A stretch of DNA of 64,000 nt, taken from assembly GCA_033439255.1 (NCBI GenBank), contig CM065878.1, positions 1,674,001 to 1,738,000 of the forward strand, in the 5' to 3' direction. Of this stretch, positions 1 to 64,000 are shown piece by piece. Below the pieces are notes generated by a model. The model saw nothing but the letters and a program-made list of their open reading frames with translations. It was not told the DNA's origin and did no database searches. A program made the position numbers and the translations under genes. Each line of letters begins with the position of its first letter. Position 1 is the stretch's first letter. Source of the DNA: Hericium rajendrae (Eukaryota > Basidiomycota > Agaricomycetes > Russulales > Hericiaceae).

Positions 1-685
1 GTTGCTGACACTATGTTCCCACGTCTCGCTTTGTCTCGACTTGACAACTTGTCGCAAAGCTGCCCGACTAGATTCTCGTTCTGCATAAGTGCCTCATTGT
101 CAGTCCTTGTCTGACGGATTGCTTTGTCTATCCCTCAACGTATTAGAACGGCGATTCGCGGGAGCAGCTGTACTATAATTTGATTACTTGCTGGGATCGG
201 CGCTGCCAGATCCGAGCGACCGAGGCCTGCTGCAGCCTTTCTAGCCCCACGAGTACCGAATAGCAACGTTTCTTGATCTTCCCTGTAAAGTCGCTGTCTC
301 CCGTTTGTCCCGCGAAGCATGCTCTAGCATTGCTTGCTGCTCAAAGGAGACACAAGCTTGCTGGCAGTGACTCGCATGACCAGTTGACCGGCGAAGTGCA
401 GCAATAAACGCCCAACTTTCTTACCACGAATACACCCGTCTGCGCTTTCGTGCACAATCTTTGTAGCCATCATCTCTCAAAACATCCCGAACGCACCAAA
501 GCGGCCTTTGTTTGAATTGCTTTGATTTTGACGCGTTGACGGCGCCGCAACTGAGTTGCAGGTGTGGCTTGAGCCGCTTGCCTCTTACAGCCCACGCGAA
601 GTATTCACGTTCTGACATCCCTCCCTTGCTGCATCCCATCTAGAAAGTCCACCCTTGGCTCGCGTAGCGAGCACTCTAACCACCA
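1..685. other. 5' flank of the taxilin-like gene, no gene seen
   Basis: No convincing coding exon, RNA gene or repeat was found. The short open frames on the minus strand are unlike any family I know and lack supporting splice signals. The stretch probably holds the promoter and leader of the gene that starts at 686. Confidence 0.5.
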
Positions 686-2840
686 ATGCCCACGAATGGC
701 ACCATGAGCAATCCACAACCAATGAACGGCCCCAGGACTGCCAAACCGCCCCCTCCGGGCCCCGCTCCATCCGCTCCAGCACCCGCGCCCGCGCCCGCCG
801 CACACCCTCCCCCACTCAACCCATCACAGCCGCCAGCAAACAGAGCACAGACCCTTTCTCAGAACCATGCGCCCGCGGTCAACGGCAACCACAATCACAA
901 CCATAATCATACCCAGAAGGGGAAGAAGAAGAATGAGCCTGCACCGGTCGATCCTGCTACTATGTACGAGAGCCTGAAGAATCGGATAGCTGCATTGGAG
1001 GAGGAGGAGGTCCTCGAGGAGGAAGAGGAGAGGAGATTTGGTAGGTGGCATACAATGTGTCCGTGCGCGGTGGAGGGATGACGTTCCCCACAGCGGAGGA
1101 GGCACAGAAGTCGGTACGAGGCATGGAGGAGAATGCTGTTCATTCGAAATATGTGGAACTGGTGCGTAGCTGCGTCTGCATGAAGGCAACCCTCGTTGAC
1201 GTCGTATGTGTGCTCAGTTCGCAGAGTTCAAGCGCATGGAGCGGGACCACCAGAAGGAGAAGCAGAAGTTGACGAAGGACAAGGACGCCGGTAAGGCTTA
1301 CATTGTGCAATTTAACGGCCATATCTTATGGACCTCGCAAAAGCGAAAGGCCAGTTAACCAAGGCAAATCAGACTAAGATTAAGATGGAGAACCTGGCAC
1401 GAGAGTTACAAAAGGTCAGCAGATTCGAATCATCTTAGTTGCTGCCGCGTTCTAACTTCCGCTATAGGACAACAAACGATTACGGGTTCGTGTTGTGCAA
1501 GAGATACTGCTACATCGCTGCTGACCTGCTTCATAGGAGGATGGCAAACGTTTGGCACTTTCTGTGGAAGAGGCACAAGAGGAGGCAAGAGCCTACACAT
1601 CGATTCCTTCTGGACCGTGCTCTTACTTATCATCAACTAGATCGTACAAATGAAGAACGACATGTCGAAACGCGCGGAACGCGCGCGCATCCAAGATACG
1701 AAATACCGCGAAATGCCAGACATCGTTGTCAAGGTCATCTGCCGCTACCGCGCGGAGCTCTTCTTCAAGATCTCGCGCAAGACGAAGCTCTCGAAGCTGT
1801 TCAACGCCTGGACGGAGCGCATGGAGACGATGGGCGGGAAGAAGGGGGATGCGCCGAAGGGCGGGGGCACCATGACGAACGGGAACGGGAGCACGAAGGC
1901 GATGTCCGATTCGAGCGCGTATACGACGAACTCGGGCATGTGCCGACGACGAACACGCAGTTCGTGTTCACGCATAGCGGGCGCGCGGTCGAGGCAGAGC
2001 AAACGCCGGAGGAGGCAGGCCTCGAAGATGGCGATGAGATACTTGCTGTCGAGCTCATGGACTTGACGGAGGGTCCGGGGATGGAGGTTGTGGTGAGCAT
2101 TGATTCGTCTGAACAGTGACATATGTTCTGACGATTATATCAGGACGAGGGAGCTACCAAGCGCCAGAAGCTGAAGAAGTATTGGACAGATAGCCCTTCA
2201 GAGTGAGCTTCCATGTTACAGCCTCGAGAATCCATCTGAATAAATATTCCAAACAGAGCCTTACGGACGATGGAGGAGATCTTCGATGGCGTGTATGTTC
2301 TCTCATTGCTAGTTGCACATATCTCAATTTTGAACTTCATCGCAGTGTTCGAGAACGACTGAAAGATGTCCTGCGCCAATACGAGCTTCGAGAACGACAT
2401 TTCGAATGTGTCGTGCGTTCGAAGGAGCTGGAGGTCTTGCTTTCTCGAGCTCGAGCAGCAGAGCAGAAACAGCTGTGCGAGGGAGAGAAAGCTCGCGCAG
2501 AAAAGCTTGAAGAAGAGGTGTGCTGCTTGTCTACTCGAATGTTTGTCCCAGGGACAAGAATTTGATTTTCTCCAGAATATCCAGTTACGCAAGGAGCTCG
2601 ACGACGCGCAGAAGGGTCAAACCATGCTCGTTGATCGGCTCATTACATGTTGTAAAGAGGTGGGTCTTCAATCAACTCATTTTGATTGGCATCTTCATTA
2701 ACTGTCTGCAGCCTAATGCCGAGAGAACCCAACGCCTGTTCGCATCCCTTCGAGAAGAGCTGGAAAGAGGGGTCGAGTTCCGAAGGCAGCAGATGGCACT
2801 GTCGGAGGATAGCACTTGTGTTTGTATGGCTACAAACTGA
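686..2840 (+). CDS. Taxilin-like coiled-coil protein with an embedded SUMO-like domain
   Basis: Taxilins are long coiled-coil proteins that bind syntaxins in vesicle traffic. The N-terminus is Pro/Ala and Asn/His rich. A coiled coil follows, with the family-like stretches NLARELQKDNKRLR and, further on, DVLRQYELRERHFE. Exons consistent in frame are 686-1040, 1094-1161, 1218-1290, 1344-1414, an 18-base microexon 1468-1485, 1537-1584 and 1641 onward. The intron after 1584 has a GC donor. Between the two taxilin halves, 1641-2092 encodes a ubiquitin/SUMO-like fold and the frame then runs on through spliced exons (2144 onward) into the second coiled coil. Either the protein is a genuine taxilin-SUMO fusion or a SUMO-like gene is nested here; frame continuity favours the fusion. 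The last exons, after about 2520, are less certain. The stop is at 2838-2840. Confidence 0.8.
1641..2092 (+). other. SUMO-like (Rad60 SLD-type) domain segment
   Basis: The first part reads IVVKVICRYRAELFFKIS then KTKLSKLFNAWTERM. The second part, after a probable GC-AG intron at 1899-1960, reads FVFTHSGRAVEAEQTPEEAG then LEDGDEILAVELMDL. This is the beta-grasp order of SUMO: the KI-x-R-x-T-x-L-x-KL strand and helix, then the F-x-F-x-G-x-x-V-x-x-x-x-TP strand, then MEDGDEI. No C-terminal di-glycine is seen, so it should act as a fixed internal domain and not as a conjugatable modifier. A Gly/Asn-rich linker separates the two halves. Confidence 0.75.
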
Positions 2841-3042
2841 ACATTGTTATTGCCAACCATATCCTGGATCTTTGGTTCACATCAAAGTCGATGAGCTGAG
2901 ATGATTCTGGCATCATATTAGCCAAACGACCACTAGTTCGGTATGGACGACTATCCATGAGGGTATGTAACATAGAATGCCTGAAAACGTCCATCGCAAG
3001 AGTCCGAGTCCACCCAAAGAAACCTGCCTTTCTAACATCAAA

Positions 3043-4581
3043 CTAAGCCGCCAACACATCCAACTCCTCCACCGAGCTGACCACTCCCGAGCGCGTGAAG
3101 GTCTTGCCCTTGACCGCCTCCAGACCCTCACCAGCGTAGGTCACCAAAGGAGATATCTCGATCTCCACGCCGTCCTTCACGACCGCACCGGCCCTCTCCA
3201 AGAACCGGCGATGCTGCGCCAGCAGATCGCGCCTGCTGGTCTCCGGATCATCCGAGCCCGTGCCCGGCGCGTTCTTGAGCGGACTGAACTCCTCGTCCCG
3301 CGCGACCTCGAACACGGCAAAGTGCTTCGTGAACGGGAACACGTCGAACACGAACAGCTCGAGCTTCATGCCGTTCGGCTTGGTCGGCTTGACGCCCTGC
3401 CCGCTCTCGAGGTCGACGTGCGGGATCTTCTTGCGCGCGATGTGGAACGCGAGCTCCTCCTCGAAGGCCTCGGTGTGCTGCAGGAACGTCGTCGTGTAGA
3501 AGTGGTTCACGATGTTGCCCGCGCGGAAGGCGAGTTCGCCCGTGCGCGGGTCGCGCTGCTCGGCCTGTTCCTTCGTGATCTCGGAGTATTCGACGACGCT
3601 GAACTTGTCGCCGCGGCGCGCGAAGACGCCGACGGACTCGGTGGGCAGGGTCTTCGGCACGACCTTGGCGGCGCACTCGACTTGCTTGCTGATGCAGTAG
3701 CCGATGAACACCGGGTCTGCGACTTTGACGAGGCAGTTGTCGACGGCGTAGGCGTGGACGTAGAGGACCTTGCGGTCTGCGAGATCCGAGAGAACGGTGC
3801 GCGACTTGTCGGACGATGAGATGGGCGCGCGGAGAGCGGCGTAGAGTCCGCCATTGCCATCAGGAGCCTCTGCGACGCGTGAAGTCGAGTCGAGAAGAAC
3901 CTTGCCATCCATGGCCAGACATGGAAGAGTTCCTGTACGATTGGCGATCAGCGAGAAACCATCAGCCGTAGCTCTGCCAGGCTTACCCTGATCGAAGAAA
4001 GTGAATTCTTGGGGGTCAACCCGAAAACTTGTTTTATTGAAGAACGCCTCGGTCTCTTTCCTAGTGGGGCCGCTGGTCATGATGTACCAGGGCACGACCA
4101 CGGAGCCGGCGGGTTTCCCGGCCTCCTTTTCCGCGACTTCCTGCAAACGTGCGATCCGCTCGGCCTGCAACTGGAACAGCGACTTGTGAGACGGCAGGCC
4201 GATATCGTAGCAACCCTTGGGCGCGCTGCTCCCGAGACGCGTGCCCTGGCCACCGGCCATGAGAAGGATGGCAACCTGGCTGCGCCCGACAGCGGCGAGT
4301 CCGACGCGCTGCCATTCCGCCGCCTTCTCGGGATGGCCGACCGCGGTGTCGCTGGCGTCCTCTGGCAATGGCACGATTTGGGCGTTGTTGCCACCGCCGG
4401 TCTCGGCCTCTTTCTCCGAGCTAACAGCCCGAGTGTAGATGCGGTTGACGCGCTCAATGTTGAAAGCCTCGAGCTGCCGTGTCAGAGCTGCGCGTTCGGC
4501 CTCGGAGAGGTTTGCCCAGAATTTGAAAACGTGCCCTTGTCCAGCGGCCTCGTAGCGTTTTCGGAGGGCCTCGATAGACAT
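3043..4581 (-). CDS. UAP1: UDP-N-acetylglucosamine pyrophosphorylase
   Basis: Makes UDP-GlcNAc from GlcNAc-1-phosphate and UTP in the cytosol, the last step before chitin synthesis, N-glycan assembly and GPI anchors. A single exon encodes about 512 residues, close to yeast Qri1 (477). The nucleotide-binding loop reads LLMAGGQGTRLGSSAPKG near residue 110, and later conserved stretches include PWYIMTSGPT and the GNIVNHFY segment. The start MSIEALRKRY at 4581 was chosen because the upstream in-frame extension is unlike the family and the MSIEAL start leads straight into the conserved N-terminal helices. The gene is divergent from the glucanase at 6247; both serve cell-wall metabolism, but the 1.7-kb gap argues against tight co-regulation. 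Confidence 0.95.
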   Translation of the reverse strand: MSIEALRKRYEAAGQGHVFKFWANLSEAERAALTRQLEAFNIERVNRIYTRAVSSEKEAETGGGNNAQIVPLPEDASDTAVGHPEKAAEWQRVGLAAVGRSQVAILLMAGGQGTRLGSSAPKGCYDIGLPSHKSLFQLQAERIARLQEVAEKEAGKPAGSVVVPWYIMTSGPTRKETEAFFNKTSFRVDPQEFTFFDQGKPGRATADGFSLIANRTGTLPCLAMDGKVLLDSTSRVAEAPDGNGGLYAALRAPISSSDKSRTVLSDLADRKVLYVHAYAVDNCLVKVADPVFIGYCISKQVECAAKVVPKTLPTESVGVFARRGDKFSVVEYSEITKEQAEQRDPRTGELAFRAGNIVNHFYTTTFLQHTEAFEEELAFHIARKKIPHVDLESGQGVKPTKPNGMKLELFVFDVFPFTKHFAVFEVARDEEFSPLKNAPGTGSDDPETSRRDLLAQHRRFLERAGAVVKDGVEIEISPLVTYAGEGLEAVKGKTFTRSGVVSSVEELDVLAA

Positions 4582-6246
4582 GGCGAAGGTAACTGTAAAG
4601 CAGAGATGGGGAGGGCGGGACAAGATGGTGGAAATGACATGGCTGCAACTTGGGATGGTTATAAGACAAATCCGGCAATGCCCGTTGCCCTCTACGATCA
4701 TCCTCTTGTCACACCCTTGCACCGGCTCAACGCCCGTCATCACTCTGCGGCGTCCTTCCCCTCGTTCCAGTGTCGTTTTACCCCATTGGATCAGCGTAAT
4801 TCGCCAGTCGAACCGAATCTATGTCTGCAACTCCGTCAGAGCGCTGACCGGAGCCATGGGCGATAGGGCTATACTTGTAACCTGGTCGGAGGGCAATGCA
4901 CACGTTTGACTGACGAGATTAACTGCTTTGTGTACCTATCGCTCATTGATGGTCTCCATCTGCATACACGAGAGACATGACGTCGAGGGATGCATCGGAT
5001 CTGTGATAATCAAGCTGGCTGGAGTGTGCATGTTTTCTTTCGTACTCGACCTGAAATGCACAGCTGATGGCCTCTACGGTCTGTCCAGATTTGACCCATT
5101 GACACGACACGTTCCTTTCGCTGATGCTGACTATCTTGATGACTATGTGGCCAATGTCTACATTCATTCACTGGGCTGCTTCTTCTGAATCTTCGAGCTT
5201 GAATTTCCGGCGTTGCCTCATCCCTCTTCTAAACCTGCGTCGCATTCACCAATACGGGTCCATGTCATGGCGCACACCCTACACGTTGACCATTGCAGTG
5301 GTTAACTTCGTCCGTTCCACCACCGAATTTGACAGTCTATCCATCCTAGCTGTACAATCGATCGCAGGATTGCCTTCCTTGCGATCCCCCACAGCTCCCG
5401 GCCGACAGATCGCTCGCACGGAAGGATGAATACACTAATAACTTCACAGCTTCTCGCCCTAGAGCTGCGCCCGTTGGTGGATGAATGTCAGAACCGTTTC
5501 AACTTCTAAAGCGAGGACTTGGCGCCCTTGGCTTGGTTGCGACACATCCTTATAATTTGTGTTCTGTGGGAACCAATTGTACAGCATCGCAGTCGGTGCT
5601 CAACGAGCGATCGATGGTGTCCTACCCAACTTGAGTCTGGACGAGTCGACGCAGCGGAGCGTTCGCATCAACCACGCGCCACATTTGGACAGCTATGGAT
5701 TTACGCGGCGCTTCTCACGCGCTTCCTCGATCTCCAGTTGGCTCCGCCCCCACAGCTCGCTGATTGAGTCGACTACCATGTTGGCTCGACAATCCAGCAG
5801 TATAATTTTCCTTTTTCTATTGTTGACCCTATAGTTCCAGATGAATCGTCAATGTTGTGGTGCGGCGGTGGGCGTACTTCCGCATCTCCCAGCCTATCGG
5901 ATACATCGCGGCCACCTGGTATATGCATGGCTGTAGCGCAGTATGGAATCCGAAGCAGTCTCAACGTCGCAAAGGCATTTACCATTGCCTATTGGATGCC
6001 GGTTATATGTAAGGCGATGTTCATCTGAATGGCGTTCATGCCAAGTTCACGCAGGCCGAACCGGCGGGGAGGCCCATGTGAACCGCAAATGGGATCTGGA
6101 GGAATGTGAAGGATGACAGTTACCGTCGTCGGTCCCCACTTGTCTATATCCGTCGTCTGGTATTTTTGGATCTCGAACAAAGGCGCTCTATAAAGCTCGA
6201 ACACGTGAAGTCGCAAAAACTGCCCTCGTTGCCTCCCGCCCTCACC
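4582..6246. other. Divergent intergenic region between UAP1 and the GH5 gene
   Basis: About 1.7 kb without a convincing exon. It must hold promoters for the minus-strand UAP1 gene and the plus-strand glucanase. A TATAAA lies 53 bases upstream of the glucanase start. Several short open frames occur but none shows a recognisable domain or codon continuity across plausible introns. Confidence 0.6.
6189..6194 (+). promoter_or_regulatory. TATA box of the GH5 glucanase gene
   Basis: CTATAAAG lies 53 bases before the ATG at 6247, a normal distance for a fungal gene with a short leader. Assignment is by sequence match and position only. Confidence 0.55.
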
Positions 6247-7953
<1,707 letters not shown>

Positions 7954-8180
7954 GAGACCTTGCTGTATACCCTGACATTCTATACCATCACGACAATTTC
8001 TTGTCACCACCGGAATCTTGTCTTTACCGTAATACCCGGTTTCTTGTATACGACGATTAGCGACTACGCTGTCTTTACTCAGTGTTCTGTCTCTTACCCC
8101 ACTTCGAGTACTGTTTCAGCAGATACATTTCTTGTGGATAGATACAGTCCAAGTATATTATATCTTGCAGACTTTATTTA

Positions 8181-8554
8181 CAGCCGTTTGCAAATATGTT
8201 GGCACTCCCGCGACAGGGAAGTTCTGGGGGCGTCTCTAAGATTTTACCGAATCGGGCACCCGGCGTATTCCGGAGCAGGTCGGCCGCGCGCGGGAGTATG
8301 GATTATTTGCACCACTACATGTTGTGTTTCTGAGATACTTGCACCTTTTATTGCCCAAAGCTGATGCTAAAGTACATGGTGTATTCTGGTAAATTTTTGT
8401 ATTTTTTCGGAGCAGGGAAGGGCGACCTTCGTGCTCGAGGAAGTATTTCGGTACCCAGGCGTAATACACACTGTAGCTGCCCGATTTGGTAAAACTCTTG
8501 ATTGCGCCCCCAGGAAATCGTTCGCGGGAGTGCCATCATATTCGCAAACGGCTG
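8181..8554. mobile_element. Foldback MITE with TA target duplication
   Basis: The ends are CAGCCGTTTGC and its complement GCAAACGGCTG, each flanked by TA (8179-8180 and 8555-8556). Imperfect inverted similarity reaches about 120-140 bases inward on both sides, including GGCACTCCCGCGA and its complement and a shared GGGCG/AATCGGGCA region, leaving a short loop. No transposase is encoded. A TA duplication suggests mobilisation by a Tc1/mariner/pogo-type transposase elsewhere. The element lies in the 3' flank of the glucanase gene. Confidence 0.75.
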
Positions 8555-8751
8555 TAACGAATGAAGAGACCATATTCAATGCAAGGCGAACAGCGGCAGC
8601 CTGAGCATCGATTTTGAGCAGAATGTTCGGGAGATGCACGTGATGACAGGATGAGACGCGTTTGGGCGACGCGTTCCTTGCAGCCCAACGTTCGCGCCGT
8701 GGCAAAGTGGGCTGTATATCGCTGTCCAGATAGCCTTCCTTCCTTCATGCA

Positions 8752-9852
8752 ATGCGCACGAAACAAGGCGTTCTCCTCACCGCTGCGCTCCTCTCTCAGA
8801 CCTGGCGGGCATGCGCAAGTCTATCATACCATGGCTTTGCGCCGGACCACGCCCCAGCAACGAAACGAGACGACATAGGCGGGCTCCTCGGTGGGCTCGG
8901 CGGGCAGGAACCACATCGCACGGAGCAGGTCTCCGCAACAAATGTCCACACAGAGAGCGCACAAACCACGCACCCCCTTCCTCGAATCCCCTTCCTCGGA
9001 CGCCCCTTCCTCGACGCTCGCTACATCTGGGCAGACGTCAAGACCGGCGGAAACGGCGAGCAAGACGACGCAGCAGGAACATACTGAAGAGAAGGAGAAG
9101 ACAGCCAGCTCTATCACCAGCACGCCGCCGCCAACTTCTACAACTCCGAGTACACTCTCGCACACCAACGCCTTCGTGAGCAACAGCGTCATTCCATACC
9201 CAACAGGGCCTGCGGTCACGGGTCTGCCAGAGAAAGACAAGGGCCCCGCGACAGACTGGCGGGTCATCGGCGTGGCCGTCATCGCAGTGACCGTCATCGC
9301 CACCGCCATCCTGTCTGTGATCTTCTTCGACCAATGGATGCGCTTCGTGCGGGATCTGTGCGGCGGGCGGCGGAAGAGGCACAAGGTGGGTGGGGAGGAG
9401 CTCGTGCCGGATTGGAAGAGGGGAAGCTGGGACTTCAAGTCGGCTAGGGAGGTCAAGATTGCAGAGCCAGAGGTGTTGACCGGGCAGAATATGGCGGGAG
9501 TAGGGAGGGACAGGATGCCTGGGGCGCATGTGGCGGCGAGGGAGGCGTTGGATATTCCAGCAAGGCCCTTCTTCAGACCAGCGTCAATCCATCCGAGCCG
9601 CGCGAGGTTTCATATCCGGGAGGTTTTTCGGCGCAGGGGTATGTCTCGCCTCCCAACCAGTACTATTATCCACAGTCTCCGCACTACGACAACTATCCGA
9701 GCCCAGCCCATGCAAGGAGTCCAGCACATACAGGCCTGCACCAGTCGAACGCAAACAGGGCGGTCCGTGAAAGCAGCTGGTCCACTCCTGCGAATACAGG
9801 ATTGCGCAGATCTGACACAGTCACCGAAGACGCGTACGGCGGAATGGCATAG
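8752..9852 (+). CDS. Single-pass type I membrane protein, Ser/Thr-rich ectodomain
   Basis: I do not recognise a named family. The N-terminus MRTKQGVLLTAALLSQ looks like a signal peptide and is followed by a possible Kex2 site (ATKRDD). After a probable intron at 8929-9034, a Ser/Thr/Pro-rich stretch leads to a transmembrane helix (VIGVAVIAVTVIATAILSVI), a basic stop-transfer (GGRRKRHK) and a cytoplasmic tail. A second intron near 9475-9560 joins to a Pro/Tyr/Ser-rich tail ending ...EDAYGGMA at 9852. The layout (signal, Ser/Thr-rich stalk, one helix, disordered tail) is that of fungal wall sensors such as Wsc, Mid2 and Skg6, but no WSC cysteine domain is present. Boundaries of the second intron are uncertain. 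Confidence 0.6.
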
Positions 9853-10013
9853 TGCCTGCGTCCGCACAATCTATAACTCACCTATCAGAACACATACACG
9901 AATACGCGTCTCATGTCAACCTCACACTCGCATGTATCCCTAGCTCACCATCTCTCGGCAATGTATTCCTCCATTATGATGCTTTTGCTGTACTATCCAT
10001 CATTGATATATCT

Positions 10014-10290
10014 TCAGGACGAAGACGAGCTCTTCGTAGATGGGGGTAGAGGCCTGATATTTTCAGGAGGTATAATGTTTTCCAGTTTATCAGATATGAA
10101 TATGCCAGCGACTGCGATCGCGCAAATTCCGAGCGATACCATCAGTCTGGTCTTGGCCGGTAGCACTGGAAAGAGCAAATGAATGCGAAGTAGTGTCTCC
10201 TTGCTTGTTTTACGTACCTGCATACGACTGCCAAATAGTTCGCTTCCGTATGGTTTCCTCTGGCGACGGTGAAGCCGAAGGCCGAACACT
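10014..10290 (-). CDS. Very small single-pass membrane protein, possibly mitochondrial
   Basis: A clean 52-base intron (GTACGT donor, TTTCCAG acceptor, 10166-10217 on the minus strand) joins two short coding stretches. The result reads EETIRKRTIWQSYAVLPAK, then one hydrophobic helix (LMVSLGICAIAVAGIFI), then SDKLENIIPP and a Ser-rich end at 10014. The layout resembles short basidiomycete inner-membrane proteins, which is an impression and not an assignment. The true start was not found: the frame is open up to 10290 and an upstream exon may exist. The gene converges on the membrane gene ending at 9852. Confidence 0.45.
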
Positions 10291-10502
10291 TCAGGCTGTT
10301 TTACGGGCATGCACGAGGTATTGGGATGAAGACGTTGGTGCAGGAGGGTTCTCGCGGTGTGAGAAAGGACGCGCACACGACGATGTGCGCGCCGTCGTTT
10401 TCAAGCTCCGCCTCCTTGTCTCGTACCGTCATTGTCTCGCTCAACAGCGACGACGACACGACGAGGACATCCTTCTCTTTCACCTTTACTTCATCTCATA
10501 TC

Positions 10503-12769
10503 ATGAGCGACCGGAAGAGAGCCCATGAGGGCAGCGGGGAGAGGCCGGTTACGAAGAAATCCCGGAGGTCAGTCTCATCTCAACGTTTCGCTAACGTACA
10601 CCCCACTGACTGCTTTGCTTTAGTGAGACCGCGGTGAGTACCTTTCTTTCCCTCCAAGGTGAATATATTTGTTGTTCTTGTTCTGACGTTGTCTCTATAA
10701 CCCTTCTTCACCCACTAGACACCGACTAATGGCGCTCCAGGATCTTCGGGGGTAAGTCTTCGTCCTTCAGCTTCAAGCCCATATGACTCATCCGATGCCA
10801 TGACTAGATGTCGCAGGAGGCCATGATCTTACAAAAACGTGCAGAAATCGCAGCCAAGCTTGCTGCTATGAAGAGCAGCATTCCAGGAGTAACTCCTCCT
10901 GCTGCTCCCAGTCCAGTGGCGACACCGAGTCCATCTTCCGTATCGCCAGCGCCTGGTATAAGCGAAGATCTCTCCAGAAGGGTCAGGGAAGCACAGAAGA
11001 AAGTGCTTCAAGCTCATGACAAACTTTCATTTAAAGATAACCCGTACATGGTGCGCATACATCTGCTGTCTGTTTTTCTGCCGCTGACTGGTCGTCCCAC
11101 CCAGAGCATGCCTCAGCCAAAGAAGGGTCGTCCTGTAGAGGCCCCACAACAGGGTGCTGGTTTGAAGATGACCGCGCATCCTCTGTTGTTAGATATGACA
11201 CCTGCTGCGCCACAGTCCAAGAAGGACCGCTACAAGCCCATGCAGCCCAAGTTCGCCTCGATCCGTGCGAATGTGCGCGCAGCACCCACACCGCCCCCTG
11301 CACCCACACCCATACCGATGGCGCAAGAGAACCCTTACGCGGCGGCGTCGGCATCTACGTTGGAAGGTGGGTTCGAGGGCGCGCCGAGGGAGCGAGTGGG
11401 CAGGAGCTTGAGGTTCAATCCAAAGGGGAAGTACGTGGCTATGGCGCAGCAACTTAGGCGAGATGAGCAGCTAGAGGCATTGAAGCAGAGAATTGCCGAG
11501 AGCGCCAGGAAGGCTGGTTTGGATAGCGAATTTGACACCTTGGAGAAGAATATTAGGGTAAGCGCCTGCTTCTATATGCCGATCTCTTTCTGACATTGTG
11601 CCGTGCAGCGAGAGCCCCCTCCAGAGGTCGAGTGGTGGGATGTATCTCTTCTCCCCAACAAACAGTACGACGATGTCCAGACACTCGGAGTCTCCAAATT
11701 AAATATCCGGAACGGTGGTTCGCCTATCACAATCTATATTCAACATCCTATTCCTATTCCTGCGCCGAGCGACAAGAATGACCTTGAAGCGAAGCCCCTC
11801 ATGTTAACCAAAAAGGTATGCCTTTCTTACTAAGAAAAATCAGAATCCCGATGCTCAATACTGTCTAATTTCTGAAGGAGCAAAAGAAGATGAGGAAGCA
11901 GCGGCGTCAAGCTGAGCTACAGGACAAGCGAGACCGCATCCGGATGGGTCTCATCCCTCCCGATGCTCCAAAGGGTATGTTTGCTTGTTATATCTGAGGA
12001 ACAGCTGACTGACTTGATCATGGCTGCAGTTCGCCTGGCAAATTTGATGAAAGTGCTCACATCGGATGCCGTGCAAGATCCCACCCGCGTCGAAGCCCGA
12101 GTGAGGCGTGAAGTTACGATGAGAAAGCATACGCACGAGAAAATGAACGCCGAGCGCAAATTGACCGACGAGCAGAGGCGCGAGAAGATTGAGGCAAAGA
12201 AGTCAGAAGAAGAGAAGAAAGGTCTCTTTGGCGCTGTATTCAAGTCAGTCAATTGCTCTATCCGATAATGTGTTCACTGAACTGACTTGTTCCTCAGGAT
12301 CAAGACGTTGTCCGACCCTGCTCAGCGCTTCAAGGTGCGCAAGAATGCCGAGCAGATGAACCTCTCTGGTGTCGTTATCTTCAATCCCGGCTTCAGCATG
12401 GTCTACGTGGAGGGTGCTTCCAAGTTTATTCGGAACTACAAGCGCCTGATGCTGCATCGTATCGCATGGACCGAGGCTGCCCGTGCGCGCGGCGAAGAAG
12501 AGGTCGAGATCGAGGAAGAAGAAGAGGAGGGGATTGAGAAAGCCAAAGGCAAGGCAAAGGTGATCGAGGAGACTGGCCCCGTTGTATCGCTCGAGGGCAA
12601 CCGCTGCGATCTCGTCTGGGAGGGTCCGATCCGCGACCGCGCGTTCACGAACTTCCGGCCGAAGAGCTGCCCGACGGATTCGGCGGCACGGGATGTGCTA
12701 GGCACGAAGTTGACAGGGTTCTGGGACATGTCGAAGAACTGGAAGCCGGAGGAAGAGGAGCTGTTCTGA
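10503..12769 (+). CDS. PRP3: U4/U6 small nuclear ribonucleoprotein Prp3
   Basis: A core component of the U4/U6-U5 tri-snRNP, needed for spliceosome activation in the nucleus. Nine exons fit in frame: 10503-10567, a 10-base microexon 10624-10633, 10719-10751, 10808-11050, 11105-11557, 11609-11815, 11878-11974, 12030-12243 and 12298-12769. The central PRP3 domain shows EPPPEVEWWDVSLLP, NGGSPITIYIQHPIPI and the Lys/Arg-rich EQKKMRKQRRQAE. The C-terminal DUF1115 domain shows EQMNLSGVVIFNPGFSMVYV and CDLVWEGPIRDR, ending in GFWDMSKNWK. An acidic Glu/Lys insert sits inside DUF1115 near residue 490. Unlike human PRPF3 there is no N-terminal PWI domain visible, as is common in fungi. Confidence 0.95.
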
Positions 12770-13584
12770 TAGGTTTGTAATAACAGGTTCTATGATGCAC
12801 CGCCTTGTCGCGAGTTGCTTCGCATCTATGAAACATACATATTTAACCACAAGGGAAGCGAGCTTGAAACTCATAGTCGTGAACATGTATCTGGCCCAGG
12901 TAAGTAGTGCGCTTCATGAGGATCATGACTTCCGACGCTTCGACTCTTGCACTAGCCGCACTTCTCGCTCTGTCCGTCCCTTTCCCCCTCCCTATCGCTC
13001 ACCATTATCTCCCACCATGCTTCCCACAACTAGCTATAGATCAAATTATTGCTGCTGCTCCCAAAATACAGCCCACCGTGAAGTGGTACGTAGACTCGTG
13101 TACGTTCAGGCTGTAGCTGCCACTGTCGATATCTACACTCAACATGTCTCTAGCAGCTGTCTCGCAACCAGACCTTAAATAATGGTCGTATTCTTCAGGG
13201 ATGCAGACTCGAGTGCCGCCGTTCTTCGCAATAATATGGCTATATGCGGCGCATATATGCAGGCTCATTGCAGGCACATGGTGCGTGCGCATACGCTTTT
13301 GCCATGCCCGGTGGCGTCAGCAACTCCTTCATCTCACTCGGGAGATGGGTGTCATTCTTTGAGCTTTCTATCCACGCTCTGCAGGGTCGTCATAAGCAAG
13401 CTCTTCGATCTGAACCTCTGAAAACCAGCTGTCGATGTTTTTGTCTCCGCATCTGATGAAGGCTCAAAATAACGGAGCAGCTAGGATGAAAGCTAGCCCA
13501 TCTTCCGTTCATCCATCGTCTTGTCCAACAACCTTTGGATCCATACCCGAGACGATTGGGAAGGAATCAGCAGGAAAAATAAAA

Positions 13585-13618
13585 ATCAGGGCCTGGCCGG
13601 GAATTGAACTGCTTGCAA
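13585..13618 (-). pseudogene. tRNA 3'-half relic (B-box-like)
   Basis: On the minus strand, a B-box-like CAGTTCAATTCCCGGCC is followed by an acceptor-like AGGCCC. The T stem does not pair fully and no 5' half precedes it. It could be a truncated tRNA gene or the head of a decayed SINE. Confidence 0.35.
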
Positions 13619-13688
13619 CCCTTTAATCTGGCTTCCTGTGAAGATATCTTATATATTTGTTTTTGCCATATTCCTTTGAGGTACGGCT

Positions 13689-13728
13689 CAATGGTCTAGT
13701 AGCATGATACCCGTTTCGGGCTGTGTAA
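13689..13728 (+). pseudogene. tRNA-Pro 5'-half relic
   Basis: GGCTCAATGGTCTAGTAGC is a good match to the acceptor strand and D arm (A box) of eukaryotic tRNA-Pro, and a TTTCGGG follows where an anticodon loop with CGG would lie. The anticodon stem no longer pairs, and no T arm or matching 3' acceptor TTGAGCC follows. A fossil is the best reading. Confidence 0.45.
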
Positions 13729-14163
13729 CAGGCTCCCTCGAAAATTTCCAGGGTCGCGATTGGTCTAACACTCCACTCTCTGCTTGCCCGCTCAACGCTC
13801 AACGCTCAACGACGGGCATTTGTTAACGTAACAGAGGTATAGCGAGGGAGAAGGTCGCAAACAAGAACAAATCCTGAATTACAGGGACGAAACCTCTTTT
13901 CCATTAATTCACTACAGTATGTGCCATGTCTACCATTAGACCCTATCAGTGCCAGAAATTTCTAGTGAGCATAAAAGAACGAAATGCTTGTTAGTATAAA
14001 ATGAAAGACTCTCCGCGGCCATTGAATTTCATTTCGGACGCTTCGATAATGTAAGCAGAAGGCGAAACCTCCTGACTGACCGGCGCCGCACTCTTCAAGC
14101 AAAGACGGAGGCAGACGACCTACTGGCACAAAGGCTTGACGCGGCGCGGGCGCGCTCGCACGG

Positions 14164-14254
14164 GAGCGGCTCACGGAGAACGGCTCACGCGGAGCGGCTC
14201 ACGGAGAGCGGCTCATGAAGAGCGGCCCATGTAGTGCGACTCACGGAGAGCAGA
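14164..14254. repeat. Short tandem array with GGCTCACGGAG units
   Basis: About six imperfect units of roughly 14 bases (AGCGGCTCACGGAG type). On the minus strand the core is GTGAGCCGCT, related to the GAGCCGG-core arrays elsewhere in the window. Confidence 0.65.
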
Positions 14255-15016
14255 GCTCTGAACTGATGCGAGGTGATCATCGCGGCCGCCAAAAGCGTCT
14301 AGGTCCACTATCGTAAATTTAATCGTCTGGTTGATATAGTCACGTTTGTTCTCGGCAGAGAGGGCAGCAAGGCCAAAGTATCCCAAGGGTACTACTTCAT
14401 CGCCGCCATGGATCCAGGACACATTCAGCGGCTCTGTATCGTGGCCGAGAATATGTCTGTATTTGAAACCCGCAGAAATTTGAGGAAAGTTCGTCTCAAA
14501 AGGGGACCGCTGAAACGTACCGGGCCGTTCATGCTCAAAGTGAGGCTTCAAAGGATTTTATTATGCAATGAACCATACTGCAGAGGGCGGATTTACGAGC
14601 CATTGGACGGTTCCACTCTCGCCTTGTTGTCTACGTTCAGAACTGAGATGCTGACGACATGCTGTGCAATGGCATCCACAACTTCACAGAGAGTAACGAA
14701 GATCAATCCAAAGCCAACGAGAGTAGCAATGATCTGCCAGACATGAACAGGCCCCTCTTGTAGAACGTGTCACGGCGGCGGCGGCAGATGACGCAAGTAC
14801 TCTTGCTGCGAGTCCGAGGCCTGCAGCACTCATGTATGTGTTGCCCTCGATGATTGACCATGAATTCACTTTCCGTTGTGAGGCCAGTTCTGCAGCAGAA
14901 TCAGTTTGAACTGCCATATCGCGATCAATAGGCATGCGCCAATGCTGCAGCCTATCATTGGTGCATGAGACAAGGCAGATACATGCTAGAACAGTACTAG
15001 CTAACGTAAACCCCAC
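14255..15016 (-). other. Possible remains of a membrane-protein gene
   Basis: Minus-strand open pieces include a hydrophobic helix (IIATLVGFGLIFVTLCEVV) near 14660-14750 and another possible one (LASTVLACICLVSC) near 15000. The pieces lie in different frames and I could not join them with convincing splice sites. A small multi-pass membrane gene or its remnant is possible; no family is recognised. Confidence 0.25.
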
Positions 15017-15034
15017 GCTTCGGCAAACAGCTGG

Positions 15035-18000
15035 CTAAGACTCAACAAGATAGGAGAGGTCCAACACATCTAACTCGTCGCATTGATTCCACTTTGCGCC
15101 CGCGATCAGGGACATCTCCCCAACCTTGTTGGTCAATTTCTGCAAATCCTTCGTCATTTCTGCCTTCTTCGATCCAAAGATCGCTTTGCCTTTGAAAATG
15201 AGGATTCCCTGGATAATTCTCCTCGCTTCCTTCCATTCCTCGAGGTCCTCCCATGCAAATTGCGCATACGCCTCCTCGCGATATCTCCTCGACTCATAGA
15301 GTTGTGGGGCCATGATCATATGGGCGAGCGCAAAGAAAGATCGCTTTGGGATGACTACAGGACGTCGATATCATCCACTATGCCAAGACAACACGCTACT
15401 CACCCTTTTTGAACTTTGTGAACGCAAGCACCATGCGAGAAAGCGAACGGCCGATGGTCGTATGTTCGGCATTGGTGAGACTGGATTCAATCACCCGGTC
15501 GACATAACGACACCACTGCGTGAGGTGCATGAACTTGTAATTTAGAAAATGGCCTCCGGTGGCGATCGTATTTACACTGGTGTATACTTCGTGTACCATG
15601 CCCGGAGGCATGAGCCTATGATGTATCAGCTGCGGTACGTTGAGGCTGAATCCAAATACGCACAGGGTCAATTTCTCGTGCAAAAACAAACAGTAACCCT
15701 TGTTGGTCCTGAAACCAATGATCTCTTCCTCTCCGGACGACATTTTGCGGTACAACCTGACAATCTTCTCCTTGGTGCTTAGAGAATCCTCTTTGAATAT
15801 GCGAAAACCCCAGAACTTTCCGCCTGACCGGATGTTCATCCACGTTCCGTATCCGTTGGTGTCGTAGTGTGGAAAAGTGTAAAACCCGCCCATCGTGATC
15901 AGATCCCAGTTCCGGAGCGCCAAGCTATCAGCACTGAGCGTCTGTGGGCCGAGAGCATCCATATTATGCCCTATTGTCTTCTTCAACGTCGCGGGCGTGA
16001 GCTTGTTCAGATTGTCGCTATTTTCCAAAGCACGCAGGTTCATCTGTTGCTCTTTGCCCGGCCTCGGTCTTGTCGCGTCCCTGCAGACCCGGTTCGCAGC
16101 TTCAGAAAAACCCATGTCCTTCGTGACTCGCCACGCTATCTGGTCGTCAGATAGCCGACTAAGACAACATCATGGTGAGTTAGATCCAGGCGATCCTGCG
16201 TGCATACACACCTAACGAACCAAGGTACAGCGCCATCTATCGCAGGGGAATCCAGGATGTTACCACATTCATCGGGTTCTTTTGCCAGTTTCAGAAACTC
16301 TCTGAGCGAGGTTGATTTATATATGTCGCACGAGGGGCTTCCGTCGCGTGCGGGGATTTCAACTCGACCTTGCGTTGACGGCCCCTCTTCATCGCTCGAA
16401 TCTCCCTGGTCGTCTTCGGCCAGCGGGCGGCTGCCTGTTGCCCTCGCCGCATCCCTTTCGCGAGCACCTACAATGTTATTGCCATAAGGTGGCATCCACA
16501 AAGTGAGTGAAGACGACTCACATTGCCATTGATACTTCCCATCCAAATTGGCTTGCAAAGACGTCAAGCCGGCTTCATCGAATTCAATTCGTGGACCGCC
16601 TGGCATCCAACCACGCAAGAGCGCCACCTTTCCCAGACTCCACGCGTGTTCTATGCGGTCAAGGACACGCCGCTCCTCCGTTGAAGCCGTCTTGCCATCG
16701 GACGTGAGTCCAGCTATTCCCTTTCCTTCCACGTCATCTAATTCTATCAATACGACAGGGCTGTCATTGTCCTCCACGTTCATCGGGACGGCAGAACTGC
16801 GGGCCATATTTTTCACGGCCTCAGAGTCTAAATTAATCTGTGCATGGAATAAGTAACGCGGAGACATCTTCAGTTCGGAACGCTTACGGTTGTCCTGTCA
16901 CTCTTCACGAAAGGCAATACTGTGCGCATGCCATTCGGCCAAGTGCATTCCTCCGAACCCGCCGGCCACTCCTTTCCGGGTCGGTCACCGATGCAACAAT
17001 CCAACGGGGGAAGCTGATAAGCCGATGCGCGTGTATCGCCCCCTGCTATGAAGCTTGTCCTCCCGGCCCTGGTTTGAGGTGGTCGAGTGGGAGAAGGTCC
17101 GTGAGAGGGCCCCTTCTCCAGGGCAGGTTTGATATCATCATACGTCTGGAAATTGATGTCCTCCGGATCTGGACCTGATGACATGACTATGAGATCCTTC
17201 TCCTTCTCCAACAAGAAAAGCGGTGGACCGGGGGAGGAGCCAACCTCGATAGGATTCCCCTTAACACCGTGTTTCTTCGGGGAAGGGGTTGCCTCGATGA
17301 CAAGCTGCTCCTGGGATGGAGCAGACCGCTGTCCTGGCCTCGAGCTTGGACCGGGGGTCCCGCCATGAACGTCATGAGACGGCCGGGTGGCTTTCGCAGG
17401 ATCGTTCTTCATCCGCTTTGAAGCGCTCTCGGTCGCCTTTGCGCTCCTCTCGTCCAGGCCGCGCTTCCTGTTCTTCGTTGCTTGCAGCAGTCCATCCACA
17501 GCGGGAAGGCGCTCCATTCCCACTGTCTCCAGCCAATGTTCCACCGCGTCAACATCCGAACCGAGATTGACTTTGCCGGTGCCAGGCAAAGTACCTCGCC
17601 CTTTGTCCTTCAGCCAGACAGTGAATGCGGTCTGTCCATGGGTTTGACGTGATCGAGTCGATCTCAGGTTCTTGTCACGATCCCACCAGTTCCACGAATT
17701 AACGCCGCCGTACCACATTTGCAGACCCGGAAACCAAGGATGTTCCACCTGCTCCGTCGAGTTGTTGCCGGGCCATCGAATGCACTTCCCTTTGCCGTTA
17801 ACGACCCAAACCGCTTTTTCTTCACCTGTATTGACCCATATGTCTCCTGGTTCTCCATAATCATCTCCCGGATTCCACGGCGCAAACACGATAGCACAAC
17901 AGTAGCTGTATTCGGAAACTTCCTTCGCCTCTTGTTCCCCGCCCTTCGCAGTGCGATGCACGGTTCGCTGCGTGGTTGGTATAATGTAGGGGCAATCAGA

Positions 18001-18144
18001 GTGTACCTTCTGGGATTTGATCTCGACGAAATTTGTCTTCAACCGGCGACGTTCCAAATGGGGCACAGAAGGCGGGACGGGGTCGCAGTCAGGATATGGA
18101 GGGACCGTGGAGCCCCACTTCTTCACAAATAGTAACGCGTTCAT
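15035..18144 (-). CDS. JmjC-domain oxygenase (putative histone-demethylase-like)
   Basis: JmjC proteins are Fe(II)/2-oxoglutarate oxygenases; many remove methyl groups from histone lysines. Five minus-strand exons fit: 18144-16888, 16837-16522, 16467-16217, 16139-15404 and 15354-15035. The N-terminal 420 residues are basic and Pro/Ser-rich, with a Trp-rich patch (NSWNWWDRDK) and an RKRG/SKRMKN nuclear-signal-like region. The JmjC core is in exon 4: HYDTNGYGTW supplies the His-x-Asp of the iron triad, SGGKFWGFR follows, and PPGMVHEVYT supplies the distal His. The upstream exon carries the JmjN-side features LREFLKLAKEP and CGNILDSPAIDGAVPWF. All three iron ligands appear present, so activity is plausible. 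Substrate is unknown. The donor of exon 3 (GTTAGG) is weak. Confidence 0.8.
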
Positions 18145-18276
18145 CTGTTTGTACCGCAGGACGTGCGGTCAATCGTGCAGTACCGCAGGATTCGAGCTAG
18201 CGAGCGAAAGATGGAACAAGTCGATGGCGGCTCGAGACAGGATGCGCCCCAGATACACGTCAATGTGGATTGACAC

Positions 18277-19904
18277 GTGACCGGCGAACTTGACAGCTCA
18301 CGCCAGTGGCACGACGTCCCCCCGCACGCTACCATCATGACTGACCCTCCTGAACTAGGACCTACGATCAACAGCGTGGGCGTACTACAGGCCATGTATT
18401 CCCGTTCTTCAAGTGCAATAGAAGGTCTCATGAGAACGGGAAAGGAACGCCCGAGTCCTCTGGAGAAGATGGATCGGGTGAGTGATCCCCTTCGGTCACA
18501 AATACCCCTTGGTACACGTTCACAGATGTGCCCCACTATGCTGGACACTACGACCATGGATTGGGTGAGTGATGCCCCGGTGACATGTAATTTGCGATGA
18601 AGACATTCACAGATGCGCCTGGCATCTGATATTGGCCATGTACATTTGGTTCATCAAGCCAGCCAGCGTCCATTGATCAATCACAACGTGGTGAGACAGT
18701 TCAGACAGGACATGGGTGCACCGCAGAAACCGCCCTCGCCTTCTACCTTCGGCACCGGGGTCACCTATCAACAGCGGTACCATGTCATTGGCCTGCCTTC
18801 GCTCGCGACAGATGTGCGTTCTCTACATGGAGACATGCACGAACTCCGAATATTTCTGGGCATGTTATTTGCAAGCGTATGTGGCCCGCGCCCTGCTGGT
18901 AATGGTTAATTCATCATTATACAGCAGCGTAACGAGGAGCAAAGTGACGCGGACGCAGAAGCATTCGGTGCGCAGTTGCACGTCGCCTGCGAAGCCTTGC
19001 ATCTGCTCCAGCAAACCTCCACCACCATTGCTGACGAGCTATGGAATGACGCGAGAAGTATGACACGCGGTATGTCTCTGCTCGAAAGGGCCTTCCTGGG
19101 ATGCGTGCCTTGGCAGGGTACTTCCAGAGTGCGCCAGGAGCCGCTCAATCCGGAGGACCAGAACCCTGCAAGCGACCCACCTGGCATACCTCTCCCACCA
19201 CTTCCCTGCCTGGCTCAGCAGATTCTAGACCAAATTGCTTCAAGAATTCGGTCTGCCATCCACTCTGTCGAAGGTGGTCTTGGCACTTGGGACTTTTGGT
19301 TCATCCACGAAGGTGTCAATCGTGAATTGGTACGCGAACCATACGCTGGATTTGGTCACGTTTGTTCACGGCCCTAACAGGCAGCTGCATCGCTATTGAT
19401 CGGTCTAGGACATCTATCTGGCCACCCACTTATCGTAGACAATTCTCTGAAAACGGTCAACGAAGACCTGTTCCAATTGGCTACGCTACTATCTCCGGGA
19501 AAGAATGCGACTTCTGCCACGAGGACAGACTCCACCCACGTGCTTGACCTTCCTCGATGGTGGGAAGAGCTGCGCTGTGATGAGGCCTCCGCTAACTCTG
19601 GGATGACGGCTCGTGTACCTCCGCATATAGTCTACGAAATGATCATCTCTCTCGGAGAGCAGTTTAACCGAGTATTTCTTCATAGTCGTTTTCGGAGTGT
19701 TGGTCTTTGCTGAGACTATGTTAATAGCGCTCGTCGAAGGACCCCATGCTTGCCTTCCTTTTTAATGCCCAACAAGCCATCGCTGATGCGACGGCGGCAT
19801 GCATCCATGTGAAGAACATTATCCATGATGACGAAATGAGGATAAGCGAGGAGGAGGAGATTTGGGATGGGTTGAGACAAACTGTGGCCCATCACACACG
19901 TTAG
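18277..19904 (+). CDS. Hypothetical protein, multi-exon
   Basis: I do not recognise this family. Exons fit at 18277-18479 (start possibly at 18337), 18526-18564, 18613-about 18876, about 18926-19329, about 19381-19671 and 19729-19904. The last intron (GTATTT donor to AATAG acceptor, 57 bases) joins EQFNR to RSSKDPMLAFLFNAQQ and the protein ends WDGLRQTVAHHTR. It is soluble and mildly acidic, with helical stretches such as EAFGAQLHVACEALHLLQQ and no signal peptide. The first two exon-intron junctions look like a tandem duplication of each other. The gene is divergent from the JmjC gene, with only about 130 bases between their starts, so they probably share a promoter. Confidence 0.5.
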
Positions 19905-20852
19905 TGGCCATCAGCCCTGTAGTTACAGGCGCGTGCAAAAGTTGTGATAGATTTTGTCCTAAATTCTCCATGCAAATATCGGCGCCATGGCTATACTAAG
20001 CCCATTTCTCATGCTTTGACAACAGTTCCCCTGCTCATCCTCACCAACGCTCCTTCCACGTCCTGTATAACATTTCCGCCTTCCGCAGCTCTTCCATCGC
20101 CGTTTTGTGTAAAGGTACGAGAGTGTCTATCGCTCTCGCGACCTTCTCGCACGCATCCCTTTCGTGTTGCATGATTTCCCAACCCACTCGCAAAGGCAGA
20201 TTTCCATAATGTCCGCCGCTTTGGGATGCGGTTGCAGAGACTCCTAAAATACGCATGAAAAGTATGAATAAATTTCATCTGGTCAAACGCACCTTCTGGT
20301 CCTGTGTCAAGCCGGTCCGCGTGAGCCGAACGCGTTGCCATGCTCCAAACACGCACCTGAACCGTTACGGGTGATATTCATCCCTGGCTTCCTGTGCGAG
20401 TGATCGTCCATCAGCGCATCGTCGCGCTCAAGGCGCGCTTCCTCCTAGGGTAGAAGGTCGTACTTAGCACAAGGCGTACAATGTCAAAGGACGGGGTAAA
20501 TACCACTTCTGCACCTGCAGTCGGCGCGGGGGCCTGGATACCTGCAGCATTACTGCCTGGCGCGGGGTCTTCATCCGCCATTACAATATCTTGAACTAGC
20601 TTGTTCCGACGACTGGATCCTCTGAGGAAAGTAGCAGAGTCCAAACCAGTGACTTGTGGTAAATCCATGGCGTCGTTGGCAAAGCCTGAATCTTCCAGCC
20701 ACACTCGTCCGAACCGGTGCCCCGCTTGCCCGTTTCTCATGTGCACTAGGTGCCGACCAACAACAACTGCCCCAGCCACGGCCTTCTCTCCATCGACTTG
20801 GTGCCGATCTGTCCTTCTGTCCCTCTCCGCTCCCTGTCTCTTCGTGCTAAGT
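19905..20852 (-). other. Uncertain minus-strand coding pieces
   Basis: Minus-strand frames at 20041-20256 (MRILGVSATASQSGG..., ending RKAEMLYRTWKERW) and around 20411-20740 (ending FYPRRKRALSATMR) have coding-like composition with an Ala/Pro linker. No domain is recognised and I could not build one gene from them. They could be exons of a small minus-strand gene divergent from the gene at 20853, or noise. Confidence 0.25.
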
Positions 20853-23647
20853 ATGGGCGACGAGACACTCCTACGGCGTTTCTGCTGGCGCGTTGCTCGT
20901 TTGGAAGCGGCTCTCAAGGTTCTCAAGGCATTGCCTCCTGCTGCGAGGCAACGGTGGTTACCGCAACTCCATACGGAATACGTGAGTCCGTTCCATGCCC
21001 TAAGTGCATACTTACAGTATAGGATAGGATGCTGTCTCCTCCTGTGGCAACAAGTGTGTTAACAAGGTGGAGGGGCTGCCTCTCCCGCCCATCGTTCTCA
21101 GTGCGTGGAACGAAATGGCCGAAACGGATATCGACATCAAACAGTTGGACTTCTCTCGCCTTTCAGAGACGTATGGTAATGGACCCCCTATGTTTTTCCC
21201 GGAAGGGGCTCTCGAATGGCACGACGGCTGCGACGAAGATCGGTGGTGGAGATCATTAGATGCATCCGCTCCCGGCGTCTCGCCTCGTACAGGACCCCAG
21301 AACCTCGTCGAACATGATGGTTCCCTTAATGGGCCCCAACCAGAGCTGCCGCTCTCGCACAAAGATCCGCCTACAGTGCGTGACAATCATGGACTCGATC
21401 ACCCCCAACGTCCACCCTCCCCCTTCGACGATCCACCGACAGAAGATGCAGAACAAAACCCCGTGGAACGTGGATCTGCAGATTCTCGTGCCAGCTGCCC
21501 AGAGATCCAAGACGTTCCTTCCTGTGGGAAGGTATGTCCTCCTTCCTCCCTCCGAAGCAGCAAAGTAATGTGGCACCGCAGCGTCAACGGGCAGAGGGAG
21601 ATTCCCCCAGTCGGTCGTCAACTATTCAACAGCAAGACCCGATGGACGAAGATGAAAGCGAGGATGATCGCCCCATACGCCAAAAATCCGTCGTCCCTAT
21701 TCAGGTCAAGGCAGGACCGTCCGCTCCACCCAATCGTGTAGAGAGGCAAGTGCCCCGGACCGCCAACGACGCAGATCAGGACACTTTTCAGGGCCAACAG
21801 GTAGACGCATTCCTTGCGGTGCTGGCTGACTTTGCTTATCAGAATGCGAGCATACTGACGTGTATAACATGGCAGAACCTCACAGAATCCCAGCTGGATG
21901 GCGAGCAGGAATCGGTCGAGGCAGGTGGAAACAACGTCGAACATGGACCAAACGCCGCGGAGATGGTCCACGAGGGACTCGACCCAGCATTGGACCCACG
22001 TGGCATCTATCCCAGTCGCCTCAGCCACCGCCGCAGCCGATCGGCGACAAACCCCGGCAATGGGGAAAAGGTAAATTTCATTGCCTGCACTTTTCCTTCA
22101 ACACGCTAATATTGAACCGTAGCGTAAACGACCAGATTCGGACAGCGAGGAGGAAGTGACTGAGCCTCCCCATATACCCAGCATGAGAGGCACTAGTGGG
22201 CCGAATGACCGAAAGGTACATCGTTTGTATGGCATCGCAGAGCGTGTGTGATAACGTTCGCATGTAGCGAACGCCGGGCCAGTCTTCCGTACTGGACCTT
22301 AACGAGGATGGTCGCGAACCCCCCAGCAAGAGGAAAAAACAAACGTCTAGTGAGAAACAGGTACGCCTTATGGCATGCACTCGTTTTGCGGATTTGATCA
22401 AGCTTCCCAGGCTGTTGACGATGTGGCGAGCATGGTCAGCCACCGAGGTGACAATCAAGCAGTCTTCGTCGGGAAGGGACAGGAGGGAAAAGAAGTAAGT
22501 TCCACCATGGCGACAATAATCCTGTTTTTACTCTGCCATTCCAGGTTCTCAGGCATCCAGTCTATTTGGAGTGGGTGGACACGATCAAGAAAATCAAGGT
22601 GCGTGGAGAACAGGTCATATTATCTCAAGCTTACCATCTCTTTGCCAGCTTTCCAAGTGCGATTACTGCAACAGAAAAGGCCTTATCTGTAAAGACAATC
22701 TCGCTTGTCAATCCTGCCCTCCATGTTCACAAGGCAAGAAAACATGTTCGCATCGAGCCAAAGATGCAGGAACAGGGACCAAAAAGGTGTATCGTCCGAA
22801 CCAATATCTGTCCGTACTCAAGCTCCACGCCGTTGAGCCTTACCCCGAACTCCCGGATATAATAACAACAGCGGATGTCACGACCAAAGTACATACTCTT
22901 CCCAACGACGCACCCCCCCGGCATCTGGTCACCTTGGCGCCCGATGAAGACCACCATCATGTCACGTCATCCTCATTATCCCCAGACAGTTCCTTGAAGC
23001 GCACTCGTGCTCAGACACGTAAAGCGCAAGGGCTCGGAGACGTGCACAACACCAATGGAGAACAGGCTGTTCCCATCCAGAAGCCACAGAAAGTCGCAGG
23101 GTCCGCTCTTGGTGCCACGGTCTTTCCTAGCCAAATGGTTCCGCATACACCTGGCATGCCCCAGCAAGCGGCTGTCGAACGGGCTTCTACGACCGAAACC
23201 AATCCTTCCAGAGATAAAGGCAAGCAGCGGGCGGTTCGCGTCTCCCCTCCCGTCCCTCGCGTCTCGCCTGCGTCGTCCTGTGTTCCCTCCCCCAAGGCCG
23301 ACATTCTCCCTCGTAAACCCAAGGGAAATCAGAAGTCTCGTCAAGTATCGCCTGCCACACATTCATCCAGTTCCCGAACCACGTTCTCAACCCCAAATCC
23401 GGGGCCACAGCTTTCCGAAGCAGCCTCCTTGCGGGGACACTTGAACACGATCGTCACCGACATCAAACGTATCGACTCGGACGCGGCGAGTCTGGCGGGA
23501 GTATGTCACCAAATTCGATCTGGGCTAGAGCAGATGGAAGGAGTATGTCATCAAATTCGATCCTCGCAAGCGCAGATGGAAGCGAGAATGCTTTTCATAG
23601 AAGAGAAACTGGATCTTTTGCTGGCGATGGAACGTGCCCGGGGTTGA
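20853..23647 (+). CDS. Hypothetical protein with a Zn-binding-like cysteine cluster
   Basis: No named family is recognised. The start MGDETLLRRFCWRVARLEAA leads through several short introns (for example 21534-21583) into a long acidic, Ser/Pro-rich region with many nuclear-type basic patches (PPSKRKKQTSSEK). Near 22650-22760 is a cysteine cluster, C-x2-C-x4-GLIC-x6-C-x2-C-x2-C-x5-C, reading CDYCNRKGLICK then CQSCPPCSQGKKTC. This resembles the Cys patterns of basidiomycete Zn-binding DNA-associated proteins but is not a canonical Zn2Cys6 domain. The C-terminus has a heptad-like region with a 48-base tandem duplication giving GVCHQIRS twice. The end (23647) is firm; internal splice sites are approximate. 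Confidence 0.5.
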
Positions 23648-24255
23648 ATAGCGTCGTCTTTTGCGGCAGCCGTTGACTAGAGCTCTTTTCTTGATTGGTT
23701 ATTAGTTCCATATATAGTCTGTGCAGCCTGTATCACTCGGGGAACAATCTACCTTACTATGCTTCGCTTCTCATGATCAATGCAGCCGCGAGGGTCGAAC
23801 TCGCTCTACATTTGACAGCTCGAGCCTCGCGATAGTACCTTTATCATATTGGGATTCTGTCGAAGAGGGGGAAAGTCTAACGCCATAGAGCAACGCAGAA
23901 TTCCATCCGCACTGGTATGGTTTTGTGAAGAGCATACACAGTATAATGGCTGCAGTGCTGCAGCGTCCTGCCTGCCCGGCGTGACGCTGCACTTGTGACA
24001 TAATTATCAGATCACAAACTCCTCTCCTACTTATACTAAAAGCTGCTTACCGTTCCCGGATTACTTACTTCCCGCGACTGGCTCAATTATATTATGCGAT
24101 ACAGCTCCGGGTGGCAATGTTCGGTCATTATTTGCGAAACTTCAACTTATAAGTTCCTCCGGTTTGTCTTTCTGTTTGTGACCTTCTTGTCACGTCACAG
24201 TTCTCGTTTGGATTGTGGATTGTAGATTCTGATCTGTGGCTTGTGATCGGGTCGG
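23648..24255. other. Intergenic, nothing recognised
   Basis: AT-richer stretch between the cysteine-cluster gene and the Ulp protease gene. No coding exon, RNA gene or repeat was identified. Confidence 0.5.
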
Positions 24256-26562
24256 GTGAAGGCAGGCCACAGTCCGGCCAAGACACTTCTGGATCTCATG
24301 GATCTAAACACCACAACCTGCATCTTACCTCACCGTTTCCAACTGCCGCTCAGTGGATGGGCGGTAGGCCTCAAGATCATGGCCACAGACGAATATTCGC
24401 CTCTTCTCACTCGCTACGCGCTTATATGGGACGAGGAATATAGCTACTTGCTCTTGGTGGACACAGTTATCGACGCCGTTATGTTGTGGACCAACCTCGC
24501 CATCCATACGGTAGACTCCGTGGTAGCTGTGAATGTCCAGGTTGGCGCAGTCTAAGACAAATTGAGTTTTGATTGACCATCATCTCGACAGGAACCTGTA
24601 CAACATACCCTTGCTGTCAAGATCAAGTCCTCTGCGAAGATGCGGGCCAAAGGCCGGTACTGCACAGCGCTCAAGCCCGGTACGTAACGCTGGCTGTCTT
24701 TCTAGCCTGCGTCTCACTCGCATGTCAGGGAATGCCGGTCATTCTGGTGATCTGATGTTTAGATTTACGACCAACGTCCCCGAATGGCAACCGGATGGGT
24801 ATACATCCTTGCTCGCGCACTTGTCGAGAGGGACATCAAACATGCGCTATGTCGCGTATGCATCGTTCCCTGTCTGGAAACGAATACAATTGGTTTTAAC
24901 TCTGACATATCACAGACCATGTACTGCAGCGTCGCTTTGGGACAGGACATGCCAAGTATCCAACCCACCTGCGGGTGTTGTCCACGGACGAGATGACGGC
25001 TCTGCCTCGAGGGTTGTGCCCCAGTCATCCTCTGTACCAGGTGATTCAACAGGTTATACATCCTTGATCTCCCCAGTCCCAGTCGACGGCAGTATCCCCT
25101 CCACCGCAGCACATTCCCTATCACGCTTCCCTTCTCGTGCATATCTAAGCGCAGATACACTCGATTCTGAATCCGACATCTCCCAATCCCTGGAGGTGTA
25201 AGTAACAGATCTTGCTCTGCCCACGCATTTCCCAACGACCGCTGACTTCATCTGAAGTGTCTTGGTGTACCCCTTAGCAGGAGCTCGGGCGGTGCACATA
25301 ACAAGAGCCGATTGCGGGCGACTGAGACCAGGAGAATTCTTGAACGACACTGTAATCGAATTTGGACTGAGGTAAGAGGTGCCATATACTTCGAGCAATC
25401 ACTCAGAACGTGTGATCAGACTGTTCTTGGACGAATTACGTCAACGGAAACCTGAAATTGCAGAACAAATACACCTGTTTAACTCCTTCTTGTACAAGAA
25501 ACTGTCAGAAAACAAGTGAGTTTTGGGGTATGAGTTTACATCCTGATACCATGGTACTCACATGACATCTAGGACCACAGATGGTTACAAGAGTGTCCGC
25601 ACATGGACATCAAAAGTCGACATTTTCCACAAAAAATATATTGTTGTCCCGATTAACGAAGAGTAAGATCCTGTTTGCTCTGGGATTTTCTGATTGCCTC
25701 ATACTTATCGCGCACTGGGTAGCTTGCATTGGTATCTGGCCATCATTTCCCATCCCCAGTATATTCTATTTCCGCAACGTGGAGCGTCCCGTGATCTACA
25801 ATCGAGCGCGGCACAACAGGGAATCATGGAGTCTGGTTCGGCGGCCTCTCACATCACAAGCCATCCAGTGACTGCTTCACTTGACCCACTCGCCACCTGC
25901 AATCCTGCACTCGGTTCTCGTTCGACCTCCGGTGCACCGGTCTCGGATTCATGTCTCAGTGATGCCCGTAACTCGTCTCAGGGAGGCAACAATCAACAAC
26001 TTGGGAGGTGAGGTCGAGGTGTCATTGAAGATTGAATATGCTCGCTGATCGCCTGCGTGGCAGCACCTATATCTTCACTCTTGACTCGATGGGTTCAACT
26101 CACCCCGACGTCGTGAACAGGCTTGGTGCATACTTGAAATACGAGGCAATGGACAAAAAGACTTTGGACCTAGAGGACACGGGGGACGCACATGGCAAAA
26201 AAGTTCACGTAAGACCACCCTTTCCCTTTCTGGGCGCTGTTCAAACTCCCGCTATAGGTGCCCTCTCAACCGAATTACTGCGATTGCGGCGTCTATTTAT
26301 TGCACTTTGCCAAGACATTCTTCAACGAACCAGACCTGTCCCAACAAGTAATCTTGGTGTGTACTCAAAATGATACTTCTATGGTGACCGCCTACAATGT
26401 GCCAATCGTTCGATAGGCTCAGCCCTCCAAGTGCGGGGGGAAGCCCCCCAATGATCACTGGGATGACGGATCGATTCCAAGTTTACGCGAGGACTTGAGC
26501 CGCCGAATTGAGAGCCTATCTCAGCAATGGAGATGCATGCAGGATGGGGAAGAGCAACGATA
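24256..26562 (+). CDS. Ulp1/SENP6-7-like SUMO protease (C48 peptidase)
   Basis: C48 proteases cut SUMO precursors or remove SUMO from targets in the nucleus. The catalytic domain is spread over several exons between about 25260 and 26350. RLRPGEFLNDTVIEFGLR is the entry motif, followed by FNSFLYKKLSE and WTSKVDIFHKKYIVVPI. The active-site parts are HWYLAII (His), FTLDSMG (Asp), and PSQPNYCDCGVYLLHF (Gln and Cys). An insert of about 65 residues between the His and Asp strands is the arrangement known from SENP6/SENP7/Ulp2. The C-terminus (REDLSRRIESLSQQW) ends at 26562. The N-terminal part from 24256 and several introns are less certain and I cannot exclude a damaged reading frame there. All catalytic residues are visible. 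Confidence 0.75.
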
Positions 26563-27177
26563 ATGACACTTCTCCTTGCGAGCATGGCCATACGCGAACA
26601 TAATTATCGCCTTCCACTGTCTGCTCATGTGTTTTATGCAGTATCCTGGAGTACCCATGCAATGTTCAGACATGTTGTCTCATTTGTCTCAGAATCAAGT
26701 ACATGGAATGTCAATGTGATGTGCGATTGATATATATGTTCCGGCTCATGGTTTGCATGCCCGAATTGCTCCAGCCCGCACTCTCCACGAGCCGGCTCAT
26801 TCTCGATACGCCGCTCCGGACGACCCGCTTCCTCTGCGAGCACGTCTCCGATTAGATACCCTGCATCGTCCATCCACCCCTCTGCCCGGGGACGTTCACA
26901 TACCCATAGCAACCCGAATATGACTCGTTGAAAAATACATTCAATATACACCTCGTGTCCCACACGATCATAAGCCAGGAACAAGGACACGAGGTTCCGT
27001 TCAATGTTTTCTTCAGATTACTGTGCAAGTCCCGCTGCGAAGGATTTCAACTGATAACCATCTCCATTATCCACCATTGAAAATCAACATTAGCGGGTGA
27101 CGGGAGACGTGAACTCAAGACGGAGCACGCTCGTCTGGGTGTACAGTAGTGGATCTCATTCCGACGACACTGGAGTG
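26563..27177. other. Intergenic, no firm gene
   Basis: A minus-strand open frame (26634-26990) has no recognisable domain. Otherwise nothing was seen before the GAGCCGG-type array at 27178. Confidence 0.45.
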
Positions 27178-27253
27178 CGCGCTGAGTGAGCCGCGCGCTA
27201 AGTGGGCCGGGCGCTAATTGAACCGGGCGCTACCGGGCGCTAATTGAACCGCG
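27178..27253. repeat. GAGCCGG-core tandem array, 16-base units
   Basis: Five units of the type GCGCTGAGTGAGCCGC, GCGCTAAGTGGGCCGG and GCGCTAATTGAACCGG, one shortened. It sits immediately upstream of the promoter-leader module that precedes the F-box gene. Confidence 0.75.
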
Positions 27254-27742
27254 ATCGAAAACGTCCTTGCAATCTCGGTGTGAACACGCGCCTCGACCTT
27301 TCCATCCCACCACACTTCCCGCACCTTGGAATCATCCATTTACTCATTCTGCTATAATCAAGTTCAATTTCTGTGCTTCTGTCTGCATCTCCCAATATCC
27401 ACTAGCAACGCTCCGCATATAGTGGGGTACCCTTCTCTCACCCGCATCATTAGACGTTCACATTGCTGCACAGAAACTATTCCTCCAAATTTTCGTGTCT
27501 AAAAACCTTTTCACTTTCAACCTTCTACGAAAAAGAGTGAGTTTTCCCAATTTTGTTCCTTGGAACACTTCCAAATGATCGCTCTTGCTCACAAACAGCG
27601 CATTCATCGCGCATATATTCTCTCTTTCGATTAAAAAAAGGTCATTCATCGCCCCTGGAAAGAAAAACTGTTACCGTAAAACCAATACCGTGAAGTATCT
27701 ACCTCTTATTTTCATAGTCATCTTCTTACTCTATCTCTACAG
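27254..27742 (+). promoter_or_regulatory. Promoter, leader exon and leader intron, copy 1
   Basis: This stretch upstream of the F-box gene is similar over its length to 63385-63861. Shared blocks include CCTTGCAAT, CCATCCCACC, TTCATTG/CATTCATCGCGCATATAT and AAAGAGTGAGTTTTCC. The last block contains a GTGAGT donor; with the acceptor CTCTACAG at 27735-27742 it defines a leader intron of about 205 bases that ends 20 bases before the ATG. Similarity between the two copies ends at the acceptor. Confidence 0.65.
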
Positions 27743-27762
27743 CCCTCGATCTGTAACTCACA

Positions 27763-29247
27763 ATGCCTATTGCTCTCACGACCCGTCGAGACAAGACATA
27801 TATTCCGACGGAACTGTTACTCCGTATATTTGCACACTTCATGGCCTACAACTCAAACAAATATGAAGCGATGATCCGTTTATCCCTGGTCTGCAGACAG
27901 TGGCAGGACATCACACACCACCACTGCAAGTTCTGGCTCGAGCTAGTCGGGCTTGATATTCCGGAATCATTCTTGGCAGAGATTCTTCCGCAATCTTTAT
28001 CCTCTGCTGTTTCCCTATCTTATCGTCCACGAACGTCCCAGTTCCCTGAAATCGTCGCTTCCAATCTTTGCCGCATCCACAGTCTCGATCTCCTTATCCC
28101 TTTCTCTCTTCGTTCCCTCATCATCAATGCCTTCAATACCCCTGCTCCATACCTTCGGAATCTGACACTTACCCTCCGGGATGGAGTCAGTTTTGAGCAT
28201 GAAAATGCACAACAAGACGCATATCTTTTACCCGCCACTCTCTTCAACCATGGTGCCCCGCTTCTCAATTCTCTGACACTACTAGGATTCACTGTTCCCC
28301 TGTCTCCCACTGTGTTTTGCGGAATGCATTCCATCAACCTGGGACCATGGAACCCCTGGTTCGGTCCACAGTATCCCCTTCTTCCTCTACTGGATGCACT
28401 CCGCAACGCCCCTAGCATGGAGGTCATCATCCTCGCCGATTGTGTCCGGATGGCAGATTCAAACCTCAGTCCCGATTTCATTGTGCACCTCCCACATCTG
28501 AAAATCTTGGACCTCACGGGCGTCTCATCGGATATTCTGACCCTTGTCCTGGCTCTTTCCCTCCCCCCTTCTTGCAAGATCAAGCTTTGGGGTAGGACTG
28601 AGGGCGATTATGACCGACTCTTGACGACTTTCATGAGAAGGGTCGCCTTTCCCGCCACGCAATCTATGAAGCTAAACGTAGAGGCGACCTGGGGTCGCAT
28701 TGACTTTGTCCTGGAAGCAAACGACGCCTCTTCGAGACTACAGGCATCGTTTCCAGATGCAGATGGTCATCTCCTGGTCATCGCATCAACGTTCATGCCC
28801 ATGCAAGTTATCTCAGACATCGCAGTAACCGGAGATGGCCTACCTGATATCTCGCTTGCTTGGTGGTTCTTTCTCATATCTTGCAACCGTGTCAGAACGC
28901 TTTCACTCTCTGGACCCGGCACTCTGGATCTCTTGCTCGCACTCAGTGCACTCACTCAGCTCGGTACTGTCTTGATCCCCTTGCCTCAACTGTCTACGCT
29001 CCACCTCGTTCACGTTGACTTCGGGATGCACACTGATCTACTGAATCTCACCCTCGCGGACCTTGTGCGACGCTGCTTGGACCAACCCAGACGCCGCTCC
29101 ATGACGCTCACAGTGGAACGCTCACGCACGACAAACCAGGTGCTCGCATCTATCTTGGAGAGTGTTACGCATGATGTCGAACTCGAGTGGGACGGTGAGG
29201 AAGATTTTTCCGAGACTGAATCACTGGTTAGTGAGGGAGATGAATAG
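27763..29247 (+). CDS. F-box protein with LRR-like C-terminal region
   Basis: F-box proteins bring substrates to SCF ubiquitin ligases through Skp1. A single exon encodes 494 residues. The N-terminal F-box reads YIPTELLLRIFAHFM then MIRLSLVCRQWQDITHHHC, with the usual Pro, Leu-Leu-x-x-Ile and Val-Cys-x-x-Trp positions. The rest is a Leu-rich, weakly repetitive solenoid of the kind common in Agaricomycete F-box proteins. The acidic end (EWDGEEDFSETESLVSEGDE) is unstructured. Substrate is unknown. The coding start at 27763 is supported by the leader intron ending just upstream. Confidence 0.85.
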   Translation: MPIALTTRRDKTYIPTELLLRIFAHFMAYNSNKYEAMIRLSLVCRQWQDITHHHCKFWLELVGLDIPESFLAEILPQSLSSAVSLSYRPRTSQFPEIVASNLCRIHSLDLLIPFSLRSLIINAFNTPAPYLRNLTLTLRDGVSFEHENAQQDAYLLPATLFNHGAPLLNSLTLLGFTVPLSPTVFCGMHSINLGPWNPWFGPQYPLLPLLDALRNAPSMEVIILADCVRMADSNLSPDFIVHLPHLKILDLTGVSSDILTLVLALSLPPSCKIKLWGRTEGDYDRLLTTFMRRVAFPATQSMKLNVEATWGRIDFVLEANDASSRLQASFPDADGHLLVIASTFMPMQVISDIAVTGDGLPDISLAWWFFLISCNRVRTLSLSGPGTLDLLLALSALTQLGTVLIPLPQLSTLHLVHVDFGMHTDLLNLTLADLVRRCLDQPRRRSMTLTVERSRTTNQVLASILESVTHDVELEWDGEEDFSETESLVSEGDE

Positions 29248-29499
29248 GCGACGGATCCGCATTCCTTGCGCAGACGATAGAGGGGGGTCAATGGTTTGCA
29301 TCTCTTGTTACACGAATTGTAAGAAACTCTATTATGTGTAATTATAAATAAGGAGATGGCGTCGGTCATGAACAGAATGTAGGCGAGTCCCTCATTCTCA
29401 TGGAAGTGGACCACCTTGCATCAGATGGACGTATGTAATTCAATCTTATGTAAAGTCTTCCTTTTTGGTCTGCCCAATATGCGTTGTACTACACTATAG

Positions 29500-29547
29500 A
29501 GTGGGCCGGATCGCTCAATGGGCCGGATTGCTCAATGGGCCGGGTCA
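29500..29547. repeat. GGGCCGG-core tandem array, 17-base units
   Basis: Three imperfect units of GGGCCGGATCGCTCAAT type, close to the unit of the array at 27178. Confidence 0.65.
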
Positions 29548-29589
29548 CATTAACTTGGCCTCGAAGTTTTACGATTTTTGACAGGCCTC

Positions 29590-29745
29590 TCTGCTCTTGA
29601 TACTTTCATCTGCAGAACAGCTGTCGTGCATCAAACGTGTGTAGCACACTTGTGCTCCACGAAAGTGCATGTCTCCAAGGTGAAATGCCTTGCCTGCAGT
29701 AGCCATGACAGTTCGAGAGTTTGATGTCGGGTGGGCACACAGTAG
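29590..29745 (-). pseudogene. TET/JBP oxygenase gene fragment
   Basis: On the minus strand the text reads RTVMATAGKAFHLGD then RGAQVCYTRLMHDSC, matching RTVMAIAGKALRHGA and RGSRVCYAWFMRDD of the full gene at 31450-32652. The segment upstream of RTVMA no longer matches in frame, and a 12-base piece (GATGTCGGGTGG) that is coding-strand sequence in the full gene appears here in the opposite orientation, as if locally inverted. The fragment is too short to be functional. Confidence 0.7.
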
Positions 29746-30116
29746 GTTTTATCACGAGAAATTTGAGGCAGGTAAACTCAAATCGCTCCCCTGGACGTGC
29801 AAAGGCACACGTACGCCACCGCCTGCCACGAGGCTGGGAGCCACAAGCATGGCATTGTCAAACCGCGTCACTACATGCAATCCATTTACTTCGTGCACTT
29901 CTAAGTGTTTCGCATCCTACTGTAAAGAGACCTATGGACACTACTTCGAGGTGCGTAGCGAGCATCAATCGTTTCAAATCATTTACTACAAATTGGAGGA
30001 CCGCGTTGGTTTGTTGTCTCAGATTTTATCGTCGTTGTCGGTGGCGGAGGTACTCTACGGGTGAGGCCAAGGAGGATTTGGTGGGTGCAAGCGGAGGAAG
30101 CGTGCGGTACGTACCA
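29746..30116. other. Decayed sequence between a TET/JBP fragment and an unknown gene
   Basis: This stretch may hold further remnants of the TET/JBP copy or the 3' end of the minus-strand gene at 30117-30915, but no frame is convincing. Confidence 0.35.
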
Positions 30117-30915
30117 GTGACAGAGAGGGGGCTCCGGTCAGAAAGTCCTCATCGGCAGAAGGGGAAGATCCCGTCAAGGGACACGGAGGATCGATGAAAA
30201 CACCGTCCTGAGGAACCAAGCAGGGGTCCATGTCCTCCTCCTCTGCGCCATGAATGCACTGCTAACAGTAAGAAGGATGCGGAAGCTGAAAAAATATGCT
30301 TACAAGTTCACATGAGAGTCCGGCTTGGGTGGGATGGGCGCTGATGGCCTTGTTCGGTACATTGGCCTATGAATACGCAGTTCATTGTGTGACGAGGTGT
30401 AGAAATTCTTACAGATGCGGATACCAGCGTAGGATCATACCCGGCATTGGTAGGGAGGGTGGGGAGCTGGAGAGGATAAGTGTATGATGACGGATGATGG
30501 ATATATGGAACTGACGTAGTAGCGGTCGATCATATAAACCCTGTGGCGGGAGATGGCTGCATTATAGGAGATAGGACCACTGAGTGGATATTCTTGAAGG
30601 GCGGCGGCGACGGAGACACCGATGCAATTTAAGCCAGAATCACCCCCGAGAGCATGGGGAAAGAGAGCATCGTCGTCCCCTTCCATGGCCTCGAGGTCCG
30701 GAATGTCGGCATCCGCACCGGCAACGGTGGCATCGGAGGTTGCATGCTAAGACAGTGAAAGGCGCATTATGCGAACAATTAAGAGGGAGACTTACGTTAT
30801 CCATGAGTTGTTGCACGTGTTCTAAGATATCAGCACGTTCCTTCTCAGGAGGAATGAGAGGGGATTGAGGGAAGTCCGTGTTGTTTGTGAGGGGTTCGGT
30901 GGGAGTGGGAGGCAT
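30117..30915 (-). CDS. Hypothetical acidic protein, multi-exon
   Basis: No family is recognised. Exon 1 (30915-30796) reads MPPTPTEPLTNNTDFPQS... and joins in phase to exon 2 (30746-30516), which is Asp/Ala-rich (DADIPDLEAMEGDDDALF), and to exon 3 (30466-30413). A later exon around 30253-30117 reads CIHGAEEEDMDPCLVPQ and onward. The splice sites of exons 1-3 are clean (GTAAGT/TTAG, GTCAGT/CCAG). The 3' end was not located; a GTACGT donor near 30117 suggests another exon that may run into the decayed segment beyond. It lies head-to-tail behind the TET/JBP gene, about 530 bases away. Confidence 0.45.
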
Positions 30916-31449
30916 TGTAGGGTTAGAAAAAGGACGTCGAGGACGTGGACTTTATATAGGGCATGATTGACGGCATCAATGTGGATCGCTGGATTCTGGA
31001 ATATCACGCAGGAAACGTGTAGACATCCCGTGACTAGACAAGAGGGCGAGGGGATTGAAGATTCGCATTGCCATTGTTGGGAGCAGAGGAGGTATTCCAA
31101 CAAGGTTTTTATTCTGTAACAAAGCCTGGTTGGTGCGGAAGTGGCACACCTCTCGATCAATGTGTCACTATGCTCCAAATACAATGAGCCAGACACAAGA
31201 CCGAATGCATCTGTATATGGGGGATAGCGCCGCTCAAACGCACCACTCTGGACATAAAGTGCTGTATGCAAGATGCGTATTATGGTATGATATGTTCACA
31301 AAATCAACGTGGTACAGTAGGTGACAGTAGTGGTGACAAGAGACACAGGGACACACCGTAAGGGAAACTCTGTAATGGTAATAAGCAGCAGGGTATACAG
31401 GAAGGAATGAAGTGAAGATGGTATAGCAAGCATGATCTTGGCGACCTTC
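30916..31449. other. Intergenic, nothing recognised
   Basis: The stretch contains the promoter of the minus-strand gene at 30915 and the 3' flank of the TET/JBP gene. No further gene or repeat was seen. Confidence 0.5.
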
Positions 31450-32652
31450 TCACTCGCTCCAGACTACCGGTTTGACGAGCGCTCGATGATGTACGTCATC
31501 GCGCATGAACCAGGCGTAGCACACTCGTGATCCGCGAGAGTAGGATGCTCCGTGGCGCAATGCCTTCCCTGCAATAGCCATGACCGTTCGAGGCTTGTAG
31601 TCAAACGTCCACCCGACATCCGGTAGGTCGAACGCTCCATCATCGTAGTCCCCGATGGTGCATAACACATCAAAACCCGCATCCAGGCCCGCCCTGTCCC
31701 TGTGAGCTGGCGTTAATCGATTGGCGATGACAGAAACGCCATTGAATACGCTCGGCCACTTTCCAATGGAAGGATATAGCCGTTGCTTCCTCCGGAGATA
31801 CTCCATCACCTTTTTCCCGGCCTCATACAATGCAGGATGCACAACTGCCAAGATGGCGCTCATCAGCGCTGCGCTCTCCTGGATGCCTTCCAGCCAGTTT
31901 TGAACATTTGGATCCTTCAAGGAGGCTGATGTCCTCACTTCGAATTCGTGAGTCTGGTGATGTCACCAAGTCAGAGTAGGGTATGGGGCAATGTTTTGTT
32001 ACATACGTTGCGCGCCTGCTCAAACCATGCTGGAGACATTGTCGCCGTCCCAGGCGTAAATTCCATGGTGGAGTCCTGCATGAAGAATTTGCTGTCTACC
32101 CTCCAGTTCCCCGAACCTGTGACCAACGACGAACGAAATACATCGTTGAGATTCTTGGTCGCCGCGATCATTTTCACCTGGTGAAAATAATTAGAGATTA
32201 TACTGACATTTTGGACTGCCACCCACTTCATGCTGACGTGATAATATGCCTGGGAGGTACCATCCAAAGCAGAAGCCGTACACATCGACCAGCTTGTGCG
32301 GGGTGTCCAATATTCCTCGCTCTTCAACCTTCGGATATTTTGAATACGGCGCTGTAGTGTCCGGCTTCTGCCCGGCACTGGCATACCTGGGCATATCCCA
32401 GTCCAGTTTCACTGTGGACGTAAAATTGGATCAAAAGGACATGACACCAGAGTAGGGCTTACAAGGATTCGCCGATGCTTCATCCAGGACAATTGCAGCC
32501 CAGTCTAATTCTTGGATGACATGGATAGGTAGGGTTGAGGGTTTGGCAATATCAGCAATACTGCCGTCGATCACATCCCGCTGTTGGATGCGATTATTCC
32601 ATCTAGCAGTCAAGTACTGGGCCATGTCATCTTCGAGTTGGATGGAGTCCAT
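31450..32652 (-). CDS. TET/JBP-family dioxygenase
   Basis: This family oxidises methylated bases in nucleic acids (5-methylcytosine in TET, thymine in JBP) with Fe(II) and 2-oxoglutarate; expansions are known in mushrooms. Four minus-strand exons fit in frame: 32652-32463, 32411-32227, 32177-32007 and 31953-31450. The core is in exon 4: SVFNGVSVIANRLTPAHRD supplies His-x-Asp, DVLCTIGDYDDGAFDLPDVG is the following strand pair, and RTVMAIAGKALRHGA supplies the distal His. RVCYAWFMRDD holds the Arg expected to bind 2-oxoglutarate. No CXXC or other DNA-binding domain is visible. The length of about 350 residues is at the short end for fungal members. It is divergent from the H3-variant gene, with 634 bases between the start codons. 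Confidence 0.85.
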
Positions 32653-33286
32653 GATGAGAGATTGAAATTAACACCGAATTTGGCGCAGATAGGATCGATC
32701 CATTTGTCGAGTTGAGGCGCGGCGTGGCTCGTGAGCGCTTGATGAAACCTGCGCCAAATAAGGCCAAAAATAGCTATCTAATCTAATCACAAGCGCTTCG
32801 GCTCGTACCTCCTCCGACACGGAATGATAATTCTAAGTCACACTCAGGAGGCAAATAACGGTGCTGATAAGAACATCCCTTGCTCGGAGAGCAAGGCTCT
32901 GCACCCACAGAAAGGCGCAGATCCTGTGTCTATAGCGCCGTCTAGGCGGTGATCTCGTCCCAGATTGTTTCCTAAGTTTGCCGTTTTGTATTAAGTTCGC
33001 CGAGCCCTTCTAAGCATCGTTGCCTCGGTTCTAGTCTGTAGTCTTGTCGCGGATTGTTGTCGCGGACAATGTCGGCATTGCCTCACACAGTCGACAACTT
33101 CTTCCTTAAGCTCGCCGTTTCCTGATTGAGCTCGGTCTAATACTTGTTGTCCGGGTATTCAGTTGTCGCGGACATGTCGGCATCGCATCCCAGCTACGAC
33201 GGCGTCCCGTTGGCCTACATGAAGTCGGGCATTAGCTGTGAGTTCTTCACTTTTGCCCAACCCTCCTGCTTTTCTACTAGGAAGCA
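32653..33286. promoter_or_regulatory. Shared divergent promoter of the TET/JBP and H3-variant genes
   Basis: This 634-base gap separates the two divergent start codons. It contains a 17-base palindrome-like CTTGCTCGGAGAGCAAG (32879-32895) and two near-repeats of GTCGCGGACAATGTCGGCAT type (near 33055 and 33168). A leader intron for the H3 gene probably lies at 33237-33280 (GTGAGT donor, CTACTAG acceptor). An upstream ATG at 33174 opens a frame (MSASHPSYDGVPLAYMKSG) that would stop at a TGA formed across the splice junction. Confidence 0.45.
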
Positions 33287-33893
33287 ATGGCGCGCACCAA
33301 GCAGACTGCCCGCAAGTCTACCGGTGGTCAGTGATTGTTTGCAGTGCAGCCCAGTCGTTCTTTCAGTCTGACGCACTTTTGTCATCAGGCAAGGCACCCC
33401 GTAAAAATATCGCTGCCATTACGGCCAGCAATTATCATGATCCCAGAAGGGTACGCCCCTTAGCATGTTGGTTTTGTTTTTGATTTATTGATGTACCGGA
33501 ATCCAAGGCCGATTACAAGGGGCCTGCTCCCATACCTGTGAAAAGGCCTCATCGTTTCCGCCCGGGCACCGTTGCCCTTCGTGAAATCCGTCGCTACCAA
33601 AAGTCGACGGAGCTGCTCATCCGCAAGCTCCCTTTCCAGCGCCTTGTTCGTGAGATTGCATACAGCGTCAAGGCGAGTTTCCTTTCCTTTACTCATCTCT
33701 CCTCGCTCACCTTCGTTGACAGCCCGACGTGCGCTTCCAGTCGTCGGCTGTCATGGCCCTTCAGGAGGCTGCTGAGGCCTACCTCATCTCTCTCTTCGAG
33801 GACACCAACCTTGCTGCCATCCACGCGAAGCGCGTCACCATCCAGCAGAAGGATCTTGCGCTTGCGAGGAGGCTTCGTGGCGCACGTTTGTAG
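33287..33893 (+). CDS. Histone H3 variant with a rewritten N-terminal tail
   Basis: Nucleosome core histone. Four exons fit: 33287-33326, 33389-33450, 33508-33672 and 33723-33893. The first 18 residues ([18 protein letters not shown]) are canonical, so K4, K9, K14 and K18 are kept. Residues 19-44 ([15 protein letters not shown], then [12 protein letters not shown]) replace the usual tail and are about nine residues longer; the K23, R26, K27, S28 and K36 contexts are gone. The globular domain is nearly canonical ([37 protein letters not shown]), with YSVKPDVRFQ in loop 1 at normal length, so it is not CENP-A. The intron after VK uses a GC donor (AAG|GCGAGT). The intact globular frame argues that the gene is under selection. 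The exon 2 to 3 junction decides the tail and should be checked. Confidence 0.8.
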
Positions 33894-34627
33894 ACTTAGG
33901 CCACCAATTTCATCATCGCTAGTACTATACTCGTCCGCCGTCACTTAGTGCCAAATGTCGAGGAAATCTTGAAAGGCAGATTGCGAGAAGTGCGAATAGT
34001 GGTGCCTATAGCCATGATGCAGATGTTCGATCATTGAAATAAAATTTGTTATAAACGGCTGAAGAGCGGCTCGAGGGTCAACAGCTAGTGGGTTGAGCAA
34101 GATTCGATTGAGGCGTGCGCCGTCCTCATCAAGCGTCCCGTCCCGCTTAAGTGTCTTGTCTCCATCAGTAGGAGATCGGGAGATTTCTCAGATTTGAGGA
34201 GCAATCCCTCGCAATGACATGGGGCGGTATAAGACAAATCACGGCGCCAGGTATGTGCAAAACTTCTAATCATTGCCTTGCTTACACAACAGCTGGGCCC
34301 TACGTTATGTATGAAGGACCGGCCCGGGAGTATCATGTGCATGGCCTGCGTGGCCCGCATGTCCTTTGTGGCATCGCATGTCCTTCTAGCACTGGACAAC
34401 TTCTTTGAACTCCTGTTGTTTGAATGAATTAAATTTTGCAAGAAATATTGGGGCCAATGAACCAGATCTGCATATGCCAGGCTCAGGAATCAATTTCACG
34501 GATTGGCAAGCGTGGGAACAAGGGGCACCGGGGCATGCCGTGCTGAGCAGTGCGTGAGAACTTACATGCAGATGGCTGCCAGCTGAAGCGCTGAGCGCTG
34601 AGCCACTGGGCACGCGGGGTTTCTCTC
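33894..34627. other. Intergenic, with a minor GAGC-type repeat
   Basis: No gene was seen. Near 34578-34610 is a short GCGCTGAGCGCTGAGCCACT stretch related to the dispersed GAGCCGG-core arrays. It includes the promoter of the gene at 34628. Confidence 0.45.
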
Positions 34628-36132
34628 TTGGCTTTCATGATGATGTCTGCTTTCGAGGCTTTGACCTTGGCAGAAGAACTCGAGAAGACGATATTGAATC
34701 TTCCTCCGCTAGACGACAAAGCCGGTCCAAAACTTCGGGCTGCTTATACCGCGCTGCATGCTCGCCTTGGTCAACTGACTATCGATGCTCGCGCCCTTCT
34801 TGATAGCGAACTCGGTGCACCTTCGATTTCAGCTTCACAGACGCAAGATAAGATACCGTGGAATCCTACACTCTCCCAGGCTGCGCTACGGGGTTCACGC
34901 CCTGTCACTGAAGAGCCGAATCCGGTCACCGCAAGTGGACGCAACAGCCAAGGACATCTCGCGGATCAAAGCCAAGAGCATCTGATAGAGCCCAGCCAAG
35001 GACAACCTCCAGAAAACAACACCCCGATGTCCCAACCAGACGAGATAATAGTCGAAGACACACGTGCTGTCGCCAAGACGCGTCGTATTGAGAAACGAGC
35101 AGCTTCGATATTGAAGAACGTGCAGAAGGACAAGGTGACAACTGAAGAAGTGCAGGACTACTTCAGAACCATCATCGCCACACCGGCTAGATCTCAAGTA
35201 GCACGTGAGGACTTAGCGCTGGGGCGTCTATATCGAGGTTACGCGAGGTATCATGACCCCACATGGGTATGTTGTGCATTGTCGACGATCGCCTCCATTT
35301 TGAACTCCCATCAGGTGTCAACACTCGCAGAGTTCAAAGCTCCAAACGGAGGACACTTTTCCATAACCAAGTACCTCGACGAGATAGAAGAGTGTGACCA
35401 GGTCGAGGGTGATACCAACAAGCTGCTGAAGATAAACTCGGTGATACGCCCGGTCTATCTCCCGGTCGATCGTCACTTACTATCTGCCTTTCCAGTCTCT
35501 GAAAAAGTTCACGGATCTGAGGCTGGCCATGCATATGCCTTGCTTCTCTTGTCGCAGATCCAAGCGTTGCGGTTCGGTTATGAATGGAACTCGAAAGATC
35601 GAAACAAGACATGGAAGACAAATATGTTCAAAAGCCTTTTCCAAGAGGACATCCAGCATAGGCATAACTTTCAAGGGTTGACGGACGACCAGCGAGACCA
35701 AGTTATGAAGGGACTGCAGGAAAGCGGGGCGTATGGTAAATGGCGCAAGAAGATGGAGAACGTCATCACGGCCAGAAACCGGCTGGTTGATATGTACGAA
35801 TTTGTAAGTTATTGCTTCATTGATGGCTCACCTTCCCTTTACACTTTTACCAGTATGGCGTCGCAGTTCTGCTCGATCCCTTTTGGAACGTCGAGCGCCT
35901 GGCGACGAACCGTTCATCAGACTTTCCAGATCTTCTCAAGTACCTTCGTGAGAACACGCCTGAGGTCGAGTACGGAGAGGGTGGGGAGGAAGGCGATTGT
36001 CTCCGGCCGCTGCAGGATGACAACGTGGCAACACTTTTTTCTATCGTCAAGGTAATCCTGGGGCCTCGAGGGAAGGAATACATTCGTAATTTCATTGACG
36101 AGCATCCTACGTTGATTGAGCCGATGGATTAG
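34628..36132 (+). CDS. Hypothetical protein, duplicated family, copy A
   Basis: I do not recognise this family. The start could be MAFMMMSAFEALTLAEELEK at 34628 or the internal MMSAFEAL, which matches copy B better. The N-terminus is helical, followed by a Ser/Gln-rich linker, then a coiled-coil-like region (VAKTRRIEKRAASILKNVQK). After a 48-base intron (35265-35312) comes a central domain (STLAEFKAPNGGHFSITKYL), and after an intron at 35804-35853 the last exon (YGVAVLLDPFWNVERLATN) ends at 36132. The 48-base intron can also be read through in frame, so its status is uncertain. No signal peptide, membrane helix or known catalytic motif is visible. The conserved DPFWNVERL block suggests a folded C-terminal domain. 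Confidence 0.65.
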
Positions 36133-37287
36133 ATAATCATGTGCTGTCCGAAACTCCTTTCCGCGTATTCGATGTGGCTTCCATCATTCATATGTATAAC
36201 ACGTCTCCCATTATTCAAGCACGTCCCTTCCTGTTGTTCTGAAATGTCAACGGGTGACTTTCGCGTCATTTTATGTTATGATATGTTTCTGAGTGCATCA
36301 GCGTCAAAATAGGGCTCAAGCGGGCGACCTGATTGGTTGACCGGGCCTTACGAGAGCGCTGCCAAGCGGAAAAGAGGCATCTATAACATTGATTTACCCT
36401 GGAGAAAGTCATCCAATGGAAATCACATCTCCCAGCCGCTGTTCAGAAATGGGGAATGACGCTTCGATGTCGCGGGGAAGGATAGAGTCGTTAGTTTCCA
36501 TTGCATTCAATGAAACAATAAAATCGTTTCCCTCTGAGCATTAAAAATAATAGCTTCCGAAGGACTTTAGGTAAGGCGGATTCCAAAGATGCGTCCTGGC
36601 TGCGGTCAAATGGATCGTTTGGCTTCAACGTTATCTACACATACAATGAACCCCCGTTGATTCTAGCTCAAACATAAGAATCCAGGGAAGTAAGACACCG
36701 TGGCAAGCCATCGATCGCCATGACACAAGATAATGCAGAGACAAATCCACGACATGGAAAGTCACAAGAGGGAGTATAAGACCCGTGAAATTTTAGACAC
36801 AGAATGCTGAAACACAGAGCGCTGGAACTGGACGGATTATTTGCAGATAGGAGATAGACGGGTTAAACAGTGCGAATACGAGGATACATGATAATTGAGA
36901 GGCCATTCCGCGACATGGAAGGCGACAAGAGGCGGCATAATATACATGAACGTTTCGAGAGCAAGAGCTTGTACTGGGCAGAGGTTTTGCGAAGAGAAGG
37001 CCAAGAGACGTGACAGATTTGGAATTTCTAGGCTGGCGGAGAGACAAGGAGAGGTCTTAGGCTTGAGGAGAGATTTGGCCGCGTAGCGAACGTGCGAAGA
37101 GATGGCAGATGGCAGGATGCAGTACAAGAGGCGCGACTCTTCCAGAGGCAGGCGTGGCAAATGAGAGTCAGAAACAGGAGACCGTAGTGGCAGAGAAAAG
37201 CGAGCTTGCACTGGGAAGAGAAAGAGGAATGGAACTACGATGAGACACGCTAATAGCAAGGCATTCGATAGTCGGGCTGCGAGGCGT
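36133..37287. other. Intergenic, nothing firm
   Basis: About 1.1 kb without a gene I can support. There are weak internal similarities (ACATGGAAAGTCACAAGAGG and ACATGGAAGGCGACAAGAGG near 36753 and 36912) that suggest an old local duplication. A minus-strand frame with a hydrophobic start (36837-37259) was considered and rejected. Confidence 0.45.
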
Positions 37288-38920
37288 TTACTTGGTCCAT
37301 CCTACAGGATCTGATCGGCGATACCAGTCGAGCAAGACGTGCTTGTACAGGGGATTCGATTTGTGGTCATCATACCAACGTTTGTCGATAGCCATATTGA
37401 ATGGAGTCTCCATCGGCGGCTTGTGTGTTTCCCTGCCCGTGTCCCGTACCCGCTTGGCAAAGCGCCCGCTCGACTTGATCACAGTACTCCAGTACAGGTC
37501 CCACAGTTCGTGGTACAAATTCGATGCCTACAGAACGTGACACAACGATTTCTCTCGGTAGAAATGGTTACACTCACGAATTCTGAGCGCCAGCAAGGTC
37601 GTATTATCTCAAAGACCTTTAACCGCTTTACGCTCTCGGGCGTAGGGTTAGGTTTCCCTAGCCGCCTGGCCATGTCGAATAGCCATTCATCCTTGTCTTC
37701 TGGATTCATATATCCCTCTGGACCTGAGGCTTCGTCAGACATAAAGTCAGGATGGAGGAAGGGCGAAGGGTCAAGTCCGTGGATTTCCTTATAAACTCCA
37801 GCCACCGTTTTGAGGCGTTCACACTTCTGCGGAACATAGAAACCAGACATTGTCAAGCTAATCTCATGCAGTTCAATATAAGGCCTTCGCACCTCCTGAC
37901 GACGAAGAAGTTCACGCGTGGCCTGGGACTTCTCGTGCGCCCTCCGTTGAGCCGCTAGATCCTGCACTGGAACCCACTTGTTTTTGAACCCTACGAACGA
38001 CCTCTTCGTGAGTCGGAGTATGTCCACCTTTTGAACCTGGAAGGTCGGGTCCATAGCCCATTCCTGTGGATCGGATCCCTGAGACCCATCAAGCTGTAAC
38101 CGATGAAATGGTTTGTGAGCAAACCAAGTCATTAAGGGCGCGTACTCACCTTTAGAGATTTCCAAACGATATTCACAACAGAAGAAATGATTTTAGCATT
38201 TCCAGGATCGTTCACGCCATGGAAGAAGTTCGGTGTGAAGTAAATGCTGCCAGTGTCCGGGTCGACGTGTTCCTCTACCGTCCCATCACGCCATGTCGGC
38301 CACTTCTGACCAACGTCGACCCCACAAACTTCACGAATCTTGGCTCCAGCCTGATCCTTCAAAGGAGCATAAACGCCTTAATCCTGACCCAGATTCACAA
38401 AGACACCCACCAAAATAATCTTGCGCGCACATTTCTGTTTGTCGGTCAAGTGGGCCGTATATGGTCCGGAGATACAGACTCTCCCCCGCTTCGAGGCATC
38501 TATCAAACGTTCCTCTAACTCCGTTTCCTCTTCGGAGTCCTCTACATCCGCGGTATTGCCGTCAGCACAGGACAACTCGCGAGTCATCGACTGCTTTTCC
38601 AGTCGAATGCGCTTGCTCGTCGAAGTCGTCCTGTGCATAACCTCTGCAGATCCGCGCCCTCGACCTTTGGCATACTGATCTCCACGTTGATGGTATTCGA
38701 TCTCGCTTAAGGAGAGAAACACGGGATCGATACGTGCATTCTGTCGTGCGACGTGACTTTGGGGTGGGTATGGATCTCCTGCCGGAGCTTGTATGCCATA
38801 TAACCCGATTAGAAAACGATCGTAGTACTGCCTACGCCATTCCAGGGTCATAGTCGGCCACATCGCCTTGACCACTGCGTCAGCACCGCCTGGGGGTTGG
38901 TCGTACTCGGGACTTGACAT
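37288..38920 (-). CDS. Hypothetical protein, four exons
   Basis: No family is recognised. Four minus-strand exons have clean GT-AG junctions and stay in phase: 38920-38411, 38356-38150, 38093-37578 and 37527-37288. The protein begins MSSPEYDQPPGGADAVVKAM and has an acidic Ser/Glu stretch (DVEDSEEETELEERL). The middle carries TWRDGTVEEHVDPDTGSIYF and the end carries NLYHELWDLYWSTVIKSSG, finishing SDPVGWTK. It is soluble with many Trp and Tyr residues. The multi-exon integrity suggests a live gene. Confidence 0.65.
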
Positions 38921-39219
38921 GGGTGAAAGGTAAGGAGTGCGATGCAGGAGGGAACAGAGCGCGCCAGGCATCGTTCTCATTTTTCCATCATATATGTGCT
39001 CATTTCAAAATCACGGCCCTGCCCGGACCGCGGGGTAACCAAAAATGTACGGATTACGTGAGATTTTTCACACACTCCACGCGCCCCGCCGTCTACGCCC
39101 TCCAAATCATGGAGGACGCTGTCATCCTGCCTCTTAGATCCTACACCCAACTCATCTACACAGCTTTACACTCCAAAAGGCTTCATTTTATTATTTTCCC
39201 TGCACATGGATTCGTGAAT

Positions 39220-42200
39220 GTCAGTTCAATATGCTGAACCCCGTTCATCATCAACCAGGATCCATGTTGCAGAGCCCGATTTTGATAGCAGTTCACATCT
39301 CCAGTATGTTTTTCCACTCCAAATATCTACATTCGAGCTTGAAAAAAGGCGACAGCATCCTGAAAAATGGTGCGTCTTTCCGTCATACTGCCGAGCGTCC
39401 CCTTATCTCGATTCAAGCTCTCGGTTACTCGAAGTTTGAGGGAGAACAGGAGGATGCCTGCAAAGCTGCAATGAGAGGTCTGCCCATCCATCCTGTTAAC
39501 ATGTCCGCTTCTAGACAGCACGACAGGAAAAAATGTCCTCCTGGTTGGGACTGCTAACATAGACCACGTTAATTATATCATGCTTGGTGTATACCTCATC
39601 CTGACGCCACGCGCAGAGCCTCATCTTTCAAGTCCCCGCCCTTGCCGGAGATGTAAGTAATTTTCTAGGCATTGCACAATGTAGCTAATCACGTACATAG
39701 TGTGGAGTGACAATCGTCGTCTCGCCTGTACTTGGTCAATCCTTCCTCGTAATGTACCAAACCCCCGGCTGATCATATTTCATGTAGATTGGACACAGAA
39801 CGGTGAGTTCTGCCCTCCATGCTGATCTAAATCCCTACCCTTCTCTCTTTCTTATGCCAGATATCTCTATTCTCCGTGAACGTGGCATAAAAGTGGAAGA
39901 AATCAATAACGAAACCCTTCTGTCGGACAGGAAAAGAGTAAGCCAGTGCATGTACTTTTTCTAGGCATTAGAGTTCATAAATAGACAGGTATTCGACACC
40001 CTGTATCAAGATCCTCTGCAAACCCGATTATTTTATGGTAAGTCGCATGATCTATCCTCACAATACAAACAGATTACTACGTCAACAGTTACCCCAGAGA
40101 TCTTATCTTCACCCGAGTGCTTGGAGACCATGAACGCAGTTTACAGAAACCGCCAGTTCAAGCATTTGGTAGTCCGAGATGTGCGCATTCTTGTTTCGAA
40201 TCCATTTATCTGTCCTGCTGATCTCCTCCGAATGCTAGGTGCACTGTATATCTGTCAATATCCGGTGTTCTGTCACAGTATCATGAGCTGACGCGTTATT
40301 GTAGCAATCCAGCCATGATTTCCGTTTCGAATATCTGGAGATCCTTGCGTTCCTTAAACATTTTCCAGATGTGTCTGTCATCGCGCATACCTCCTGCGCT
40401 AAGATAGCGTACGTGCCTCCCTCACTGGATGCGTCTTTCAGATGATAATCCTTTTGTTGAATCAGAGTCCAGCACGATATATTGCGGGCCTTTCATATGT
40501 CTGATACAAACACGTTCAAAGCGATACAGTCTGTCCACACACCCAATGTCGTCTATCGGGTTCGCATCTGCTCTACCATGACATTTTGGAATAATATATT
40601 AAATTCTGAAAACGGCATAGATATGCTATCACGCTTCTCAAGAAGCGGAGCTCATGGATCACGTTTCAAAGTTACTGGGGCGCTTGTTCGAAAAAGGGGG
40701 TACCGGTCTCTCTGGAATCGTATATTGTCGTACGCGTCATACATGCAACGCACTGTCCTTATTTCTCCAGGCGAATAAGATCAAGGCGAGGCCTTATCAT
40801 CCAGGCATTCCGTAAGGATTTTCCAGATGAGCAGGCTACAGTGCACTCAAATCTTCTCTGAATAGGTCAGCCACGTGGCAAGAGACTTTGCAAGAGTGGG
40901 AGGATGCGAGCGTGGGTGAAAGAGCAGTCAGTGTAGTGAGTACTACTCGCCGTGGTTCGTGGGAAATACACCTCAATCGCACACAAGATATGCGCCACCG
41001 GTACCTTCACCGTCAACGTCAAGAAGAAAGCAATTAGGTAAGCGTTGCTTGTAGCGCCTCTCATTTTGGAGCCTAATCCCACTCAAACGCGGTTCAGATA
41101 TGTGATCCATTATGACCTCCCCGAGAGTTTCGAAGGTTTGTCGTTGGTGACGATTCAATTTTGATACTCACTCCCACCAGAATTCTACCAAGCAAGCGGT
41201 ACGTGACGCTGTGCTTTGCAGCTGTGCCTCGATGCCCATTTATCTCCAGCAATGGCCGGTAGAGACGGCTTGGTAACATGCTTTCGCATTCATCATTTCC
41301 GCATTGCTAACAAGTACAACCAGGGCGGCTTATCCGTTCTCTATTATTGTAAGTATAATGGTCATAATCACTCGGTCGTTTGGGAAATCAACCCCACATA
41401 GCGCGAGAAGATGTTATGCGTGTGCGACAAATCGTGATGTGCCACCAGAGTCCAAAAGGGGACAGCGAGGACAGCTTGACTGGAGTACGTATGTCGCTAT
41501 CCTTTATTCATTTGTCATTGACTGATCAACCTTATCAGCTCATCAAATATGCAGAGAACACGCACAATTGTCGTCATAATGTATCGGATACAGCTAGCGA
41601 TATGTCCCTTCTTTTCTGACCCCCCTATCCTTCCCCAGAGGTATTGCAACTATTTTGACCAGGTTATGCGCCCCCGGAATCCGGCATATCGTTGCTGTGA
41701 TGTCAGTCCCCTAGTTCATTATTCATTACTTGCTCTCACCATACTTTATTTAGGTCTGCGTTGACGGTGAAAAGGTAATCGAGCGTAAGAGACGCCTTTC
41801 CTCGCCTAAGGTCGGCGGGTTCATAGCCAAGATACTTGATGCCCTTGTTAAAGAGGGCCAAGGCGACCACGATTTCCGAGAAGTACAAGATCAAGAGCCT
41901 ATATGTCCGGTGGAGACAGAAGATGCATGCGAAGATGTTCCCCATCCCAACAAGGTACCCCAGGTGTCTTTGCCATCTAGCCATTGTCTCCCCCCGCCGG
42001 CAACCATACCCTTCCCGGAGGTCTTGAAATCCCCGTCCTCAACTCTTGTTTCTGTTTCTACTCCCATGAGCAGGGGTGGTCATGCGGGCACGGGCGATAC
42101 GTTCTTTAAACTGGGTACGTATTCAAAACATAGTCACGCCTATGTTAAAGGTCTCGTTATTAATCTGCAGTGAGTATAGATGCTCGAGAAAGGACTAAAT

Positions 42201-42706
42201 CAATATTTGCTCAGGGTGAAGCGATGCTTCCGTCGGCACATAGCCCTGACTCCTGTCATCAAAGGCCCGCGAACCAGAACGTTGCGCCATCGCGTCTTGC
42301 TAACAACGCAGCAGTTCATCCTCTCACTGTCTCCACTAACTCGACGCCGTCTTCGCCACCCATTTCCTCCAAGCAAATTGTGAAGAGACCAAATTTGAAG
42401 AGGCCGGCCTCGAATGAGTCGCTCGCATTATGTCTCCGCTCCGGGGCAAAAGACATTCACATGGGACGAGGATCCTCTACAACCGGTGCGTTTGGTAGTC
42501 CTCGACATCCTCCCTCGACGACCGAACCAGAATGCCTGACATTTCGTGCAGTGCATCGAGGCCATGAAGAACAAAAAAAAACTTGCCAAATTAAGGACGT
42601 ATCTTCAGCCTGGAGAGGCAGAATATCGCCACACGGTATGCATTTATTTTATGTTTACAAAAGGACTATCTTGTGGAACTTATTTGAACGTGTACAGGGC
42701 GAATAA
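39220..42706 (+). pseudogene. RecQ-like DNA helicase, degenerate
   Basis: RecQ helicases unwind branched DNA in repair and telomere maintenance. Motifs appear in order over many short exons: SLIFQVPALAGD, TIVVSPVLGQSFL, QTRLFYVTPEILSSP, HDFRFEYLEILAFLKHF, GIVYCRTRHTCNALSLFLQ, RYVIHYDLPESFEG with FYQASGRAGRDG, and a cysteine-bearing RQC-type zinc region (YCNYFDQVMRP to CCDVCVDGEK). Two key sites look lost. Before SLIFQ, where GxGKS of Walker A should be, the text reads VLLVGTANIDH. The DEAH box of motif II is out of frame, with only a shifted Glu-Met/Ala-His-like trace after FKHLVV. The length and order fit an Agaricomycete RecQ, but ATP hydrolysis is unlikely. The start is uncertain and the 3' half after 42100 is Ser/Pro-rich and unrecognised. 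Confidence 0.65.
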
Positions 42707-44168
42707 CAACCGCTGGTAAGAGTCTCCAGGAATTGACCGTCACGCCTGTATGACGCTTCTCCGTATAACTAATTCTTACCAGATACTTCGGTCAATGAGC
42801 ATACACAGGGCCGCGGTTCCCTCACCCTAGAGATACAGGTACGTCTTCATGGTTGCCCCCATGAAACGCACTCTCATGACGGTTTTCATTGCTCTGATGG
42901 TGGCGTAACCATTCGAAGGACGATCAACGACAACATGGTCTCGCTTCCATCCATGCAGCTCTGGTTGATACAGCGATCAAAAACAACACATCAAAAACGC
43001 TCTGGCCCAAAGCTGGCATGCCGTTAGCAACACTTGAAACAAAGTAAGGGCTACCCCGATCGATATATGGAAGGCTATAACATCTCGATATGGGCAGACA
43101 ACAGATCATAGACTGGTTGGGCAAGGAGTGGGAGCTCCATCTCTTACGTGCTAGTGCTTTGCCTCGGGATTATGCAGCAAACTTACCAGGATATATATTT
43201 GCGGCACGGGAAATGGACCACAAGAATGCATGGGGAGCCAACTGCGGTCTCATTCACCAAGGGACATCTGTTCTGGTCGAGATTTTCAAACAGGGGTGCA
43301 GGGAAGTCAAACAAATGGAGTCGTCGTTTCGGATCCCAGAACAATGAGGCCCTGTTTCATGTCAACGGTTGTTCGATGGGTTTCTGGATTTCTACTTTAT
43401 AATAATAGCAGCACAACAACGAATCAATTTTTTCCAGCCAAGCATTGCATGAAGCCCGAACATTTGTGCAGGATAGAGTTCAATGCGTTGAACAAGGCAA
43501 GTCGCGTGCCGTCGCGGCTAGACTACATGGTGCGTACTATGCCGACGGCGTTTGCAACTGGGTGGCCTGCTCGACCAAAGGCGGGGTAACTGCGCATTCC
43601 GTTACTCTCCTGGCTTCATATTGCTGTCACCACACCACACCATAAAGGACTGGATGGCCGGCAATATGTATATCTCAATGTAGCCCAGCAGAGATACTGG
43701 CCTTATATCGTCGCACAGACATTATCAAATTCCTTCCTTTACCATTAATTGAGAACTCCATTCCAAAAATGGACAGCGGGTCGCTGGCGATAGCGACGCA
43801 CAGGAGATAGCTGAGTACACCATCAACGGTGTTATGCGTACCTCACGCCTCACGTCCCATGTCCCGCACACCGCCGCATGTGCCGTGAGCCGCTGTGTCC
43901 CGCTTATGTCCCGCTCGTGGCATCCCACCTCCTCGGAGGATTGGACACCGCTTCTGAGGATTTGGCTGAAAATTCAACACGGAATATACCCGCCACAACC
44001 GCGTTAAAGAGGTAGTAATGACAACGGGATTGCATCGGGATGTGTCCGGCCATTGCCGAAAGTCAAAGCCAAACGGCGGAAGTCAAGTCACACCCACGCA
44101 AGTCATACGAACTTCCAGGATAACATACTTTTGTCCGCTCTTGTACGGTATACGGTGGCTTTCTGTTC
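42707..44168. other. Unassigned segment with scattered coding-like pieces
   Basis: Plus-strand pieces around 43090-43350 (WLGKEWELHLL, GYIFAAREMDHK) and 43440-43590 (VQDRVQCVEQGK, GAYYADGVCNWVACS) look coding but lie in different frames and match no family I know. They may be the tail of the RecQ-like region or another decayed gene. Near 43845-43920 lies a loose CCCGC/CTCACG repeat stretch. Confidence 0.3.
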
Positions 44169-45629
44169 TTGGCCGTCATGACGATGTCTGCTTTCGAGGC
44201 TCTCGCCTTGGCAGAAGAACTAGAGAGGACTATATTGGATCTTCCTCCGCTAGACGACAAAGCCTGTCCAAAACTTCGGGCTGCATATTCCACGCTACAT
44301 GCTCGCCTTGGTCAACTGGCTGCCGATGCTCGCGCCCTTCTTCTGGATAGCCAACTCGGTGCGGGTTCTATTTCCACGTCTAAAACGCAAGACAACATAC
44401 CCTGGGATTCTACAGTGCCCCCGGACACACTTGATCAGCCGAATCCCGGCAGTGCAAGAGGATCCAGCCAAGGACAGCAGCCGGACGTAAGCCAAGGACA
44501 ACCTCCAGAAAACAACACCCCGATGTCCCAACCAGACGAGATAATAGTCGAAGACACACGTGCTGTTGCCAAGACGCGTCGTATTGAGAAACGAGCAGCT
44601 TCGATATTGAAGAACGTGCAGAAGGACAAGGTGACAACTGAAGAAGTGCAGGACTACTTCAGAACCATCATCGCCACGCCGGCTCGATCACAGGTGGTAC
44701 GGGAGGATGTGGCGCTGGGGCGTCTATATTGAGGTTACGCGAGGTATCATGACCCCACATGGGTATGTTGTGCATTGTCGATGATCGCCTCCATTTTGAA
44801 CTCCCATCAGGTGTCAACACTCGCAGAGTTCAAAGCTCCAAACGGAGGACACTTTTCCATAACCAAGTACCTCGACGAGATAGAAGAGTGTGACCAGGTC
44901 GAGGGTGATACCAACAAGCTGCTGAAGATAAACTCGGTGATACGCCCGGTCTATCTCCCGGTCGATCGTCACTTACTATCTGCCTTTCCAGTCTCTGAAA
45001 AAAGTTCACGGATCCGAGGCTGGCCATGCATATGCCTTGCTTCTCTTGTCGCAGATCCAAGCGTTGCGGTTCGGTTATGAATGGAACTCGAAAGATCGAA
45101 ACAAGACATGGAAGACAAATATGTTCAAAAGCCTTTTCCAAGAGGACATCCAGCATAGGCATAACTTTCAAGGGTTGACGGACGACCAGCGAGACCAAGT
45201 TATGAAGGGACTGCAGGAAAGCGGGGCGTATGGTAAATGGCGCAAGAAGATGGAGAACGTCATCACGGCCAGAAACCGGCTGGTTGATATGTATGAATTT
45301 GTGAGCTCTTCTTTCACCGATCCATGGCATTATTTTTACGTTTCTGTCAGTTTGGCAGTGCAGTGCTGCTCGATCCTTTTTGGAACGTGGAACGCCTTGC
45401 TACTAACCACTCATCAGATTTCCCAGATCTTCTCAAGTATCTCCGCAAGAACACGCCCGAGGTGGAGCACGGAGAGGGTGGAGAACAAGTCGATTGCCTC
45501 CGTCCTCTTCAGGCTGACAACCTTGCAACGCTGTCATCTATCGTAAAGGTGATCCTCGGACCTCGAGGAAAGCAATACGTCATCGATTTCATTGACGAGC
45601 ATCCTACGTTGATTGAGCTGATGGACTAG
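44169..45629 (+). pseudogene. Hypothetical family of 34628, copy B, broken
   Basis: A second copy of the gene at 34628-36132. The first 330 bases and the last exon are clearly diverged, whereas two internal blocks are almost identical to copy A. A C-to-T difference turns the CGA after GRLY into TGA near 44731, and one extra A in the run near 45000 shifts the frame of the next block, so the copy cannot make the full protein unless spliced differently. Its last exon (FGSAVLLDPFWNVERLATNH) after an intron near 45303-45350 is intact to 45629. A recent duplication or gene conversion onto an older paralogue fits this pattern. Confidence 0.8.
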
Positions 45630-45734
45630 AGAAACATGTGCAATCGGACTCCCCTGTATCTTGACCCTGTGTCTCTGTATATGTACAATAGCTGTGTATT
45701 AATCTGGCGCCCTGTCGCCTCTTTTTTCAACGGC

Positions 45735-46751
45735 ATGGACGTTCCCCGGTCGCTGTTCAACAATGGCGAACGACGATTCGTGCTTTTCCCCCTTCATGAC
45801 CAGACCGTGAGTTCGCTATTCTCTTTGTATTTAGGAACATATTTGGATCATCGTGAATATTAGATATGGTCTTTGTACAAGGACTCGCTTGCGAGCTTCT
45901 GGACTGCAGAACAGATGGCCTCCGAGGTCCGGTCCAACAATCAGGATCAGCCTGTCCAGCTGCGTCTTGCAGAGTGCGTAGCGTCGTTTTCCATCGAGAA
46001 GGGGCCCGACTCTACATTCCAATCCATGCTTCGCTCATTGTCGCAGAATATGGAGTTGGCTGAGGCCCGGTCGTTCATTGGGTACCACGCCATGGTCTCG
46101 AACATCCACAGCGAGTCCTCCTATGACATCTGTACTGCACTACTTCCCGATCACGATTCACGCGCCTCGATCTTCTCTAATGTGATGCAGATCAAATATC
46201 ACCGTGCTCGTGAGGAATGGATCAAGACTCGGTTCTGCCCACAGCGATGCATGTCCACCTCCATCCTCACCTGCCTTCTCTCCACGACGGTGACCTTCTC
46301 CGGGCTTTTCTGTCAGATTTTCGAGGAGTTTAGCCCAGAGATTGGAGTCCATTTGTGGGCTAGTAAATGCGCCGCAGACATGGAACGGCTTGCCGGTTTC
46401 CTGATTCACATCCTTCCTCTGGCTGGCCCCCTACCTTCTGACGCAGTCACGATTATTCGCGAGGCAGCAGATATAGAATTATGTTCATTACAAGGCGGGT
46501 TTTTGGCCAATAGAGCTATGACCGTGATAACAACTCACCCAACAGAGCTCTACCGCCGAACCCCGGGCGCTCCGAATGCATGTCGCATAGAGGCTCATGT
46601 TCGACATGTCACAGACGCGCTAGCCCAGCGGCTCGGACAACAGTCTGTCTTTGGAGAACAGAAGGCCGAGGGCTTACTTCACGTAGGCCGTTCGTCTGCC
46701 TTGTTTTCGTCTCAAAACGCGCCCTTCAATATAGAGGAGCAAGAATTGTAA
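45735..46751 (+). CDS. Ribonucleotide reductase R2-like protein, probable pseudoenzyme
   Basis: R2 subunits hold the di-iron tyrosyl radical for dNTP synthesis. Exon 45735-45806 and exon 45864-46751 (intron GTGAGT to TATTAG) give about 319 residues. The order of R2 landmarks is kept: RRFVLFPLHDQTIWSLYKDS (R2 has [20 protein letters not shown]), ASFWTAEQ, EARSFIGYHAMVSNIHSES, FSGLFCQIF and a C-terminal acidic hydrophobic tail (FNIEEQEL). Of the six R2 metal ligands only the His of NIH appears kept. The Asp after FWTAEE is Ala, the Glu before NIH is Ser, the Glu of VEGIFFSG is not seen, and the Glu and His of DEGLH are replaced (ADMERL). The tyrosyl-radical position is shifted. It looks like a retained, iron-free R2 relative, as in yeast Rnr4 but more extreme. 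An open frame of this length argues against simple decay. Confidence 0.7.
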
Positions 46752-47146
46752 GTTCTTACCGCTTTAAACACTTGCTTCACTAGGTGCTCACTTGCTTACC
46801 AGTTCTACGAATGAAGAGTTCTGAAATGTTTGTGACGCTTGAGGCTCGGTCTATGTTGCAATAAAATGTTCTGAAAAGTGTTATGCAATTTCATGTCTCT
46901 CAGGCGGTCGTTACCTTGATTCCACGTAGCTAGTGTTGTCTACGATGACAAACGAAGAGTTTGGGTGTATTTAAAGTCGATTACAAGTTATCAATGCTGT
47001 TCGTACTTGATCTTATCTCCAGTTCGCTCTTGGAACAATATTTCAAGAGTCGAGGTGACTATATGCGTCCAGTCCAGGAGCGTTACCAGAATACAATCGT
47101 CTTTGGTATAATGCACATCATACACGTCGACATGTACGCACACATT
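46752..47146. other. Intergenic, nothing recognised
   Basis: 3' flank of the R2-like gene, with AATAAA at 46860-46865, a plausible poly(A) signal. No gene seen. Confidence 0.45.
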
Positions 47147-47275
47147 TCTCCAACATACAGTCCAACATACAGTCCAACATACAGTCCAACATACAGTCCA
47201 ACGAACAGTCCAACGAACAGTCCAACGATACGGTCCAACGATACAGTCCAACGATACAGTCCAACGATAAGGACG
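47147..47275. repeat. 12-13-base tandem repeat, AGTCCAACATAC type
   Basis: Four units of AGTCCAACATAC, then two of AGTCCAACGAAC, then four of AGTCCAACGATAC type. In one frame it spells SPTY/SPTN repeats, but there is no gene context around it. Confidence 0.9.
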
Positions 47276-47407
47276 AAGAGAGAGATGAGATCTTGAGCAG
47301 TCGCCTGCTTTCTAGAGGACGAAGACTGTGTGGCTGCGGTCATGGGAGGGCGAGAAAACTACTGGAAATTGCGTTGCCGAGCACGATTACCGGTATTGCT
47401 GCGAGTT

Positions 47408-47810
47408 TCAGTGCGTGTCTTGGCGCAAACCTGCTTCGTGTTGCATTTGAAGCATCTGAAACTTTATCTTTTCCCTCTCCAAGGCCAGTTCAGTCCTGCG
47501 ATTCTCAGCTTCTTTCATCTGCAACTCCACGCGCATCTTCTCCAACTCATCCGCTCGTGCATTTTGTGCAGATGCCATGGAGGCTTCGGCGATGGCTGCA
47601 ACCCTATCCATCAAAATAGTCATTTCCTTTTCACTAAGGCTGTAAGGGAACGGTCATGCGGATCTTTCCAGGGCTTAGCTTGAAAGGATACTGTTCACCT
47701 TATCTCATCCTCCGTGCCTCGAGCCACCTCGTTGTTCAAGCGTGTGCGCTTGGAAGGCCTCTCTTTAGCAGCCGGGCGACGATCACGGGAAGCCATATTG
47801 AGGGAGCGAG
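47408..47810 (-). CDS. Possible small basic coiled-coil protein
   Basis: Minus strand. An upstream piece reads MASRDRRPAAKERPSKRTRL then NNEVARGTEDEI (about 47796-47700, basic and nuclear-signal-like). After a probable intron a coiled coil follows (MRVELQMKEAENRRTELAL, EREKIKFQMLQMQ), ending at 47408. The layout resembles the C-terminal coiled coils of Myb/SANT-like or NAM-associated proteins encoded by some plant and fungal transposons, but no DNA-binding domain is seen here. It may be a fragment. Confidence 0.35.
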
Positions 47811-48189
47811 AACTTCGTGGTTGTGCGGGGTTGGAAATGTTATTTCTCGAGCTTCACGACCCTTTGAAACACGTGCCGGCATGTCCCAGACCCGACGCTT
47901 TGGACGCGCGTACTGCACTTCCTCGATTGTCAAATCAGCAAAGAGACGAACTTCACCTCAAGGTCAAATTTGAATCTCGTTTCTTTTTCGCTTAGAGAGG
48001 CTTATCTGAACATGCTGCAGTCAAAATATCACATCGTTCTCCTCGCAGATCATCCTTCGCCCTGTCCGCGGATCATCCATTGCCATGTCCCGAGATCTGA
48101 TGCGGGAACCATTGTGCGGTTGCCTTCTGGGGAGATGAATCTGGATTGCTTTGGGAGGTGAAGAAGTTCATTTAGGTTTTCCGGACGAG

Positions 48190-48340
48190 CGCATGGCCTT
48201 CCATCCTCTGTCCTCTCCCTCACACCTTCAATCTTGTTATTTCTGCATTGCTTCCTCTTACTTATTATCCGCCATCCTGGGCCTCTCCTCCAGACTTTCA
48301 ATCTTGTTATTTCCGTATTGCCTCCTCTAGCTTGTCATCC
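48190..48340. repeat. Tandem duplication of about 72 bases
   Basis: Two adjacent copies share CTTTCAATCTTGTTATTTC and GCATTGC(TT/CT)CCTCT with the bracketed variation. It lies just upstream of the recombinase gene, in its probable promoter. Confidence 0.6.
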
Positions 48341-48491
48341 ATACGTTGAATAACAGATGGAGGAACATAATTCCACGTACGATAGAGATCCGATGGACGA
48401 GACGTTGGTAAGGATTTTATTTTACTCGATCCATGGAACTCTGCTTATTTCACTATAGTCCCGCGCCGCCTATTCCTCAACTCGTCGCATT

Positions 48492-51400
48492 TTGCAAACA
48501 TCTCGAGCCAATGCTACGGCCACTGGGATATCGACGCTCAGTGCAATGTCCCATCCAGGTCCCCCGGTAATAGAGCCCTACTTCGCGGGCTTTGCTACCA
48601 GGGGGGAAGGATACCAAGACGGACTGGGTTATCATGCCCATCGGCAGATTGACCGGAGCTTCGCTATGTATGCTCAGGGTGCCACGCCGAAAATTCCAAT
48701 CAGAGGCCCTCAAGGCCAGAAGATTGTCTTTGAATCCCTTCGCGTGCACCCATCCTCGTCTGGACCCTCTTCGTCTGGACCCTCTTCGTCTGGACCCTCT
48801 TTGTCTGGACCCTCCTCGTGTGGACCCTCATTCCCAGGACCAAATGTACCTGAGACATCAACTACTTACGGTCACTTCCCTGGGACTAATGAGAGTGTAT
48901 GTAACTATGTATTTCTATATCCACTCACACCCATTCCTAATATTAACGCTCTTGATTGCCAGAATTATATATACTCTCACACAGGGAGAAGTTATAATGG
49001 CCTTGCTGGTCCGCAAGGGTCCGGTGGCGAGTACACGGCTGGCGAGTACGTGGGTGGTGGGTACGTGCAAGGAGGGTACGCGCAAGGAGGGCATGGAGGC
49101 GGAGGGTACGCAGGTGGTGGGTATGTGCAAGGAGGATACGTTCAAGGAGGGCATGGAGGCGGTGGGTACGCGGGTGGTGGGTACGTGTGGGGAGGACATG
49201 GAGACGAAGGGTATGCGCAAGGAGGGCATGGAGGCGGAGGGTACGCGGGTGGTGGGTACGTGCGGGGAGGACGTGGAGACGAAGGGTACGCGCAAGGAGG
49301 GCATGGAGGTGGAGGATACGCGCTGGGAGGGTGTGGGTTTTCGGGCCCGGGCGGGAGTTCAGAAGGAGGGTACAATCAGACCGTCCATGAAGGAGACGGC
49401 TATCGCGCTGCGGAGGGGTATAATTCACGGCTTTCAGGCAACGATGATGCGCATCTGCTACAGGATCGTTCCCTGCCTCCGGAAGAGGGAGATATGCCCA
49501 TTCTCCCTTCCTGTCGAACGTTTGCCCCACATCCTCACCATGGTCTCGCCTCGTCCTCTCAGACGCATTCTCCAGAGGAGGAACTTCCACCCATGACTTC
49601 CGCGCAGGCGTGGAGAGAGAAGAATGCAGAGGAGACTTTTGCTCGTATGGCTGCAGAGAAGGGTCAAACTGTCGATGAAGTTGCGCAGTCGCTGATAGAG
49701 GAAGCTGAAAAGGAGCACGATGTCATGCACCCCGGGACGAAGAAACACCACGAAAAGGTACTGGGGGATTGGGCTGCCTTTGTCACACGAGCCGATCCCA
49801 ACATGAATCGGGGTGACCTTTGGAAACCGAGTACCGTAAAGAACATGGCCAGGCCTTTTTTAGAGTTCAGGGTGAGTCGATTCGTCAAATTATGCCCGAT
49901 TAAAGTCGCTTATGATGTACCTATTTATAGGTAAATGCATCAAAGGGCATAGGCGGCGGTCCCATCTCCTCCCTAACCCTCCGCCATTTATACTCTATAT
50001 TCATTAGTTGCATATGGTGGAATTGCAAGGCATCTCCTACTTCGGGTTTACAAGGGACATCCGTTCTTATAACAGAGGGCTTAGACCGACAGCTGCAGAT
50101 GCATATGCGTTATTGTGAGATTGATCAATATGTCATGCAGGGCACACTCTGATCGTTTATATTGCTAGTGTGCAAGAAGTATGAACTCAAGAGGCTCACT
50201 CCTAGGAAAGCCGACTTTGGTCCTCCTGAGTTTCACAGAATAGCCGTCCAAGCCATCGATGACACGACAGAGCCGGGCTTAGGCCGCCTGGTTAAATTGC
50301 AAGGCCTAACGGCTACCGCGATATCATGCTTTACTGGCGTCCGGCCGAGCCATATGGCTGCACCTTTTCCCCAATTTCGAGAAGAGGGAAAGGTATATTT
50401 TACTTTGCCTCGATTTGTTATCGCCAATGTTCATCTGCATGCAGTATATGAGGTTAAGACACGTCACGTTTTCGTGCCTAAGTGACGGGAGGACACAAGC
50501 CCTAGTAGCTTGTCCGTATAAAAAAGTGGGTCTCAGACGTTGTTATTGAAAAGCGAAGCTTATCCCTGGCTTGCGCAGGGCAACTATAATGATATGCATG
50601 GAACCATGCAATATTTTCCCCTCAATAGCATGAAATATACGCAACATATCGCAATCGATCCCACAATCTATTTACGAAGCTATATGTATCTAAGAGGAGC
50701 ATTCGGGGATCTAGTGAGCCGTCGAGGACCAGAGCCTTTTACAAACTAACGTTCTTCTTGCAGTCTCTTGAGGAGCTCTTCCTCGGCGATCGGAGTAAGA
50801 TACCCTTCAGTAAAGACAAGGGTGAGGAGCCTTTGTACGTGCTTACTACCCTTTCTACTACCCTTTCATATAATTTGTAATTCACGCTATTTCTTAGCTT
50901 TGTCTGTGTAACTCAAGGAGGGCGCGATCTCACGAAGAAACCAACGCTAGCCAAGGAGGTTTCCGATTCCATACGTACCCTCGCCGTCAAAGCTGGGCTC
51001 CCTCCTGCGAGTTCTGGCGCCTTTCGATTCGGCGCTTTGAATATGGTACGGTTCTCAAGGATCACTATGTCATAAACTAAGCAAACGGGGACTCCAAAAC
51101 AGTTTTCGATGGCCATCGGTACGGAGTACACGAAACAAATCGCAGGCCATGTTACGAAGGATCAAAATCTGAACATACATTATACTGCAGGATCGCAGAA
51201 CATTCCTTTAGTGGAAACCCGTCTCCAACAATTCAGTCTCACTGAATTTAGCCAGGTCCTTTTTGCGCGTCATATATTCGGTTTATCATTCCATTGATGC
51301 ATGTATCATAGCACCAGACGACGATGGACCCTCTCTTCCGCTGTGCGGTGACAGCATCTTTGCATCACACGCACCGCAAGGCGCAAGGCGGAGCAGAATC

Positions 51401-53437
51401 ACAGATGGGTGAGACGGGTCGAGAAGAGACTGTACAAGGTCGACGGCGTCTGTTGAAGGAAGATAAGATTACAGAAATTTCCAAGGTCAGCCGTTGTTTC
51501 TTATCCTGCATATCTCAGCTCATTTTCTTTCTGCAGGGAAGTGCTGAATTGTGCACTCTGAAAGAGGAAATAGATCGTATCTGGAATCAAGAAGTGAAGA
51601 AGAAGATTACTCTCAAAGCCGGAAAGGGCACGCATGGAATGCCCACGGTGGCCAACTTCCACAAGCTTTTGAACACGCCCCTGAAATGGCGGGTCACGAA
51701 CAGGGCCGAAATGGAAGAGGTGATGCGTTTCCCAGATTTCATTCGCGTTGCTCATCCATCCTAGGTCCGTAAAAACTTTGAGGTGCTTATATCCCGGAAG
51801 AAAACGCTTGAGAAAACGCTCAAGGATGACGCCAAGAAGGATCTCAACAAGTCGATCCAAGCCATCGCCACGTCTGATAACAATGAATACGACACGATCA
51901 CGGCGCGGAAGGCCGCATTGAAAAAGGGCGAGTCAGAGCAGAAAAGCATGTTGACAAAAAGCATTGCATTAGGTTTGGACGACGATAATATCCCGCTCAA
52001 TGTTTCTTTGCTTACGGTGATTGTAGGTGCACGTTTGACGAAGACCACGTCGCAGAAAACTACCCCCACTGCCGGGCCATCAAATGTTACCCATGCTGTA
52101 CCCTTTACCGCCGATGACAGCCTGACCGATGAGACGTCAGATATGGGATTCGTTTCTAACAATGACATACCCCATTTCCACCCCTTTCATCCAGGAGCAA
52201 ACCGGCCTTCTGAGACTGCACTAGTCGAATCTGGCACCTCTTCCAATGCGGCACCCGTCGTCCCTGGGCCTTTGGAGACGTATGAGGTCACTGAAGATGA
52301 TTTGCTAGATGTTCAGAAGGACGTACCTAAGGCTTTACAGAAGCTTTTGGGCTGGGAGGACGGTCTTGATATTGAAGATGGAGATGAAGGATCAGACACG
52401 CCGAAGGATACAACTGACGATGTACCCTTCGCACGTCCCTCTTCCCCCTCCCCCAGTAATGGAGATGAAGCGTGGCCAGACCAGGATAAGGATCTGTTGG
52501 AGCTACCCATCAAGATGCTCTCATTCTACTTCGCGCGTGCGTTGATAGAACCGGTCATAAAACACCGTGAGGCGGAGGCCAAAAGGAATGCACAGCTTGA
52601 TTCCAAGGTAAGAGTCAATACATCTTAGCTTCAAATCTAGCTCACAATTTGAAATATAAGGGATACAGATGCCTCCACTGTGATGTTCACTTAGCGAATG
52701 TGCATTCTTGGGAGAAGCACATCAAGTAAGATGTGATTGCTTTTAACCGCCAGTTGCTTATCCTATTCCCCAGGCTAGAACACTCGAATTGGAAGAAATT
52801 TCTCAAGTCGCTCAAAAACCCAGACGCACAGACGAAAAGAAAGGAATCATTCAAATGTCCTGTTTGCGGATGGTGGGCGCCGTCCAACATACTGTTCCTT
52901 TTGCTAACTGTGTTCTTGTAGGACTGCCAGAGGGGAGCATGATGTGGCATGCCATTCAGTTTCCTCAGACTGCCCTTCTACGCTTGTACACCGAGCGTAT
53001 TTGATGGAATATGCTGATATCCATAAAACGATTGCAGGATACCGTTCTGAAACCAAAGGAGCGAAGGCCATAGACGACTATGTTTCCAAATTCATGACAA
53101 ACGCACCAAGACATGCGCCAGGGAAGGCCCGTTCATACGCAGAGGCAGCCAGCCCGGCTCCCAAGGATAATACATCCTCACCTCTGGAACCTGGAGGACG
53201 GTCGGGCATAGGGGCCGGGGTCTTGGGACGCGTGCTGAACATGGGAGCAGAGCGGGTAGCAGAAGAAGCGAGAAAGGTTAGTACAGTGATGTCGAGGATG
53301 GCCACGCTTTGACCCTTGTTTCCACACAGCTCAACATTGATGTGCCCAAAGAATGGCCAAACGTTTTTCGTCATTTCGAAACTCTCGCAACCGAAACTCT
53401 CGCCACTCAATTATTGGATGGGGAAAGCAGTTTGTAA
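48492..53437 (+). CDS. Tyrosine recombinase, Crypton/DUF3435-like, with C-terminal zinc fingers
   Basis: Tyrosine recombinases cut and join DNA through a Tyr nucleophile and drive Cryptons and, in ascomycetes, Starships. The N-terminus is Gly/Pro-rich and repetitive. A core-binding helix region follows (EKVLGDWAAFVTRADPN, STVKNMARPFLEFR). After several introns the catalytic block appears: CFTGVRPSHMAA (first Arg), SGAFRFGALN (second Arg; the usual His is Gly), KQIAGHVTKD (His) and NIHY (Tyr). A Lys/Glu-rich coiled region and two C2H2-like fingers close the protein (RCLHCDVHLANVHSWEKH; KCPVCGWTARGEHDVACH). Exons stay in phase through the end at 53437, so the gene looks whole. The start may also be 48546. 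The architecture of recombinase plus C-terminal fingers matches DUF3435 proteins. Element ends were not found. Confidence 0.7.
48750..48832 (+). repeat. 15-base coding minisatellite (Ser-Ser-Gly-Pro)
   Basis: Five to six units of TCGTCTGGACCCTCT type inside the recombinase N-terminus, all multiples of three so the frame is kept. Confidence 0.85.
49038..49335 (+). repeat. Glycine-rich coding minisatellite
   Basis: Repeats of GGGTACG(C/T)G-CAAGGAGGGCATGGAGG type encode GGYVQGGYAQGGHGG-like units. A higher-order unit of about 100 bases (from GGHGGGGYAGGGYV to GGHG) recurs at least twice. Frame is preserved throughout. Confidence 0.85.
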
Positions 53438-53599
53438 CGTGAAGATGAAGTCGCAGGCAACGCCACTATGATGCGTTATGTTTGTCTCATCCCCAATCTC
53501 GCGCATCGTGAAGATTGTGCATTTATTCTCTTCACCGACCCCAATCATGGACAATTGTACTGTAAAGATAATGAAGAATTGAACTTGCCCGCGTACTCC

Positions 53600-53705
53600 T
53601 CGCTCGCTCAGTTCCCGGCTCACCCGGCTCCCGGCTCACTCAGTGCCTGGCTCACTCAGTGCCCGGCTCACTCGGTCCCCGGCTCACCCAGCGCTTAGCT
53701 CATTC
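53600..53705. repeat. GAGCCGG-core tandem array
   Basis: On the minus strand the units read GCACTGAGTGAGCCGG and variants, nearly identical to the 16-base unit GCGCTGAGTGAGCCGC at 27178. About six units. It lies about 160 bases after the recombinase stop. Confidence 0.75.
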
Positions 53706-53999
53706 GACGTGCGAAGCACGGGACATGGGTGAAGCCCGCGTGCAATATTTCCCAGAAACTCGTTAGAACGGCTATCCTGGGACTCAATGCCACCTAACTT
53801 TCACCATTTTGCTTCTACCTCGACGCCGATTGAATGAAGGGCCCTTCTCATATATCGATGAAGCCAGAGAGAAGCACCTGCGGTATGGGTCAGGTCATGG
53901 CTATAACCACAGATCAATGGGTAACCGGTAGGTAGACCCATATTTTATTTCGACACAAAAAAAAGAAAGTGCTACCGACTACCATAGTACGTATCTGAA

Positions 54000-54985
54000 T
54001 CTGAGTCTACATTAATGACAGAAGTCTGAAGCATATCAACGACCTTCTCCTTCCCTTTCCCTTTATCTGCGCGCCTGACCTTCGATACTATTATAGCGGC
54101 CACCCGAGAATGCTCTCTCCGCATCGACCGAAGATGCAGGTGCAGAAAAGAAGTCGAGAGCCATTTGCGCGACTCGAGGACGTGCTCTCCATTCTCGCTC
54201 GCAGCACTTCAGGTAGCCGCCCGCAGCCGCAATCTCAGCTTGAGACACAAGACCCGTGCTCAGGTATGCATCCATCCAGTCCGGATCGAGCGAGCTGGAT
54301 GAGTCAAGTTCGACATGTGGTTAAGCCCACCTGGAACGTTTGCGAGGCTGAGAAACATGGGGTAAGAAATGTATAAGGACCATTCAGTAGTCAAGAATAA
54401 ACCCGAGCAATCTCATATCCTTGGCCGCCGAGGCAGCCTGAGAAGCTGCTGAACGACCCGCATATGACTCGCTCCATCGCTGGTGAAGCAGCCGCTTCAC
54501 TTCTTCGCGGTCTTCAGGTCGCCAGTCTAAGTTCTTGTCGAACCATACAGCTTTCTTATCCGGGCACGTTGCTAGTATGCACATAGTAAGATATGCATAC
54601 AAACTGTTGGATTAAACTGAACTTACCCATGGCGATGCGATACAATTCGTTATCATCTGTAAGAGCATAATATTTTCCCACCATGAAGAGAGCCGCACGA
54701 GCAGCGATCCTGATTACATTTGGGAGGGTGCGACCCTTGTAAACTTCGTCCAGCTCATGCTCAAAGTCCTCCAACATCGGGACAACCTCGTGGAATAGTG
54801 GAACCTCCGCTCGTGAAAAAAATCGGTGACGTTCTCAGATATCTACGAGGATGGCTTCAGTCAATATTGAGTGTCGCATTATGTCACTAGAGAGTTTACC
54901 TCTAGTACATCTTCCAGCTGCTTGGCTAACCCCCACTGTCATTCGGTAAGAGCATACGCCTCAAGACCATTACGCCTATCCGCCG
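54000..54985 (-). mobile_element. hAT-family transposase remnant (C-terminal half)
   Basis: Minus-strand pieces match the order of hAT transposases: WGLAKQLEDVLE, FFSRAEVPLFHEVVPMLEDF, NVIRIAARAALFMVGKYYA, then after an intron CPDKKAVWFDKNLDWRPED, and the dimerisation region EWRARPRVAQMALDFFSAP with SSVDAERAFSGGR. An in-frame TGA precedes the WGLAKQL stretch, the pieces lie in more than one frame, and the catalytic N-terminal part and both terminal repeats were not found. A dead copy. Confidence 0.8.
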
Positions 54986-56817
54986 TCAGTTGTCGAATAC
55001 TTATGTGTCTGTGGATCGTAGCAGGCAAATGAAGGCGAAGTCGAGACGGAGAGGAGAGCCATCACAACTGTGGACACGCTCGAGGACTATGTCGCAGTGG
55101 TCATATGCCTTTGAGGACCACTTCTTACGTGCTTCAGCTGCGGTCGAAAGGTAATCATGTTAGTGGGGATATAATTCATTCTATCAAAATTTCTGACCAA
55201 TAATCTTGTCGTCGGTTCAATCCCAAACCTCGAGATCTGTCAAGTCACCGCACTTACGACGCGGCTTGCTAGGAGATAAAAGACGGCAGAACTTTTCTTC
55301 TGCTTGGCAGTCAACTTCTTCAAACGGGTGTTTTTCGCAGGTGAGTCCATGACACTGAAAGGTGTGGAGGGTTAGCTTGAAGCCGTGCGAGACCGCGTGT
55401 TTGCACCAAATGTTGGGCAGCGAATGAAAAAGTGAGAAAGATCGCCTACAGATGCCAAATCGCTCAAGCATTCATCTTCCATCAATGGACGAGGGTTCCG
55501 CCCAGATGTAAATAAATTATGCGTGCGTCCATATCCAGAGCGTGGCTGCGCTCCAAGCATGACAAGGCGGTGGATGATGTTGCGGGTCGTCGTGATGTTT
55601 GTAACCACTGTCAAAATCGAAAATGAGATTTTTGGCTCATGCAACAAACTCATCACCAAGAAAAAATACCAATGGGGATGGAGCATCGTCCGTGCTTTAT
55701 AACTTCCAACGAGCTACTCTTGCGCCCGATCTGCACCCAATTTGCTGGTGCAAATCGACCTGCAATTCTCACTGCGAGCAGGACCCCACAAATTGGTTAT
55801 TTATCTGATATGCACTTAGTATCGGGGGGACAACGGAGATGGGGAGATCGATCTCAGGGGAGATAATGATATTGAGCGTAGAAAGCGCCCTGCAGCTAGA
55901 CCTTATTACCGGGAAAAGAGAGGGGAAAGAGCTTTGCATGGAATGAAGGTTCGCGGGGTGATTATCAATGTCTACGAGCTCTGAAAATGCAGGCATTAGA
56001 ACGTCGAAGAATGCAATACTGCTGGAGGAATTGGAGAGCTCACATTGGAATATAGGTTCCTGCCGCCCGTGCAACGAGTCCGAGGGGCAATGGAAGTCGT
56101 CCTCGACAAGCGAAGACCATGTCGGTCAGATCACCGGTGGAAGAATGGCAACTTGTTGAGAGATCTGAGATGCAAGGGGATGAGGGTCAAGCGAGCAGCG
56201 ACCAGGAGTCGGCTCGGTGGGTAACCCGCGGTTACCGGGATCAAGCCGAGTCGTGATCCGTACTGATCAGTGAGGGCTGAGGGTTGAAAACCAGATGGCG
56301 CGGGCCGGCCCGGGACGCGAGATGCAATGTCATTTGTGATCACGCCATGGGCCTCCCAAAAAGGAAGGCCTGCTTCCACCAGTCCCAAGATTCACTAGTA
56401 AGTGCCTCGAGCAGCGACTAGTACTGCCTTATTAGATAGACATCCCTGAATCTGGGGACATTGACTGTGTTCGCTGTGAACTGCCTGATGAAATGGAAGC
56501 CCAGTGGTCCCGCTGCCTCCGGATCATATGGGTGGCTTGGTCACCAGCACTCCGAACAGACGATCTGTCCCATATGGCTATACTGGGGTTTGTGTGAGCT
56601 CAGATGTCGCGGCGATGTAAAATGACAGAAGGACGACCGCGTCCGCATCAAATGCATGGGGACCACGAGGGTTTCCGCGTCCACATTGCTGTCCTTGACC
56701 TCGGCGCGACATCGTTCTTGATATGGAAGCTGCGTCTCCACGCACATGCTATTTGTATATCACGACTTCGATATCAACGCGACATCGTTATCGATGCGGC
56801 GCGGACACGATGTCCCG
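54986..56817. other. Unassigned sequence after the hAT remnant
   Basis: Minus-strand frames at 55217-55686 contain His/Cys-bearing pieces (DLSHFFIRCPTFG; CHGLTCEKHPFEE) that I cannot place in a family. Plus-strand frames here are short and unconvincing. The stretch may hold the 5' part of the hAT remnant and other decayed DNA. Confidence 0.35.
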
Positions 56818-56932
56818 TTACATGATCTGGGTGTGCGTAACGTAGTCCTGTGCCTGTCTACGTAGTACGCGCCACCGCTTTGTTCCGCCATGGGACTGCT
56901 GCGGAATACACTTCCTTCCTTCCTTCCTTCCC
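56818..56932 (+). mobile_element. 5'-truncated LINE 3' end with TTCC tail
   Basis: Shares GTTACATGAT, GTGCGTAACGTAGTCCTGT, CCTGTCTACGTA and CGCGCCACCGCT with the 3' end of the LINE at 61684-61797, and both end in (CTTC)n. Only the last 115 bases are present, as expected for a short target-primed insertion. Confidence 0.75.
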
Positions 56933-57941
56933 ATCGATGTATGAGAGTGACTTGTGAGATCTTTGGCAATTGCAACCTTCGCCTCCGACTTGCACCGTCA
57001 TCACAGCCACTTCACAAATGACCATTTTTCAACCTCTATGTGTCACCTCTATTTGTCGGCCACGAGATGATGGCGCCCAGAAGAGGGTGTACTATGTCTG
57101 CACCTCCGGGGCACCAAGCCTTAGATCTGTGATTGGTAGCACTCTACGACTTCCAGCGCAGAGCTGGGTGAGTCCGTATTATTATCTCTTCATTCTTCTC
57201 TGAAATCAAACAGCAAACAAAAATGACAGGCATCGTGGCGCTCAACTGACGCTCTTCTGCACCGCGCCTCCCGCCGCCGCTCCTCTGCATGCACATTCAC
57301 ATGCGATCGCTGCACCACCCATGTGCGCGCACGTTTTTCCCGTGCTGCACTGTGCACAAGCTCAATTTGCCATATCCATGCTCCCTCAGCATGGCACCGC
57401 GATCCTCATCACAGCTCTTTTCCGATTTATGCAAGCTCAGTCTATCCGAGCGTGCGCCGTCCAAGCTTCAAGACTGTGAATCTGCGAGGCCCACCGCCCC
57501 CAGTTCCATGTTAATGATTCTACTCTATATCTGCTCTGTATTATAATCTGCTTGTAAGCCATATAATCATATGTTCATCTCAACCATACTCAGTTGACGA
57601 AAGCTTGATATGGGCCGCAGATAATCTTCTGTATTTTGAATATTTAGCGGCTGTATTCAATTCCCCAAAGATGACTAACGACGTCTACGGGTGCGGCATC
57701 CACGTCGGGACCCAAACGTTGAAAACGCACGGGGGGCAGTCAGCAGGGTACGCACAGGTACGCACCCGCGGGTCCGGGTGGCCTCGACCTGCGCCAGCCT
57801 GTGCCTAGTAAGGGAGTTCATCACTTGCGGTTTGATCGCTGCTCGGCCGATTTCCGCAGGTTGTCCCGCCACAACATCGGCGACCCCGCGCTCATCGTCT
57901 ATCGACGTCGGGTGCCCGCCTTGACAACGAAACATTAGGGG
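56933..57941. other. Unassigned, no gene supported
   Basis: Short frames only. Some look secreted-like by chance. Nothing could be linked by splicing. Confidence 0.4.
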
Positions 57942-58262
57942 TGTTCACAGTGCCCGTTTAAAGTGCATTTAAACACTGGGCAAATGGCTGGGCAAACTTG
58001 CAAGCATAGCCTGCCGTTAACCCAAAATGGCCAAATCGTTTGAGTTTGAGCTCGGCATTCTCCCGGCGGAGTCTGAAACGTGGCGCACGCTCCAAAGTCA
58101 TCGTCATCTATGAGAAAAGCCTCGATCCTGTGTAAAAGTATCAGCAGCTTGTACACCGTCGGTTTGCGAGGGAATGGGAGGCGAGGAGGATCGAGTCGAG
58201 GGCAAAGAGCAAAGGATGATGATAACGGTTCCGGTGTATAGTTTGTGAAGGTTTAAACAGCA
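57942..58262. mobile_element. GTTTAAA-type MITE, copy 1 (diverged or truncated right end)
   Basis: From GTTCACAGTGCCCGTTTAAA to about 58231 it follows the copy at 61850-62130, including GAGTTTGAGCTCGGCATTCT, CCCGGCGGAGTCTGAAA and GGAGGCGAG. Beyond that the copies differ, with only a GGTTTAAACAG near 58253 recalling the right end. It carries no coding gene. Confidence 0.7.
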
Positions 58263-59865
58263 GCCCGCCGCGGCAGCGAGGCCATATAATCACAGACATA
58301 ACGCCTAGTCACATAAAGTCACGCCTTCGGCCACCTCATCGAAATTCCAACTCGATCCACGCCAAAAACAAAAGCTACTGTACACACACTACACGACGCA
58401 CACCGCGCACTGCGCCGACTGCGACAAACGCCTCGGCGGCCTCGCGCCCATCTTACGAGGCGCGGCATTGTTGGTGGCGCTTACGTCAGCCCGCCTTCCC
58501 GTTACGGCCTATGTTGGCGCGGATTTGATCTCCCACCTTATCTATGTACTTGCTCGGAGAGCAAGCAGGCGGTTCATAATAGTGTCAGGCACAACTGCAA
58601 ATGTAAACATTGGACTTTTATAGTAAAAATTTCCTTTTCTACAATAGCCAAATATGACGTACGTTATTTCGATTACTCACCTTCCCACTCTACATGGCTC
58701 GCTAACTTCCACCACTACCGACAGCGACAGTAACTCTCTCATCGTCGACTAACGGTGTAAATCGCAACATAAAAACAAAAACGAAAATGCAAAACCCAAT
58801 CCCTCAAAAAACTGCCATGTCATCTTTCCTTGTACCATTACCTCCTCTCTCTTGTACTTGTACAATTATCTCCTCTTTCTCTCTCACATGTACAACTATT
58901 ATCATACGGAACACCATGCGAATGCTACTATATCTCGTGACGTGAGAAAATCTGTGCGCTCCAGACGGCCAAAGCCTCCGAGCAAGTCATGTCGCCACAG
59001 GCGACCCTTCGAGTACGACTTTCTTCTGCGAAATCGTCTGCGAGCCATCTGCGGCAACTTTGAACTCCCCTAGTAGATTCGGCCGAGACTGATGGTTTTG
59101 TGGGTAGTCTACATCCGTTATGGGGGGTATCGCAGCAGGGTCGATTTCGTCCCAATTAGGAAGAGCTCCTACGCGTGCAAATGACTAACAAAGGATGACC
59201 AGCGATGTGCGCTCCCGACGCTCCCGAGAAATGGAAACTAATAAAAATAATACTCCATAGCTGTGTCGAAAGTTAGATATATTTCAGCTGTCTATAACCC
59301 GCTTCGATCAGCCATGAAGGGGAAGGTCGAGATGACAAAAGAAATTGGTAAAACCACCGTATCCCTTGCGTAAGGTATATCACCAATGCTGATGCTCACT
59401 CGACCACTGCCGCTTTGGTATACATCAACCTTCATAATTGATAACCGGCAGCAGATCCCCATGGCCACTGAAGGGGAACCCGCTGCAAAACCGCTGACAT
59501 TGTTGTCCCCGGCACGGCGTGGCCTCTACGTCGCGTCGAGTTTTCTCGGCAATGTCCAAAATCGACTCAGCCACCAAGGGGTATGGTGGCAGACCTTGAA
59601 AACAGAACGACTAGTTTGTCGGATAGACAAGATCACCTAGAGGCGTGACAAGAAATCGATCATCCGTTACGGTGACGTCCAACCGTGTCGAGGCTGATGG
59701 GCAGGGGGTATATACGTAGTGCTGCTGGGATTAACGGGGAATGAAATGGAGAAGTCTCAGTGAGGACGGGCAGCCAACATAGCCGGGGCAGAAATAATAG
59801 CTGCACCCGCGAGCGCTCGCTTGGCGGAGGCAATGGTAGGGCAACATAGTGGCAACATGGGGTAC
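58263..59865. other. Gene-poor, repeat-like stretch
   Basis: No gene supported. It contains a second exact copy of the 17-base CTTGCTCGGAGAGCAAG at 58549-58565 and several A-rich and CT-rich tracts around 58620-58900. Confidence 0.45.
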
Positions 59866-59927
59866 GCTCAACCAGGAATTGAACCCGTGGCCGTCATCCG
59901 GTGCACGGGTTCAATTCCTCGTTGAGC
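59866..59927. repeat. 24-bp inverted repeat made of two tRNA-like 3' ends
   Basis: Arms 59866-59889 and 59904-59927 are complementary at 23 of 24 positions around a 14-base spacer. Each arm read outward carries CACGGGTTCAATTCCT, a Pol III B-box-like text, and then GTTGAGC, like the 3' acceptor strand of tRNA-Pro. It may be a head-to-head pair of tRNA 3' halves or a hairpin element built from one. Confidence 0.7.
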
Positions 59928-60879
59928 CTGAGGCCGCTACATCGCTGACGTGACACCAGTGATGTCTTCTTTCCACCTTCGCTTCGTGATATACAGCAGT
60001 GCTACGGGCGGGCCTCCTTATCTCAATCATAGTTCACCAACATCAGACTTACGTAGCCGGCGCCGCCAGCATTGAATGTAACTAAGTGCTAAGTATAGTC
60101 AACTGAAGCCTGATATGCAGGGAAGAGGAAGTCAAAAATTGCCAGTTTGCTACAGTAGCTAAGGCAAAATAGAGCAATGCAACCTCGCGCGGCCCAGCCT
60201 GAGCGACAGCCCGCTTCCACTTGACTTTGGACATCTCATCACACACATTGTCATCGTTATTGGCCTGCACGATGGGTGCCGTGTGGGTCGGTGCATTGGC
60301 TGACTTGGAGCTCTCCGCGAGGTTACCTGGCTGCCTGCACGACGGATGCCGTGTGGCTCTCTGTAGCTGCTCTGCGCTTTTGTGAGTCTGCGACCCACTC
60401 CCGACTCGCGTCGTCCTGTGGCTCGATGCCCCCACTCTGCCCTCTCTCCGTGTGCTGCAGGGCGCTGCATCCCCATGTTGCTCGCCGCCCTTCTGCCCGT
60501 CGCTGTTCAACCTCTCCTTGCTTGTCCGCCCTGCGCACGGCTGCCTCTGCGTTGCGTCGCTCGCCGCCCCCGCCCCCGCCCTGCGCGCTCATTCGGGCCG
60601 GTTGCGTGCCGAGCTGGCTTATGTAATCTTGGTGCCCGCTGTGTGACCCCCGTCGCTCTGCTGCTCGAGTCCCGTCTCGCGCTCCCCACCCCCTGCGCGG
60701 CCCTTCTCGCGGGCCCCTATCGCTGGGCCACTCAATATTGTGCTCCCTGTTGCTACCCTCCTCTTCATTTTTTTCCTTCTTTCTTTTCCGATCGGGGGTT
60801 CATGTCGCCCGCCCCCCGTATCCGCGCCCCCGTTGTCTCTGACGCGTCCCCCCGTCTGTAGAGGCCTTATAAGACAGGA
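59928..60879. other. CT-rich stretch, possible LINE interior
   Basis: Composition becomes strongly C/T-rich toward 60880, as in the LINE that follows, so part of this may be degraded LINE sequence. No readable reverse-transcriptase motif was found. Confidence 0.3.
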
Positions 60880-61797
60880 CTGTTGCACTCTCTCGTACTC
60901 CTCGTGGCCCGATGCGTGCCTCCTGCGCGTCCTCAGTCGCCCATTCTGTGCGTGCGACGCTTCTCTTGGATCGCACGGAGCTTGTGCTTCGCGGCGACCC
61001 TCCTAGCCAGCCCGTGCTCCACTTCTGTCCTTACCTCCGGATCTGGATTTCTGCCCACCGCTTTGCGCTCACACGTCTGCTTCTGTCTGGCCACCGCCTT
61101 GCTTGCGAAGCCCTCCGCCGTGCCTCTCCCCAGCAGCCTCGTCTCCTGCGCTGCTGGCGGCTCTGTCGCATCTGCCGGCAGGCTGTCGAGAGTCCCGAGC
61201 ATGCCTTGCTCGAATGCAACCACCACCCGGCCCTATGTCAACTGCGTCACCAATTCATGCTCGACCTTTCCCTTGCCCTGGGAGTCCCTCTATCATTCCA
61301 TCTATGGATTGCATGACTGTGTGTCGATCGCGTGCTGTCTTCTCCGCGAACGTCGTATTCTTGACCGCCTCGGGAAGTTCGCCTTCGAGGTCACCGACAT
61401 TTTCCTTGGATGTCCACTCTTTGTGCATCCCCCTGCGCAGCCGGCGCCTGCGGTGCGTTGCCGCTCTCGCCTGTTATCCGGTCCTTCGAGCTCATTGCAT
61501 GTCTCTACAGGGCATTACCGAGTGATGATATTTTTACCTGGTTTTCCCACAACCGTGGTTTTCTCGACTAGATTTTCCCGGTGTGGGTTTTTCCCCAGGT
61601 CTGTTTCCCTCCTCTTGTACTTACTGTCTGCCTCAGCCTCTCTTTTGGCTGCAACTCATCATCCTGGGTAGTGATCGAAGTAGTTACATGATTCGAGCGT
61701 GCGTAACGTAGTCCTGTACCTGTCTACGTACGCGCCACCGCTATATTCCTCATTGGGACCGGTGCGGAATAAACTTCCTTCCTTCCTTCCTTCCTTT
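60880..61797 (+). mobile_element. LINE 3' end (zf-RVT region, 3' UTR and TTCC tail)
   Basis: Within 60912-61316 the text LLLSGHRLACEALRR, then CWRLCRICRQAVESPEHALLE and CNHH, matches the zinc-binding tail after the reverse transcriptase of non-LTR retrotransposons. A following piece in another frame (RERRILDRLGKFAFEVTDIF) matches the end of such proteins. After a short 3' UTR it ends in (TTCC)n at about 61775-61797. The reverse-transcriptase and endonuclease parts are missing, so it is 5'-truncated and dead. Confidence 0.75.
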
Positions 61798-61849
61798 CGC
61801 AAGCAGAGGAAAGGACATGCCGCGCTGGGACTCTATTGAGAAGCGTTCA

Positions 61850-62320
61850 CAGTGCCCGTTTAAACCGCGTTTAAAACGCTGGGCAAACTGCTGGGCAAAC
61901 TTCAAAGCGTTTGCCCAACCATTCAAAACGGCCGAGTCGTTTGAGTTTGAGCTCGGCATTCTCCCGGCGGAGTCTGAAATGTGGCGCGGGCTCCGAAGTC
62001 ATCGTCATCTATGAGAAAAGCCTCGATCCTGTGTGAGGGCATCAGCAGCTTGTGTACGCTCGGTTTGCGAGGGCATGGGAGGCGAGCGGGGATCGAGTCG
62101 AGCACGAAGAGCAAAGGACGACGATAACGGCGCGCGCATCGATGGGCCTGATGCGCCACCCCGCGCCATGCGGAGTTGAAACTCAGACGTCCCGGCCGAC
62201 ATGCCGGATGCATATAAACACGTTTAAAACGGCCCTCATCAGAGTGAAACCTGTTTTCGCGCGACCTTGGGGATCTTGCCCGAAAGTTTGCCCAAGACTT
62301 TAAACGACCGTTTAAATAGA
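61850..62320. mobile_element. GTTTAAA-type MITE, copy 2 (both ends)
   Basis: The left end GTTTAAACCGCGTTTAAA then TGGGCAAACTGCTGGGCAAA is mirrored at the right end, whose complement reads ATTTAAACGGTCGTTTAAA then TTGGGCAAACTTTCGGGCAA. These imperfect terminal inverted repeats of about 45 bases bound an element of about 470 bases without coding capacity. Copy 1 lies at 57942. Confidence 0.7.
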
Positions 62321-63307
62321 AGATAAACAGTCAGACAATGTTCTCGGAAACCGCGCCACGCGAGCAACGCAGCGTCTGGTCGGCTTGCGTGGTTCTCGGA
62401 CATAGCATCCCTGAGCGCGGGAGGCTATCTATTTGATGTCTATGCTCGGTTGCATGGGATGTCGACTGCCTGAAATGCACGAGTCAAAAATATCTTGTCG
62501 TATCTGACAAGAACGTCCCTCAACGGGAGGATTTGTCCTTGTTTGGTTCTAGAGGGTAATGGGCCGAGACCGTGAGCCTTGAGGGGGGACATGTCCGGAA
62601 ATGGGCTGCAGGCAAACAGATGCAAACATATGTAAATATGGCTCAAGATACATCTGGGAGTGCGGCGCTCGGTGTTACATAACGTCTAGTCTCCGAGCAG
62701 ACCTTAGACAGAAGAAAGTCATTCTGTGTTTCATAACGTCCTCCATTGGCTATGACGTCCTCCCTGGACGCGCCGCGACGCTTAGACAGCTTGCTCTGCA
62801 TGTCGCCCTCCTGTGCCTTTCCATCTACCTCTCACTCTCCTCTATATCCTTACAACTACCAAACATCCACTTCATGCGTTCTTTAGAACTTTCACATACC
62901 ACGCTGTAGCTACGTATGCAAACTGAGCATTAATAATGATCGTCTCTCAGTGAGTAATCATACCCGCGACGTTATTGAATTCGAGACTTACTCCTTCGCC
63001 CTGCCACTATGCAGACAAGGTTCCGTCATAAATTGCTGGTTGCTCAGATGGTTTTGTAGCAGATGCATCTGAACCCGTGTCTCGGTGGTGTACTTGTGAA
63101 ATAGCAGTTTTACACTCGCACTTCTACAAGAGGGTGGTTTCTTCAGGTGCAAGGTCTGCCCCTCGTCTACTGGGGATCCCGTTACTTGTTTGTCATCGCG
63201 TTCGATTGGCAATCATGCTGGGACCCAGAAGCATCAATGTTACTCGAAAGAATACGCGGAGCGACGCAGTAGCAGATGTCCTTGCCACGACGTCTACCAC
63301 ATAATCC
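62321..63307. other. Unassigned, no gene supported
   Basis: About 1 kb with only short frames. No repeat shared with the rest of the window was noticed. Confidence 0.4.
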
Positions 63308-63372
63308 GGGCATTAAATGAGCCCGGGACCGAAGCCGGGACGTAGCCGGGAGCTGCGCAAGCCGGGCTCTAC
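63308..63372. repeat. AGCCGGG-core short tandem array
   Basis: Five spaced cores, GAGCCCGGGAC, GAAGCCGGGAC, GTAGCCGGGAG, CAAGCCGGGCT and TAAGCC, in units of 11-15 bases. As at 27178, it sits directly upstream of the shared promoter-leader module. Confidence 0.6.
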
Positions 63373-63384
63373 GTAAGCCAGAAT

Positions 63385-63861
63385 CGACTTTCAAAAAGAC
63401 CTTGCAATTTGTACACGCACCTGAACCTTGCCATCCCACCGCACTGCCCCAACTACAGAATCCTTCATTGACTCTTTCATTCAAGTACACGCACGCTCTC
63501 GACCGTCTCTCTGTCGCTCGCTGTCTATGTCTCAACATCCAGAAAAGCTAACCACATATACTTAGTAGGGTACATACTGCTCACGCATATCACTAAACGT
63601 TAATATTGCCGCACAGAAACCATTCCTTCAGTTGTGCTGGTCTAAAGCTCGTCAATTTCCATCTTCAACGAGAAAGAGTGAGTTTTCCAAATCTTACTCC
63701 GTAGAACTGTTCCAAACGATTCCTCATGATCAGGAACAGCCCATTCATTGCGCATATATTCTCCGTTTCATCCCATCACGAGGAGAACTGTTACCAGTAG
63801 ACCATTACTGTGAAGCACATACGTCTTCTTTTCATATTTATCTGCTTACTCTGTCTGCATA
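63385..63861 (+). promoter_or_regulatory. Promoter, leader exon and leader intron, copy 2
   Basis: Similar along its length to 27254-27742, including GCACAGAAACCATTCCT(T/C) against GCACAGAAACTATTCCTC, the donor AAGAGTGAGTTTTCC and CATTGCGCATATATTCTC. The intron acceptor here is GCATAG at 63856-63861. Sequence after it does not match the F-box gene, and no clear start codon precedes the window end. Confidence 0.6.
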
Positions 63862-64000
63862 GACGTTACAAAAACCCAGTGACCTCTTCGACTCTCCAAT
63901 ATCGGAGGATACTGCAACTAAGCCGGCAATTTGGCGCATATATCCATTCAAAGTCATCAGCTTCATACAGACATTATTTGTTTTTCCAGACGCCAATTCC
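63862..64000 (+). other. Exon after copy 2 of the leader intron, runs off the window
   Basis: If the intron is used, this is the 5' part of the second exon of a gene that continues past 64000. No convincing ATG with a long frame was seen, so the product is unknown. Confidence 0.3.

Follow-up and report, generated by a model that had tools for sequence, protein, structure and literature searches.

The grouping of chromatin-type genes at positions 15,035–33,893 of the window (the whole 64,000-nucleotide stretch of DNA analysed here) is real, and the neighbourhood to which it belongs is, in our judgement, probably an accessory gene island of ~22 kb (window 14.05–36.2 kb) whose host is a basidiomycete-like fungus. 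Four intact, intron-containing genes could be rebuilt in this interval; their products are a JmjC protein of 951 aa, a SUMO protease of 561 aa, a TET/JBP dioxygenase of 349 aa and a histone H3 variant of 145 aa. The interval also contains an ORF with a cysteine cluster and a scrap of TET 34 codons long. The explanation that we find best on balance is a duplicated and reshuffled accessory island, in which linkage would come mostly from shared ancestry rather than from a dedicated operon-like system. All six features named in a preliminary description of this DNA were recovered as spliced models, ORFs or homology matches; the chromatin theme that it names does not extend to every gene of the interval, since an F-box gene (27763–29247), a gene at ~18.3–19.9 kb and a block at 29978–31025 also lie inside.

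Predicted JmjC and SUMO protease enzymes

The JmjC gene (15035–18144, minus strand; exons 16888–18144, 16522–16837, 16212–16467, 15664–16158, 15404–15615 and 15035–15354) yields a KDM2/KDM7-like model of six exons with no internal stop and five introns, all GT-AG. A phmmer comparison against the PDB matched it to KDM2A/PHF8 at E 1.6e-7; the HxD motif, the distal His and 110 residues round the active site align with the KDM2A/PHF8/KDM7 demethylases, and only by this alignment to KDM2A/PHF8 is the protein assigned a JmjC domain equipped with residues for Fe and 2OG. Unlike those enzymes, the protein is unrecognised by Pfam (no family at E 1 over all 951 residues), so that neither a PHD nor a CXXC domain came to light, and a single-sequence AlphaFold model was too poor to use (mean pLDDT 39.9). 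We regard the gene product as a likely histone-demethylase-like enzyme, judging from its sequence. The genome holds seven JmjC loci (two matches on contig C3, 3.2 kb apart, being counted as one), five of which stand alone outside the window and C12 clusters, at 34–66% identity per matched piece.

The Ulp2/SENP6-7-type SUMO protease (referred to hereafter as SENP; 24298–26563, plus strand) is a spliced model of 11 exons, with PF02902 matches at 25412–25816 and 26255–26386. The catalytic H, D and C are present, and the protein lies closer to Ulp2/SENP7 than to SENP1/2 (best PDB matches Ulp2, 1.7e-26, and SENP7, 2.8e-26; SENP1, 1.5e-20). Its catalytic core matches SENP7 over a single stretch (residues 236–508) and Ulp2 over two, but unlike Ulp2 it has additional residues between the two matched halves. 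Given a copy on contig C12 that is 97% identical in DNA, and other C48 loci in the genome, the window SENP is probably an accessory paralogue.

A TET/JBP dioxygenase remote from the listed KDZ elements

The TET/JBP gene (31450–32652, minus strand; exons 32463–32652, 32227–32411, 32007–32177 and 31450–31953) is recognised by Pfam Tet_JBP on one exon (2.2e-25; 89.2 bits against a cut-off of 34.9) and matches CcTet (PDB 7vpn) at 3.5e-26 over the catalytic domain. In both the window and C12 copies the iron ligands HxD...H and the equivalents of CcTet Gly331/Asp337 are kept (HRDRAGLDAGFD in the window, HTDRSGQDAGFD on C12), as in the AG-type Kyakuja (KDZ) TETs and Coprinopsis cinerea CcTet (PMC12730594; 7vpn, 8jkk); the roles of residues 331 and 337 are taken from section 3.4 of that paper. 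The preliminary description is thus borne out in holding that the JmjC and TET/JBP proteins retain their iron ligands, HxD and the distal His aligning with KDM2A/PHF8 in the former and with CcTet in the latter. The window TET is likely a DNA-demethylation enzyme.

One recent survey (PMC12730594, sections 3.2, 3.4 and 4.2) regards the TET genes of fungi as cargo of transposons, and the window TET shares ~42% identity with six TETs that are linked to a KDZ, over 248 columns with an unspliced intron included. Among the KDZ matches listed (~150 of 172, distances being taken from 133 places, with 17 rows left out as second pieces of elements already represented), a KDZ lies less than 10 kb (2.1–9.6 kb) from 37 of the 46 TET matches in the genome. 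Unlike these KDZ-borne genes, the window TET has its nearest listed KDZ at 1.295 Mb and the C12 TET at 0.373 Mb, and the former is one of four among the 46 that lack both a KDZ within 10 kb (among the matches listed) and a transposon-type C48 partner. We therefore rejected the window TET as KDZ cargo, no KDZ lying within one element length among the matches listed; none of those same matches falls in the window.

The TET fragment (29617–29718, minus strand; 34 codons of the catalytic C-terminal part) was identified by tblastn at 50% identity (E 4e-5); it has no match on C12 and sits within 29371–29977, a stretch without C12 match.

A histone H3 variant with a replaced tail segment

The H3 variant gene (33287–33893, plus strand; exons 33287–33326, 33389–33450, 33508–33672 and 33723–33893, the third intron beginning GC) encodes a complete histone fold with a canonical N-terminus (PF00125, Histone, 6.1e-41 over residues 7–141). 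The tail is canonical to K18 and then runs into 25 residues that replace the K23–K27 region, standing in place of QLAAKSAARKTATGAATGG, the 19 residues that lead from K18 to the V-K motif in the host H3 at C4:2961; the K23, K27 (ARKS/T) and normal tail length of a canonical H3 are hence absent. The core and residues 1–19 are near canonical, and we rejected an identification as CENP-A; a CENP-A-like gene appears instead, on our reading of the sequence, at C6:460 kb.

The variant family comprises five copies, intact in the window, on C9 and on C14 (two copies) and decayed on C12. Comparisons among the window, C9 and one C14 copy (C14a) gave dN/dS values of 0.18, 0.12 and 0.13, and the variant is under purifying selection; the pair involving the C12 copy came out at 0.45 and shows indels and stops, which we read as decay. 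The C9 and both C14 variants have no other window gene within the 10 kb taken at each locus. The two C14 copies are 99.5% identical over a shared 5.84 kb, and we considered whether they were transposon passengers; no target-site duplication or terminal repeat was seen, and they were left as a duplication.

An H3 paralogue with an altered N-terminal tail has a precedent in H3V-CTG of Candida (PMC6703697), which differs from the present variant in that its changes fall at positions 31, 32 and 80; the same paper mentions H3 variants of Basidiomycota. Absence of K27 is shared with Arabidopsis H3.15 (PMC7410336). No description of the present 25-residue tail appeared among the listings of literature searches for H3 variants or in the passages of PMC6703697 consulted. 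Four intact copies keeping so unusual a segment without K27 make the variant notable by itself, and PRC2 resistance of nucleosomes that contain it is a directly testable question.

A rearranged counterpart on contig C12

The whole set except the TET scrap recurs on C12, 23–80 kb from the contig end, with a paralogue there of each other island gene; segments are 79–97% identical, and this version is expanded to ~57 kb. The homology falls into four blocks that have changed in order and orientation. Block A (JmjC, an uncharacterised gene and the Cys cluster; 14054–23540) corresponds to C12:2145968–2155872 in the same orientation, and block B (SENP and F-box; 24168–29370) to C12:2203500–2191146, inverted, at 97%, its matched pieces lying 7.6 kb apart on C12 versus 0.4 kb in the window. 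Block C (a small uncharacterised gene and TET; 29978–32667) corresponds to C12:2177234–2183579, its pieces 3.8 kb apart with PIF1-type helicase ORFs between them, versus 0.2 kb in the window, and block D (H3 and gene A; 33057–36158) to C12:2177005–2174000, inverted. Contiguous coding and non-coding DNA is thus paralogous between the two loci, as in a segmental duplication, with non-coding identity of 79–97% within the blocks. The rearranged set marks the island as a duplicated and reshuffled accessory neighbourhood, and in this the preliminary description of an accessory, locally assembled neighbourhood is upheld. One element of what it names as refuting evidence is nevertheless present within this genome: five of the seven JmjC loci and three of the five H3-variant loci lie outside any such cluster, and the C12 H3 is decayed. 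Its further step, to one module that might control flanking transposons, is a conjecture. No further cluster of the set was found in this genome beyond these two.

Identity between the copies, taken in 250-bp bins, ranges from 70 to 100%. The 3′ half of the JmjC gene is at 94–98%, falling to 88–91% over 17.1–17.85 kb and 74–82% over 17.85–19.95 kb; the SENP and F-box blocks are at 94–100%, and the remaining blocks at 70–94% apart from a single short terminal bin of 100%. This spread indicates that copying or overwriting did not reach all blocks at the same time. Likewise, dS between window and C12 is unequal among genes (F-box 0.036, SENP 0.064, JmjC exons 2–6 0.062, JmjC exon 1 0.235, TET 0.50), so that no single event with one age accounts for them, and recent exchange between the copies is probable. 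At both loci purifying selection acts on intact genes for JmjC, SENP, the F-box protein and TET (dN/dS 0.42, 0.38, 0.40 and 0.18, respectively, values that are coarse as they come from single pairs and whose dS gene conversion would distort), while of the two H3 copies only that of the window is intact. We did not count gene retention on C12 as proof of selection, because the intervening non-coding DNA is retained too.

Origin and possible function of the grouping

In the explanation that we prefer, ectopic recombination or gene conversion between two chromosome regions would have brought the families together, and would continue to refresh parts of the island. The window TET would descend from, or be sister to, Kyakuja-borne TETs, having no transposase of its own, and the H3 variant would be a host H3 with a tail segment replaced. 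Each protein would act in trans, with TET oxidising 5-methylcytosine, JmjC demethylating a histone lysine (the site being left unspecified), SENP trimming SUMO and the H3 variant forming nucleosomes unmarkable by PRC2 at K27; linkage as such would come mostly from the common ancestry of the island. Support comes from the C12 homology across the interval in four blocks, and from the occurrence of island genes elsewhere (H3 variants on C9 and, twice, on C14, the Cys cluster on C3 and five more JmjC loci). Four chromatin families within 19 kb are, against this, unexpected under uniform placement: when all four were placed at random on 46.77 Mb (6 JmjC, 10 H3, 16 C48 and 45 TET loci), they came to lie inside 20 kb in a fraction of 2e-5 of 200,000 runs, and inside 60 kb in a fraction of 3.2e-4 of 100,000 runs. 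These figures overstate significance, as the families were chosen after the cluster had been seen and a uniform distribution makes a crude null; the sets for the test comprised 11 H3 loci hand-picked from 29 rows, 17 C48 places merged from 21 rows and 7 JmjC loci merged from 13 rows. That all four families stay linked in both clusters despite the shuffling may reflect selection for linkage.

A reading in which unrelated families met by chance in one rearrangement-prone, subtelomere-like stretch, the chromatin theme lying in the reader's eye, overlaps the preferred one and is not exclusive of it; taken for itself we hold it to be rather doubtful. TET and F-box genes are numerous in this genome, non-chromatin genes are interspersed and the theme was picked with hindsight, all of which would suit it, against which stand the rarity of the arrangement under random placement at 20 kb and the fact that H3 variants and TETs free of a transposase (among the KDZ matches listed) are both few. 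A present or past role of the island as cargo, whether of a large mobile element or of gene-gathering Helitrons, we consider distinctly unlikely. PIF1-type helicase ORFs do adjoin the C12 TET, between it and the small uncharacterised block, in a manner recalling the gene capture by Helitrons of the mushroom Pleurotus reported in PMC4289320, and TETs ride transposons in this genome in the proportion given above; the helicase is, unlike in the Pleurotus case, accompanied by no demonstrated Helitron ends and is missing between the same blocks of the window. Block ends moreover differ between the copies, neither TET has a listed KDZ within 1.29 Mb (window) or 0.37 Mb (C12), no inverted repeat of at least 30 bases occurs in window 12–50 kb and no target-site duplication occurs at the junctions inspected. 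With neither kind of repeat at the places inspected, the rearranging mechanism is one without a signature.

A joint anti-silencing module is possible, and its component families suggest how it might work: TET would take off DNA methylation, the KDM2/7-like JmjC a repressive histone mark, SENP would strip SUMO from silencing complexes and an H3 without K23/K27 would resist PRC2, the linked genes together holding open the island on which they lie and perhaps elements next to it. In the window all four proteins are intact with catalytic residues present, all four are under purifying selection, all four families could by analogy erase or evade silencing marks, and the set is together in both clusters after rearrangement; DNA methyltransferase matches and a PRC2-type CXC domain match in the host genome imply that there may be such marks to evade. 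The two clusters are, for all that, homologous and so count as a single observation, the H3 is decayed in one of them and stands alone at three loci, F-box and uncharacterised genes are interspersed, and the target of KDM2 enzymes is H3K36, not plainly a mark of silencing. We accordingly think such joint action improbable, and a self-protecting island, whose erasers and evaders would keep DNA methylation, PRC2 and SUMO-dependent silencing from closing its own stretch and its copies while it spread by exchange between chromosome regions, slightly harder still to credit. Two intact transposase-free TETs (with none among the KDZ matches listed), under purifying selection and in linkage with a deSUMOylase, a likely eraser of histone marks and, in the window, an intact tail-swapped H3, nonetheless make this locus a concrete place to ask whether a demethylase carried by a transposon was taken over by a fungus for its own chromatin.

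Interspersed and flanking genes

Between the JmjC and Cys-cluster genes lies an uncharacterised gene (18337–19952, plus strand, at ORF level with approximate limits); the one ORF of it that was scanned (18910–19374) had no Pfam match. The cysteine-cluster nuclear-type protein (20857–23647, plus strand, start assumed) carries the cluster CDYCNRKGLICK...CQSCPPCSQGKKTC in ORF 22520–23647, for which Pfam gave no family above cut-off. Its C12 copy is an open ORF (2154630–2155934), and a third copy at C3:486876–489954 has no other window gene within the 20 kb taken there. The F-box protein (27763–29247, plus strand; 494 aa, single exon, PF12937 at 8.3e-8) has a C12 copy 98% identical in CDS. The small uncharacterised block (29978–31025, minus strand, delimited by ORFs) is 88% identical to C12:2177234–2178271, and adjoins TET in the window and H3 on C12. 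Gene A (34595–36158, plus strand), uncharacterised and without Pfam match, is 79% identical to C12:2175527–2174000 and linked to H3 in both clusters; a second copy at ~44124–46751 forms direct repeats with it in the window.

Genes of the island

The preliminary description had listed a JmjC oxygenase, a SENP-like protease, a TET/JBP dioxygenase and a nonstandard H3 at window 15,035-33,893, and this inventory was accurate: all four could be rebuilt as spliced models, and the cysteine-cluster open reading frame and the fragment of a second TET also reported there are real. The JmjC gene (minus strand, six exons, 951 aa) has GT-AG introns of 48-54 bases. A Pfam scan of its product did not recognize the family; a phmmer search against the PDB aligned ~110 residues to KDM2A and PHF8 (E 1.6e-7), with the HxD motif, one lysine (which we take to be the 2-oxoglutarate ligand) and the distal histidine all in register. 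The SENP gene (11 exons, 561 aa) is closest to Ulp2 and SENP7 and retains the HW, D and PNYCDCG motifs. The TET gene has four exons (349 aa; Tet_JBP, 89.2 bits; match to Coprinopsis cinerea CcTet, 3.5e-26), as does the H3 variant (145 aa), one intron of which begins with GC instead of GT. An F-box gene and further non-assigned genes are interspersed among these. Elsewhere in the window (49008-49367), in-frame 15-base tandem repeats inside a 491-codon open frame encode a Gly/Tyr-rich stretch.

A rearranged second copy on C12

The genome (46.77 Mb, 19 contigs; window at C1:1674001-1738000) was searched at the DNA level with window 15035-24500 and 24501-34500, followed by direct comparison of C1 with C12. 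Short introns, F-box genes and numerous KDZ and TET matches suggest that this genome is basidiomycete-like. The island recurs at C12:2145968-2203500, 23-80 kb from the end of this 2,226,260-base contig, as an internally reshuffled duplicate. Block A (14054-23540, JmjC to cysteine cluster) is direct; block B (24168-29370, SENP and F-box) is inverted, and its two matched pieces, 0.4 kb apart in the window, are separated there by 7.6 kb; block C (29978-32667, a small gene block and TET) is direct, its pieces lying 3.8 kb apart on C12 and 0.2 kb apart in the window; and block D (33057-36158, H3 and gene A) is inverted and shifted to the opposite side of block C. Fragmentary PIF1-type helicase ORFs (C12:2178729-2181314) lie in the block C gap between the small gene block and TET, where the window copy has none. 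The TET fragment sits in a window stretch without any C12 match in the direct comparison. Gene A (34595-36158), which accompanies the H3 variant here and on C12, has another window copy at 44124-46751, up to 99% identical in parts.

Divergence between the clusters is heterogeneous. Identity per segment is 79-97%; in 250-bp bins it reaches 94-98% in the JmjC 3' half and 94-100% across SENP and F-box, falling to 88-91% at 17.1-17.85 kb, 74-82% at 17.85-19.95 kb and 70-94% in the remaining stretches (save a single short end bin at 100%). Synonymous divergence runs from 0.036 (F-box) to 0.50 (TET). Such unevenness makes a single duplication of a single age inadequate; it would be accounted for if some tracts had recently been overwritten or copied anew. 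The local assembly proposed earlier is supported, and exchange between chromosome regions probably assembled the island and still maintains it.

Four island genes are intact and under purifying selection, with C1-C12 dN/dS of 0.18 (TET), 0.38 (SENP), 0.40 (F-box) and 0.42 (JmjC); the C12 partners of these four contain no stops, and the JmjC indels are all whole-codon. The C12 H3 copy has decayed (start codon absent at the aligned place, indels and stops). The H3 variant is intact in the window, on C9 and in both C14 copies, and is likewise under purifying selection (dN/dS window-C9 0.18, window-C14a 0.12, window-C14b 0.11, C9-C14a 0.13).

A tail-swapped H3

Residues 1-19 of the H3 variant match the host H3 at C4:2961, the sole change being T6N in the C9 copy; a 25-residue segment then replaces QLAAKSAARKTATGAATGG of host H3, and the core picks up again at VK. 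By alignment numbering, K23 and the ARKT/K27 motif are lost, and K4, K9, K14, K18 and K36 are kept. For the substituted stretch alone (codons 20-47), dN/dS values are 0.06 (window-C9), 0.20 (window-C14a) and 0.16 (C9-C14a), all rough because few sites contribute. A PRC2-type CXC domain is encoded at C9:342040, which makes methylation of K27 a plausible mark in this organism. Variants of this kind are already known, since H3 variants are reported in Basidiomycota, most ascomycetes being described as without them (PMC6703697), and Arabidopsis H3.15 likewise is reported to lack K27 (PMC7410336); among the papers listed in our literature searches on H3 variants, none describes this tail.

The C14 copies lie in a 5.84-kb direct repeat (C14:452893-458736 and C14:1417462-1423298; 99.5% identity, ~965 kb apart), in which no target-site duplication or terminal repeat was seen. 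Other H3 loci that were read include a second divergent H3 (C1:3485800-3486800, 141 aa, ARKS motif kept), one resembling CENP-A (C6:460) and one frameshifted as assembled, through error or decay (C4:2875500-2876500).

Linkage of the set

Co-location was counted among 7 JmjC, 11 H3, 17 C48 protease and 46 TET places at pair distances of up to 60 kb. JmjC-H3, JmjC-C48, H3-C48 and H3-TET pairs occur solely in the C1 and C12 clusters; JmjC-TET has one additional case (C10, 39.5 kb, the TET being KDZ-linked) and C48-TET nine, five of them spaced 3.5-3.9 kb. The two clusters are homologous, and the four-way set therefore counts as a single association. Random placement yields it within 20 kb at 2e-5, which is rare, but the families were chosen post hoc.

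From their predicted identities, the island products could possibly act together against silencing. The linked genes might form a module acting on its own chromatin, as the preliminary description proposed; the decay of H3 in one of the two clusters, the solitary gene copies elsewhere in the genome and the unrelated genes interspersed in the island all argue against a fixed module.

TET and its relatives

The CcTet residues His326, Asp328, Gly331 and Asp337, discussed in PMC12730594, have counterparts in both the window and C12 TETs. Among the KDZ (Kyakuja transposase) matches listed, 37 of the genome's 46 Tet_JBP matches lie within 10 kb of one; five others lie near a C48 match, and the remaining four are the window TET, its C12 partner, C16:858996 and C5:1141088. 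Judged by the KDZ matches listed, the window TET is transposase-free, its C48 neighbor being the island's own SENP, 5.2 kb away. Aligned with six of the 37 KDZ-linked TETs, it is ~42% identical over the catalytic half (unspliced intron columns included), so it belongs to that broad type and is no recent copy.

The five TET/JBP matches near C48 (C2:3866436, C4:1122998, C4:348987, C9:549710 and C14:67218) are weak, and each lies 3.5-3.9 kb from its Peptidase_C48 match with no KDZ within 10 kb among the matches listed; they apparently represent a transposon family of their own, with TET and an Ulp1-type protease as cargo.
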